Shown here one piece after another: positions 1 to 64,000 of a stretch of 64,000 bases of DNA (position 1 is the first letter of the stretch; each line of letters starts with the position of its first letter). The stretch spans positions 16,633,415 to 16,697,414 of the forward strand of contig CM037840.1 in the NCBI GenBank assembly GCA_021234535.1, written 5' to 3'. The translations under genes and the position numbers were made by a program. The notes under the pieces are model-generated. The model saw only the letters and a program-made list of their open reading frames with translations. It was not told where the DNA came from and did no database searches. This stretch comes from Stichopus chloronotus (Eukaryota > Echinodermata > Holothuroidea > Aspidochirotida > Stichopodidae).

Positions 1-476
1 TTTGTAACACGTGGGCGGTCAGTCAGGACTACGTTTTGTATGGTCTCTCTCCCCCGTTGTGCAACACAAGTGTTCGCGAGATACTCACCTTTGTATCGGC
101 CTCCATAAAGCTGGCCGTATGGAGAGACCGTTGTAATATTGTTTTTAGGGGAGAGGGGCGGTCTGCGGACGTCGTCTTGGCATCGGTGAGGGCGGAGGTT
201 AGGTTGAGGGTTGAGTCAGACTTCACTCTTTTGTCCAGGTCGACGTTTGGCAGAAGGTGGGGACCACTTGCATCGGTGCGGGCGGACCAGGTGGTATTGA
301 ACTTGTAATTTTGGGGGATCCTGTACATATGTATATATACTGTATCTGTGTGGTTCTATTACTGTAAAGAACATAATTTTCTGTCTCATTTGGTAGTTTG
401 TAAATAGTTCTCGTGTTTGCTTTTCCTGTGCCGGTTTGAGTTGTGTTTTCGTTTCTGTGCCGTTTTGATGCACTTA
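1..476 (+). mobile_element. 3' end of an L1/Tx1-like LINE, cut by the window edge
   Basis: Bases 1-476 match 6057-6533 closely on the same strand, so this is the 3' end of a second copy of the LINE annotated at 3854-6533. It holds the last stretch of the polyprotein (about 36-308, matching peptide 6092-6352) and the 3' UTR. Both copies stop just after ATGCACTTA, and neither has a clear poly(A) tail. The rest of this copy lies left of the window. No intact protein is encoded. Confidence 0.8.
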
Positions 477-2911
477 AAAAGTACGCTTTATTGCTGAACT
501 CTATGCCAAATCACCCGACAGATATCCCTGAAAGTATTCCAGAACACTCTAGAAAAAGAAGTATAATAATTGAAAGTGATAGAATTTTAAATCGTGAGGA
601 AAATTTTCTGAGACAATTTTTGCCAACATAAGCAAACTTCAAGATGGGCCTGCTGCCATGGGACAGGGAGTGACCTGTGCCCTCAACCTTTTTATGCAAG
701 CTGAGAAATTCAGTAGTCCTAATTGACATTTGAGGGGAAGTCACCCCTCGATTCTTCCCGCTCTCCTCGATGGTAGCTAACGAGAAACGTTTTGGGATAA
801 ATCGTGCAATGCAAATGTACAATTCTTTGATTTTTGGCGATCTTAGCTCCGGCGACTCAAATGAAGATTTATGTATACTTGCGTTGATCAGTTCTGGATT
901 TTATTTTTGGTACACGCATGAGCCTGTTATGCAACCCATACGGGCGATGGCGGCCTTGGTTATTGCTTATGAGTTTGTTGTTCAGGTCCATCTTTTCCCT
1001 GAACAAGCCGGAGTCAGATGACTTCTCGAACCATTATTTCTTGCTTTTCGTCATGTTGTTCGTCTGTATTCAAAAACTGTCAACTGTAAGGACTATGGAT
1101 TTCACTGCTTTATTTATACCGCATTTTTTACGGGGTAATAATATAATCAACACGGTTTCGGAAGAATGAGCCGATTAGCCATGGCAATGGTGTTCATAGT
1201 AGAACCTGGTACGTATGTTTCATCAGCGTCACTGCACTTCTTCCGTGTCGGAGTATATTGACAACAGCTGATCTGCAGCTTACTCCACAAGTGCACCGGT
1301 AACCATTTTCCGGACACTATGCTATATTTCCCACTTTGCACAAACAAATTTGTACAATAAAGCAGGCAGTACGGTAGCCTCCTTTTGAAGAATGGAATCC
1401 GATGTGAATTTTTTTTATCAAACATCTTTAATATATATTACCGTAGCGACCGCATGGGCGCCGATTGAAAGTGTGGGGCGCATCTAACCTAAAACTTGTT
1501 CTCCTATAAGTAACGTAAGCCATGGCGTAAGCCTGTGGAACAAAAAACAATATGGGAGGGGGTTCAGTGCCATCAGGACGATCTAAGCGGAGCGCCACCA
1601 TTAGTTGGAGTGACGCGAACAAGAAGATTTGGGGCTTTGGAAACCCCCCAGATCATGGCCAGAAACGGCACTAGTTGGCTTCATCATTGGACGTCAAGTG
1701 CCATGGAACACCAGGATGGTCACTTCCTCATCATTCATGGTCAACTCAAGTGCATGGAGAGCTCCCGTTCCTTTAGTAGCAACATCAAAACCTTCTTCTT
1801 CTGGATAAGATGACTCCCCAACCCAAATTGCTGATTTTACTGCTTCCCTTTTACTGATTCATAGAATTTCACAAAGTTGTCCATTTCACTGACAACTATA
1901 TTTCGCTCTTCTGATGCTCGGTCATGAAGATTGAGAGTGTCAACTGCTTTCCATCGGACGGAGAATGGTACTGTGTGTCTACCCTGTAATGAAATACGTT
2001 CAGGCATGTTTCAGTATCATGTGTGCTCATTCATCGTAAGTTCTTATCAATAAATGTCCCGATTGACATGGACAATATCTACACCTGTATAACTGGAGGA
2101 TCATATCCAACTGAAAGTCTCTCTTAATGTCAAAAACCTACATAGAAATAGAGGTGAATAGCAAGTATTTAACCATTTGCTGAGAAATATTTACTCTTGG
2201 ATCGACAGTTCTGGTAGAAGAAACAGGATTTTCAGAGAAGAAACACTTGTTCTTGTCCTGCATGGTTACTCTCGAGACAATTGCCTGTCCATCTGTGATG
2301 TGAGAAAGAGCAACAAAACGAAATGTGATAAGCTGTTCATAAGCGGAAAAATGCATATGCAGAGAATAATGCAGCATATTTAATAGACCGCCATTTCTAT
2401 TGATAATTTGCTAGAAATACGCAAAAATATGAAAACGGAATAGTGGGAATCCCAAACAAGTTGTTCTGCATGCAAGCTTGTAATATGTATGGTATTAAAT
2501 TATGCTACTTTTGAATAGAAATACCTGCTCTTTTTGAAGATGTAGAAAGACGGCTTGCCAATATTAATCAGATGAGCATATGGAAACACCCACTACTGTA
2601 CTCCTTCAGTTACAATTTTATGTTCTTTAGGGATTCATAAACCCTGCAAATGATAGATCATTATTACACCTTACATGTTGTAAGAACACTGTTATTGACA
2701 CTGCAATTCTGACATCGACGCAACAGTTTGAGAAAAGGGTTGAAAGCTTGACTGTTGTCAAAAAAAAGCTACACTCGAAATGTTCCAGTTATGTAACTAA
2801 TACTTTGCTAAAAGTAGTGTGCCGAGGTATCGTGCTCATTATTCGCGTGAGTAAGTAAATAATCATCGCAAATGGACATAACCAGACCTGGCTGTAATTA
2901 AAAAACTAAAT
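477..2911. other. Stretch with no supported gene
   Basis: I find no exon here with both a family match and good splice sites. A motif AGCGCCACCAT near 1591 recurs around 53.9-57.6 kb and probably marks a decayed dispersed repeat. The open frames at 443-631 and 1535-1813 are short and unlike any family I know. Confidence 0.5.
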
Positions 2912-3002
2912 GCCTCATCGTCTATTGAATCCTCCACAGCTAGTTTATATTAGTTAGACAAACGCCTCATCATCTTCTCCTGAATCTCCTACAGCTGGTT
3001 CG
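2912..3002 (-). repeat. Diverged local duplication of a coding 3' end
   Basis: On the minus strand, the segment at about 2912-2946 reads as a variant of the C-terminal coding segment at about 2965-3002. The two encode AVEDSIDDEAF and AVGDSGEDDEAF. It looks like a short tandem duplication of the end of the last exon of the neighbouring gene fragment. Confidence 0.4.
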
Positions 3003-3163
3003 GGTAGTTGGTCTTTCGATCTGCTGGAAGTGGGTAGTGCTCTGTACCAATCGTGGAATTCTTCTGGGATGGCTAGGTAGTCACAAAGCTTCATAAGGTC
3101 TTTCTCCTTCATCTCACTTATTGGGAGGCTAGCCTTATAGGCTTCGGTCGACCTCGTCCGCAT
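2954..3163 (-). pseudogene. C-terminal exon of an unrecognised, probably transposon-associated protein
   Basis: The minus frame runs open to a stop at 2954 and includes LPISEMKEKDLMKLCDYLAI followed by PEEFHDWY. This style of tail (a 'LPIS...K..DL..LC....IP...H.FY' pattern) resembles, from memory, the C-termini of repetitive proteins of unknown function in fish and invertebrate genomes. The 5' edge of the exon is unclear: a stop lies shortly upstream in frame, and an acceptor could lie near 3150. It may pair with the exon at 3513-3626 on the same strand. No function is assigned. Confidence 0.35.
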
Positions 3164-3512
3164 ACACAGATCCGTTTATAGTTATCTGTGTAGTTGTATC
3201 TGTAGGAAATCTTTCCTGGTTCATTCTTTTTGTACATCAGACTTTCCACAAGAAGCCAGTTGATGTTTCCGTCCTCGCCGCGTGCATGCGTGCATCCATG
3301 CGTGCTTACATGTTCTTCTAATGTATTACAGACCCGTATGCAGCTTTTCAGAGGGGGGGTTCGATTTTACCACAAGTGGAACATTTTACGCGGCAATTAT
3401 GACCGACAAATTAAACTCAGTTGCTAACGTAGGCCTACTATCATAAGCTGAGCGGAACTCCAGATCTGGTGGGGGTTTGTCCGACCCCCCTCCGATACGG
3501 GCCTGGTATTAC

Positions 3513-3626
3513 CGTTCATGCTGTGATTGGATTCACATTCACCAGTTATATTGTCTTCGCCGTTGCCTCTGTCACTCTCAAGCCCCTCAAGTAACATTTG
3601 TAATGCTTGCGATCCATCAAGATTTC
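3513..3626 (-). CDS. Possible exon, unknown acidic protein
   Basis: A minus-strand block of 114 bp has an acceptor (pyrimidine-rich, then TTTTCAG) before 3626 and a donor GTAATA after 3513. It reads GNLDGSQALQMLLEGLESDR and continues acidic (NGEDNITGECE). Exon-like edges and acidic composition support coding, but I recognise no family. It may belong with the C-terminal fragment at 2954-3163. Confidence 0.3.
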
Positions 3627-3873
3627 CTGAAAAGCTAATAGCAATTAGCGCGGTACTAACATTGTCAACCAAAACTTTGTATGTCCGGCCTTACTGATAT
3701 GTATGCTTACTTTTTTTTATAACTGTATGCTGACATAACATATGATACACTGTGGATATTTTGCATGAAGTGCTCTAGGTGAGACAAAGTATGATGAGAA
3801 TCTTCAAAATTGGTAGTTACCATATGAGTCCATCTTTAAAAGAGTTTGAAGCAGGTACGGGGGGTGGCGAACA

Positions 3874-5144
3874 TTGAGGCCGGCCTTTTCATCGGGTTTG
3901 GAGTGGTGGGACGATGTGAAGTCCCGCATCAAACAGTTTACAGTCGAATCCTGTGTAGCAAGGGCTCCTCGAAGAAGGGAGTTCCTCTCGCTCTGCTCTA
4001 GGGAGAGGAACGGGGACTCCTCCGCGCTTCACGCAATCCAGCGGTATCTTGATCTAAAACCTACACGGGGCTCGTGTCCAAGTATTAAGTTCTTCCGAGA
4101 CGTCACGAAGTACGCCATTGATCGGCGCTTAAAGACAGTCCGTGACGTCCATGGTGTGGTACAGAAGGACCCTCTCGTCATCGTAGAGGTATTCAAGAAC
4201 TTCTGTGAGCAGCTTTATACTGCAGCAGATGTCGATGAGGGTCTTCAACAGTCCCTATTAGATAATTTTGTTTGGGCCCCTTCCGACGATCAGAACGACG
4301 AACTTGGTTCCTCCGTTGACAGTCGACGAGCTCTGGAGGGCGGTGGCGAAGATGAAATCCGGTAAAGCCCCTGGGTCCGACGGTATTCCGGTTGAATTTT
4401 ACAAACGCTTCTGGAGTACCGTTGGTCCCGATCTCCGTGATGTATTCGTCTCCACCTTCCTTACTGGCTCATTGAGCCCTTCGCAACGCACTGGTGTGAT
4501 AACGTTGTTGCCAAACGCAGGGGATCCCCTTGAACCGAAAAACAAGCGGCCAATCACCCTGTTGAAGGTGGACTACAAATCCTGGCAAAAGCCCTTTGTA
4601 ACAGGGTAGGCACAGTTATGCCGGATCTTATTGGGCCTTTTCAGACATGTGCGGTGCGGGGACGCCGTGTTCAGCAGAACCTCTGGTTGATGCGGGACTT
4701 AGTTGAATATGTTATTGACCGTGACCTCCCATGTGCGCTTGTCTCCCTCGATCAGGAAAAGGCCTTTGACATGGTTGGTCACGGTTTTCTCCTTAAAGTG
4801 TTGGCGAAGTTTAATTTCAACCCAGCTTTTGTTGCATGGGTTAATTTGCTGTATAATAATGTAAGCGGCTTTTCATCGGACACCGCGGGGTGCAAGGTTG
4901 TCCCCTCTCACCTCTACTCTATGTTGTGTTTAGTGAATCCCTTGTAAGAGCCTTTCAAGTCGACGCTTTGTTCCGTCCGTTCAATATTCCTGGTGGATCT
5001 GAGGTCAAGTGCCTGCAGTACGCTGATGACGTCACTTGCGTAGTCTCTGACCTGGCCTCCTTCAGGGCCCTTACTGGCACGCTGGCTACCTTGCAAAGAG
5101 CAACAGGTGCCAGACTGAACCCAACAAAGACCAAAGGACTTTAG
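3874..5144 (+). pseudogene. LINE reverse transcriptase, frameshifted
   Basis: Three frames together give an RT domain. The linker and the start of RT lie at 3874-4609, including the KSGKAPGSDGIPVEFYKRFW motif typical of L1/Tx1-like RT. The central part at 4618-4947 includes LVSLDQEKAFD. The catalytic block at 4890-5144 includes MQGCPLSPLLY and YADD (about 5022-5033). The catalytic YADD box is intact, but breaks near 4300, 4610 and 4900 prevent a full protein. Confidence 0.8.
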
Positions 5145-5173
5145 GTGGGTGGCGATATAGAAAACTGCCCTTC

Positions 5174-6352
5174 GTGGCATCGTGGGTGGAAGGCGCATTA
5201 AAAATTAATGGTATATGGTTTGGTGCTGGTTCGCCGGAGTCACTTACCTGGGACGAGAAAGTGGACCTGGTGGAGGCTAGGTTGGAGGACTTCAGGGATC
5301 GCTACATTAGCCTGTTGGGGAAGGTTACTGTTATCAATCGTTTCGTTTACCCTCTCTTGTGGTACCCGGGCACTGTTCTGGTTGCTCCAGATGGTGTCCT
5401 GGCTCGACTCGAGAGGGCCGTGTTTAGTCTTTCTGGTCAGGGAAGACGGAGTTGGTCAAAAGAAGGGTAGTGTATCAGGACCTTATTAGTGGGGGGTTGG
5501 GCCTTGTGCATTTTCCTTTTTCCTTCCAAGCTCCGTTTTCTCCTGACCAAATGTGTTTATAGTGCTGTTGACAGCAACATGCCGTTTGCCTATTTTGTTC
5601 GTTATTGGGGAGGGCCTTCTTTCCGCCGTTTTTTCCCCTCCCTATTTAGCAACAGTGCTCCCCATAGCTGGAGGCCCACGAAGGCCTTCGGCCACATGAG
5701 GGACACTCCGTATTATGTCATCCGCGGGGGACGTCTCGCAATCCAGTGCGGGGACCCAATATCGGGCTATTTTTGATGAATTGGTCGGCCAGGTCCATCC
5801 AACCGACTATGCTTCGGGGCCGGAATTGTGGAGTGCAGTTCACAGCAGGTCACTTGACTTTCGCCGGCGAGACCTGTTGTGGCGAATTGCACATGACGCC
5901 ATTGTAACCAACCTCAAGCGCCATCGGTGGCGTCTTGGAGATGTCATTTGCCCCCGCAATGGATGTACAGGATGGGAGAGTGTTCCACATGTGTTTTGGC
6001 ATTGTGGCCCTCCTTTGGGATTGGTTTCAAGTCCTGAAGTCAGGATCGCCTCACGTTTTGTAACACATGGACGGTCAGCCGGGACTACGTTTTGTATGGT
6101 CTCTCTCCCCCATTGTGCAACACAAGTGTTCGCGAGATACTTACCTTTGTATCCGCCTCCATAAAGCTGGCCGTATGGAGAGACCGCTGTAGTATTGTAT
6201 TTAGGGGTGAGGGGCGGCCTGCGGACGTCGTCTTGGCATCGTTGAAGGCGGAGGTTAGGTTCAGGGTTGAGTCCGACTTCGTTTGTCTAGGTCGACGTTT
6301 GGCAGACGGTGGGGTCCAATTGCTTCGGTGCGGGCGGACCGGTTGGTATTGA
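5174..6352 (+). pseudogene. LINE polyprotein C-terminal part with zf-RVT domain
   Basis: This segment follows the RT palm. The thumb/connection region is at 5174-5470 (LLGKVTVINRFVYPLLWY). The zf-RVT segment is at 5715-6164 and includes RRRDLLWRIAHDAIVTNLKR, with a cysteine/histidine pattern C-x4-C then H-x3-H-C. The tail at 6092-6352 matches the copy at 36-308. Frame changes occur at about 5470, 5770 and 6100. This family uses the domain as a nucleic-acid-binding module. Confidence 0.75.
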
Positions 6353-6557
6353 AGTTGTAATTTTTTTGTGGTTCCTGTACATATTTACATATACTGTATT
6401 GTGTGGCTCTATTACTGTAAGGAACATAATTTTCTGTTTCATTTGGTAGTGTGTAAATAGTTCGCGTTTTTGCTTTTCCTGAGCCGGTTTGAGTTTGTAT
6501 TTGTTCTGTTTCTGTGCCGTTTTTATGCACTTACACAGACATGTTGCACGACTGTTT

Positions 6558-6576
6558 CTAAGTCTACATCACACAT
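6558..6576 (+). repeat. 19-bp direct repeat, left flank of the Ty3/gypsy fragment
   Basis: CTAAGTCTACATCACACAT occurs here and again at 8146-8164, with different bases outside each copy. The two copies sit exactly at the edges of the recognisable Ty3/gypsy sequence. That is what a target-site duplication would look like. Confidence 0.7.
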
Positions 6577-6579
6577 TTA

Positions 6580-6965
6580 GGAACCTTGTTGCCCCAGCGA
6601 AACCGGGTGACAAGACATACAAGGATTTAGTGGACACCATGAAAAAGCACCACCACCCAGCACCATCGGAAATTGTCCAAAGGTGCAAATTCAATAGCCG
6701 TAACCAACACCCAGGTGAGTCAATCGCAACGTTCGTTTTCATAGGCCTAGAGATGGCAGCAGAGAATGCCAAAGACTTGAAACTACCGTCCCACGACGCT
6801 TCTGGCCACGCACCCGACCCACGTACCTCAGTGGCGGTCATGCAGATCCCACTCCTCATCCACTGGTCGACGAAACAAATCAAAGAAAGCGCCACCTGTT
6901 ATCGATGGTGTTTATTAGGAAAAACAGTGTCACAAAGGACAGATTGCCAAAGTATGTCACAATAA
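6580..6965 (+). pseudogene. Ty3/gypsy gag fragment
   Basis: The frame includes NLVAPAKPGDKTYKDLVDTM and then a PSEIVQRCKF segment. These are typical of the central gag (retrotrans_gag) domain in invertebrate Ty3/gypsy elements. The N-terminus is missing and the nucleocapsid zinc knuckle is not seen in frame. Confidence 0.65.
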
Positions 6966-7053
6966 AGCAAAAGCCAAAAATGTTCGCCTGGCAGGCGCGG
7001 AAAGTAAACCGGCTCAGAGAGACGGCACTACTACAACGGCTAATGTCGAGCCA

Positions 7054-7300
7054 GTGAAAAAAGGTCTGAAAATAGACAGTCAGGACGTTGTAATGGAGGT
7101 AGATGCGGGGGCCTCGTTTTCAGTAATCTCCGAGAACACTTTCGTTGAAACAGATGTAAAGTTAAGAACTCACACGGGGGAACCGCTCGTAGTTATAGGA
7201 GCAATACAAGTAAATTTTGAATACCACAGACAGAAAGAGAATCTGGAGATTCTGGTGGTAGAAGGGCAATGGCCAAGCCTGTTCGGAAGAGACGAAAAAC
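7054..7300 (+). pseudogene. Ty3/gypsy aspartic protease fragment
   Basis: The frame carries MEVDAGASFSVISE and LFGRDE, the start and end signatures of a retropepsin domain. The usual D-T/S-G active-site triplet reads D-A-G here, so the protease was probably inactive even before the frame ended. Confidence 0.6.
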
Positions 7301-7312
7301 ATTAATGTCGTT

Positions 7313-7908
7313 GGTACTTCCAGCATCCAAGAGCTATTAAATCGTCACAGGGACGTGTTCCGCGATGAACTGGCAACCCTTCAGGGCGTGTTTCCTAAAA
7401 TATACGTGGGCCCAAATGTCACGCCGAAATTTTGCAAGTCTCGCTCCGTGCCCTACGCCATGCGCGATAAGGTTGGAAAGGAACTGTCACGGTTACAGGA
7501 TGCCGGCATAATCGAGCCGATCCAGTTTACAGACTGGTCAGCCCCAATTGTCCCCGGATAGAAGACCTTTTCGCAAAACTCGCTGGATGGAAACGACTTT
7601 CCAAACTGGACATGTCTCAAGCCTACCAGCAATTGTTACTGGATGAGGAGTCGAAGAATTATGTACTTTAAGGTTACCACCAGTTTCCTTTCGAGTCCCT
7701 CAGGTAACGGTGTATTTGTCGCGGGTGCAACAGACGAAGCCCACCTCGGGCCTTAGAGGAAGTACTAAAACGCCTACAGTGTGGGTTCCTAGCGACCTCA
7801 GTGGATTACCTAGGTCATAGCACTGACTGAAGCGGCCTTCATCCTCTGCCCGTAAAGACCATCCAGGATGCCCCCTCACCAACTAACGTCACTGAGCTGA
7901 AGTCTTTT
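7313..7908 (+). pseudogene. Ty3/gypsy reverse transcriptase remnant with deletions
   Basis: N-terminal RT is visible at 7313-7561 (ELLNRHRDVFRDEL; LQDAGIIEPI). Motif A follows at about 7562-7670 in another frame (KLDMSQAYQQLLLDEES). The end of RT lies at about 7795-7908 (VDYLGH and VTELKSF). The YxDD block and RNase H are deleted. The junction near 7908 runs straight into integrase. Confidence 0.6.
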
Positions 7909-8145
7909 ATCTCTCAGTTCTTATTTAAGTATCGCATAACTCCCCAGTCCACCACAGGGAAGGCGCCTAGTGTCCAGGAACGGGTGGAAGGGAGCCAAAT
8001 TGAGCAAAAGTGGACACATGACCGGCGAACAAGTGACAGACGTTTGGACATGGATGAACGTGTGTACGTTCGAAATTATACCGACAGAGGACCCAAGTGG
8101 TGGACAGGTAACATTGTCGAAATTACGGGACCCTTATCCGTTGAA
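7909..8145 (+). pseudogene. Ty3/gypsy integrase C-terminal remnant
   Basis: The sequence reads FLFKYRITPQSTTGKAPS and later VYVRNY...GPKWWTGNIVEITGPLSVEL. This is the end of the integrase core and the SH3-like C-terminal domain. The catalytic core residues are absent. Similarity stops at the 19-bp repeat. Confidence 0.65.
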
Positions 8146-8164
8146 CTAAGTCTACATCACACAT
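8146..8164 (+). repeat. 19-bp direct repeat, right flank of the Ty3/gypsy fragment
   Basis: This copy is identical to 6558-6576. Recognisable integrase sequence ends immediately before it. Confidence 0.7.
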
Positions 8165-8645
8165 AACATCACACATATCCTTTGGAGTACATATATGACC
8201 ACACCATCCATGGAATAGATTTAACACCAAATCTGGTGTAAAGTTAATACTCGGTGGTGTCAGTTCGTTTTCAATCGGGTTGGTGTGGAATCGACACCCA
8301 TCAGCATTATTTTTTAACACCACATCCTGATGTTTATTTATTCTTGGTGGCGTTAATGAGTGTTTCGGCTCCAGGATCATCCTTAATTTCTCTCAATCAA
8401 ACTTGGTTTCAAAACCATAGTTCCAGCATTAAAAGTTGCAGGCAGACACAAAATGATGGAGTAGTCATTACGTATCCTTTCTCACTAATAGTTAACTATG
8501 AACTATAACATTATGAAATCAGGAAGAAAAAGACGTCTGTGGCATGGGACATTGACTTCAAAAATATTTTAAGTAAAAGCAATGACCAGTTTGTGATTAC
8601 CTAGGAATACCCACTACATATCCTGTATGCTTAAAGTCAATAAGT
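8165..8645. other. No gene seen; small hairpin
   Basis: There is no supported exon. A near-perfect inverted repeat (TTTAACACCA ... TGGTGTAAA) lies near 8220-8245, and related GGTGT/ACACC words recur to about 8330. Confidence 0.4.
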
Positions 8646-10400
8646 TCATGAACACTTTTTACACAAAATGAAGGAGGAAAGGTTTTTTTCACAGCAAATC
8701 TGCAAGACAAAATAAACATCGTGAATCAAAATATGCGTTATCTGACCAAACAAGGGCATCTCTTCTACGTCACAGACAACTTGTGCTTTTGTTTGTATTC
8801 TGGTCATAACAGATTCAACACATTCAAAGAACAAAAGTAATCATGTTTGGCTTCGTACCTCATACATGGGGTAATGCACCATGAATGGTTGTTCTGGGAA
8901 AACTTAATGAAATTTGGCGTGATGCTCTGCAATTAGTATACCAAGTTGGGCAATAAAACCGTGTGTTACTTTTGTTGAGAAAATTATATCCATGCAATGC
9001 AGTAATTCCAATAGCAGATCAAAATAAGGCATGTCTTCATCTTGCACTAGATGCTCAACTATGAGAGGTAAATGCCTTATTAGGCACCATGCTTGCATGG
9101 CCTTTTGACCAGTAGCATTACCTTGTGACTTTAACTTGATAAGAGAAAGCTTGTTTGATTTTTCAGTAGAGCCGTAATCACAAGTGTGTACTTCACTACT
9201 AAGATTACTGTATGAGATCAAGGGAGGTTCTCTTTTAAAAACAAATTGTGCCATTTCATACTGTACTACCCCTTCCGGGAGGTCATCAAGAGAAAAATTG
9301 GAAAGAATATGAAAGTATGCACAGTCATTAAAAACAGATTCACTTTGAGCTCGTGTGTTAAATACAAATTCTGCTGAGCTTGTTGAACATGCAGCTTGTG
9401 TAAATCTTTATTTCTCATTTGCATGTTCCTCTCCTTGAAAATGACCTGCGCATCCTCCTTGCTTGTCAAACAAATACGACAGAAATGACTAGCAGAAAAG
9501 CTTTCAACAAACCAAACAATGAGTGAGCAGCCAGATTATCAGCACTGAACTGAGTTAATGTACCTTTTTTGAACGATCCATCAAGCAGTGCAACTCCATG
9601 TTCAGATAAGTGGCAAAGAGCAGCACAGTGAATGTTTTGCAAATTTGAATTTAATTTCGGTGGCAAGTTTTTCAAAACAAAGTAAAAGGCACCTATTTTG
9701 TGGAAGAAATGGAGTCCCTAATCACACCGTCAGTACTTATGTGATCATGAGTAATACGGTGCTTAATATCAGGGTGCTTCAAAAACTGTAATGTAACTTG
9801 TCCATAAGCTCCGGTAATTCTATTGACACGATTATCGATACGAACTCCTAAAGAAATTTCACAAGGTTCTACCATTCCCTGCTCTGTAAAGTATTTCTAA
9901 GCCCATTTTGTTCAAAAGACTGGTCTATTTGTTACTTCGTTAATGAGAATGAGAATGTCCATTGCATTTGCCATAGAATTTATGGCATTTTGTGATATTT
10001 TTGAACTAGACAATTTACAAATTATCCCTGCAGCCTGATTTTGAAGTTGATGAGGAGAAAGGATTGAGGACGCTGCCAAGTCTGTATTCTCTCCATTAAC
10101 ATCGTCATAACCATTATTTTCTTCATCCTCGCCCTCACAAGCATCCTGATCTTCAACACTCCTGTTTGGGTGGATAGTAAAGAGTGCATGCTTAACGAAA
10201 TGTCTTTTCAATCCACTATATGAATAAAAGGTACGGGAGCATACACCTTGACCACACTTCAATATGTCGAAATAGCTCTGATGTGTTGGAAAGGTTGGCC
10301 TCACATTTTCCAAGTCCAAAAGCTGTGAAGGTGACTGCTGTAATGAAGGCCAAACACATAATGACTCCCCAAGACCAATAAGGTATGGCTGCATGACCAC
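8646..10400 (-). pseudogene. C2H2-containing, CACTA/EnSpm-like transposase-family pseudogene
   Basis: The minus strand carries the pieces, in order, of a large repetitive protein family that I know from fish and invertebrate gene sets. Piece one (10400-9912) has a C2H2 finger (CGQGVCSRTFYSYSGLKRHF) and an acidic linker. Then come EPCEISLGVRIDNRVNRITG (9875-9693), KNLPPKLNSNLQNIHCAALC (9675-9466), ICLTSKEDAQ (9469-9266), and LLELLHCMDIIFS with IAEHHAKFH (9254-8904). MRYEAKHDYF is at about 8860 and EEMPLFGQITHILIHD at 8834-8646. The MRYEAKH block resembles the end of CACTA-type transposases, so a transposase origin is my inference. Frameshifts near 9340, 9690 and 8870 and an in-frame stop near 8902 make it non-functional. 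Confidence 0.65.
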
Positions 10401-12153
10401 TTTCTTCTCTTTGTTGTTCTCCGGAACTGTGAAGAAATAATTTAAGATCTACTAATTTAACTTGCATACTTTCAACAGAATTGAACTTTACTGACAAAGC
10501 GGGACAAATTAAGTGGCACAAAGCGTTATTTTTTCCAACCAATATCCTCTAAGGATTTTATCTAACTTTGCACTGAAACTTTCTCAATATTTTTAGGAAC
10601 TGAACTCTAACCAACGTTTCCACTATATGTTACTTTTGGCAGTATTTTCCTTTCCAAGTTTCATGGTATGAACTGGCTATTCAGTACCTTATTTGCTTCA
10701 ACGGATTTGCTGGAGAACGTTTTTTTTGTTGAGATAAAGTGCATTATGGGAAATCTGTGATATCATCGTGGCACATTAATTTGACATCATTACATTGAAC
10801 ATATTTATGATATTGACGTTGCTTTAGGGAACATGTAGCAATATTGCTTGTCCCACATATGGTGTAGGGTTAGGCTAGACCTACATGAGGAAAACATATT
10901 CAGATAAACAGGACATTCAGTTAAAAAGAAAAACAAAAAGGAATCAAAGGCAGTGTGCCTTCTTTACATAACATTCTGTGACCTTGATGAAAAATATGTA
11001 TTTTTAAAAAACATAACCAATCATTCAAATGAAATATCTTGAGCTAGGAAAAAGGTATTTTTCTTTGATATGAAACCTCAATGTGAAGCCGCCAGAATAT
11101 GCTTTTACTTAACTAGTTTAAAAATGAATGCTGGGGTGCCGCTCACCTCACCACTTTCATCTATGGCTCACCTTTTCATGCTGGATCAGAGATTTAATAG
11201 CCTCTTTTCTTCCCCTGATTGACAGGAGGCAGTAGGCACAACAGGAGGAAAAATCTAGACGTATAAGAATGTTGTACAGATTCAGAATATACACAATACA
11301 AGTACTCCATTAAGTTTTTTCTCAGTCTTACCTAATAACGTACTGTGAGCCAAGGGGGAGGCAGATGGCATGGTGACTGACATTCTGGGGGGTTTAAGAG
11401 GAGGGTGTCGCCCTCCCCGTTTGGAAAATTTTTACTAACGCTGGGTGGGCTGGATGCATAATGGTGCAACATTTGATGCAAGGGGTCTCCAGAGGCAACC
11501 AATGCGCCCTCTCTCCTCGCTTCTCTTCCTCCATTTTTCTTTTTTCTACTTTCTCTTTTCCCCCTCATTTTGGGAGTGGTGATCCCCTGCTTGTATGAAA
11601 GAAAAAATTTTTATTTCATGTCATCCAAACCCCATGTCAAAACTCCATTCGTAACAAAAATACCTCCAGGTTTCCTCAAGGTTACAGGCAAATTGCCTCA
11701 GATTTCTTTTGTTATTCTTTATAATTGAATACCTTGTTTGTCCTTGAAATTTGGTACCATTGGAATGCTCAGATGTTTTTCTGTGTAGATATAGTCTAAA
11801 ACTGTTCCATACTTATGGCACAGCAAGTAAAGTTACGAAATATTTGATGTAGAGATATGAACATTATAAACAAATACAAAACCCTCATCAAATGAATTTG
11901 TCGAGATGACATCACAGACTTCCCATCATGCACTGCGGAAACTGAAAATGAATTATTTCTTCAAAAATTCATATCTTCCAAACGCAAGATGCTATTGGTA
12001 TGGGGTTTTCACTGTTAAAAACAAAAGTTTTCTGCTTTTTTTTTTAAAGCATCAAATTTGGTCACTAGAACATACTTTTTGGTCAAAAAAGTATGGGGAT
12101 CTAAAAGAGCATTCTTAAGTTTCTTAACTGTAGATTGCGAAACCATAGCTATG
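10401..12153. other. No supported gene
   Basis: Upstream exons of the minus-strand C2H2 pseudogene would be expected here, but none is recognisable. 11332-11568 is open on the minus strand but low-complexity (Lys/Arg/Glu-rich start) and unconvincing. Confidence 0.4.
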
Positions 12154-12375
12154 TTAAATGTCATCACTAATATACAAAAATACATCAGATGAACTCAACC
12201 AAGACACATATTGTATTAAACACTTACTTTTTATGAGTGTTATATATGGAATGCATTGCCACTCAAACACAGGCAGAGCACAAAGCAGTATAGTATTCAA
12301 AGGAATAGCCCAATCACTCATCATGAAAAACTTGCGTACCAATAAGAGCCTCTTCCCTGATTTTTGTTGGTACAC
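12154..12375 (-). pseudogene. Possible further exon of the SAMD3-like gene
   Basis: A block with an acceptor after about 12376 (GTTAAGTTCAG) and a donor GTAAGTG near 12227 reads FFMMSDWAIPLNTILLCALP. This weakly resembles the 'FF.I.D..AIP......AFD.LFK..Y.F' segment that follows the conserved block of SAMD3-like proteins. The position downstream on the same strand fits. The similarity is faint. Confidence 0.25.
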
Positions 12376-12696
12376 CTGAACTTAACACTATTATGTCAAT
12401 TCCATTTTAAAACAAATGACTGGTCACCATTCTTCAGACTGCACATAATGGTATCTACATTGGTCCATACAATGCTGCAATACACTGGAATACATTCCAC
12501 ACTACAAAAATGTAGTGAATGATTTAAATTTGTTTAGATCTATTACAAAAAATGGTACAAAATCATTTACCGAGTTGAGGATTTGTTCTTCATTGTACTG
12601 GCATCCAACTGTTTCAGTTAGTAAAACCAGTTACACTGAATGTTTCCATTGCAAATAGGGTAAAACAATTGGTCTATCATTACACAATCAACTTAC

Positions 12697-12880
12697 TTGC
12701 TAAATCTGAGTTATCAAAGTCACCAGTCTCTTCGTCTACTGTTGCAAGAAGCTGTTTTACTGCCTCCTTCTCGATGGTGCTTTCTCTTGCAAGAGCTATA
12801 ATCTTTGGGCTAAGGACTGGCCAACCTTCCAAAAGCTTGGGCTACTCGTCTTTGAACATCAGTCGGAAATCCTGTTCAAT
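12697..12880 (-). pseudogene. SAMD3-like exon with in-frame stop
   Basis: The acceptor is TTTTACACAG before 12880 and the donor is GTAAGT after 12697. Translation reads IEQDFRLMFKDE, a TAG stop at 12842-12844, then PKLLEGWPVLSPKIIALARE. The motif (I..DF.LMF ... FL..WP....KII..A) is the most conserved block of the family. The frame is otherwise open to the donor, so the stop is an isolated lesion. Confidence 0.6.
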
Positions 12881-13819
12881 CTGTGTAAAAGAAGTATAAG
12901 AGTTGTCTTAGATATAGTTTGTTAAATCACTTGGTGGTATTGGGCAATATCATGATATCCAAATTCACTCAAATGTTTACCGTTATTTGGAAGTTACAAG
13001 TTTGCTGTCATTTTTCCACCTTCACAGAACTACCAATCCACTTCACTGAAAGTATGCTATGTGGTCAAGCCTAGGAATTCTGTCACAGTCCTGAATGCTT
13101 TACATAATACACCACCGTAACTATACGCCCTATTTTCTATACTGTCTGAAAATAATGCCTCAAGTTTGGAACTTTTCTGGTTATGCTTTTTCTGTAGTCC
13201 ATTCATTTGACTAACATGTAACTGTTTTAGCTATAATAACTTTATATATCCATGAGTAGTTGACCCACAGTTGCACAGTCCAATAAAAGACCCACCAGCC
13301 TTAATATATCTAGCTAGTCATACTGTTCTGGGTTCTTGAACTTGACAAAATTTACATCAAAAATGGTGTAAATTTTCCATACAATCTGATTTTTCAACGA
13401 AATTATTGCTAGATGCACTGCTTTGAAGAAACTGCTCTGTCAAAATACATCCACATGTCTGTGGAATCATCTTGGCATGTCTGAATGGCTAGTTAGTTAT
13501 TAGTTTGTGTTGTTAAATCCCATCAAACATCAACAAGAATGTAGTGTCTGCTAGATAAGAAAGGCTCAACTTGGAAGGCTCTTGCAAGGGATTCACTAAA
13601 CAATACATAGAGTAGAGGTGATAGGAGGCACCCCTAACATACCCCACGATGAACTCTGAATGGGTCCGACAGTAGGCCACTAATGATAACCCGACTAAAC
13701 GCTATTACACAATAGGGAGATCTATTTCACAAAAACTGGATCAAACTAAATTTCTTCCAACTTTTAAAGAGGAAAACGTGATCAACCATGTCGAAGGCAC
13801 ATTATTCTTATTCTGATAA

Positions 13820-14107
13820 GTTAATATATATGACAAGTTCTCTTCGTACTGAAAGTGTGGCGCTCATCTTTTCCATGACCACTGGGATGTAAGCTGGTGT
13901 ATGTTTCATCCAATTAATATCAGCATCATCCTCATCTTTAGATCGTCCGTTAGTATTTACTTTCCTAGCAAGCTTAGGTCCACCGTCTAAGGCTCGGGGC
14001 ACTGGTGGTGACAATCTTGATGGGCTTGACAGCCTTTCACCTCTGTTAACATTCTTAATCTTTGCAGCCAGAAATCCAGCGTTACTCCTTTCGTCATAAA
14101 AAGCTTC
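13820..14107 (-). CDS. SAMD3-like exon
   Basis: The acceptor is ACTATTTTCACAG before 14107. The frame reads EAFYDERSNAGFLAAKIKNV followed by a Ser/Pro-rich linker, then DADINWMKHTPAYIPVVMEK. The G(F/Y)L..(K/R)(I/L)KNV signature and the 'W....P' helix are family hallmarks. The 3' edge is uncertain: the frame stays open to 13808, and a GT donor is possible near 13826. Confidence 0.6.
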
Positions 14108-15856
14108 CTGTGAAAATAGTGAAAAATGAACACACCTTTACAATTAGGTATCATTAAAAAGAATTTTAGTTAACCTTCTTTAGGGCTCCCAAACAGACCG
14201 GCGACAATATTTGGGACAAATGTATCTGTTTATAGGAAATGTATATAGGTGAAGTGAAGGGTACGTAAACACGATATCACCAGTTGGTGTTACAAGATCA
14301 GTGAACTATTATAATTTTTAAGGGTACATCCTGGATCACTAATTGGCATTTGTGCAAAGAGCTTACAATCGACTCTTTCACTGGGTCTTTTCAAAACCAT
14401 CAATACCTCGTGGAAATGACCCTAGAAACATTTTAAATATATATATAGGCAATACATGATTGTTGGCAGACCTGCTTCTTGTTTATAGTTCAGAAAGATG
14501 TCGCATTCTAGGCCTGTTGCCACTCAGCATGATATTTCTGTTGATGGGAGTTAAATTGAAGTAACCAAGTGGCTATGCAACAATATTTGCATATGATATA
14601 ATACCATACAAACAGCATAAATAATATTTTATTTACGTGACAATTAGGAGTATGGGGATCTCGAAGTGATTTGAATGTGCTGAATAAAGACTACAATAAG
14701 CTTAAATGTACTCATTTTGTGGGAATTATTACGCCCTGTTTCATCAAGATTGAGTTGGTTCAGGTACAAAAACAAGTATTTATATGAGGTAAAATGCTAA
14801 CTTCATTTCATCTTTGCAGGAGACAAGTTGCAACTGACATGCGGCATACTGGTCATTGTCATACTACTGCCATCTCCAGGCTATCTGCAGCAATCTATGA
14901 AGATAAGACATTTTCCCTGTTAAAACAGCCTCTGAAAATGACTTAACATTCATAATAAGCTTGACCAAATCAATCAAGGTGTAACTGCAGCACAAAAAAG
15001 ATGCAAAAATAAACTACTGATACTGCTGCAATTACTGTGGCCGGAAGACTTCAATGTTCTGCAAACAAGCTCTGTAAGTTTGTGGCGTTCCAGAGTAAAC
15101 TCTTTCAAGCTCAGTTTTCAAACTTACTTAAAGACCACTATACATAATGCAAATTGAAGCACTGATTATATCCGAGCAGTTACAACACCGAAAGTGCATT
15201 GGCCATGTACTGATAACTAGCTCTTTGAAAGATTTCAGCTCTGGGCATTATTTCTTGTCATGTTAGTCTGTACCAAGGGTGTTAGTAAAAACAGTTAAGG
15301 CATCTTTTATCTCCCCGACCTGCTGCTAGAATTGAATAGGACATTTTAGCCAATATTACCCGAGGAAAAGGCCTTTTCCCGGGTGAGGCTTATCTCTGTA
15401 ATTGCCATTATTAATCCCTTTCACAAACAAACTTGCTCTATTGACCAAACAGTCTTTGTAGGGCTCAAACCTCTTTAACTTTGTTGATCTGTAGATACCT
15501 GAACAGGAAGTTCTCTGATAGATTCTGGATTAAGACTGGTCAACTAGAGATGGCTAAAACCTGCTATTCGTTTCTTGCGTCATGTGAGTACCCTAGGACT
15601 CCCTGGAATCAAGAAGTACCTCATATATATTTCACCGTATGTAGTTAACTGGTATGACCAGTTAAGACTACTTAATACTGTCATAAGCCCTGTTGTACTT
15701 CCGATGACCATGCATAGCAAAGAACACAACTGACGTACCCATACTTTATTCATACCCAAATTATCACTATACAATGTCTTTGTTTCCTTTAAACTTACAG
15801 CTCTTTTTTTGTAACTGCAATGCTCTCATGTTAATATCTATAAAGAAATGTCTTAC

Positions 15857-16077
15857 CCGTGAACTTTCATCATTTCTGCTACCACAATGCTAACCATTAG
15901 CCTTCTACTTTTGTCTGACAAGGATGACTTATCTGCAAAAAGTGATGTAGATGAACCAATGTCTTTATCACAACTTTGAACTTTCAATAAATTGATCAGT
16001 ATTTGGCTGCATTCATTACCTTGGACCCTTAAGCAATGGGAATCAATCTGCATCACCAACCATTCAGGGTTCTCATA
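15857..16077 (-). CDS. SAMD3-like exon with KSRR motif
   Basis: The 221-bp exon has an acceptor (GAAATAAG) before 16077 and a donor GTAAGA after 15857. It reads YENPEWLVMQIDSHCLRVQG and ends DKSRRLMVSIVVAEMMKVHG. The KSRR..V...V..M...(H/Y)G pattern matches the conserved SAMD3-like segment that is normally followed by 'YPS'. I could not find that next exon before 14107. Confidence 0.6.
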
Positions 16078-17856
16078 CTTATTTCCAACTATAATTCTAG
16101 GAGTTCAGTGACCTGTACAATACACATTCCATGACTTTTCCAGCCTTTCCAACAAACAATGTACTTTCTGATTTTTGAGGACAGAATTTCAGGTAGAACT
16201 ATTATCAGTCTTGAAGTCATCTTTCACATCTAATTTTAACTGAGAACACACATTTGGTCGTACTGAATGAGACAATACTCTTTTCATTTAGTAAGATGGG
16301 TTAAAAACAAAACAGGAGGGTAGTTGGGGTCCCCCCATGAGCCCCAAACAATATAGTCCTTTAACTTTTGTATACTGCATGGAGTCCTATTGTCTATATG
16401 ACATTTTTTCCCACCCCAAAGGAATCTTTTTGCAGTATCCCAATCATGGAAAAAAGCCATATTTCAAATTTTTGCGTTAATCCCTCACAAAAGTCAGGTA
16501 GTTTTTTCTCTAATTGAGTTAAAATATGTTTCCACTGGGCAGTTGACAAGAATTTTCTTTTCTGCTCCAGTGAAACCTGCATCCTGGTTAACTACATTTA
16601 AATTAAGCTGGACACTATTTTTGAACCTGCATGTAAAGCAATGGATTCACAGTCTACACACACAGTCTTGTTATAACTTTTCCTCACAGCTTAAGCATGT
16701 CAATACTGATCAGTATCCATCATTATCTTTGAGGTACACACTACAGTAATGGTAGTGTAACATCGCATAACTGTTGGTGTGATTGGTTGTGGCAGCTCCC
16801 TACAGCCTTATGTCTTTTCAAAGGAGGTGCAGAACTAGAGGAAGGATTAAGTGGTCTCTCTTGAGAGTCATGTTCTGAAATCACATGTGTATCAACATCA
16901 CTCCCACTATCAGGAATGGTTGAGGGAACTGCTCCTGGGGAAACTGAAGAAATGTGTGTCTTTGAAACGTCACTTGTTAAAAATTCTGGAATGTGGTTGG
17001 GATTCCAGATACCAGGAGTAGAAATGCAATCAAAATTTAATGCAGTATGAATTTCAGACACAGAATCATATCACTTTATGTGTTTTAATTGAATTCACTT
17101 AATGAAACTTTTTGGTGACTAAAGGATTATGATACCAACAAGACCATGTTTTATGGCAGCAAATTTTAAAGAAAATTCACCTAGCGAAATTGGAGGCCTA
17201 GGAAATAAGGGGCAAAAGTTATCCATGCTAAATGACATTGATAGCCCTTGTATCTCCCACTCAAGCTCCCGATTCTCAAAACTAATTACTGGATTTTCCT
17301 CTCCATTGACCAGGAGACCTGCAATACAGCCAGAACTGTTTCTGCCTTTAGTGTGGGTGCAATGAAGTGTAAATAAATCGCAAGGCTTGTACACTGCACA
17401 TTTCTTCTTTTTGAATAGACTGCAGTCTGGTAGAATTACAGCGGCCAAACCAAGCATGAAATCTCTGTGATATGAGCGGATCAAGTGTGGGAAGGCCAGG
17501 AGTAGCAGAAATTAGTACGGGTGTATCAAATGTGTTTGAACAGGCATATTTGGTCGGGTTACATGTTTGCCACATACTCCTAGGGCGAGAATTTGGGCGA
17601 TGCAGAATCAAGGGTTTTCTTTTGAGCATGAGAACATAAAAACAATTTCACATATTGAAAATTGCTAGGCAACTGTAAATTTTGCACAAGTTCTTATATA
17701 CTGTACATTTGTAAACCTATTACATTTTCAATCTGTAAGGATGGAAAGTTGAGAGATGTTTTAAAGAAGTTCTGGACCATGGTAGGTTTTGTCACTCTAG
17801 CAAAGCTTGTCTAGCAGCTCATGAAAGCTGCAAGGGTACTTCATCCCACTTTTCAC

Positions 17857-18012
17857 CTGCTTTTAGCACCATGAGCTCTATACTTGGGTCCACTTCCACA
17901 AGGGGTACCAAGGCATCTTCATCTACTTCTGCCCCATTCTTATCCATAAGGGCAACTTCATCTTCCTCATCAATGGCAAATTTCCTTTTTGCTGCATATA
18001 AGAATGGATGCA
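17857..18012 (-). CDS. SAMD3-like N-terminal exon (CIDE-N/PB1-like), copy 1
   Basis: The exon has an acceptor (ATTCTTACATAG) before 18012 and a donor GTGAAA after 17857. It reads LYAAKRKFAIDEEDEVALMD, then NGAEVDEDAL and IELMVLKAG. A 'KF.I..ED...L.DGT.VD.D.L......LMVL' pattern is typical of CIDE-N-like ubiquitin folds, which in other proteins mediate head-to-tail interactions. No start codon is in this exon, so a 5' exon is missing. Confidence 0.55.
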
Positions 18013-18089
18013 CTATGTAAGAATATAATCATGAAAAACCTGCTACTGTGCCAAGAATTATTACTACGGTACCTTAACAAAACTGGCCA

Positions 18090-18375
18090 TTTTTGGTTTC
18101 GATGATAAGTGTATGTATGTATGTCCGTGACGCACTACCTTGTAAACACGATATCTCAAGAAGGGAAACTTGGACAGATCTCATATTTGGTATGTAGGTG
18201 AACCATATTGAGAAGAAGAACCCTATTGTTTTTGGTGGAGGTCAAAGGTCATTTGGGGTCAACAGAGGTCAAATTGTGAAAACCTTGAAAACACGATATC
18301 TCAAGAAAGGAAGCTTGTAGATGCTATTATATCAGATTCAGAAAAAAATTCTGCATTTCTGCATTCTGGTTTAAG
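18090..18375 (+). repeat. Dispersed repeat with AGGTCA direct repeats
   Basis: It starts at GGTTTCGATGATAAG and has the words AACACGATATCTCAAGAAGG and GGAGGTCAAAGGTCATTTGG. It ends with TTCTGCATTCTGGTTTAAG. Related copies occur near 27.96, 30.4, 45.0, 46.2, 49.95 and 51.25 kb. Its second tandem copy is at 19692-19977. The ends are partly inverted versions of each other in fuller copies, which suggests a MITE-like element. Confidence 0.6.
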
Positions 18376-19240
18376 TGTAAGGCAAGCAGTTTTGGATATA
18401 CAACCTAGTCTAATAACACTATGCCAGTTTTATGCATATGTTTAGATGGTGTAATATCCCCCCAATATTTGTCCACACCAGCCAAAGAAACTGTAAAATT
18501 CTGCCATAGACTGACTGTACCCCTGCTTTATAGAAAATGTTTCAGAATTTGGTACTGTATTGTCTGGATTGAGTAATCCATTATCAATATGAAGACCACG
18601 GGTGGCGCCAGGATTTGTCCGACAGGGGGACCAATAACTTCATGCCCCGAGCAAGACAGTGAGCTGACAAGGAAAAATTTCCAGCGCGCTTTGCACGCGG
18701 AAAATTTGTTAGTATGTGTTACGAAAAAATAATTGAAAATGTCAGTTATTCTACGGATTAAGGCTCCCCGACAAAACTGAAAAAACTAGCTTCCCGACGG
18801 GGGGAGTCGTCCCCGACGGGGGAGCATATCCACCGAATCCAACATCATAGTGTTGACACCAGGATTTTAACACCGCAGCTTTTGTAGTATGTTAACCTTT
18901 TGATTCACTTGTTCTGTTGCTCTTGTAATAGAAAGACCCAAAATAATAGATCTGTGTCCAAGTGTTTTCCTTATAGTGAATAGTAGCTAAACTGCTACAC
19001 AACTACCCAAGAAAGGCAGTCCTTCCATACTATTGAATTGCAGAAACGTAGCATCATTGGGATTGATACAGGGATAAGTGTCTTCTCCCTCCTTGCAGAA
19101 AGACTTAAGTTTGAAGTACAATTATCACGTGCTGAGTTTGCGGACAGCTGTGTCAATGCTGAAAAGAACACATTGTGTTGGCTTTGCCGTATTTGCACAC
19201 GTGTACCTTCTCGCATGCAATAGCAAATTCACCTGCCTCG

Positions 19241-20842
19241 AAAACAATTTCACATATTGAAAATTGCTAGGCAACTGTAAATTTTGCACAAGTTCTTATA
19301 TACTGTACATTTGTAAACCTATTACATTTTCAATCTGTAAGGATGGAAAGTTGAGAGATGTTTTAAAGAAGTTCTGGACCATGGTAGGTTTTGTCACTCT
19401 AGCAAAGCTTGTCTAGCAGCTCATGAAAGCTGCAAGGGTACTTCATCCCACTTTTCACCTGCTTTTAGCACCATGAGCTCTATACTTGGGTCCACTTCCA
19501 CAAGGGGTACCAAGGCATCTTCATCTACTTCTGCCCCATTCTTATCCATAAGGGCAACTTCATCTTCCTCATCAATGGCAAATTTCCTTTTTGCTGCATA
19601 TAAGAATGGATGCACTATGTAAGAATATAATCATGAAAAACCTGCTACTGTGCCAAGAATTATTACTACGGTACCTTAACAAAACTGGCCATTTTTGGTT
19701 TCGATGATAAGTGTATGTATGTATGTCCGTGACGCACTACCTTGTAAACACGATATCTCAAGAAGGGAAACTTGGACAGATCTCATATTTGGTATGTAGG
19801 TGAACCATATTGAGAAGAAGAACCCTATTGTTTTTGGTGGAGGTCAAAGGTCATTTGGGGTCAACAGAGGTCAAATTGTGAAAACCTTGAAAACACGATA
19901 TCTCAAGAAAGGAAGCTTGTAGATGCTATTATATCAGATTCAGAAAAAAATTCTGCATTTCTGCATTCTGGTTTAAGTGTAAGGCAAGCAGTTTTGGATA
20001 TACAACCTAGTCTAATAACACTATGCCAGTTTTATGCATATGTTTAGATGGTGTAATATCCCCCCAATATTTGTCCACACCAGCCAAAGAAACTGTAAAA
20101 TTCTGCCATAGACTGACTGTACCCCTGCTTTATAGAAAATGTTTCAGAATTTGGTACTGTATTGTCTGGATTGAGTAATCCATTATCAATATGAAGACCA
20201 CGGGTGGCGCCAGGATTTGTCCGACAGGGGGACCAATAACTTCATGCCCCGAGCAAGACAGTGAGCTGACAAGGAAAAATTTCCAGCGCGCTTTGCACGC
20301 GGAAAATTTGTTAGTATGTGTTACGAAAAAATAATTGAAAATGTCAGTTATTCTACGGATTAAGGCTCCCCGACAAAACTGAAAAAACTAGCTTCCCGAC
20401 GGGGGGAGTCGTCCCCGACGGGGGAGCATATCCACCGAATCCAACATCATAGTGTTGACACCAGGATTTTAACACCGCAGCTTTTGTAGTATGTTAACCT
20501 TTTGATTCACTTGTTCTGTTGCTCTTGTAATAGAAAGACCCAAAATAATAGATCTGTGTCCAAGTGTTTTCCTTATAGTGAATAGTAGCTAAACTGCTAC
20601 ACAACTACCCAAGAAAGGCAGTCCTTCCATACTATTGAATTGCAGAAACGTAGCATCATTGGGATTGATACAGGGATAAGTGTCTTCTCCCTCCTTGCAG
20701 AAAGACTTAAGTTTGAAGTACAATTATCACGTGCTGAGTTTGCGGACAGCTGTGTCAATGCTGAAAAGAACACATTGTGTTGGCTTTGCCGTATTTGCAC
20801 ACGTGTACCTTCTCGCATGCAATAGCAAATTCACCTGCCTCG
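19241..20842. repeat. Tandem duplication, unit 2 (1602 bp)
   Basis: This is the second head-to-tail unit, seemingly identical to 17639-19240. Similarity ends at about 20846, after GCCTCGAAAA, where unique sequence resumes. Confidence 0.9.
19459..19614 (-). CDS. SAMD3-like N-terminal exon, duplicated copy 2
   Basis: This exon is identical to 17857-18012, with the same acceptor and donor. If the gene is transcribed, including both copies would repeat the same 52-codon CIDE-N-like segment in tandem. The exon is 156 bp, a multiple of three, so double inclusion would keep frame. Confidence 0.55.
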
Positions 20843-20846
20843 AAAA

Positions 20847-22855
20847 TGTTGCTACCGATCAATGTTTAATCCAACATGCAAGACAGTGAAGTCTGACAAA
20901 TCCATCAACTACTGTACACAGTTCGATGTTTAAAGCCACTTGTGCATTTGAATTATGTATGTCAAAGCAGTACCATACCACCCCAGTTGTTAACTACAAA
21001 CATTTCCGAACGGATTAATCCTTGACGTAACCAAAGCATTATTTCAATCATGCATTATAATGTGTATTACCTCTTCAGTAGCGAATACAAAAAATGTAAC
21101 AAAGTATTGTGATGTCAGTGATGCAACATGGATGTATACATTTCTTTCTGAATCTATCCTAATAGTGTGCAAGATATTGTATTTGATCTCAGTTACGCAG
21201 TAAACCTTTAATGAGGTTAAGCAAATAGGATATACACACAATTATCACTCAATTATTACTGAATGTGAAAACACGGGCATATCAAAGTTCCCTTCCTCGG
21301 CAAAATAGTTTGTAAGGTTTGCCATAATTTAACAATTTTAATGAACCAATATAATCTTCAAATCCTCTAAAACTCCTTGTGCATCTGTAAATATTACGCT
21401 GGGATGAAGTAAATGTTGCAATTCTTCTACTGGTGTGATATTTAGAATTGTGGCCCACAGTAATTCGTCACAATATACAAATGGAAGAAACAACTTCCCT
21501 TTCACGGGGAGGGGGGTAAACAAAAACAACTGTCTTCTGTAAGCAGAAGACTGCTGAATATCTGTAGTAGATAACTTTTGATTTCTGCTTTTTGGACAAA
21601 GTTGCATTGATAGTTATTAAACAATCATGAGCAATGTAAACGAACACCACTGTACTCAAGATGAAGATTTGAAAAGATAGATACATTAGTGGATTGAACA
21701 ACTGTGAGTTATATGGTGTATGGTCAATTAAGATTTTAGTATTTTGCAGTGATGTTTAAAGCAGTCACCACCTTTTGATGTCCAAAACTCATCCCTTGAT
21801 AATTGTACCCGAACTGATATCAGTGTTTTTTTTTTCGTCGGTGAACGTTTCACACTTTTGAGAATCTCCACTGGTGGTGGAGGATTATGAGATTGTCAGC
21901 TATCGCTTTAAACTTGTCATCTGTCTTCATTTCACCAAATCACTTAGAACATCATACAACTAAGAAGCTTTTTCTTTCTTCTATATGTGTGTACATTTCC
22001 CTTTTACGGTTTATTGCAACATTTTTATGCACAGTACGTTAATGCTGCAAGTTGAGAAATAACCTTCACATACTGCACACGGTATCTCACAATATTTCTC
22101 TTCTTGTGTTGGATAATTTATATTCCAAGCCAGCACTTATGCTAGATTGACCCGCAAAAGCGACACCGAAGGACTGAAATTCAGGACAAGTCTGGTATGG
22201 GGTTAGCCACTTACAGATCTTAAGTTACATTATTCATGAACTATGAGTTACAAATAGACAAAACCTTGTGTAACAGACTCGGCTATTTCGTTGCTCTTTC
22301 AATATAGTCCAGGAAAGTTGGCTTGTCTCCACTATTTATATAATATAGTAATATCGACATGGACGTAGAAAATATGGTTTACAGAATTGACTTTGTGTCG
22401 TATTACATGACTGGTCCGTTCTGTATTTCACACTCTTTTATTTTGTTATTTTATACGAGGGTATTTCAACGTAACTAACTAAAGTGACTGCAACTACACA
22501 AACATATTAAGTAAAAACAAAACAATACTCAAGGTTTTCAGTAAAAGGTGCATTTTCTGTCGTAGTCCCTGCCACTACTTTTGCACTGCTTCTCAATCAA
22601 CCAATCACAAGTCTTGTTCATATGTCCATCTTCATCGGCAGCCTAGCAACTTGCACAAGCACTAGCTAGCTCGCTCCACACGATACATTATGTATGCACT
22701 ATCTATACTGTGAAACACCCGTTACAGTCCCACTTAAGTTTCCGATGCCAGTCGTCGTGAAGTGTCAGTTGTACTTGAGATTGATGTGACGATGTCTACC
22801 TTAGTCTGCACCTAGAAACGGAATACTAGTGTTAAAATATCCAACACTCGTTCAA
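20847..22855. other. No supported gene
   Basis: The minus-strand frame 21607-21338 (ending HPSVIFTDAQGVLEDLKIIL) looks protein-like at its end, but I recognise no family and see no clear splice edges. The rest shows no coding signal. The 5' exon(s) of the SAMD3-like gene would be expected in this direction but were not found. Confidence 0.4.
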
Positions 22856-23212
22856 GAAATTTAAAGACAGGTGTATTTCCAGCGAAAGTAATACCACTCT
22901 TCAAAGCAGGTGATAGGGATAAGTTCAACAATTGTAGACCTGTTTCGATCCTCCCTCAATTCTCCAAAATATTAGAAAAGTTATTTGAGAAAAGGTTATG
23001 TAAATTTTGTGGTAAATATAATTTATTAGTTGATAGTATGGTTTTAGAGGAGGTCACTCAACGACCATGGCCCTTACAGAGCTTGTAGAGAACATTACAA
23101 CAGCCATTGAAAAAAAGATGCATGCTGTTGGCGTTTTTATAGATCTAAAAAAAGCGTTTGATAAAATCAGTCACACTACATTACTACGAAAACTGCAATA
23201 TTATGGCATTTC
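22856..23212 (+). mobile_element. LINE reverse-transcriptase fragment (Jockey/CR1/RTE-like)
   Basis: The fragment reads VFPAKVIPLFKAGDRDKFNN, then PVSILPQFSKILEKLFEKRL. After a frameshift near 23038 it gives GHSTTMALTELV and GVFIDLKKAFDKISHTTLL. These are RT motifs 1, 2 and A, with motif A Asp in FIDLKKAFD. It is truncated at both ends. Similarity stops at about 23212, where the minus-strand DIRS element begins. Confidence 0.75.
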
Positions 23213-23605
23213 CAGAAGTAGCCTTCATATTGTTTTGCTGTTGATGGCTTCCATGCTGCCAGGATGATGTTGGTTGCCTGTGTTGAAAGTCCTGTGCTTT
23301 CAAGGGACTGCCTGACAATCTGCAAGCCAAAAGAGTAATGTGATTATGTAAAGGATGCAGTTTCCCAGAAATCGGGTGCTGCAGCAACTCTGGACCAGGT
23401 GGGAGGTACAAAGGTGCATCCACAAGCATATCTAATAAGAAAGGGAACCATGGTTGGGTTGGCCAATTGGGGACAATCATAATCCCTTCAGGATTATCTT
23501 ACTTCAGAAAATTTTTCTTGCCAGTCTACAGTGAATGCATCCACCGCCTCAGGATCAGGTTTCCAGGATATATAACGAGGCAGCTGTGTGTTAAGTCTCG
23601 TTGGA
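23213..23605 (-). pseudogene. DIRS region between RNase H and tyrosine recombinase
   Basis: Minus-strand frames read LNTQLPRYISWKPDPEAVDA and GIMIVPNWPTQPWFPFLLDM. These are the conserved DIRS/Ngaro segments downstream of RNase H. The frame then enters the N-terminal arm of the recombinase and ends at the truncation. Confidence 0.7.
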
Positions 23606-23611
23606 AACAGA

Positions 23612-24130
23612 TCAATGTTTAAGTTTCCATTCCAAATTATCATTGAACTCTCGAGACTTTTTGTCAGCAATTGTGTTTAGAACACCTGGCAAATACACTG
23701 CTGTAATCCAGATGGATTTACACCAACCCCACATTATTTTGGCCATTTCGTTACATGCCTCAGACTTCGTACCTCCCATGTTATTGATGTATGTAACAGC
23801 AGTGGTATTATCAATCCTCAACTGGACATGCATGTTACCTTTTGTGTTGCAAAATGCTTGCAGTGCCAACAACGCTGCCAACATTTCTAAATAATGTATT
23901 TCATTGTTTGCAGCTCGACATTTCTCCAAAGGGTTCCATCTTCCTCCTGTGGAGGATTCTCCATCAGATGCTCCCCAGCCCTGGCCTGATGCATCACTGG
24001 TGATAGTCAGACTATGTTTTCCTAATTCGATATTTCTGTATTGTTTCCCCACATTGTGAAGCCACCAAGCAACATCTTCCTTAGCACACTGTGACAACAT
24101 CATTGGTCTATCAAAATGACCACAATGTAT
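23612..24130 (-). pseudogene. DIRS RNase H domain
   Basis: A minus frame of about 163 codons has ITSDASGQGWGASDGE (first catalytic Asp), NEIHYLEMLAALLALQAF (Glu), QLRIDNTTAVTYINNMGG (Asp) and a terminal LPGVLNTIADKKSRE (Asp). The full D-E-D-D set of RNase H is present and the frame is open, so this is the best preserved part of the element. Confidence 0.8.
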
Positions 24131-24176
24131 TTTTAGAGCTTTAATTTTATCTTTTTCCAGTTCCCTGTAATATACT

Positions 24177-24991
24177 TTACCGGACTGCTGGTAAAGCTGC
24201 CACGATTTTACCTAGTGCAGCTGCTACATACCTAATAGTATGCTGATTACGTGATAATAGAATGTTACACAAGCTCTGTATTTCATCTTTCTTATGTTGT
24301 GGTAGCTTGACCTGCATCGTCTTAGAATTTAGTACGAATCCCAAAAAGGTGATTTCCTGCGTTGGCACAAATATCGATTTGTGAGGATGAATAACAAAAC
24401 CCAGGTCCGAAAAGAGCTCTGCTGTTTTAGCTACGGCCAAACAAGATTGTTGTTCTGTTTTGGAAATAATGAGAGTATCATACAAGCTATTACTGTGATA
24501 CCCATTCTCCTGAGAAATGACAAGGGCGGTTTCAGTAACTTACAATCTTGGTCCGAATGAAAGACCATTTGGTAAGGTTCTAAACTGCCACATTGTGCCT
24601 TGCCAAGTAAATTTCAAACATTTCCTGTGCTGTTCAGCAATATGGACGGAGTAATATGCATCCTTCAAGTCGATAGATGTCATGAAAAAATCCCTTGAAA
24701 TGAGCCCAAATGCTGTTTCCAAAGTGTCCATTTTGAACGGTAATAACTGATATTCTCATTAAGTGTGGATAGATCCAAAATCATTCTGAACCCACCATAC
24801 TTTTTAGGACGGGTGAAAATGTTTGAGATGAAACCACCTTCTTGGCGTGGTAATTCGATTATCTTATTTTGAGACAATCTAGAGATCTCAGTATTGAGGG
24901 CGTCTGCCTCCAGTCTAATACGTTGATATGGTGCAGGTACAAATAGCTGTAAAGGTGAAAAGTCCATTTTGAAATTCCAGGTTGTAGCCAT
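24177..24991 (-). pseudogene. DIRS reverse transcriptase, frameshifted and lacking the full YxDD box
   Basis: Fingers are at 24991-24731 (FTRPKKYGGFRMILDLSTLN). The palm is at 24731-24540 (MTSIDLKDAYYSVHIAEQHR, motif A; FRTLPNGLSFGP, motif B). The catalytic C region is at 24485 onward. The expected Y-I-D-D of this family reads Y-D (SLYDTLIIS), consistent with an in-frame loss of two residues including one catalytic Asp. Frameshifts lie near 24731 and 24500-24540. Confidence 0.75.
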
Positions 24992-25514
24992 TTACGGCAG
25001 ACAAAATAACTTTGTCCCTAGTGAATTCTCTCCACTTTGTCTCAAACATTTTCAAACGCCCACCTATGAAGTCAACTTCATTGTATGACAAGCAGTACTT
25101 AGTTTCTAAAGCACTCACCTGCTTTGTAGTACTTGTTGGCTGATGTGACTGGAGGACTACAGCCTTCGGCTGGACTTGTTGCCCACTACCTGCTTCTTGT
25201 GTTTTGTCTCTTGCTGTCTGGGTGCTTGGTATGGCCTGTAATTGTTGCTGGGCCTGGGTATCCCTAAAAAAGGATTCGGTGATTTGGAAACCCAACCTGC
25301 TTTCTGGTATCTGGTCTACTTTCCAGATCAAGCATCCCGGAGAGGATTGAACCTTGGGATGGTGTGTGTACCGCTGGTTTAAATCTGGCTTGATCAAATC
25401 TTTACGAAAATTATTCAGTTAAATGTGGCGTTGGAGGTTAATGCCGCAGCATCCTGTTGACGCTCTGTCAGAGATTCCGCTTTGTCAACAGAGGTTAGCA
25501 GCGCTGTTAGCCCT

Positions 25515-26327
25515 CTAACTAGTGGCTTTTGGCACCTTTGCAATTTTAGGTCTACAGTTTTTTTTCTTTGTGTTCAAATTCTCCCAAATCAGGGGATTGA
25601 CTTTGGGCACCAATAAATGGTTGCAATTGGATGGCCTTGGATATTTGTCTAAGGCATCACTTAAATGCTTCTCCTCCAGTTTGGAGGCCATTAGGTAATT
25701 CACACTGGACGCCAACTCGTCAGAAAGTGCATTTCCCACATCGAGTTGATTAACAAACCTCGCCGCAAATACTAGGCTCCAGCAGTGACGTTAGTACTAG
25801 GCCTCGTAGTACTACTACTACTAGCAGTAGTGTCAACCTTAGGTCTAACCATATCGCTCTGTTTACTTTGTAGCTGTTGCCCCTCCGAATCCAGTTGCGA
25901 GCAATAATTCTTCATATTGGTCTGAACCATCCCCGGCATCGAACGGGGGTCCTTGTCCCTGGTACATCGTAGGAAGGAAACCTTCCATCATACGCTTGAG
26001 TCGATCAATCCTCTTGTCTGTCGTTCTCGCAGAATCGGTACTGGTGTTACCAGGCACACTGTCGGTGACAGTTACGCCAGTGTTAGATCGACTACCGGCA
26101 TCAGGTTTCGCCATGTTGTTGCTGCTAGTAGCAGCTTTATTTCTAGCAGTGCTAGTTTTGTTTCTTGCTTTCTGTCCCATTTGGGCAGGTTTCGACGATC
26201 CTTTTGAAATTGATGGTGTAACCTTAGACCCTGTGGGCACCTCGTCACACGTTAGGGGGTCGTGTTCACTAGGCAGCAGCTCAATTGCGGCGCCTTCCAC
26301 AATCTCCCTCGAATCCATCGGGGACAA
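25515..26327 (-). pseudogene. DIRS gag-like region
   Basis: The Ser/Thr/Ala-rich frame 26327-25863 is followed by 25739-25515. The latter has YPRPSNCNHLLVPKVNPLIW, the conserved 'RP.NC..L..PKVNP.IW' motif of DIRS ORF1 proteins. A shift or gap lies at about 25740-25860. A Ser-rich frame at 26741-26337 may be the N-terminus. The plus-strand open frames here are shadows. Confidence 0.65.
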
Positions 26328-26750
26328 GCAATCTGCTCACGAGAAACCCCCAACGTTCCTTTGAAGAATCTTTAAGTAAGAACTGAGATCACTATCCCGT
26401 AATCCGAAAGGGATGAAAGGTAAAAATATGGTGGAAGTTCTTCGCAAGCGTGCTGATTCTGCAGCAATGTAACTGGCGAACTGACTGCGCATGCTCGGAC
26501 GGGATCTCACATTACCCGAACGTATTATGAAATAAAATGTAGGTACAACAGTAGTATACAGCACACCCCAGTTTTCACACTTTCTTGTTCCACCTGAAGC
26601 TGATGAGGACACAGCGCTGGTGGATTCCGATGTGGATTCGACAGAATCAGATTGACTGGATGAAAATTGAGTTGCAGAGGGTGGATCTGGTAAGAAAATT
26701 TCATTACTGTTGACTTGAAATATTTCTCCAGTCAAGCTCATTTAGTAGAT

Positions 26751-27487
26751 GTAAGAGTTACTCAATGACATCCAATCTTACTGGCGTCATCAGCACTTGG
26801 CTCTACGTCGTGCACTCTGGTTGGCGAACAGTCTTAAATGGGTAGTGTTGTTTAATGTTCATGATATCTGTGCATAGGAACTTGCGTCCCGTCTTGCTTT
26901 GTGAAGCATATATGAGCAAAACTGCCTGGAACCTGTTGGGTTGGGATGTTCTGCAGGGTAGCCCAGTAGCCAATTGCTATGAGTATCTTGGGTAGTTATG
27001 GGGATTAATCATGCCCACGCTTGGTCACTTGCCCGGAAGAGGCCGTGTGTCTGTAAGCGGATGATGAATGCTGCTGTAGAGGTGTTGATTTGCATAGTAT
27101 TTCTTTATCTGGTATTTGATTTTGAAACCAAGTTATGTTTTCCTTTACTTTTAAATTAAATGGTCAAATGCTCATGAGGTGTGGGCTGAAGATAATCCCT
27201 CATGTGTGCCTTTGTATGTTGCATGGGTAACAGAGCAGGGAAAACATTCCAGTGCCCCACAATGGGGAAAATGTCATGGGAGTATCGCTAGTTAAACCAG
27301 AAATATGTATGCATGTCACATAGTCGTGTTGGTCACTCCATTACGTACACATGACTATTATTGCAAACAAAGTATAGGTCCCTTAAGTTGAATAACACTT
27401 TCAGGTAATGTTTAGCCATGGAATGTACTAGTCAGCGTTTGAATGTACCCGTTGTCGCTATTGAATAATTATTCCCTTATGTTTACA
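26751..27487. other. No supported gene
   Basis: I looked here for exons that would precede the plus-strand SANT-like exon at 27488 and found none. Confidence 0.4.
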
Positions 27488-27713
27488 GGTGAACAATCTA
27501 TCCCAGACAGCACCACACATAACAGAGAGAGGCCACATGTTCCCGCTCGCAAGAGAAGACCATGGACCGAACATGAGATGAAAGCAATAATGAGACATCT
27601 GAACAGACATACGTTATTGGGCAGACTTCCTGGAAAGCAAGAGATAGAGAAAGCAATGCAAAAAGAACAGGCTCTTTTATTCAGATCTTGGAGAAACTTA
27701 GAGGACTGTTGTT
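27488..27713 (+). pseudogene. Orphan SANT-like exon of the SET-recombinase gene family
   Basis: The acceptor is TTATGTTTACAG before 27488. The exon reads RKRRPWTEHEMKAIMRHLNR, then GRLPGKQEIEKAMQ and WRNLEDCC before a TGA. Downstream of the stop, in the same frame, NQMVSKAKKM follows, as expected from the family. The TGA therefore probably replaces an Arg codon of the conserved 'W..(V/L)(K/E)D...N' block. The same domain is the last exon of the minus-strand gene at 35545-41685. No other exon of this copy was found upstream. Confidence 0.6.
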
Positions 27714-27960
27714 GAAATCAAATGGTTTCAAAAGCTAAAAAGATGTAGACTGGGTCGTGTTCAGCTGAAACAGTGCAAGTCGATAATCGTGGCTCCATTA
27801 ATAATAACGCGGCATATTATGTAGGTGCTGTACTGATGCAGGAGCAGCATTGCGTTCAGTCAAGACAATCTATTCTATGGTCACCACGGTTATCCTCACG
27901 TCAGGGCGCTTTAAAGGGGAACTCCAGGCAAGTAACATGTCATCTGACTTATTTAAGCCA

Positions 27961-28295
27961 TTTCACAAACCATTTTTGGTTTCGATGATATGTATGACTC
28001 CTGGTGTAAGTTTCAGAAGGCCCAGACCACCAATGTTGAATACACACACAAACATTCACACTGGCCAAGAGTGTCATAGAAATGATAAAACCCATGTCCA
28101 GTGATGAGTAATGAACGAGTGCCTTGATCGTATTACGCAGAATGCAAACGAGTCACTGAATCCTGTTATTTGGAAGCGTTGTCCACAGGATACGGCTGTC
28201 AGATGCTCATGCTAAATCATCACCCCGGGGAGTGCCTCAGCGGCAGAAGAGGCGCAACATAAACCAGAATGCAGAAATGCATTGTGGTTTCGATG
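27961..28295. repeat. Copies of dispersed repeat ends
   Basis: CATTTTTGGTTTCGATGATA at about 27971 and AACCAGAATGCAGAAATGCA leading to TGGTTTCGATGA at 28245-28293 match the ends of the family at 18090-18375. Both are in forward orientation, so these look like two partial copies rather than one complete element. Confidence 0.5.
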
Positions 28296-31200
28296 ATCTA
28301 GTTTAGAGTGGTTCTATTATACACCATACGTAGTGAACATAATTAGCATAATCTAATTCATGACCTACAAACCAGTTTTTGCCTTTATTTTCCTACCAAC
28401 CATTTTAGACCATGCTTATCAATGTTGGAAGCAATTTTCATGGAGATAGTGACATAGTAGTGTGACAATTGTGTGTGAATCTACACCAGCTGATTTGATT
28501 TGTTTATGCAAGTTAGGGCCCAAAATGTCAGTTTTCTGTACAAAGGGGTATTTGCTACCTTAAGAAACCTTGTATGTAATACATTCTTCAGGTTGTTAAA
28601 AAAAGTAGAAATGGTTAATAAGTCTTTCCTTGTATTTTCTTTGTAGCACAATAAAAGTAAACTTTAACTTTCAGCTACTCCCAATTGGGACTAAAAGTGA
28701 AGAAGGACGTAAGGGCCCCACTAAACACACCACAACAGCAGAGGCCCTGAATTTCTTACATCCAGGTGAAAAAGGTATGGTGTAAGTCAGAATCCGTGCA
28801 CTGCAGTATATTTGTAGGTCCCGCCTTTCGATATTCTCTCATTCATTAACCCTATTTTAAGCAGGCTTTTGGAAGGCTTGAAATCGAGTCATTTTCAAGC
28901 AACCTGCCCCCAATGGTCATCAACATTGATATGAAGTTACCAACAAAGTGAAAGTGGTTATTCTAGTTTGATTTTTAGTTCATTACATATGTACCTTTAG
29001 GTTATTTTTGCTATGTATGAAAATTAGTAAGAAAGTTACCCTCAAATCATGAGCAAAGAAACTTTTTGTGAAAATCGACCACAAAATGTTGAAAATTGCT
29101 GAAACTTTATATTTCGTACGTATTTTATTGTTTTATTTTTTGTATCTTTTTTTTTCCAAAATAACTTTCTTTAAAGTTTTAATGTCTTATATGCGCCATT
29201 TCATGAGGGAAATGCATTGTTGCAAGGTTTAATACTTGCGATCTGTTTGGCATGTAATGTGATCGTCCTTTACCGGACCGCCATAAATTTGGTATCAAAA
29301 TATTTGGAAGACGATAGCAAACAATAGTAGGCTGTCACGCAAACAAGCAATACAGAAGTCATCTGTTTATTTCTTCTAGGCTTAGTGTATTGTACTCGAC
29401 GGTGTCACTGTGAAACTTCTTGTTGATATTCTTTTTTCTTTCAATCTATAAGAAGTAAATAATACAACTACACACACACACACATTACAAAAACAAGAAT
29501 CACGTGACTTACAGTAATTCTTGCCCATTATCAAACGTTTATCCTAACATAGGATGCATACACTAAAAATTTCGCATAGGGCCTAGTTTGGCACATACAC
29601 ATTTTGATCCACCAAACCTTCAGTTCGTTAAACACACACACACAAAAATTCACGATAATACTACCCACGTCTTAAGGTATGATAAACTTAAGGATAACAT
29701 AAAAAAGAAGGCACCCTGGAGGAAAATTTAAGTGAAACTCACGACACTGAGCCAATAACAAACTGTCAATGCATGAGGCGGGCAGTACCAGTCTGACATA
29801 CGCCCTCTATTGTAAATAAGAACAAAGACATTCTGCCCGAACAACTACAGTGTGTGGAAGTTCTGTTTACCTCTCAGACAGTTGTGTAAAGTGTAAGTTG
29901 AGTAGTTGCAATGTGCTGTTATTCAGTGTATTTTGTTGGTGTGCTGGTAGTAGTTTGTAGCTTACTTCTAAAGAAGTATAGGCCTTGTTGGGTGTCATTA
30001 TTAAATGCCTGTTGGCTTTCCCCAAAAGGTCGTGAAGATGTGTATGATCAGTCAGTTATACCCCGTAGTTTGGTCAATCCATGATTCCAACCATTGGGGG
30101 GTATGGGGTGCAGTCAGCCCTCCCAAGTCAGGTGATTTTGCCCCCCCCCGCCCGTTATGTGAAAGAAGATAGCAATGCACTCTTGTCTTGCCTTCGTATG
30201 CTTTCATGCAGTGGCATCCCCCTGAATATTCCTTGTCCCATGACTCCCTCTTGGTGCCCCACGAATGAACATTTTGGATTCCTTACCGAAGGCAGGCAAG
30301 GAATCTATGCGATGGTGATTGCGTGTGTGTCTGACGCCCTGGCTTGTATACACGATATCTCAACAAGGGAAAGGTGTTGGTACAATGGTAGATATCTGAT
30401 TAATGGAATGTTATGGGAACTTCAACCTCTGATCATTGGTAGCACTTGATGAGTAGATGTCTGCCATTTTGTCTTGTGGTCGAAGGTCATGTGAGGTCAG
30501 TAGAGGACAGTTTGAAAACCTTGCAAACACAGTTGGTATGTTGAAAGTCCATTGTGAGTGAAAGGTCCCTATTGTTTTTCATGGGGGTAAAGGATCATTT
30601 GAGGTCACCAGAGCCGAAAGTATGAAAACCAATCAAAGGGACACGATGTTGGCCATTGTAGGTCACCAAAGGTTATAGCATGAAAACATTAAGGGTGATG
30701 CCTTAGCAACTGAAGGTAACTAGCACTTTGAAACTGTCAAAATTAGAAGTAGTTGAGTAGGTGATCTCTGTTCTTTAAATTGCCCCATGGGAGACCAAGA
30801 AAATCATGATTTCATATTTAGTCAACTGTTAAACTTGCGGAGTTGTGATCTCACTCCTGTCAGGATTTTTTGTTTTAGTTACCTCTTCACAAGGGAACTG
30901 CCCTGAAGCAGGGAAATATTTTTCAATTTTTTGGGGGGGGGGCTTGCATATGTCATTTACATTCCTGTGTTTGTGGTCCCTTTCTTCACCCTTTCTCGGA
31001 GCCTGCTGTGCCCCCACTTGACAATTCCTTTTGACACCAGTTTGCACAAAAAAAGCTGCTTTTTTATGTATTTCATCTGGAGTACCCAATGGGCACTTAT
31101 CCAACTGGGTTATTAAAAGGCTTGATTTACTGAGGGTGTCAAATTTACCTTGGAAAGATCTCAGACACAGATATACAACATAACTGACGATATTAACAAA

Positions 31201-32559
31201 ATAAATATTTTGCAAAAGTTCCAAAAAAGTTTGCAGTAGTTTTTTCTACAGGGAGGGGGTTTACATTTTGTCCTTTTAATTGTATAATTAGTGTTAATAA
31301 TGGTGTCACTAATTAAAAATGAAGAACATAATTATATAATTACCATTCATACAAATTCGTAAAGATTTCTTTTATATGATGAGTTTTTTTATTGACGAAA
31401 CACACATTAAAAATATTAACACACGAACAGCGATTTTGATGCTGTTGCTTTCTGTATACATCTTTAAGCACTCTCCAATTTGCATACGTATTCGATTACA
31501 AAATAACTACATCCACATCAAATTTGGTATCAATAGAGCAATCAGTCTCCGGGAGCTTAGGGGGCCAAATCTCCTCACCAAAAGGGAAATTAAAGCCTTT
31601 AAATATCTCTGTTGGAGTAGGGTTAAAGCAACTGGTCATACAACATTAAACCTTCTACATGTCACTTTTATTATATCTACAAAACATCATGCCTTTATAA
31701 GAGATTATGCCAAAGTAATGATAATATGATGTTTCCATTGTATGACCATAATCATTGCCTGCTTTACACTCATATACGGTTTGTTTTTTATAAATGAAGT
31801 GTATTTTAACCTTTCATATCTTGTTCATATTCTGTGACTTTACAATTCAATAAATGAAGTGTAATGAAACTTTACAGAACTCGACAAGAATGTTTTTCCA
31901 AAGTGGGGCTATTGTAAATACCACTTTTATTTGTGCTGTTTAGCAATTTATTCCTTGGGGCGACCCCCCCCCCCCAAGTTAATCGCTATAGACCGTTATA
32001 TGCACTGATTTAGACTTTTACCTGAAGGTGGGATGATAGTATGAATACTATGAAGTACTATGTACCGTACTTCGTAAAATATGTGTGTTCGTGTGTGCGT
32101 GTATGTGTGTGTGGGTATATGAGGAAATACATGTACATACTGCGTATTGGTGCTGGGGGACGTTTTAAGTCATGAACCCCAAACACGACGTGCCAAATGG
32201 CCTTAACTTCGCACCAACACTTACGTTAAGTTGTCAAGTTAGACCTGTGCAGAAAGAGAAAAAAAAATTTATGAAAAGATATTGACGAGAGAAGCAAAAG
32301 AAACTTTGAGAAAAAGTGAAAAGATATGATGAACATGCATATGGTTGCGATCACAGCTCCAAAGAACCATCAGACACACGCACACACACACGTCAAACAT
32401 TTACATTCGCGCAGATATCATACTGTAGGCCTGAACAGCAGAAATAAGGATAGGAATAGTGGAAGTTGTGAAACAGATTGTGTGAACTGTAACACAAATC
32501 CAACTCTATATATCGGTAATTGTGGAAGAGAAACTTACCTCAGCATCCAGGAACTTTAC
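28296..32559. other. Long stretch with repeats but no supported gene
   Basis: It contains a degenerate copy of the AGGTCA-rich repeat at about 30330-30720. Short (AC)n tracts lie near 29470, 29635 and 32375, and a TG-rich tract near 32090. Homopolymer runs of C or G occur near 30147, 30942 and 31967. The open frames at 30081-30449 and 31376-31729 show no family match. Confidence 0.45.
30330..30720 (+). repeat. Degenerate copy of AGGTCA-rich dispersed repeat
   Basis: Words ACACGATATCTCAACAAGGG and GGTCGAAGGTCATGTGAGGT, then TTTGAGGTCACCAGAG, match the family seen at 18090-18375 and 45 kb, with more decay. Confidence 0.5.
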
Positions 32560-32784
32560 CTCGAACTCGTAATAAGAGGTAGGCGTCCAATTCCTGTAAC
32601 TGCCGCTCAAGTGGGCGACAGTTCCGCCGGAGGAAATCCTCCGCCCACTCCTCCAAATCTTGGAGTAGTATTTCTTTTCTGGTATTTAGCCGATTATCGG
32701 CGTAAACACCCAAAACGAAGGGTTGTGGTGTGGTGAATACGCTGTGCTCGTCGTCGCTGCCACAACCACTGTCTTCACCCCTTC
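32560..32784 (-). CDS. Orphan exon, unknown protein with helical C-terminal part
   Basis: On the minus strand, a pyrimidine-rich acceptor (GCTTTTTTAAGCAG) before 32784 opens a frame without ATG that runs to a donor GTAAAG after 32560. It reads GEDSGCGSDDEHSVFTTPQP, then VYADNRLNTRKEILLQDLEE, then a Leu/Arg/Glu-rich helix (RPLERQLQELDAYLLLRVR). The 225-bp length, amphipathic helix pattern and GC-rich third positions in an AT-rich setting argue for real coding. I do not recognise the family and saw no partner exons within about 2 kb. The plus-strand open frame across it (32326-32736) is a shadow. Confidence 0.5.
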
Positions 32785-35544
32785 CTGCTTAAAAAAGCAA
32801 CAAGAGGGCAATCCACGGAGTTGTATCTCTCATCGCCAACATGCATTGATTTAAATACAGGGCAGGGATTTGTAATAGTTTACTGCAACCAAATCTCACA
32901 GAGACCTAGTTCGGGGAACTGGTTGTACATAAGTGGCAAATATTCACCGAGCATAAAATGGTGGTAAGCATCTCAATACTGATATCTACTGTAAGATAGC
33001 AAACTTAGCAAAAGTATCTGTGCATATTACGCTATATAACACTGGTTAATTTCATGTAGGTGAGGCTTAGTTTAGTGGTTAGAGTTAGGGGCAGGATATA
33101 AAAACATGAGCATCCCTCTTTGGGTATTTGCACATAAGACGCCTATTTACCTGTGCAGGACCTGGTTCTGCTGAAATTAGTGTTTGACTTCAAAATAATG
33201 TTCTCATAAAAGACATGCTCCACAGAGGTCAGTTCTGCTAAAGATGTTTTGGCTAAAGTTGAAGTTCACAGGAACGGCCTTGCAAACTTTTGCGTATAAT
33301 GCACTGCACTGTTGTGTTGGAATTCTTCTTTGCTCATTTTCGAGGAGCGCCCCTATTTTTGCCATGTTTGCTAGACTTGCTATAATCGTTTAGTTTACAG
33401 TTCGCTTGTTGTTCCGCCTCAACAAGTTTGATGGTATTCAAGTTCATCCTCAGAAAGTCCTTTCTTACGGCTATCACAGTCTGTAGGTATTTCGTACACC
33501 TTGCGGGATGTAAAGTTTTATTTTTTACGCTTTATTACTACTTTCACCCTTCTTTGGTGCGTGTCCCTGGGCGGGTGGTTCTCGTTGCAGTTGCCATACA
33601 CTCATTGTGGTTCCTTATTATACTTTCACTTACGTTAGGCCTCTTCTCTACAGCGTTGCCTGTGAGTGTTTGGGAGTTAGGTTTTCGTTGTTCGTGGCAG
33701 TGTGCAATGCGCAATTCCGGGGCGGGTTTGAAGGGTGCACCTATTTAAATATTCTGCAATTACCCAGTTTCGTGATATGCTTGGAGGGTACACGTTTGCA
33801 ATGAGTTCACCATTGCTGCTTACTTACTTGTAAGGTAATTTGTCATTTCGTTGTGAGGTTTGGGTCATGTTTTTTGTACTAGAAGTGTTCAGGGTGTGTG
33901 AACTAATACATCTCACACATATTGGCATCACGCACAATCTTACCAAGTTTCAACCTTATCGCTCATATACTTTTCAAACTATTCTGGAAAAAACAAATTT
34001 GGGCAGGTCCGGACGCACACACATGTTTCAGATTGCAATCGGGGACATCTGTATACAACCACCAAGCGGGGGCATACTAGTTAAAGCTCAGAAACATACG
34101 GTTTCATTGAAAACACTTTCTTCAAGTAATTATTTGGACATCGATGTCTTTAAATTCTTAATTGCTTTTGAATTTATCAGTGCACCTCCTACATACCAAC
34201 TGGGGACAAGCTCTATACACAGTGTGTTCCAATCGGGGACTTGATTTTTCAAGCTGTTCTGGACATGTAAATGTACAGCTTTGAACTGGGGATTTGATGT
34301 ATTTTGAGCATTGTTGGCAAAGTGTCCAACTGGGGATTAACGATTGCACGTCTCAAGTGGGGGTGTGACTGAAGACTATTCTGGGGGGAACATACCTTTC
34401 AAAAATAATGCTAGCTTGGCCAAAATGGGACTAAAAGCTTAACCCCAAAACCTGGATTGAAGACTACTTCACTGGACCCCAACTTGGAAATTTTGATACT
34501 AGCAATTTAACAACACTTTGTCCTTCAAACAGTATTAACAACAAAATACAGGGCTTTTATCACAATAGTAGTGTAACAGCAATTGCAACAATCAAATAAA
34601 AAGCATTTGAGCCATTTGGAAAGTAACAACAATTTAATAACTACACCAATCTTGCCACAGAACTAAGCCAATCTTTTTTACTTATGCACCATTAACTCTG
34701 TTTGAATGAACAACATTAATGGTACTTCTGGAAAGGCATTGAAGTTGAAAAAAAAACACCAACTTAATCTCAAGTTCCAAACCACGTTCTTCCTATAACT
34801 TTGGCATACTCTTGATATCTGTAACCACAAGTCACTCTGAAGAAGAGATGAGTAAAAACAATGAATACTGTGCAGGGAACAATTCACAAATGAGAAAAGA
34901 TTAAACTTCAGTGCACTATCAACAGACATGGAACAGTTGAAAGTCACTATCCTCCACTCATACTCCCAGCCAAGTCACTAGCTCGGAAGCTTTGGAATAT
35001 CTGATACTAATAACTAGCAGTCCAACCTGTAACCTTTTAAGAAATCAAACGGTATAACAACATTGGCAAACCTTAACGTTGTTTTTGCTTTTTTCTTACT
35101 TCAATCGTCAAGAAACAAACAGCATAGAAATAACTTTTGTAGACTGCCAAATTTAGGTTACAGATCTGATCGAGGAGACAGGCAGCAACATTGCTTATAC
35201 CCCCTATGGAATCAAACCAATATCTTACTTCTGATCACAGTAACTATAACAGTTTTAAGAAAACATGAAAAATATGTCACATTCTGAATATAAAAGCATT
35301 TCAAACAGCACTTGCAAGTTTTCAAGAAACAAAACACACGTTACCTCATTTGAACTCATCAACATCCTATTGTCAATCCTCCATCCCATCAAAATTTTTC
35401 CAATCTCAGTTGTTCCCTAGCCGATTTCCTTATTTCAGTTCCTTCCCATTCAAACTCCTCAAGATCCCAGTCCCTCCCCTTTCTCACATATTCCAATTGA
35501 GAATAGAGGCAGGCCAATGTTCAAAATGCCAACTAGGATTATAA
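32785..35544. other. No supported gene
   Basis: No family match was found. Plus-strand frames at 33428-33748 and 33840-34244 are open but Cys/Leu-rich and unlike known proteins. The phrase AACTGGGGA(C/T)T recurs near 34200-34335, suggesting a short degenerate tandem repeat. Confidence 0.4.
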
Positions 35545-35817
35545 TCAGCAAAATAAAGACTGACTCAATCTCCAATCCTCTTCTCCAATGAACTCCTTGC
35601 TCATCCCACCTGCTGTCTTCCCTGCAGCTCTACCATATCTGTTTCTAATGAAGTCTTTCACATTTGTCCACTTCCGTCCAGAAAGGCAAGGGTAAGTTTA
35701 CAGAGCAGTTTCTATATCTGCTTTTCCAGGGAGCCTGTTTAAAAGAATGTTTCTTAAATGCTGCCTGGACAGCTGACGTCTCCTCTTCAGACCAAGGACG
35801 CCTTTTGTATTTTCGAC
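35545..35817 (-). pseudogene. SANT-like last exon, frameshift plus stop
   Basis: The acceptor ATATTTCAG lies before 35817. It reads GRKYKRRPWSEEETSAVQAA. After a frameshift near 35730 it continues PGKADIETAL, a TAA at 35698-35700, then GRKWTNVKDFIRNRYGRAAG and a final stop at 35545-35547. Both halves match the orphan exon at 27488 and the family's 'RPW...E..AV......(V/L)PGK.........W..VKD...N' domain. SANT/Myb-like folds often bind DNA or histones; the role here is unknown. Confidence 0.65.
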
Positions 35818-36313
35818 CTGAAATATAGGTTAACATGAAACACTAAGGTATGACTTTAATTCTTTGTTGAAATCACAGTTAATTTGGCAGGACTTTGTTT
35901 AACTTGGCTAGTTGTTGCAAACAGAAAATGGTATGTCCCACTTTAAATGTTCCTGCAATCATAATGCATTTTGGTTGCAGAAATGTAAAAAGCATACTTT
36001 CTATGTGCCACACCTCTGCCCAAAATTTTCTTTGAGAATAATAGCTTTTGTATTTTGCATATAATTCGTTAGCCATTTGAATACAAACTATCAGTCGTAG
36101 CTTCCAAACCATAAAAATCAACTGCCTCCACTTTGTATGAACATTGCTCACATTTGAAATTGCACATCAAAATTTTGGGTTTAAAATGATACTGCAGTTT
36201 TAAACATGTTCCACGTAATCACTCAATACTATCTAACTTTACTTGAAAGCATTTAGTTATTGCACCCACTGAATTATTGATTATAATTTGAGCCTTTGAT
36301 TTTGAAATGATAC

Positions 36314-36421
36314 CTTTCATTTCCTTAGTGTTCAGAGCCTCAGGTTCCTGCGAGATTGACGCTGTGAACACTTGTTCATCTTTGTCTTCACCACTGCTGC
36401 AATTGCTTTCATCTGTTACAT
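36314..36421 (-). CDS. Acidic linker exon of the SET-recombinase gene
   Basis: The 108-nt exon has an acceptor TTTTTCTCCATAG before 36421 and a donor GTATCA after 36314. It reads DVTDESNCSSGEDKDEQVFT and ends TKEMK. It joins in phase 1 both to the exon ending at 36865 and to the SANT-like exon starting at 35817. Confidence 0.6.
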
Positions 36422-36864
36422 CTATGGAGAAAAATAGATGATTATGTCCAATGTGCCTTAGGGATCAGACTGGATAAATTGTTTCTAGCTTATATTACAT
36501 TCTAATTCATTAGAAATGAAGTACAAAACATATGAACAAAAGTCAACCTGCTGAAAACATGACAGATTACAAAAGACAGAACAAAAGAAATATAATTTAC
36601 CAGAGTGGATGTTGCCATTTCCAACTATGACAAATTATTCACAGCATCATCATGACATAGCACTTTGATTCTAGGAGGCATGGCATGCTTAGGTTCTGTT
36701 GTTCGTGTTTGTTTTTTTTTTTTTATAGACGTTCTGGTACTTGCCATACTAGACATGGAAAAAGTTTACATGAGAGTTTCAGCAATGTATTTTGCAGTTT
36801 TCCTGTCCCTTCAAATTGAACATTTCATCTAGAATAGATGCTACTTGAACTATGAAAAGCATAC

Positions 36865-38559
36865 CATCATCTTCATTCATGTCAATTTCGTCTAGCCGTT
36901 TGCCTGCGAGCTTTGATGTTGTACCTTCCTGCAGAGAAAGGAGGAGCTTTGAAATCTTGGCCGCTTGTACTGTAGATTCTGGAAGCCTGTAGTCATGGCC
37001 CAGAAATTTAGCCAATATGTCCAACTCCTTATCACGTAGGTTCAAAACCTGACTGACAGTTGCAATGTGCTTTCTCAAACTGGTGGAACGCAAATGTGTT
37101 GGGTTCTTTGCACCACTTAAGTTGGCAAATTTCCTAATACAATCAGAACCTCGAATGTGTCCATCCGAGTTGTGGAAGCCATGTGGAAAAAGATATTTGT
37201 TGGTGCCGTTAACACTAACCTCTTTCCTCTTAGCGAGGAGAAGATCGATGGTCTCTTCCATTTCTGCAGTAAGGAGCATTGGAACTGTGTTGCCTCTCTT
37301 ACCTACAATTTCAACTCTCTAACTTTTTCATTAATTCTTTTTCAAAAGTGGTCATAGAATCTGCTAGAATGTCACTGTTTCGTAGTCTTTCGCTGTCATT
37401 TTAGAAACTTCCCCTTGTCTACGTCTGTTGAAAAGCATGACCGGTGTGAGCACTACTTCATTGAGAGTTTTCCATGCTGATGGTACATCTTGAGTTCCAC
37501 TGCTTAGCTTTGATTGCTCTTCCTCCCCAACCTTCTTCAGGTATGATGTGAGACACATAATATCTGCAGTCAGAGGCAGTCTGTGCAGAGTGTGCGATGG
37601 GCACGTGTAGCAATATCTTCAGCCCACTTCAACTCACAAAGCTCGTAAAAGTCAGAGGATAGCTTCACAGCAGCATCATCACCTGCTTGAAGAGCATTGC
37701 GCCTTTCAATATCATGGCACATGAGCAGCACTGACTACATGTTGGTACTTGGCTGGATGGATAAAGTCACTCAGATTGCCATCTGGTTCACCACTGATGA
37801 CACGCACCTCCATCAGTAACCTAGCAATTTCCCGTAGTTTAGTACGAATACAGCCCTGCTGCTCAGGGTCGTGCCCCAGCTTCATGTATTCCTTCCTAGC
37901 TAGTTGAATGATCACATCATCACTTTTTACACATCTGGAAACTGCATCACTTTTCAATCTTCCCAATATTTTATTCATGTCAGCATTATCACTGCTAGGA
38001 CCTGGCAAGAGCAGAGACCCGGCTCTCAACCTGTTCCCCCTTTTCTTGCTCCCCTCATCTTCTTTTCCATCACTTTCCAAAGCGCACTTGTGTTTCCAAA
38101 GAAAAACCTTGGCAAAGTAGGCATAGCAAGAAGAGCAAGGTACAAAGTCTTTTGCTTCTCCTTCTTCAGTAGGTCTGTATTTAACAATCAGTTCGCCGTG
38201 ACCTTCCAAATTCCTGAGTTTAGTTAGTTTGACATCTTTTAGGTGAGCACAACTTTCTTCCATCCGATCGCATTCAGCATCCATGTCAGCTAGTTTTGAC
38301 TGTGGTTTTTCGCAGTAGAAACACATATGTTTTTTGTCATATTTCCGGCCTTCGTCATTGTTTGTGGTTCGGACTGTGATATTCCTCCTGGCACCTTGGT
38401 CACCAATGATGTCATTACCTTCACTTTTGCGTTGATCAGACCGTAAGTGAACAGTGATATTTGGATACACAATGTTATCTTCATCTGAATCTTCTGAAGG
38501 TGGCACATATTCTTCATCAGACGGTTCCGAGTCTTCCTCGGTCGACTCCGAACAATCAC
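36865..38559 (-). pseudogene. Large exon: acidic region, zinc fingers, tyrosine recombinase-like domain
   Basis: The acceptor TTTCCCCTCACAG lies before 38559 and the donor GTATGC after 36865. It starts with acidic DCSESTEEDSEPSDEEYVPP, then a Cys pair HMCFYCEKP, a CSSCYAYFAKVFLWKHKC finger, and a helical part (CIRTKLREIARLLMEVRVIS). After frame breaks at about 37725 and 37590 comes VMLFNRRRQGEVSKMTAKDY, the first Arg box of the recombinase fold. Breaks near 37395 and 37310 follow, then VEIVGKRGNTVPMLLTAEM and TSLRKHIATVSQVLNLRDKE with ILAKFLGHDYRLPES. In relatives I recall, about eight residues sit between GHD and YRLPE, so the stretch around the would-be catalytic Tyr seems deleted. Confidence 0.65.
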
Positions 38560-41040
38560 CTGTGAGGGGAAAGAGAAGCACATTACATTCATCATTTTAT
38601 GTGTAGGTTTTGCACCAAAGATTTCTATGAAATTGATCTCTTCATTTAGAATGTAAAACTTGTTTACGTTCCCTTAAATTTTATGACAGCAGAAAATGAA
38701 GCCAATAAATTAGCCAACAAGTAGTCTTTCCAGATGAGAAATAACTTCTTTGCCTACCAAATGAGCTACGCAGACATATGTAAGGGGAGCAACATTGCTG
38801 ATCATACAATACCATTTAGTTCTCATAAGGAATGTTCTAATGTAACATATTCCTGTCAGAGAGAATGAATAAGGAAAATTACATAAGTGCTAAAAACGCT
38901 TAATTTTTCGAAAGTGAGAATGTAACTTTACAGTATTACAAGGATCCTACAAGACCAAACTCTCCTTGGGTAAGTGTTGACAGTTTCCATCAGAGGCTTT
39001 TATCAACATTTATCAGGGATATTTATTGGATTTTTGAAAGAAAAAAGAATCAAATTGATGGGACGTTTTTGGTAACACTTTTTGTAATGAAGATTATCCT
39101 CACAAATACGTTTGAAGACGTGAGGCTTGTTTATACAAAGTCTGAAGTAGCTTGGTGAGGTGATTTAAGTGCTATTGAGGTAAAGTTTGTACAACATTGA
39201 AGAAGATGGAATGAGCCCCTGCTTATTGAGAGAAAGGGGAATCAGGAATGACTCAAAAAAATATTCTAGTTTAGGAAAGCATACCAAGCAGTAGTACAAA
39301 TTATGTTCTCTCATATTTCTGAAGGCTGCTAAAGATTTTCAATGTTTGCCCACTTGAATAGAACATCTCATTATGAATATATCTATGACATCTGTGTTTG
39401 CCACTGCTTACATACACTGGTATGACAAAAGGATTTCCATCGGATACTGTAAGACCCACTCTCCACCCATCCCTTTCAAATGTAGACTAAGGTAACTTAA
39501 TTACACACCCTTACACAAATAATTTATACACCACGTTCATCGTTTTCAGTTACAAACTACAAACTACGCATAAGTCACAAAATGCAGATTCAACCAAACC
39601 TTCCTGTCCATTCCCCTTCCTTTCAATATTTGACCCCCTATATATCACTTCACTAGGTGCCTTCAATTTCAATAGAGTCTTCAACTTCAAGCTGTGGTGA
39701 GTTGCAATTGCATCATGTACTTTATTGGTGATGTCATTACTTGAGTTCACCTCTAAGATATCTGTTAAGTAAAAAAACAAATGATATTGCAGTCTATCAC
39801 ATCCACTTATATCTAATATCAGAGACTTGTGCTAGTGACAATACAATAATTCCATATTGGTAGCCCCACCTACAACCTTTAGTGAATTAAAAAAAAAACA
39901 TCACTTTGAAAGAAAATTTGCAGTTTGAACTTTCAGGTCAAAGCAGGATGTGCTGTTGGAAGAAAAAAAACAGCCTTTAACATTTATTAACAGGGCTTGA
40001 CACTTGTTCATACCCCTCAGCGCCTTTGATGTGGTTTTCTCTATGTACAATCCTTTAGAGGGACGGTGACAGTGTAAACCTAACAGGTTAGTCATGGACT
40101 TGTATGCATAATGCGTTATGTAAAGCAAAAGCATTGTGTTGTGACAAACACTAAATAAATGATGGGGTCTGCATATGCTTCTCCCTGAAAACATTGTTAG
40201 TGAATTTTTCAATGTTACCACAAATTGGCCCGATAATGACTTTTGACCTCCATAAGAAACGAGAGACTTGTTTTACTATATGATGTACACCTACTGGTTA
40301 TAAAATCAGTTCAAGATTCCTCTTTAAGAAATAATGTTCACAAGGATTTTATAATCTCAATCCTCTTTTACCTCCAATTACTTGTTACCGCCTCCAAAAG
40401 ATAAGCTTAACCCAATAAGCTTCTTGCAATTACGGTATGTACTCATTGCATTTTAATTTATTCAAAGTGAGTTAACTGTAAAACAAAAGAAATATTAGTC
40501 TTGCAGTCAGGAATGGCGGCCATAACCAGCAATTTCAAAAAAACACCTTTCTGCATACATCGTACAGTATTTCCTTGTAAAAGTGAAATTTAGTACTTGC
40601 TCCTTACTAAAACTCTACCTATTATGTTTTTAACTGCCAAACAGGGTCTGTACAATGAACAAATATTACTCATCTGTGTGACCAGGTTCGGCACCAGCAA
40701 TTTAATCAACCTGTAATGCAATATTCGTTAGTAGTAAAATAAATGTTGACATATCAACATCAATTACTTGCATCTAGAGCCAAGAAAGATTGTGTAGCAA
40801 TTTTGCACCGGAAAATCATCTCTGGTACTCTGGGAAAGCAGCATCAATTTTCCACAGTGTGAATTTCAAGAGCATGAATACTAAGTCAAATATCTTTAAC
40901 AATGTCTTCAACATGTATAAATGGCAATATAAACTGCAAGGTAACTGACATTGTATTGAAATCATCACAAAAATGTCATTCCAAGAAAGATACAATAAAC
41001 AAAACAAACAGAGAGAGCTAAAGGAGTAGAAAGAATTAAC
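38560..41040. other. Intron of the SET-recombinase gene
   Basis: A minus-strand frame at 39780-39550 has an exon-like acceptor but does not fit the phase of the neighbouring exons. Nothing else coding is seen. Confidence 0.35.
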
Positions 41041-41068
41041 CTGAACAACTTTGTGCAGAAACGGGTGC
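41041..41068 (-). CDS. 28-nt microexon linking SET and recombinase exons
   Basis: Between acceptor CTCTTGTTCCAG and donor GTTAAT the sequence encodes APVSAQSCS plus one base. It turns phase 0 (end of the SET exon) into phase 1, exactly what the exon starting at 38559 needs. It is assigned by phase and position, not by similarity alone. Confidence 0.45.
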
Positions 41069-41478
41069 CTGGAACAAGAGAAGTCAGGTATCCAATTCAG
41101 TTTGTTTCCCCCACACCTGATTCTTCCTGAAAGTTTACCAAACTTATCCCATTGCCAAAGTAACATATTCTGGATGATTGTGAAGCTTTTTCACTGATTC
41201 ATGTCTTCACTTTTGCAAACCAACAGCAGTGAACTCTACACAAGAAGTAATTTTGATGTTCTCTGAATGGCAAGCTTGACCATGACAAAAAGTAAATGCC
41301 ATGTGTATGTGTGTGCATGTTCACAACATTCCGGTTCTGAAAGTTGGCCTTTTTGCTTCATATAAGTAATCTAAAGTATTCCCCACACTTCAAATCTTGC
41401 AACACATTTTTCGTAAAATTTGCCCTTTTCTGTATAATGTTAACAAACTGTATTGAAAATAACATTCACTATTAATAC

Positions 41479-41685
41479 CTTGTTTATCCATGGCATCTGA
41501 TCTTCCCCGATCCCGTAGTCATACAAGATTTCCTGGTTTACCTCAATTCTTTTCGTAGCATACAAGCATAGACAGGACAAGTTGATGTTTTCACATGCAT
41601 TTTTGCATTGATTTCATCTTTGGAGCCATGGTTGACCAGGCGACCAAGTCTGGGACCGTGCGTAGGTTCAGGTGTAGCATCCACA
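41479..41685 (-). pseudogene. SET domain C-terminal exon (KMT5A-like), one frameshift
   Basis: The acceptor CATATTTCTTGCAG lies before 41685 and the donor GTATTA after 41479. It reads CVDATPEPTHGPRLGRLVNH, the SET 'DA......GRL.NH' motif for SAM and substrate binding. After a one-base shift near 41590 it gives CLCLYATKRIEVNQEILYDY, with the catalytic EILYDYG motif. This matches the C-terminal half of KMT5A/SETD8-like enzymes, which monomethylate histone H4 Lys20 in animals. Substrate for this copy is unknown. The N-terminal half ('GRGVFA...') was not found upstream in the window. Confidence 0.7.
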
Positions 41686-42165
41686 CTGCAAGAAATATGA
41701 GAAAGGTTAGTATAGCTATAATAACTGAAAAGTAGTATACTGTATATTGCCTCAAAGCACACACTGTCTTTCCTTTTTTGATGCAGAGAGCAGTTATTGA
41801 GGAGGAAAATTTAATTACTGCTGACCCTTTAAGACCCACCAAACTGAGTGAAAATAAGCTGTGTAGTTGGCTCAAAGGTGTTTTTCTTCCTTCATTTAGC
41901 ACGTTCCAGTTTAATATCATTGATGGAGCAGTCATGGAGCCAACATTTTAAGAGCAGCTACCACACTGTGACTTCATAACGACTGTGCAACTGAAATAAA
42001 TGAATACATTTAGCCCGTTCTGTAGGAAGGGATTGCATGCAAATGAAATGATGAGGCAAAAGTCTCATTTTCTTGACAACTAGATCCTGAAACGGCCAGG
42101 CATATTCTTTTTCATGTTTTGACATACATCCTAAATGTTACATTGTCAAACTCGTCACGAAGCTT
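41686..42165. other. Short spacer between SET exon and the 20-kb element
   Basis: There is no exon in this stretch. The missing upstream SET exon would be expected here or, if the element split the gene, beyond 62584. Confidence 0.4.
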
Positions 42166-42169
42166 TGAA

Positions 42170-42770
42170 ATACGGAAGCTTAAAAGTGCCATCAAGATAA
42201 GTATATCTTTGCCCCCATAAGTTGACAATTTTCAGCAAAATGTCTACATAACGAGATAATATCTCATCAAAAAACAGAAAAATGATCAATTGTTCAGTTG
42301 TGTTATCTTAACAACTCAACATTTTTCTGCAAAATGTTCAAATGACAAGTTATCACATCTCATCAATTCGACAATTTTCTGCAAAATGTCTAATTGTTCA
42401 TTTCTTTTTGAAGTGAGCAATTGCACAATTTTCTGCAAAATGATCAAATGACAACTTATTACATCTTGTCAATTAAACATTTTTTTGCAAAATGTCTAAT
42501 TGTTCATCTCTTTTTGAAGTAAGTAATTGAACAATTTCCTGCAAAATGTTCGAATGACAACTTATTGCATCTTCTCAATTTAACAATTTTCTTCAAATTG
42601 CTGACTTGTTAACTTCTTTTCTAAGTGAGCAATTGAACAATTTTCTGCAAAATGTTCAAATGACAACTTATTACAACTTGTCAATTCAACATTTTTCTGC
42701 AAAATGTTCAAATGACCACTTACCACTTTTTGTTAACTCAACAATATTCTGCAAAATGTCGACTTCCTCA
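42170..42770 (+). repeat. Left terminal inverted repeat with tandem array
   Basis: 42170-42360 matches the reverse complement of about 62390-62580 with few differences (one C missing, a variable A-run, a few single-base changes). 42290-42770 is an array of about ten units with the core TTTTCTGCAAAATGTT. Two unit types alternate: one followed by CAAATGACAACTTATTACAT, the other by CTAATTGTTCATTTCTTTTT. Confidence 0.75.
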
Positions 42771-44984
42771 GTTCTGGTAAGCTGTTCCTCGTAAACCACC
42801 TGTACATATACTGTACAGCCAGGTTGATGATCTTATTACGTACTGTACTATTACAGTAATTTGTCTGTAGACTTCACAGAAGTAGCCGGCCTAATCCGAA
42901 TGTCCGATGTAATTAACCGAAACAATCATGGCGGAGGAAACAATCCAAATACTCTTGACCTGTAGGGGCCATTCAAGATTGGCTTCCGCCGGTAGGGGCA
43001 AGCGGGGGAGCGATATAAAGACTTTAAGCCGTCAGGTAAATGTTGTCGTCTTATATAGCCCATAAGTAACGATCACGTCATCGAAAGATAATTTTTGATG
43101 CCACTAGCTACTCTAACATGACAGTCTAACGTTTCAGTTGCTAGGCTACTGGCTAGTCAAGCCTAACGCAGAGTAGGCCTAGCTCCCTCCGTTTTAAATT
43201 CCAGTGGTTTCACGTACGTTATGATTGTCTATGTCTCAGTCAAAGTGATAGTAAGGGTACATAGAATGACACATCCCCTAGAAGGATGCACCTGTAGCCA
43301 TTGCTGAGACTGTATTACTTCAGAGAACCTAACCTATTTTGTTAAAAACAGAATTACATAATTCCTTAAACATAGTGTCGCTGATGATCGAAGCCTGTCA
43401 CTCCTGCCAGTCCTGGTTCTTTGAGGTTTTCCACCCTTGCCAATAGGCTAGGCTTCAAATCCTACTTTGAAATGTCACTTGATTACAAAACAACCCAGAA
43501 GGACCTCAAAATACCACCATATTTAAAAATGATGATGCACTGGTAGACATAAGTTTACATGATTACATGTTTACACCTTATATGCAACGTGTCAATTTAG
43601 GTGCATACAGGTACTTCTAACAGCAGAAATCATGGGTTCATGCTGTTCTCGACTTTAAAGTGAGAAGGGACAGCACAGGAAATTTTTTCATATTATTACA
43701 TTTCTAAGGTACTGCTTGTACTTAAAAACCCCATGTAAATGAGTGTTTTGGAAATTTTACCAAATTCATAGGCCCCCTAATCATCGATCAAATCCTTAGG
43801 CGCATCATTCTAGGTGCATATACTCATTGAGTGAAGTGATTTTAATCAGACCAGTGGTCAAAAAGGAACCCGGGGGGGGGGGGAGTTGATTAGGCCATTG
43901 ACTACGTTAGATTTTAATGCATTTAGGAATATTTTTACCCCTGATTCCCTGAAAAAATTGTTTGCCCCACTTCATTAGGATGCAGGTTGTACTTTCGTGC
44001 AGCTAGGCTTTAAAATAGATATAGCTTAATGCTGTATGTCATGCCTATCATGGGACGCACCAAAATATGGGAACCCACTGCAACAGTTGCTGACTCCCCC
44101 CTTCCAACAGGTGTGTACGTTCCATTTCACCCCATTTCACAGTCTTTTTTCTTGCTAACCAGTCTAAAAGTTTATATTTTACCATCCTTAAGCCACCCTC
44201 CCAAAAATGCATTCAGTATTGCTCTTATAAGTATGATACTTTTAACTATTAAACTAGGATAAAAAGAAATTGATTTGCAGTCTGCTATGGCGCATTTACC
44301 AACAAGTAAAAATAATAGCCATGACATTAAGGACAATCAACCTCACTTGGAGTTGTCTTTGTTTTGACCGGCCCTCCAAATTGTGGGAGGCAGGCATGTA
44401 ACTGTGTGCTGTCGGTGTTCCAGTTTCAAATTAGCTTAACTTTTATGAAAAAAAGTATCCTACTGAGTTGAAAAAGCTGAAAGAACACCCGGCGGATGAG
44501 TACCAGGTAGAATGCATGTGCAAGTAACAGGATCCCAGTGTCGGCGGCATGGCGAGGTTGATTGATCGACCCACGCCGAACTACTAAGGATCACGGGATA
44601 GCTGCTGACACTGACCAATCACAGGTCAAATGGTTGACCTACGTAATGGAGTGAGGCGGTTGCCCATCCGTGATCTACCAATCATGAAAGGTGCAACCTT
44701 TCTGAGAACAGGGTCTAAGTTTACTATTTTTAATGTATTCTATTGTCTAATCTGACTGTCAGAGGGAAATAAAGAAACAGTTAAATAAATCTGGGATTCT
44801 GGGGTAAACACCGGAAGACTGAACTTTGTACGACCTTTTGTGTACGGTGGGGTAGATTTACCATCTCTATACAACAATATTACTCCATTGAACAGGGAAC
44901 TCATGAACACAGAATTTTAATGATTGACAGTATCAAATAGATGCTCCTGTGATAGTGGCAAGTATAGGCCTTTATACGTTAGAT
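42771..44984. other. No supported gene inside the 20-kb element
   Basis: No exon match was found. A G-run lies near 43871-43880. The plus frame at 44029-44262 is unconvincing. Upstream exons of the RING gene could lie here but are not recognisable. Confidence 0.4.
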
Positions 44985-45640
44985 TTATTGGTTTCGATGA
45001 GAAATCTATGCAGTTATGATTGCATGTATGTGTACGGGTGCAGACGGTATGCATGGTGTGTGTTTGTGATGCAATTAATTTGTTTACACAATATCTTGAC
45101 ATAGGTAATTCATAAAGTTCTCTTACTTAATACATTGATATCCCATATCAAGTAGAACTATATAGATTTTGGAGGAGGTCAAAGGTCATCTGAGGTCACC
45201 AGAGATCAAACACTGAAAAACTGAACATTTCTTGCATGCAATGAATACTCTTCATCGTTGCTGTGTAGGTTTGGCATATTGAGAGGAAAAAACCTGTTTT
45301 GTTGCAGAGGTCAAAGGTCATCTGGGGTCACCAGAGGTCAAATTGTTAAAAACCTTGTGCACATGATATCTCCAGATGGGAGTGATGGATACTCTTGCAC
45401 TAAATGCAAGGCATTTTAACACATGGTATGAAACTTTCTCTTCTTGAAATATGACAGGCACAAGGTTTTCAGTGTTTTCCCAGTGTTTCACCTCAGGTGA
45501 TGACCTCAAATCTTTGGACCAAAAATAAACCCTTGATTCTTAGTTTTAGAGTTATATTTGAGAAACAAACTTAATAAAGAATCTGAAATGAGTACATCGA
45601 AACTACAATGCATTTTTGCATTCTGGTTTAAGATACAATA
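44985..45640 (+). repeat. AGGTCA-rich MITE-like repeat, fullest copy
   Basis: The left end GGTTTCGATGAGAAATC is at about 44990 and the right end ACATCGAAACTACAATGCAT then TTGCATTCTGGTTTAAG is near 45593-45633. The ends are inverted versions of each other (GGTTTCGATGA / TCGAAAC). It contains two blocks of AGGTCAAAGGTCATCTG(A/G)GGTC at about 45176 and 45308. Confidence 0.6.
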
Positions 45641-46139
45641 GAGTCTTTGTCCAAAACCAAAAACAGCTCAACCTTGGGCAGCTACATCAGCAAGCACTGT
45701 TTTCTGTGAAGTAACAGGAGAGACCTGTGCTAGTGTGAAGTCGCGGGAGATCCTTTGCTGCAATTAAGTCACAGGAGGTTTCTTTCTGTCAGCTCACAGC
45801 AGTGGATTCCTTTATTGCATAGTTGATCAGATAAAATTTGCACATCAAAAGTGAAGTCACACTTAGTTGCCATGAGCAGTTTCAAGGGTAGAGTACAGAT
45901 TTTATACTTGTTTTGTTTCCTATTGAGTAAATGTGGGCCATTGATTTTACTTGTGGTGAGAGGCCAACTTAGGTCACTACCATCAAGCTGTGGGGATCCT
46001 AATGGTACGGTATGACTTCACTACACAATAGTACTGCAGAACATTTAGCATACACAATTCTTCTCTGGTAAATATTAGTCTAAATGTTATGTAATGAATT
46101 CATCAAAACTTTACTAATGCATCCTGGCATTATGGTGGT

Positions 46140-46810
46140 TTTCTCATGTTAAAGTTAGCATTACAATGGCATGTGCGGTTAATTTGTGTTGCCTACCTTG
46201 TAAAACATGATTGATCAAAAAGAGAAGCTTGGACAGATCTCATACATGATAGTATTGGTCTACCTTATTGAGTCCAACAAGTCGGCTAGCTGTTATTGGT
46301 GAAGGTCAAAGGTTATTTGGGGTCAACTGGAGTCAAAGGGTAAAACCTTGTAAACACAATACTGCAAGAAGGGAAGTTGGACAGGTCTGGTATTAGGTCA
46401 GTGTTGTTTTGCTGCAGATCAAAATTTGTTTGGGGTCAATGCACGTAAAATTGTTAAACCAGCTGTAAACACAATATCTCAAGTTCAAGAAAAGCTTGGA
46501 ATGATTGCACTTTTGGCATGTAGCCTACTGCTTCCAGTGAATATGACAGGTGAGTCTGGGCCAGTTGGCATCAAATTGTAAAAATCTTGTAAAAAACTAT
46601 ATCTGAAGAATAGAAGCTTGGAAAGATCTCATACTTGATCTGTTGATGCACCTCGACGAGTGCAAGAATTAGATACCTATTGATTTGGATAGGGTAAAAG
46701 ATCATTTGGGGTTAACATATCCTCACCTTATACTATACATCAGATTCAAAATAATTTCATGATTGAATCATCAAAACCACAATGCCTACAGGCTTTCCAG
46801 TTCCAGATAG
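46140..46810 (+). repeat. AGGTCA-rich MITE-like repeat, decayed copy
   Basis: The copy contains AAGGTCAAAGGTTATTTGGG, several CACAATAT/ACACGAT-like CTCAAG words and a right end ATCATCAAAACCACAATGCC near 46788. It ends about 130 bp before an exon of the RING gene. Confidence 0.5.
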
Positions 46811-46937
46811 AAGATTGCTGTTCTCTCAGAACATTGTACAGTTGAAACCTCTGTAACTGGTTCATAGTGATTGCATAAAATTTCAGCACAGACCTAAATA
46901 CTAAATGTTCTCTCTCTCTTCATTTTTCCTCGTTCAG

Positions 46938-47011
46938 AATCAACAAAATTATCTGCTTTAGTGAAGAACCTCAACGTTGCTCTAGTCCATGGAAAGAAAG
47001 ATTTTGATCAG
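46938..47011 (+). CDS. RING gene, upstream exon
   Basis: The 74-nt exon has an acceptor TTTTTCCTCGTTCAG before 46938 and a donor GTAGAG after 47011. It reads STKLSALVKNLNVALVHGKK and ends DFDQ, in phase 0. At least one more exon lies upstream. Confidence 0.5.
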
Positions 47012-47988
47012 GTAGAGATTACACTATGTATCCTCCATTGTTTGATTATGGGCTCATTTCCATTATAATATTGATTTCAAAATTTTCTATAGTTTCTCAA
47101 GACCGGTATGTACAAATGATAAGGGAGAGGGCAGGTTGAGGATATGGGTTGAGACACTGACTAATGTAATTGTTGTCCTTTCATTTGGGGAGAAGGGAAA
47201 CACAGTTTGTGGTGCCGAAAGCTTTAGTTTTTAAGTAAACTCAGATTTTGCTGGAGTGCAGTACAGTACCGTATTTGATCCCTTCACGGGGTTTGTGCAG
47301 CAATTAACTATAAGTTGCAAGTTTTTTTTTTTCTTTGTTTTTCAAAAAAAAAAAGACAAAAGGAAATAGATTACATTGATTGTCAAGCCCTTTATTGTGG
47401 CAGGACCAATGTAAATGGACAGTTGACTATTCAACTTCACAATTAGTGCATGAAGTTATTTGCCTTGGTGCTGCAATCAAGACAAATTGGGTGTCAGAGG
47501 ATGGATAGGTTTGGAAGATGCATTACAGGTGTAACGATTGCTGGTGCCCTTATTCAGCTTGTGTCATAGGCTATTTATAAAGTTAATGAGCAGCTTACAT
47601 GTAGTTTTATAATGTTCTCAGGTCATGGTCACTTCAAAATATCTGTAATTAAATTTCTTTTCAAGATTGTGTTGGAAGTATGGCATACTGTATTGAACTG
47701 GTAGTTGATCAAGTACAGCTCAAATTGACTGTCACAGGGTGGAGATTCAGCTTGCCAGAATGATTGTGTCAGTGCAAGAAAATTTTTCTTGTAGAGATGT
47801 ATTGCAGACTTGATTCTGCAACTATACTTTAGCAATCATTTGAAGCACATTTAAAGCGAATTATAAGTAGCATTCACAAACATTTTGTAACTGCATGTAT
47901 ACTGACTATAAAGCCTTCAATTATGAAATCAACATTTTGATGTTAGGTTGTAACTTTGTTGTTGTTGTTTTATTTTTAATTTTCTAAG

Positions 47989-48328
47989 CCTGCTGAAAGG
48001 AAACAGAAGGCTCTCATCAAAATAGCTATCGGTTGGCAGCACTTCAATGAGCAGAGAAGATGTTACACCCAAGTGAAATCTCAAAGTGGAGGGGGCGTGA
48101 TAGTTGCACAGTTCCCAAGAACTGCCCGATATGAGGATGTTATGACACTTGCGAAGATGTTGTTTTTTCCAAGTGGGTAAATCCTTTAGGCATGGTGATG
48201 CTGACAATTATCAGTTCAAAATGGCTAACTCACGAGGAATTGCAGTAACAGAAAGTGAATTTTGCTTATCAACCTTGCATGCTGATGGTAGAAGCAGGAC
48301 CAAGCTGTACTTGTTGTCCAAGAAAATG
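47989..48328 (+). pseudogene. RING gene, conserved-domain exon with +1 frameshift
   Basis: The acceptor is TTTTAATTTTCTAAG. The exon reads PAERKQKALIKIAIGWQHFN to LAKMLFFPSG, where a G-run carries one extra base. It continues in the shifted frame as KSFRHGDADNYQFKMANSRG to KLYLLSKKM. The 3' edge is best explained by a GC donor (GCAAGT), a known minor splice type. The 340-nt length is 339 plus the extra base. Confidence 0.55.
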
Positions 48329-49711
48329 GCAAGTATCAGATGATGACCCCCCAACCACCACCAGAAAACGATAGTAGCTGTATGTATAAACCATTTTTTG
48401 AAGGTGTAAACAAGGAGTTGGTACTCACTCCCTCCTCAGATGCAAGTCAAAAATGAATGTTTGGTCATCATGCTGGAAGCTCCATTATTGTGAGTGCACT
48501 TTTCCACGTAAAATATCAGAAATACCTAAAAATGTCAAAAATGAGCTAATATTTTGGCATGGTGTGCTTGTAGTTTTCTAATGTGCTGTTCAAAAATCAG
48601 GCCTCAGAAAACTCATCATTACCTTCTGCTCACACTCAATCAAACCTTTGTGGACATGATGACAGGAAACATTACAAATTGTATTACAGGCTAAGTTTTC
48701 CTTATGAATTCTTTGCAGGCATCAGTTTGAAATGAATGTTGAAATTGAACAGCTTGGTTGACAGCTTGGGTGCAAGCTACTTCAGAGCCCCCCCCCCCCT
48801 TCCTCCCCGAATTTGTACCATCATATGTCCTTGATCCCATCTCAAAATTAGTCTAACAAATAATCATTCTTCCAGCTGTTAGTCAGTCCCACTGGTTCGG
48901 CTGTTAAAACACATCAAATTGTAAATCTGCTTAGGGTGCATCCAAATTCATTTGAAGAAAGGTAATTGCATTGCGTTATTCTGAATACATTTAATTTTAA
49001 AACATCCCAGTCTTAATTCTGTCAGTACATTTCCCATGGACCTCACTAGGGCACAACCTCTGGACCTCCTCAGAGCTCCTTAGATGGAACACTGAATCAT
49101 GTACTGCTATTCATTCAGTCTATCTACCTGGGTGTTGTCTAGGCTTGACAAAATCCTGACTATGCCATATATGCACCTGCTCATATTCCATATTGTTCAA
49201 GAAAACCAGTACAAGAAGACGTAATTAGATACAAATTCTGAAAAAGCAATACAGTTGTAAAACTATAATATGAAGCCTTAAAAAAACCTAACTGACATTT
49301 TTTTTTATTTGACAGAACTGTAAATATAATTATAAATGTGTGTCACATGTAATGAGGAAACAATAGTTAATTTAAATGTAAGCTGAAATCAACATGTTAA
49401 TAGACGAGATTGAATACTCATTAATTATGTGCAGATTTGAAGGCCTCTCATTTATGAAGTGTGTGAGAGATATTTGCCTATTTGCTCACCTTCAGTGCAC
49501 TTGTAATCTAGCCATATAAAAGCACTATGAGTGAATATAGCCGCATATAAGAATGTTCCAATAAAATAGAAAACTTTTTGATGATGACTTAAAAAAACTA
49601 GTATGTGTTTTATTCCCCTGACCTTCTATAACAGGAATGGACAAACTGAACCAAAAACTAAGAAATAATGCTATAGATAACCTGATATCATGTTTTTGTT
49701 CTTTCTATCAG

Positions 49712-49846
49712 GGCGTAGATGAATGTCAAACCATCAAAAGTGATTCATCGTCATCAGATGATGAACCACTGAATCCATTTTTAAGTGGCCTTTTACAAGA
49801 TGATATTCCAGGTCCATCTGATGCCTGCTCCAGTGGTACCCCTACA
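49712..49846 (+). CDS. RING gene, acidic linker exon
   Basis: The 135-nt, phase 0-0 exon has an acceptor GTTCTTTCTATCAG and a donor GTAAGC. It reads GVDECQTIKSDSSSSDDEPL, then PFLSGLLQDDIPGPSDACSS. Clusters of Ser followed by acidic residues look like casein-kinase-2 type sites. Confidence 0.55.
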
Positions 49847-49944
49847 GTAAGCTTCTACTAATAACCTGAAAGATAAATTTTCTGAAATCATAATATGCGC
49901 TTACTGGTTCATGCTAGTAATGAGCTGCATTGTGATAACAGTTG

Positions 49945-50890
49945 TTTTTGGTTTCTATGAAAGAGAAACCTATGCGGTCATGTGTGTGCGTGTGTGTGCG
50001 TGTGTGCCCTTGTTTTCAGGTGGGATTGAAGACCGAAACAGTAGATTTTAGGTCCTCTGTAGAAAAATCAATAGGTTGCTCGGCCCTCTCAAGATAAGCA
50101 ATAGACAGTCTATTGTCAAGGTTAGGTTGAAGAAGAAAAAACAAACAAAAGCACAATGAGGTCCTCAGAATGAATGGAAAACTAAGCCGTGTGTGTATGT
50201 GTGTTTGTGACGCCCAGCTCGTTATCGCAATATCTCAAGAAGGGAAAGTTGGAAATTTCCCAAACTTGTATATAGATGCCCCATATTGAGGGAAAAAAAA
50301 CCTATTGTTTTTGGTGGAGGTCAAATGTCATCTGAGGTCACCAGAGGTCAAACACTGAAAATCTTGTTAAGACAATATCTCAAGATAGAAATGCTGGATA
50401 CTTCCTATACTTAGTAGGTCAATTGATCATATCAAGTGGCGGTGGAGTCAAGGTGTAGTGGAAGTGGGGTGGAGGTCAAATGTCATCTGAGATTACCAAA
50501 GATCAATACTGAAAATCTTAACATAATAACTCAAGGTAGGAATCCTGGAAACTTCTGGTATGTAGTTTGTCAATGTATGACATTAAATAGAAGAAGTGTT
50601 TTGTTCGTGGTGGAGCTCAAAGGTCACTCTGGGTCAAAGGAGGTCAAATTCTTAAAATATCATGAACATGATAATGCAAGAAGGGAAGCATCTACATAAC
50701 TGATATGGAGTTAAAGTTGTGCCTTATTGAGCAAAGCTAGCTTACTGTTTTCCACTGAGGCCAACAATAATTTGGGATCAACTGGGGTCATGTTGTGAAA
50801 ACCTTGTTAACATTAAAGGAAGCTTGGACAGATGTCATATTTGATTTTCAGATGCACCTTATTAGACGCAAGAGGCCTATTGATTTTGTT
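49945..50890 (+). repeat. AGGTCA-rich repeat cluster within an intron
   Basis: The cluster starts GGTTTCTATGAAAGAGAAAC. It contains three AGGTCAAA(T/G)GTCA-type blocks near 50317, 50473 and 50611 and repeated CTCAAGAAGGGAAG words. It may be two or three copies joined. Confidence 0.55.
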
Positions 50891-51249
50891 AGAGGTGAAA
50901 AATCACTTGCCTGACTGAGAGGAAAGATACGTTTTTACACGTAACTAGATTTTGGCCATAATTGGAGGCATGCATTATAAAAAAGTTAAATAAGAAAGGA
51001 TTATGCCTTTTTTTCCATCCCAATACAATACACCACTCTGTTTAATGTTGAAGCACTAAAAGACAAATAAAACCATGTATCTCATATTGTTATGCAATCA
51101 GAGATATTATCTTCACTAGGATCCTAATGAATTTGACCGCATTGAATAAAAAGTGGCTCCTCACAGCAATAACTTACCTGCATTTGGTGGTCAATGACTA
51201 TCTGAAAATTTGAAAGAATTGTATTTACCTCAAAAGGTAATTCAGAAGG

Positions 51250-51825
51250 ATACTTATTGGTTTTGATGTACCCTTTGTAGTAAAGATTTCATGAGTGTGT
51301 ATGTGTGCATTAGTTTGTGTATGTGTACATATGTATTTTTGTGATGCTTTGCTTGTAAACATATCACAACAGGGAAGCTTGGACTTATGTCATGTTTGGT
51401 ATATGGGTGTACCACATTGAGAACAAGCACCACATTGTCTTTGTTGGTTATCCAAGCTCATTTTGGGTCACGGCAGTGGTCACATTGTGAAAACTTTGTA
51501 AACATAATTTCTTAAGAAGGGGAGCTTGGACAGAACTCATTTGTACTACTGCAAGTGGGCATGCTACACTGAGTGCAAGAACCCTATCGTTTTTGGTCAA
51601 AGATGATTTGGGGCAACATAAGTCAAATAGTGAAAACCACAATTAGTGAAAAACACAATATCTCCAGAATCGGACCTTTTACAAATTTCTAATTTATTAA
51701 ATAGGGCTTGTATTTAGTTTGTATCCTGATTACAGAATATAGTCATACATTTTCAGGTGGGGAGCAAAAGTGTTCTGCATCATCAAAACCACCCAATATC
51801 TCCCAATTCTGGTTTGAGCCATGCC
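51250..51825 (+). repeat. Dispersed repeat copy in the last intron of the RING gene
   Basis: The left end TTGGTTTTGATGTACCC lies near 51255 and the right end ATCATCAAAACCACCCAATA near 51779, followed by TCTGGTTTGAG. The AGGTCA words are mostly lost in this copy. Confidence 0.5.
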
Positions 51826-51994
51826 TTTTCATCCTCCCTTTTCTTGGCATGATAACTTTGTGGTCTAGCCTACATCATTAGCACTGCCATGTAATGAATT
51901 CATAGATCAACCTATGCATATACTCTTTAAAAGTAGCTTACTAATTACTTATCTTACTAATCTTGCAACCAGCTGTGTGTCACATTTTTTGCAG

Positions 51995-52177
51995 GTACAG
52001 TTTCATGCAAGCAACATCAGAAACCACTGTCAGATCTGTATGGATGGAGAGAAGAACAAGTTCTTCATCCCTTGTGGACATGCGGTTTGTGGTCAATGTG
52101 GTGATCGGATCTACAACGGGGACAGGAAGTGCCCTTTTTGTAAATCCTGCGTAGATAAACAGGGCACACTTTTCTAG
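51995..52177 (+). CDS. RING gene, last exon with C3HC4 RING finger
   Basis: The acceptor CACATTTTTTGCAG lies before 51995; phase 0 in; stop TAG at 52175-52177. The Cys/His spacing is C-x2-C (CQIC), then C-G-H (PCGHAVCGQC), then C-x2-C (CPFC), a compact C-terminal RING that binds two zinc ions and recruits E2 enzymes. It ends KSCVDKQGTLF. This exon has no lesion. Confidence 0.75.
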   Translation, partial: VQFHASNIRNHCQICMDGEKNKFFIPCGHAVCGQCGDRIYNGDRKCPFCKSCVDKQGTLF

Positions 52178-53139
52178 TGAACATGTTTAGAGGAATGGGT
52201 TGGGGAAGGGATCTGGTGTAGTAATAGTAATGGAGGGGATGCATGGGATGCTGTACACATTGTTTTGTTTACTTGTTCATGTGGGTAATAGAAGCAAGTG
52301 TGAAGATGGATATGGAAGGGGGAGGGGGGCTGGGTAGGTTACATTGAAGTGTTAGTGAGATTTTACACCTGGATATGCAGGAAGAAGTTAAAGCATACGA
52401 ATGATGGAAAAGATATTTAGATGTGTTAAATCATATTTACGTAGACTGAGTATATCATTTGGATCTGCACTTAAAAAGGGAGTGGGGAGGGGAGGCAGAA
52501 TATGAAGAAATGTAATCATGGAGAGGATGCGGGGTGAGAAATATCATTACAGGAATATTGTTGGTAGTGTAACCATAGAGTTCATTGGTCTAAGCTTCAC
52601 AGTGCTCTGACAGAAGGTTTCATGTAAACAAAACTAATACACGATCATCATGAAATCATTGTGGATGTTATATGTGACTGATAATTCCTTTCTGATCTGA
52701 TTAGAGATGTGTTGTGTGGACATGTACGATTTTAAGAATTTGTTTCTTTTATTTTCCCTAGGAAGCAATAGGCAGTTGGGTTTTTAATTTAACCTTAAAT
52801 CACTATTGCTCCTTGTGTTGCATGAATGAAAGCCAAAGAAAGAATCGTTTAGCAAACATATATTACAGTTCAGTTGTTAATTTTTTGTCGTTATTGGATT
52901 GCTTGTCCACATAAGATATTTATTTAGATTTTTGTGACTGTTTTTCAATGTTTTTGTTTTCATATATTTTTAACGGTTTATGAGTTTGTTGACTATTTGT
53001 GTTCTTGTCGTTAAAATAATTCTCACCTTGATTTTCTGAATTTTTATCATTGATTTTATTTCTTGATTGCAACCTGTTGAAAAGTATCAAAATCATGACT
53101 TAATTTACCTGCTGGCCAGGAAAATCATTCTTGAATAAA
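52178..53139 (+). other. Likely 3' UTR of the RING gene with AATAAA signal
   Basis: The sequence after the stop is AT-rich and free of the dispersed repeats seen in the introns. AATAAA at 53134-53139 is a plausible polyadenylation signal about 960 bp after the stop. Confidence 0.35.
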
Positions 53140-56100
53140 AAGCATCAATCAGTTAATTGAAGATTGCTCTTTTTTCTTTGTTTTGGTAATAGAATTAATG
53201 AAAGAATAGTATGACTGTGCTTATGGAAGGGAATTCCCATTACTTGCTCTACCCTGAACTAACAGGAATCAATGTCATCATATCTGGACCAATAGTAGTA
53301 AATGTTTGACAAGATCCAACTCAGCAGTATAAGTTTAGAATGTTTGAAGAAGTCATTGTCACTTTGATGTATTCAAATAATTCCTCGGTGACATTCAGAC
53401 AGAAGAGTGGAAAGAACATTTAACAATGAAGTTGGGGGGAGCTATGTCTCACTGTACAGAAGAAAGAAAATACTAATGGCCAGCCCAACAGGAGTGTGTC
53501 CAATAGGTACGGCTGTAACCGTAAAAATGTAAACATAGAAATTTGTTTACTGCACCTTTCACAAAAAATAATGAACAATTTTCTAATAGGAGGGGATCAG
53601 ACAGATGAGACGGGAGTCTCACTTTGTATGGAGGAACCCAAACCTATCAGTGGCTGAATTTTTGACAGGACAGTGTGAGGGTGTCTCTGAGGGAAAGTTG
53701 TAACATATGCATGATGCAATATATGAGATTTTCTAGCATCTGTGGGACCAGATTAGTACACTTCATACCACTTTTAATAATGGGTCCTTTAAGACCTTAG
53801 TAGACCTACTGTGCAGTGTGACCACTTTTTAGAAGTCTTCGCGTGGACCTTCTTTCTAAGGGGAGCGCCACCCATCGGCGCAGAGCGCACCGAAACTTTT
53901 TGGCTGAAAACACACCCAAGATCACTGGAAATGGCATTTTCAAGTCTTTTTTTTTTTAAACCTAACCCCACTCACTACAAAGAAATATAGCTTTTTCTTT
54001 GGGTAAAAGAATGATTGGAGAATAAGACCCCATTACCTCGGCCATCATAGCGACGCTACAGATTAAACAATTCCACGCAACTTGGTCAACGAGGAGTAAC
54101 AACTTAGACGGTTAATTCTGATGGGCACGCTTCAAGTGCACCAAAAAATGGCATATGCAGCACGTTTTTTTCCATTGCAAAAGACATCACATACATGGCA
54201 GTCCGCCATTATGGAAGTCTATTTCCTTTCCCTACCTACCTGATTGAAAGGTATTTTTTATGAATTGAGAAGGGGAGGAGGAGATATGAATGTACCATGC
54301 ATGACAGATTATCTCACAGTACACTATCTTCGACGCCGAGGAAGGCTACATTTAAAATTATGTAGATAGGCTGCAGGCTCAATTGCAGTGACAGCACACT
54401 AAGAAGGCACTGGGTATGGTATCGCGATTCTAGGAAGAAGCTCTACACTGAAAGACAAGGTTATCATCTACAATGAAAAGAGGTTACCCCCCCCCCTGCG
54501 TACTACGTACTGCGTATCCAGTTGTACAGTATCTGCAGTTCTCATCGTTGTTTAGCAATATTTCTGCTTGTGCTTGGAACAAAAACGTCACAACCTTCGG
54601 TTAGCTCTAATCTGGGTGTTGCAGTTCTAAATCTCTAGGTGGGCAGCATTTTTTTTTTTTAATCCTAAAATTTTCAACGGAAGGGGGGTTGCTTCCTCCT
54701 CCTTTATGTTTATGTATGTTGAACGAAGTATGAAAGAATGTGAGTAAATATGAAAGTTTGGTTAATATGGGATCATTTTCCATGATTGCGAAAAGGTTCT
54801 ACATAGCCTGATACACTTTCAATTTCGTGACAAAGTAGCGTAAGGGTAAATTAAGATTCCGCCGTTAAAATATGTTCTTCAAAGAATCGGGCAAAAGTCG
54901 ACAAATCTGCATTTGTCGTCTTTGCTACTTATGCTGTGTTTCTGCTTAAACATTTCGAAAGACTTTATTTTTCTTGGGGAGGGGGAACTAAGTGCAGACT
55001 GGTTGCTGGCCTAATGAGGGGTAGAAGTGAAATAAGTAATGGAGACGTCAGGGGAAGCAAAAACTGTCATAGCCCTATCTTTAGAAAATGTGTAACAAAA
55101 ACCAAGGTATTATCTATTCTTTTTCATTTAATCTGTTATTCTGTGTTCTCGGTGATTTGTAATTTTGTGGGTGTATGAAAAAGGAAAAGACTTTAACCTT
55201 GCAAGCTTGAATATCGTTAACTCGATAATTGCACGTTTGAAACAACACCGTTAGTCAAAGTACATGTGGGGGGGTGGACTACAGCGGACCACAGCGACAA
55301 TATTGTTCATTTCATTTTGAACTGCTTCGGAATTCCACAATCAATGGATGCATGATCTCTATTAATTAAAAAATAATCTGGACTAGAAAGGTCAGTCTAT
55401 CCATTACCCTGTTTTGTGCATTTACATAACACGGTTAACAGAACATTGCACTTTGGATGTGTAAATGACTTTAACGTTGGAATATGAACACCGATATTTG
55501 TCACGAAGTTCTCTTATGAACGTTTAAAAGCCTAACGTCGTCGACATGAGTCACTCAACAAAACTGTGCTGGAGGCATTTGTTGCAATGTTCGCCCCCAT
55601 CCACAAAATTTCTCTGTTACGAAATGTGTGTGAATGGAAGAGGGGAGGGTTCGATGTTATCCCCCCCTCCCCCTTATTGAAATGTGGAGAACGTGTCCCT
55701 TCCCCCCCCACCAGGATTGACGTCCATGGCATCAAGGAAGGATTTTCATGAATGGTGAGCACCATCTCCGTACTTTTTGGCAAGGGTTTCTGTTGTTAAT
55801 GAAGGAGGATAACCAGTTGTGACATACATTTACATAACTTCCCACATTGTCCATTTAATTGTTACTATTCATGCAATGACTGCAAACTGAAAGTTTTACA
55901 GTGAGCTCCCCTTGACACTATCTAAGCGGACCATCAGTTGGCGCGTGTTGCACGACAGAAGACTTAATAGATAACAATACTTGTCAGGCCCAAGGAAATG
56001 GCACTTCGCCTATTCTCAGACTACACTGAAGTAGGGACGCCGTTAAATGGTATTTTGGAACCCAGTGCCAAACGTTGAGACGTACATACAGGCGTCTGTT

Positions 56101-58522
56101 AATTTTTTTCAACAGGGGATGGGGTCTGCCCAGAGGACGCACTCCTACCCCTTTTGCGTCCACCGTACCGATCAGGACTGTCTAGGTGAAGCGTCACCAT
56201 CAGTTGGTGTGGATCATAGAAGGATGATCTTTGACTTTAATACATCCCCCCCACCTCGGATGGCCGGAAACTTCCCATGTGTCCTTAGCTGCACGTACCC
56301 ATCCTTGAAGTAAGGGATATCATGTCAGCAATTTCTCATTTAATTAAAGGGAAACACCAATCTATGACAAGAGTGGGAGGTAATGTGGGTTGCTTTTCTT
56401 TAAAATATTTGCACTAGTATCAGATCGCGTTAGACGACCGTGAGTTAAGCTTCAAAAAGATCTTAAGTTTGGCCTAAGTACAAGACCAACCCCACTGAGC
56501 GGAGGCCACCATCGATTGATGCTGAACGCACTGACTTCTACTGGAAATGGCGTGTCGAAAACGTACAATGGCATCCTCGACATTTTTTTCTGTTTACCTT
56601 ACCTCTTAACGCCACCACCTACAAATAAATGTAGATTAAATACTGTAACAAGTAAATTCATTTTTGATCAAATATGATAATAAGGGGATTCCCCCATCGT
56701 AACTGCCTACCCTCCTGTGGCCACTTCAGCGCATACGATGTACAGGGGGTAAGTAGGGAGTATAAAAAAGTGGCTTCGTTACGTTAGAAAATGTGCAACA
56801 GCTTACGCCGCATGGATAAATTTTCAGGTATTTTTCTTGTATGTACTTCGGCGCACCACCGACGGCCTCGATGGTTCTGTCCACCGAACATTGTACGCCC
56901 GCATGATATAGACATGGTGTAGCCCCCAAAGGGCGTGATATCAGTGATGCGCCCACGGAATATGGGGAACTCCCACAAACAGTTTATGCGAGAAGTTTTC
57001 GTATTTAAAAACAAAACACACACCCATTTTGGTATTTTTTGTGACTTGAATCTTTCCAGGCTATCGTCATTTTTTTTATGGGGGGAGGGGGCAAGTTATG
57101 CACTGAAGAGCACGGGCCCGAGGAAACTAAGTGTGGATGAGTATAGAAGTTGTATGAGAACATTTGATACTCTGTCTCCCACCTATCCAGAATTGGGAAA
57201 CCCACCGACTGACACCCACGCGTTTTCCAGAGGATAAACATTGCTTTCTGGCTTGTGGAACGTAACTACGTGTCCTCCCAGATGGGCGTCCTGAAAAGCC
57301 GGTTTCCACTGTATACACATGTATTTCATATTTTACATCAGCAATTGTCCAAAATCCTTTATACGACCCTGAGCAAAATAAAATATGATCGCCCTATTGC
57401 AGTGGTGTATCGGATGAGGGCAGACTATGCCCAGCAATATCGTAGAGGCGGATTGCAATGAGTTTGTTGTCACTTCAAGTGAGAAGACTATTTAGATTTC
57501 TCATGAGAACATGCATCGGCGCTGCCAGACACTAGCAATTTGGGAAGGGGCAAATATCGTCGTATGTTGTTAAAATTGAACTTCTAAAGACAAAAGGGCT
57601 TAACGACGCCTCCATCTATTATCCTAGCAGAGCGCCACCATCCGTCTGAGCATACATGTAGTTTTTTTTCTGCCAAAAAACGCTGAACAGATCATCGAAA
57701 TTGGAATGTTCGAAACACTTTTCTTGTTTTTATTTTACGCCTCACCAGATTCCCTGCAAAAGGGTGTAGTTTAAATTTGTTTTCAAGTAAACTTATTTTA
57801 GGTCAAAATATGATTGGCGTGTCCCTCATGCAACTCTCGGCCCCACTGCAAACTAAGTTTGTCGTAGCTGGGATTAACAGTTTCGTTCTTTATTCTCTCT
57901 CCTCCGTTCCCCATCTCCTTCGATTTTTTCCTCTCCTCCTCCTCCCCTCTTTTATTCTGTTCTTAAATTTCATCGTGTTCTCTTTCCTATCCTTTCTCTT
58001 TTCTTTACTTGTTTCCTGTCTGTGGGTGTGGGCTCTCCTATACATAGCATTTTGAAAGGGAAATAGGGCGTTCAATGCACTTGAATTGTATGACCTACAA
58101 AGATAAATCTTTAATAATATTTAAACCATTCAATAAATACTCGCAAAAGTTTCATCACCTCCAAACAAAGATATATCTTATTGTATAAGATGAGAGTCGG
58201 AAATTGCATCATCCGAATTTTTGAAAGTTTGTGGCAACAAATTGTGCTTGTGAAGCTCTGGATGTATACCTGTGAGAAACCATTTTCTTGAAATGAAGGC
58301 TATCTTTCTTTCCTTTTTCTTAAATAATCTATCATTCTGTGGCCACACATTTTGTTTTTTTCTGTGCAACAAATGTTCTATCTCTCTTTAACCTGTTACA
58401 CCGTGGCTTAAATTGGGAAATGTATTGTTTCACTTGATACCAGCTTACAAACATTGCTACTACATAGTCATAGTTAAAGAATTGATTTGGGGACATTTGT
58501 CTACAAGATATCATATATATAA
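53140..58522. other. Unannotated interior of the 20-kb element
   Basis: No gene is supported. The motif AGCGCCACCAT and variants recur near 53863, 55925, 56190, 56505 and 57631 (and at 1591 outside the element), probably one decayed repeat family. Runs of C or G occur near 54487, 55268 and 55705. Several short open frames on both strands lack splice edges or family matches. Confidence 0.4.
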
Positions 58523-58600
58523 ATTCGAATCAAATCAGCTCAATTCAAATCACATGACATCAAATCCTATCACATCATATCAAATCAAATGAATCATGTC
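58523..58600 (+). repeat. Degenerate short tandem repeat (CAAAT/CATAT type)
   Basis: The words CAAATCA, CACATGA, CATCAAAT and CATATCAAAT repeat about every 10-12 bases over 75 bp. Confidence 0.6.
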
Positions 58601-58824
58601 TCAAGGGTAGATGCTAAGTACTGATTATTCTCTGCATTATCGATCATTTAACAAAATTAAGTCACTTTACTGCGAGACTGTTTTATTAAGCCATTGCTCA
58701 GTACAATTTTTATTTGAGTTATTAATCTCTGAAAACAGCGTCCAATCACTTAAGAATTTCAATTGACAGAGTTGATGAAATCTCAACCAAAGCAGAGTTC
58801 CGATAATTCAAAGGTTTGTTATTT

Positions 58825-60101
58825 CTAATCTCTAAGAATGTCCACTAGATTTCGATAAAGGTACAACGCTTCTTCCACAGTGCTTGGCATGCGACGATCA
58901 GTTATGTTTCCAAATATCTCATTCAGACCGGCAAGAAATTCCTGGCTACAACCATGAAGAGGGTAATCCGAACAATAATCCCTTTGAACCTCCTCTGAGG
59001 CAAGCAGTGGCATTTTCCAATCATGTGAACCATAAATTTCCGGTGTATAGTACATCAGGTCCGGCTTTCCGCTTGGAACCTCAATTCCAGTTTGGTATCG
59101 AATTCTGTGTTGGTTCCATTCTTGCAGAACTTTATCAAAATCCCTCTGTATGAGATCAGTAAAACAAAATCTGAGACAGTCAACGTGAACGGCACTGCTG
59201 TTGTCAAAGGTTCCTTCATCCTGCAAAGCTCTGAAGAGGTTAATCCAGAAATTCGTAGAAGCACGCTTGAGTTGACCCCACCATGCCTCAGTCCTTTGAT
59301 TTGCAGTGGAGCGTCCGTACAGAAAAGATTTATATCGTCTAAATGAATCTTGATGACGCCATCTTAAGGATATTTGTAAATCTCTGACATGGCAATTTTC
59401 TGTACCCCTGTCTGCACGAACAATTTTGGGGACACCTTCTAGGTGTTTTATGTAGCGTAGAAAGAAGCGATGAACCTAGGGTTATTATTGCTTGGTCCTG
59501 CTTGTAACCAAAGAAGTTTCCTCGAAAAACCGTCGATTGCAGCGTGTACTGCAATACCAAATGTTTTTAACTTGTCGTACCCGTCTATGTGTACTAAATA
59601 ATTTGGTCCTGGGCATGTATAAACCCGGCGTGCTATTCGTCTACCCCTGCGTCTTTCAACTCCAACGGGATCCAGTCCGCTGAGCAGTAAGCGCGTTATT
59701 TCTTGGGTAACATTTAGGTTATATGAGGTGCGAAGACGTCGCCACATTGCTCGATAACCCATGGCCTGTCCACTTCCTCTGATTTCGTTTGTTATTACTC
59801 TTACCAGTTCGACAGGATCCAACGGCAAATCTCTTCGCCTTAGCCTATTACGTATTACTCGACGAAGCTGCCGTAAACTCAGAACAATGCCGTGTCTCAA
59901 AGCAAGCAAACAAAGAATATCTGTTCCTGTGTAACCATGGCTCAAGTAGTGCATGATCAATGCGTTTCCCAGGTGCGGAACAAAACCAATGAATTCAGCC
60001 GCTGTGTAGTCTGGGGGAGAAGCTGTCCCTTGTTGAAAAAGCACCAGTATCATAAAAGCCTGCAAGCAGAAGAGTAAAACTTCCTGATGGGATTCTTTCA
60101 A
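58825..60101 (-). pseudogene. DDE integrase (rve superfamily, IS3/Ginger-like), one frameshift
   Basis: Minus-strand frame 60101-59448 gives an N-terminal helix-turn-helix region (GYTGTDILCLLALRHGIVLS, LRQLRRVIRNRLRRRD) and a second helical region (GYRAMWRRLRTSYNLNV). The core follows: NYLVHIDGYDKL (first Asp) and AAIDGFSRKLLWL. After a one-base shift near 59455 it continues KIVRADRGTEN (second Asp) and STANQRTEAWWGQLKRA (Glu), then DLIQRDFDKVLQEWNQHRIR to a stop at 58825. The full D-D-E set is present. About 425 codons is normal for the 'integrase core domain' family scattered in invertebrate and fish genomes. It reads inward from the right end of the 20-kb element. The first Met at 60101 is provisional, since an in-frame Met also lies at about residue 17. 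Confidence 0.75.
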
Positions 60102-61714
60102 AACAAACTTTCATTCAATGTTTGGATATGACCAAGTGCATGGAGAAACCAGCTTCCTTTCGGGCCATGCTTATAGTGGTTTCCATGGGTGAAGCTCAGT
60201 GGCGGCACATGGGGAGGGAGATGGGGAAAATCCCAACCTCAGCTGAGATATGTAGCGGCCTACCAGGTACACGTATATGAACAAAAGATATTGCATTCTT
60301 TCTGAGATCCTGAGACATATCTCTCCCCAAGATATATAACTCCGGCAGAGTTTAGGAGGGGGGTCCTTGGATCTTATCGGGACTTTGTCCATACATCCCA
60401 TCAGACTCTACTTTTTAATGTTTTCAAATAACTTAGAGAAATACCGAAATGCATGATAATCGATTACAAGTTTTGCATGAGATGAAGGATCATGAATCAA
60501 AATGTACCTATCCTGAGATTTGAAGCCCGAGTTTGTCAGCCAATTAGGATGTTTGTCCCACCTTCCTCAAACATAGATCATCAATAGCATGATTTACGGC
60601 ACCAGCAAAAAATGAACGTAGATGAAAGCAAGTTAAATAAAGAACAATATGTCGCGATGGCACACTTAGTCATTGCCAGAATGGCATTGAGGCAATTTCA
60701 TTTCGGCAAGTATAGAATTTGATATTAGTGTTTCGGTGACAAATTACGGCGAAAAGCTCCTAAACCTTCCCCGGGTTCACATACATTAGTTCTGGATCGA
60801 CCTTCATACTTGGCGACTAAGGTTTTCTTTGTACTAACCCCTTCTTTAGTGGCATTAAATTTGCACACAATGATATGCTAAAACCGTAGAGCTTCCGGTG
60901 GATTCGCCCGGGCCCCGGAACCCCACCGAGTTTTTTCCCATTGTACATGGCTACATCAAGCCCTTGGACGGGCCTCACGGACGCTACTCGATGAAGCCAG
61001 TGCTGCAGGCGAAATATGTTACCACTAGTAATTCTATTTTGACCTCCATTTGCCCACCCCTATTTTAAAATCCTGGTGCCGCTACTGGGAAATCCATAGG
61101 CCTTTTGAGGTAGGGGCCTAAACTGGCTAAGGATCCGTAGTCTTTCAATATTCTACACTACTTCATATGCTTCAAACAAGTTTAACGGAATTCCACACAT
61201 ACACTGTAATGAGGGATTGGGCTGCGGGGGATTCTTGCGGATTGAATTACCATGACTTTCTAATTTCAACACACTAAACGTTAGGAGAAGCCTTTCCATC
61301 GGTATCGCAACAGATTGCTGTAAACCTTAACTTGCCCATTGAAACTGTCCTTTTTTATTACGACATCTACCAGAACAAAATCTCATCCCTTTCCATTAAA
61401 AAAATAAGCTAGGCAGTATAGCTTACTTAAATTTCCCTTACATGTACAGACATACAGGACGTACTGGCCTTAGCCTGTCTTACTCATTTACGAACATATA
61501 AAATTCATGAAAATGTAGCAAAACTTACAACGAAAAAGAACATGATGCAGGTCTTAGACAAACACAACGGTGGAGGAATCGTTCATACAAGGATATTATC
61601 TTCTTTAGTTGACCATGAAACAGTAGAGAGGTCTGTAACAGCTTCTTAAAAGGATCTGCTACTGCATGCAGAGGTGTGCGTAGCATTAAAAATCCAAGGT
61701 ACGATAAGTTGTAA
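60102..61714. other. Region between integrase 5' end and right array
   Basis: No coding match was found. This is where a promoter and 5' UTR for the integrase would lie. No clear TATA context was identified. Confidence 0.4.
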
Positions 61715-62580
61715 TTTTAACATTTTGTGGATAATTGTTCAGTTGATCACGTAAAAAGAAGTAAACAAGTAAACATTCTGCAGAAAATTGTTTAATTGCT
61801 CACCTACGAAGAACGCAATAAGTCAACATTTTGCAGAAAATTGTTGAATTGACAAGATGTGATAAGTTATCGTTTGAACTTTTTTTCAGAAAAATGTTCA
61901 AATGCTCCATTAGAAAAGATGTGAACAAGTCAACATTTTGCAGAAAAATGTTGAAATGACAAGATATGATAAGTTGTTATTCAAACAATTTGCAGAAAAT
62001 TGTTCAGTTGCTTACTTACTAAGAAAGTGAACAAGTTAACATTTTGCAGAAAATTGTTCAGTTGCTTACTTAGGGAGAAAGTTAACAAGTTAACATTTTC
62101 CAGCAAATTGTTGAATTGATAAGATGTGATAAGATGTCATTTCAACATTTTTCACAAAATTGTTGAGATGCTCACTTAGAAAAAAAGTGAACAAGCATAC
62201 ATCTTGCGGAAAATTGTTGAAATGACAAGATGTGATAAATGGTTATTCGAACATTTTGCAGAAAATTGTTTAATTGCTAACATAGATAAGAAGTGAACAA
62301 GTCAACATTTTGCAGCAAATTGTTGAATTGACAGGATGTAATAAGTGGTTATATGAACATTTTTTAAAAAAATGTTGAATTCCTCATTTAGAATCAAGTT
62401 AACAAGTAAACATTTTGCAGAAAAATGTTGAGTTGTTAAGATAACACAACTGAACAAGTGATCATTTTTTTTTTTTTTTTTGGATGAGATATTATCTCGT
62501 TATGTAGACATTTTGCTGAAAATTGTCAACTTATGGGGCAAAGATATACTTATCTTGATGGCACTTTTAAGCTTCCGTAT
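61715..62580 (-). repeat. Right terminal inverted repeat with tandem array
   Basis: About 15 units carry the core AACATTTTGCAGAAAATTG, the reverse complement of the left array. They alternate between tails ATTGACAAGATGTGATAAGT and TTGCTTACTTAG. It ends with GCTTCCGTAT at 62580. The array is longer than the left one (about 750 against 480 bp), as expected if unit number varies. Confidence 0.75.
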
Positions 62581-62584
62581 TGAA

Positions 62585-64000
62585 AGGCAAAAATATACAT
62601 ATTTTTCTAATGACTGGTAATTCTATGACATTGCAGAAAACCTCCCATATTGTGTTTACTCTCTAATCCCATATAAGCCTTTTGGCAATGTCAAGAACGA
62701 TAGAAAGACACATCAGCCAACAAACTCTAAGGTTTGTCACAGTGGTTTAGCACAACAAGGTTTAACTACATATGACAGGTAATTACCACCAATTTCTTTC
62801 CTGGTAGCGAAAGAAATATCGAAACACACTGTTGCTTTCCTCTTCTCTTTTGTTTCCCTCTACGCCTGAAATCAGTTCCCCTTGGTATGTCAGCAGAAAT
62901 TCACCTTTTTCAAATATCTGTTGTGCAAAAACACCTCTCCCTTGAAGAAAAGTAAGTATGAATGTAAATTAGTTGCATTCAAAGCTCCGAATTACAGTAA
63001 AGTACCTCTAGAGGGTACTGAAGCTTACATGGAAATCACAGAGATTAACTTTGTTCTAAGGAGAGCATCATGTGTTTGATGTTCACAACATGACCAGCTT
63101 CAATTGAGGTTGGACCCAATCCCTGGGGAGGGTATAGGGTTTTACAGCATTTCATGTCCTAATGCCTGCTAGTTTAAGAATTTGCACAGCATCAAGTACA
63201 AAAAAAGTCATTATATTACCATCTATCCGACCTGCAGTGCATTTATTTTTACCATATTAAAGAATTGATGTAATATGTACTTACGAAAATTATTCTTCAT
63301 GATGTTTTACCAAAACAATTGCAATATTCATACTTGTACCTGGGGAATGAAAATCCTGAAACAGCTTACCTTTTCCTGGGGAATTTTGTACAACAAACCC
63401 AGGCGGATCCTGTCCAGTGTAGGGCTCAAAGTCAATATGAGCCCTACCGCATTTTCTGCATGTTCGCTGCATGTTCGCTGCATTAATATGAAACAAACAT
63501 AGTAATTGTTAAAGGTATGCTGCACCTGAACAGTCACCACAGTCCTTGTGGACTACAACAAAGTAACACATATTTAATCATCGGCAATATAACCAATTTA
63601 AGAAAGTTTTATCATAGTCAATGTAGACAGAGTGGAAGCACTAGCAGACCAATGAAAGGAAATGGAGAAGAAGAAACAAAGGGAAGGATATAGGAAGAGT
63701 TGAGAAAGATCGGGAAATAAACAAGAAAAAGAGTGAAAACCAGGAACAGTCAGCATGATGAACGAAATGGTGGAAGTTGGAGCACTGGTGTTTATATAGA
63801 CTGTAGGCAATTCAAATTTTAATATCTCACAAAACCTGATAGTACCATTTAAAAAGTAAAATATTCTGTGGACAATGCTACACTGCGGTAAATTTTCCTG
63901 AAATTATCTACCAGACTGGTTCATGCAAAGTACATGGTGTATCATGAAGTGGACAATAACAATGGGGAAGGAAAGAATGAACAGGAGAGAAAAAAAAAAC
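62585..64000. other. Right flank; no supported gene
   Basis: One weak minus-strand exon candidate is listed separately. A purine-rich stretch lies at 63630-63780. The SET N-terminal half was looked for on the minus strand here and not found. Confidence 0.4.
63370..63477 (-). CDS. Weak exon candidate with CxxC motif
   Basis: On the minus strand, acceptor TTAATGCAG and donor GTAAGC bound 108 nt reading NMQRTCRKCGRAHIDFEPYT, then GQDPPGFVVQNSPGK. Splice edges are good, but the start overlaps a short tandem repeat (GCAGCGAACAT twice) and I know no family. Confidence 0.25.

Follow-up and report, generated by a model that had tools for sequence, protein, structure and literature searches.

Several described groups of mobile elements share part of the structure reported here. 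Foldback elements (Drosophila FB, sea-urchin TU) have inverted ends of tandem repeats and occur as arm-only copies, and MuDR-type foldbacks have a target-site duplication (TSD) of 8-9 bp and a MuDR-type transposase. Polintons/Mavericks are 15-25 kb long, with an integrase, protein-primed PolB and capsid genes, a 6-bp TSD and AG..CT termini; Ginger1 and Ginger2 have a 4-bp TSD and TGT..ACA-like ends. The Polinton/Maverick group has been reviewed (PMC6431247, accessible part). IS481EU elements have TG..CA ends and a TSD of ~4, ~15 or ~25 bp (PMC10045372, accessible text). According to the accessible text of PMC10045372 and PMC12730594, IS3EU elements, a Repbase superfamily, have a 6-bp TSD and TA..TA termini (TAYGG..CCRTA in rust fungi), and some carry extra genes beside the transposase (alpha-kinase, TET/JBP). 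In the same accessible text, their IS3-like DDE transposase is without HHCC and places the first D 100-300 residues after the N-terminus. GingerRoot, as summarized in PMC10045372, has a 6-bp TSD, mostly TA..TA ends and an integrase-like transposase, and is supposedly found in animals. Styx of Zymoseptoria is IS3EU-related and ~7.9 kb long, with a 36-bp TIR, a 6-bp TSD and several coding genes, and its degenerate copies are moved in trans (PMC10853768, accessible text).

The locus analyzed here lies in a window of 64,000 nucleotides from Stichopus chloronotus (contig CM037840.1). The segment at 42171-62579 (20,409 bp) has TACGG...CCGTA ends and is flanked by TTGAAA at 42165-42170 and 62580-62585, and is very probably one DNA transposon, a real 20-kilobase element. 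A preliminary description had proposed a single element whose foldback-type tandem-repeat ends enclose an integrase and a RING gene, and this is borne out, as are its inverted ends and its high arm identity over ~190 bp. With three mismatches allowed, the 21-bp end matches the window twice, at 42170-42190 (+) and 62560-62580 (-), against a mean of 0.00 matches in 100 shuffled windows, and 176 of 185 bases match in the outer arms. The 4-bp TGAA duplication of that description has to be replaced. Its choice of ends does give TGAA, but shifting by one base gives TACGG...CCGTA with the 6-bp TTGAAA, and no other offset between -6 and +9 yields more than 2 bp. We adopt the 6-bp parse because it is upheld at other copies, namely short copies (exact at 6 bp in 16 of 22) and the large copies C8 and C16.

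These traits can be compared with those of the groups above. It shares tandem-repeat inverted ends and arm-only copies with foldback elements, but differs from the MuDR type in its 6-bp TSD and IS3-like integrase. Size, integrase and TSD length recall Polintons/Mavericks, whereas the termini differ; no polymerase or capsid domain was found in the six scanned ORFs inside the element, where the longest stop-to-stop ORF is 220 aa. TSD and ends separate it from Ginger1/Ginger2 and from IS481EU. The element looks like an IS3EU/GingerRoot-like transposon that is unusually large and elaborate for a known, little-studied group, and the earlier statement that it could not be named is superseded, since TACGG ends, 6-bp TSD and IS3-like integrase match IS3EU/GingerRoot as given in the accessible text of PMC10045372 and PMC12730594. 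The placement in IS3EU/GingerRoot is by traits (ends, TSD length, PF24764 integrase) rather than by alignment to Repbase IS3EU proteins. Styx is similar in its 6-bp TSD and several coding genes, but far smaller and with a short TIR. We regard it as a new variant, in which an IS3EU-type element of giant size has repeat arms with even phasing and a RING gene of the IAP type.

The left arm (42171-42775, +; ~0.6 kb) opens with the TACGG terminus and continues as an array of a 21-bp near-palindrome centered on TTTGCAGAA, with 10 sites at six or fewer mismatches, spaced after the first mostly by 52 or 54 bp; the right arm (61690-62579, -; ~0.9 kb) is of the same design and has 15 sites at that threshold. 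Both are built of ~53-bp half-units within a 106-bp period, and across the large elements the arms measure ~0.6-1.4 kb with units of 105 or 106 bp.

The IS3-like DDE integrase/transposase (PF24764) lies near one end of the element, as first described, on the minus strand at 58825-60110 in two overlapping frames; its coding start may be at ~60057, with a splice acceptor judged by eye. A Pfam profile scan matched PF24764 for P0001 at E 9e-35, while rve (P0001) and HTH_21 (P0016) scored under the Pfam cut-offs, and as in IS3EU no zinc-binding integrase domain was reported by these scans up to E 1. HTH_21, which we take to be the IS3-type helix-turn-helix, is precomputed for 11 of 120 relatives among the matches listed. 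The catalytic residues D158, D217 and E258 are present in 16 of 16 aligned relatives, the strand-helix order is RNase H-like by eye, and the best fold matches are IstA, TnsB and retroviral integrases; PDB profile and NCBIfam searches gave no match. A frame break within 59448-59475 leaves the window integrase frameshifted, so this copy is probably no longer autonomous, and it has probably been shortened internally relative to the ~25-kb copies.

Other end pairs and their duplications, which the preliminary description had proposed looking for, were found genome-wide. The window element's ends bound ~1.1-kb foldbacks in 22 distinct copies, and probably many more. Six of these depart from an exact 6-bp TSD: two by one mismatch, L020 by matching over 7 bp, L024 and L026 seemingly by a shift of one base, and L013 by showing no TSD match. 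Large copies include C8 (11.0 kb, exact TSD GTTATG), in which part of the interior is N and neither integrase nor RING was matched; one of its arms holds a nested foldback flanked by the TSD ACTCAA, and at the corresponding place the window arm runs on without a break. For C16 (24.9 kb, TSD GTATCA) the second end was forecast from the first and then found, and integrase and RING lie inside. No matching duplication flanks the large copies C11 and C12b; the left flank of C11 is shared with the window copy, and C12b has the same left end as C16 (100% identity across 746 bp, flank plus arm). We do not count C11 as independent: against window positions 31.5-49 kb, left flank included, it shows one mismatch and ~45 gap columns, and beyond that part it diverges by ~1% and finishes in a different flank. 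We read it as a segmental duplicate, a recombinant or a misjoin. C10 was likewise rejected as a further element, its two left ends being inverted to one another at a distance of 72 kb, with ORFs outside the shared stretch that look LTR-retrotransposon-like by eye, and at C5 homology breaks off mid-integrase. A second family, with an integrase at ~50% identity, is represented by C18 (28.9 kb, TSD ATAATC), which repeats the layout of TACGG end, 105-bp repeats, integrase and RING; TACGG..CCGTA termini thus occur in both families, and here too the second end was predicted from one end and then located.

It could be argued that two separate foldbacks inserted in opposite orientation and bracket host DNA that happens to carry integrase-like and RING genes. 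Foldbacks are indeed common (907 first-look candidates genome-wide, 40 of them scored), and most of those checked have their own TSD. The ~1.1-kb copies do carry duplications, as solo insertions of the end sequence would, but they are two-armed foldbacks rather than single arms. Moreover, an exact 6-bp TSD is common to both outer flanks of the window segment, and single arms joined to window-type interior recur at C5, C8, C10 and C12, all in flanks unlike the window's. The insertion has also split a dispersed host repeat, one half lying at 42051-42164 and the other at 62586-62705; of 42 rows obtained with the joined flanks as query, 24 run through the junction at 69-80% identity, so that the empty sites which the preliminary description had suggested seeking exist in paralogous form. 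These empty sites and the C16 element, with both ends, its own TSD and both genes, largely refute the two-insertion reading, which we consider hardly credible.

With a single transposon as the preferred reading, its novelty and its second gene remain to be weighed. That phased-array arms and a RING gene mark a new superfamily related to IS3EU/GingerRoot seems improbable to us. Both features recur in two families at ~50% integrase identity, and neither arms of long tandem repeats nor a RING gene appears among the IS3EU traits in the accessible text of PMC10045372 and PMC12730594; GingerRoot's summary in PMC10045372 likewise makes no mention of such size, arms or RING. Against this, TACGG..CCGTA fits the TAYGG..CCRTA of PMC10045372 (accessible text), and superfamilies can vary in arms and cargo. 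The second gene has an IAP-type C3HC4 RING exon with stop at 51995-52177 (+), convergent with the integrase, and a possible acidic exon upstream at 49712-49846 (+), with splice signals by eye in phase 0. It might be a passive passenger, captured once and without a role in transposition or survival; its function is putative, and no RING match was found near several ~50% integrase loci (e.g., C5:4328093-4329300, C16:10211062-10212193, C16:9488386-9489462, C1:24763600-24764647). We think this unlikely, however, as the exon is convergent and free of stops in 7 of 7 integrase copies of at least 92% identity (C11, the duplicate of the window, included), and RING lies close to the integrase at two loci of the second family with a RING identity of 39-45%.

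Under the single-transposon reading, the integrase would recognize the TACGG ends and also the ~53-bp-spaced near-palindromic sites filling the arms, and would join both ends to the target with a 6-bp stagger, creating the 6-bp duplication, presumably by cut-and-paste transposition. A half-unit of ~53 bp would correspond to ~5 helical turns and the full unit to ~10; given such even spacing the sites should face one side of the DNA, so that the arm could be covered by a large number of transposase units, or by a partner protein, and ends lying far apart be paired. RING is a second gene shared by the window family and one or more related families, and would help the element, perhaps through ubiquitination of a host factor; the ~1.1-kb arm-only foldbacks are likely non-autonomous passengers. 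Tentatively, we would go further: giant IS3EU-type transposons of 20-29 kb may form an animal lineage that has so far gone undescribed. In it, the spacing within the arms may be kept more than their sequence, the arms may form a helically phased scaffold with which an integrase pairs ends 25 kb apart, and the IAP-type RING E3 ligase may be a dedicated second transposition or counter-defense protein.

These results place a common, little-described animal integrase family, PF24764, in complete transposons with ends, TSDs and a companion gene, and connect foldback elements with a retroviral/IS3-type integrase. The element offers a test case for long, evenly spaced site arrays as an aid in pairing very distant ends, and a RING ligase borne by two transposon families suggests that ubiquitination may aid transposon survival. 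Searches of viral contigs for the element end and for relatives gave no useful lead, and a genome-contig search returned L001 and L002 alone, both from bacterial MAGs. L002 is perhaps sponge DNA; close to an integrase relative it contains a stretch with TATGG and tandem repeats of short length, but since the other end of it is missing it counts as no more than a lead.

Near-identical inverted ends bound the element as the preliminary description held, their outer ~190 bp aligning at 176 of 185 bases, but the 4-bp TGAA duplication read with them needs correction. When offsets of -6 to +9 around that boundary were scanned, four flank bases matched at the boundary itself and at most two at other offsets, versus six with the ends read as TACGG...CCGTA. 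Because the scan peaks for this last reading, we place the element at 42171-62579, between target-site duplications (TSDs) of TTGAAA at 42165-42170 and 62580-62585.

The integrase core domain (PF24764) is formed jointly by two overlapping minus-strand frames, 59448-60110 and 58825-59475, which in this copy are separated by a frameshift. Searching a database with the read-through product returned 253 proteins, the closest of which (P0001) is 96% identical; the second best, judged among the best 120, is a Holothuria leucospilota protein at 74%, which points to a sea cucumber as the probable host. All 16 aligned relatives have D158, D217 and E258. P0001 matches PF24764 with an E-value of 9e-35; its match to the general rve domain falls below the cut-off. 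Its structure model (pLDDT 81) appears by eye to have the expected strand-helix order, and the predicted fold matches IstA, TnsB, retroviral integrases and MuA, at low full-length TM-scores.

Complete IS3EU families are described as always ending in TA..TA, with TSDs that are usually 6 bp long, and as united in one lineage with GingerRoot (PMC10045372). Rust-fungus IS3EU elements are reported with TAYGG..CCRTA ends, TIRs of >30 bp, and alpha-kinase and TET/JBP genes as possible cargo (PMC12730594), and the IS3EU-related Styx is given as ~7.9 kb with a 36-bp TIR (PMC10853768). Our element fits those IS3EU traits that were examined, an assignment made by traits. Titles and abstract openings in the IS3EU and the transposon/RING/foldback/echinoderm literature gave no description of such elements, although subscription papers and Repbase entries may hold one. 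In a contig of a sponge-symbiont MAG (L002:1852-3811), a PF24764-type integrase relative has a TATGG stretch and short tandem repeats nearby, a hint that such arms may also occur elsewhere.

Each arm opens with a terminus of ~50 bp and has an array of a 21-bp near-palindrome, AACAATTTTCTGCAAAATGTT. With up to 6 mismatches allowed, the left arm has 10 of these sites and the right arm 15, spaced mostly 52-54 bp apart after the first site with a period of 106 bp. Outside the arms, the rest of the window holds nine at that threshold, one at up to 5 mismatches and none at up to 4. As 53 bp is about five helical turns, this spacing implies that the arm sites should lie on one face of the DNA. Separately, AGGTCA-rich dispersed repeats occur inside the element (45057-46717, 50189-50909, 51320-51702) and outside it (18106-18335, 30528-30647, 40205-40345), and are perhaps host or nested repeats.

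Other paired ends with their own duplications, which the preliminary description had suggested seeking, exist in the same genome in both large and short form. The large copy at C8:32708699-32719714 (11.0 kb) has GTTATG on both flanks; no integrase or RING match was found inside it, part of its interior reading as N. A 1.08-kb foldback, a short copy made of two arms only, is nested in its left arm with the duplication ACTCAA, the window arm being unbroken at the corresponding spot. On contig C16 the right end lies at 9276740 with flank GTATCA, and the partner end predicted from it matched at three places genome-wide in a pattern search, against none for the reversed control: one on C16 itself, one that is the C12b left end, and one on C2. 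The resulting 24,892-bp copy holds, between its ends, a RING exon at 100% and an integrase whose split falls at the same residues as in the window copy.

Interior sequence beside the arms is common to copies on C5, C10 (two), C12b and C8, and in the C5 copy homology ends in mid-integrase. The left half of C12b includes sequence without a match in the window, some of it shared with C10 and some with C16, so the window copy has probably been shortened from a ~25-kb form. At C10:4205755-4278114 there are two inverted large copies, each apparently with an LTR retrotransposon in its left part.

Neither the C11 nor the C12b copy has a matching target duplication, and the integrase frames of both are free of stops. 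The 21.0-kb C11 copy differs from window 31.5-49 kb, flank included, by a single mismatch and about 45 gap columns; beyond ~49 kb there is ~1% divergence and then an unrelated right flank (C11:1655500-1687127 against window 31546-62579), and a 1-kb C11 stretch (L057) at the expected place of window ~1-1000 has no match to the window. The left end of C12b is identical to that of C16 across 746 bp spanning flank and arm, and its right flank differs. Both structures could have arisen by recombination between copies or by assembly misjoins.

Searching the genome (719 Mb, 267 contigs) with the left end gave at least 84 matches, with 40 of 907 first-look candidates scored. Among 36 loci scanned there are at least 22 distinct short copies with both ends (974-1136 bp), a count that leaves out copies with a single end passing the 4-mismatch filter, such as L014 and L030. 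Compared over 6 bp, their flanks are identical in 16 of the 22, differ by one base in two and are unmatched in four, where L020 agrees at seven, L024 and L026 seem offset by one base, and L013 shows no agreement. Site arrays are kept in all eight short copies examined for them.

The RING exon (51995-52177), whose nearest PDB RINGs are those of BIRC3 and BIRC2 (IAP family), is in phase with a putative acidic exon at 49712-49846, its splice signals identified by eye. Integrase matches of at least 92% occur at seven loci (window, C16, C11, C12b, C5 and two on C10), every one with a convergent RING exon match of at least 80%. Convergent, weak RING matches also lie near two integrases ~50% identical to ours, 45% at 9.9 kb from C18:20007307 and 39% at 8.8 kb from C5:4695256. 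No RING match was found near several other ~50% integrases (C5:4328093, C16:10211062, C16:9488386, C1:24763600), and six further weak RING matches have no integrase match near them.

A second family is represented on C18, where the end TACGGTGGCC is followed by 11.2 copies of a 105-bp repeat. Its partner, with flank ATAATC, was predicted and then found at 20032100, giving a 28,908-bp element with ATAATC flanks and inverted arms that share 89.8% identity across ~1.1 kb; the 13-base partner pattern has 14 matches genome-wide against 27 for its reversed control, and it is place and orientation that carry weight. The same end occurs at C5:4692001 with flank TAATTG. The C18 and window repeats, compared partly by eye, have only short stretches in common, among them a TTTGCAGAA core.

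Joining the two window flanks through one TTGAAA gave an empty-site query with 172 first-look candidates, 40 of them scored. In 24 of 42 rows, at 69-80% identity, the match starts at query position 100 or before and ends at 140 or beyond, across the junction, and the element therefore seems to have inserted into a dispersed host repeat and divided it, crossing being judged from row spans. Of the remainder, three rows represent the two flanks in the window itself plus the C11 duplicate, and 15 fall short of this span. These empty sites, which the preliminary description had suggested seeking, are paralogous, not allelic. By eye, an ORF at 36779-38596 (-) resembles a tyrosine-recombinase-type gene, though Pfam gives it no significant match, and one at 62783-62968 (-) resembles a SET-domain exon (E 3.7e-5); the two flank the element on opposite sides and on the same strand, and might be parts of a single host gene that has the element in an intron. 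The window also contains an exact 1606-bp tandem duplication, at 17639-19244 and 19241-20846.
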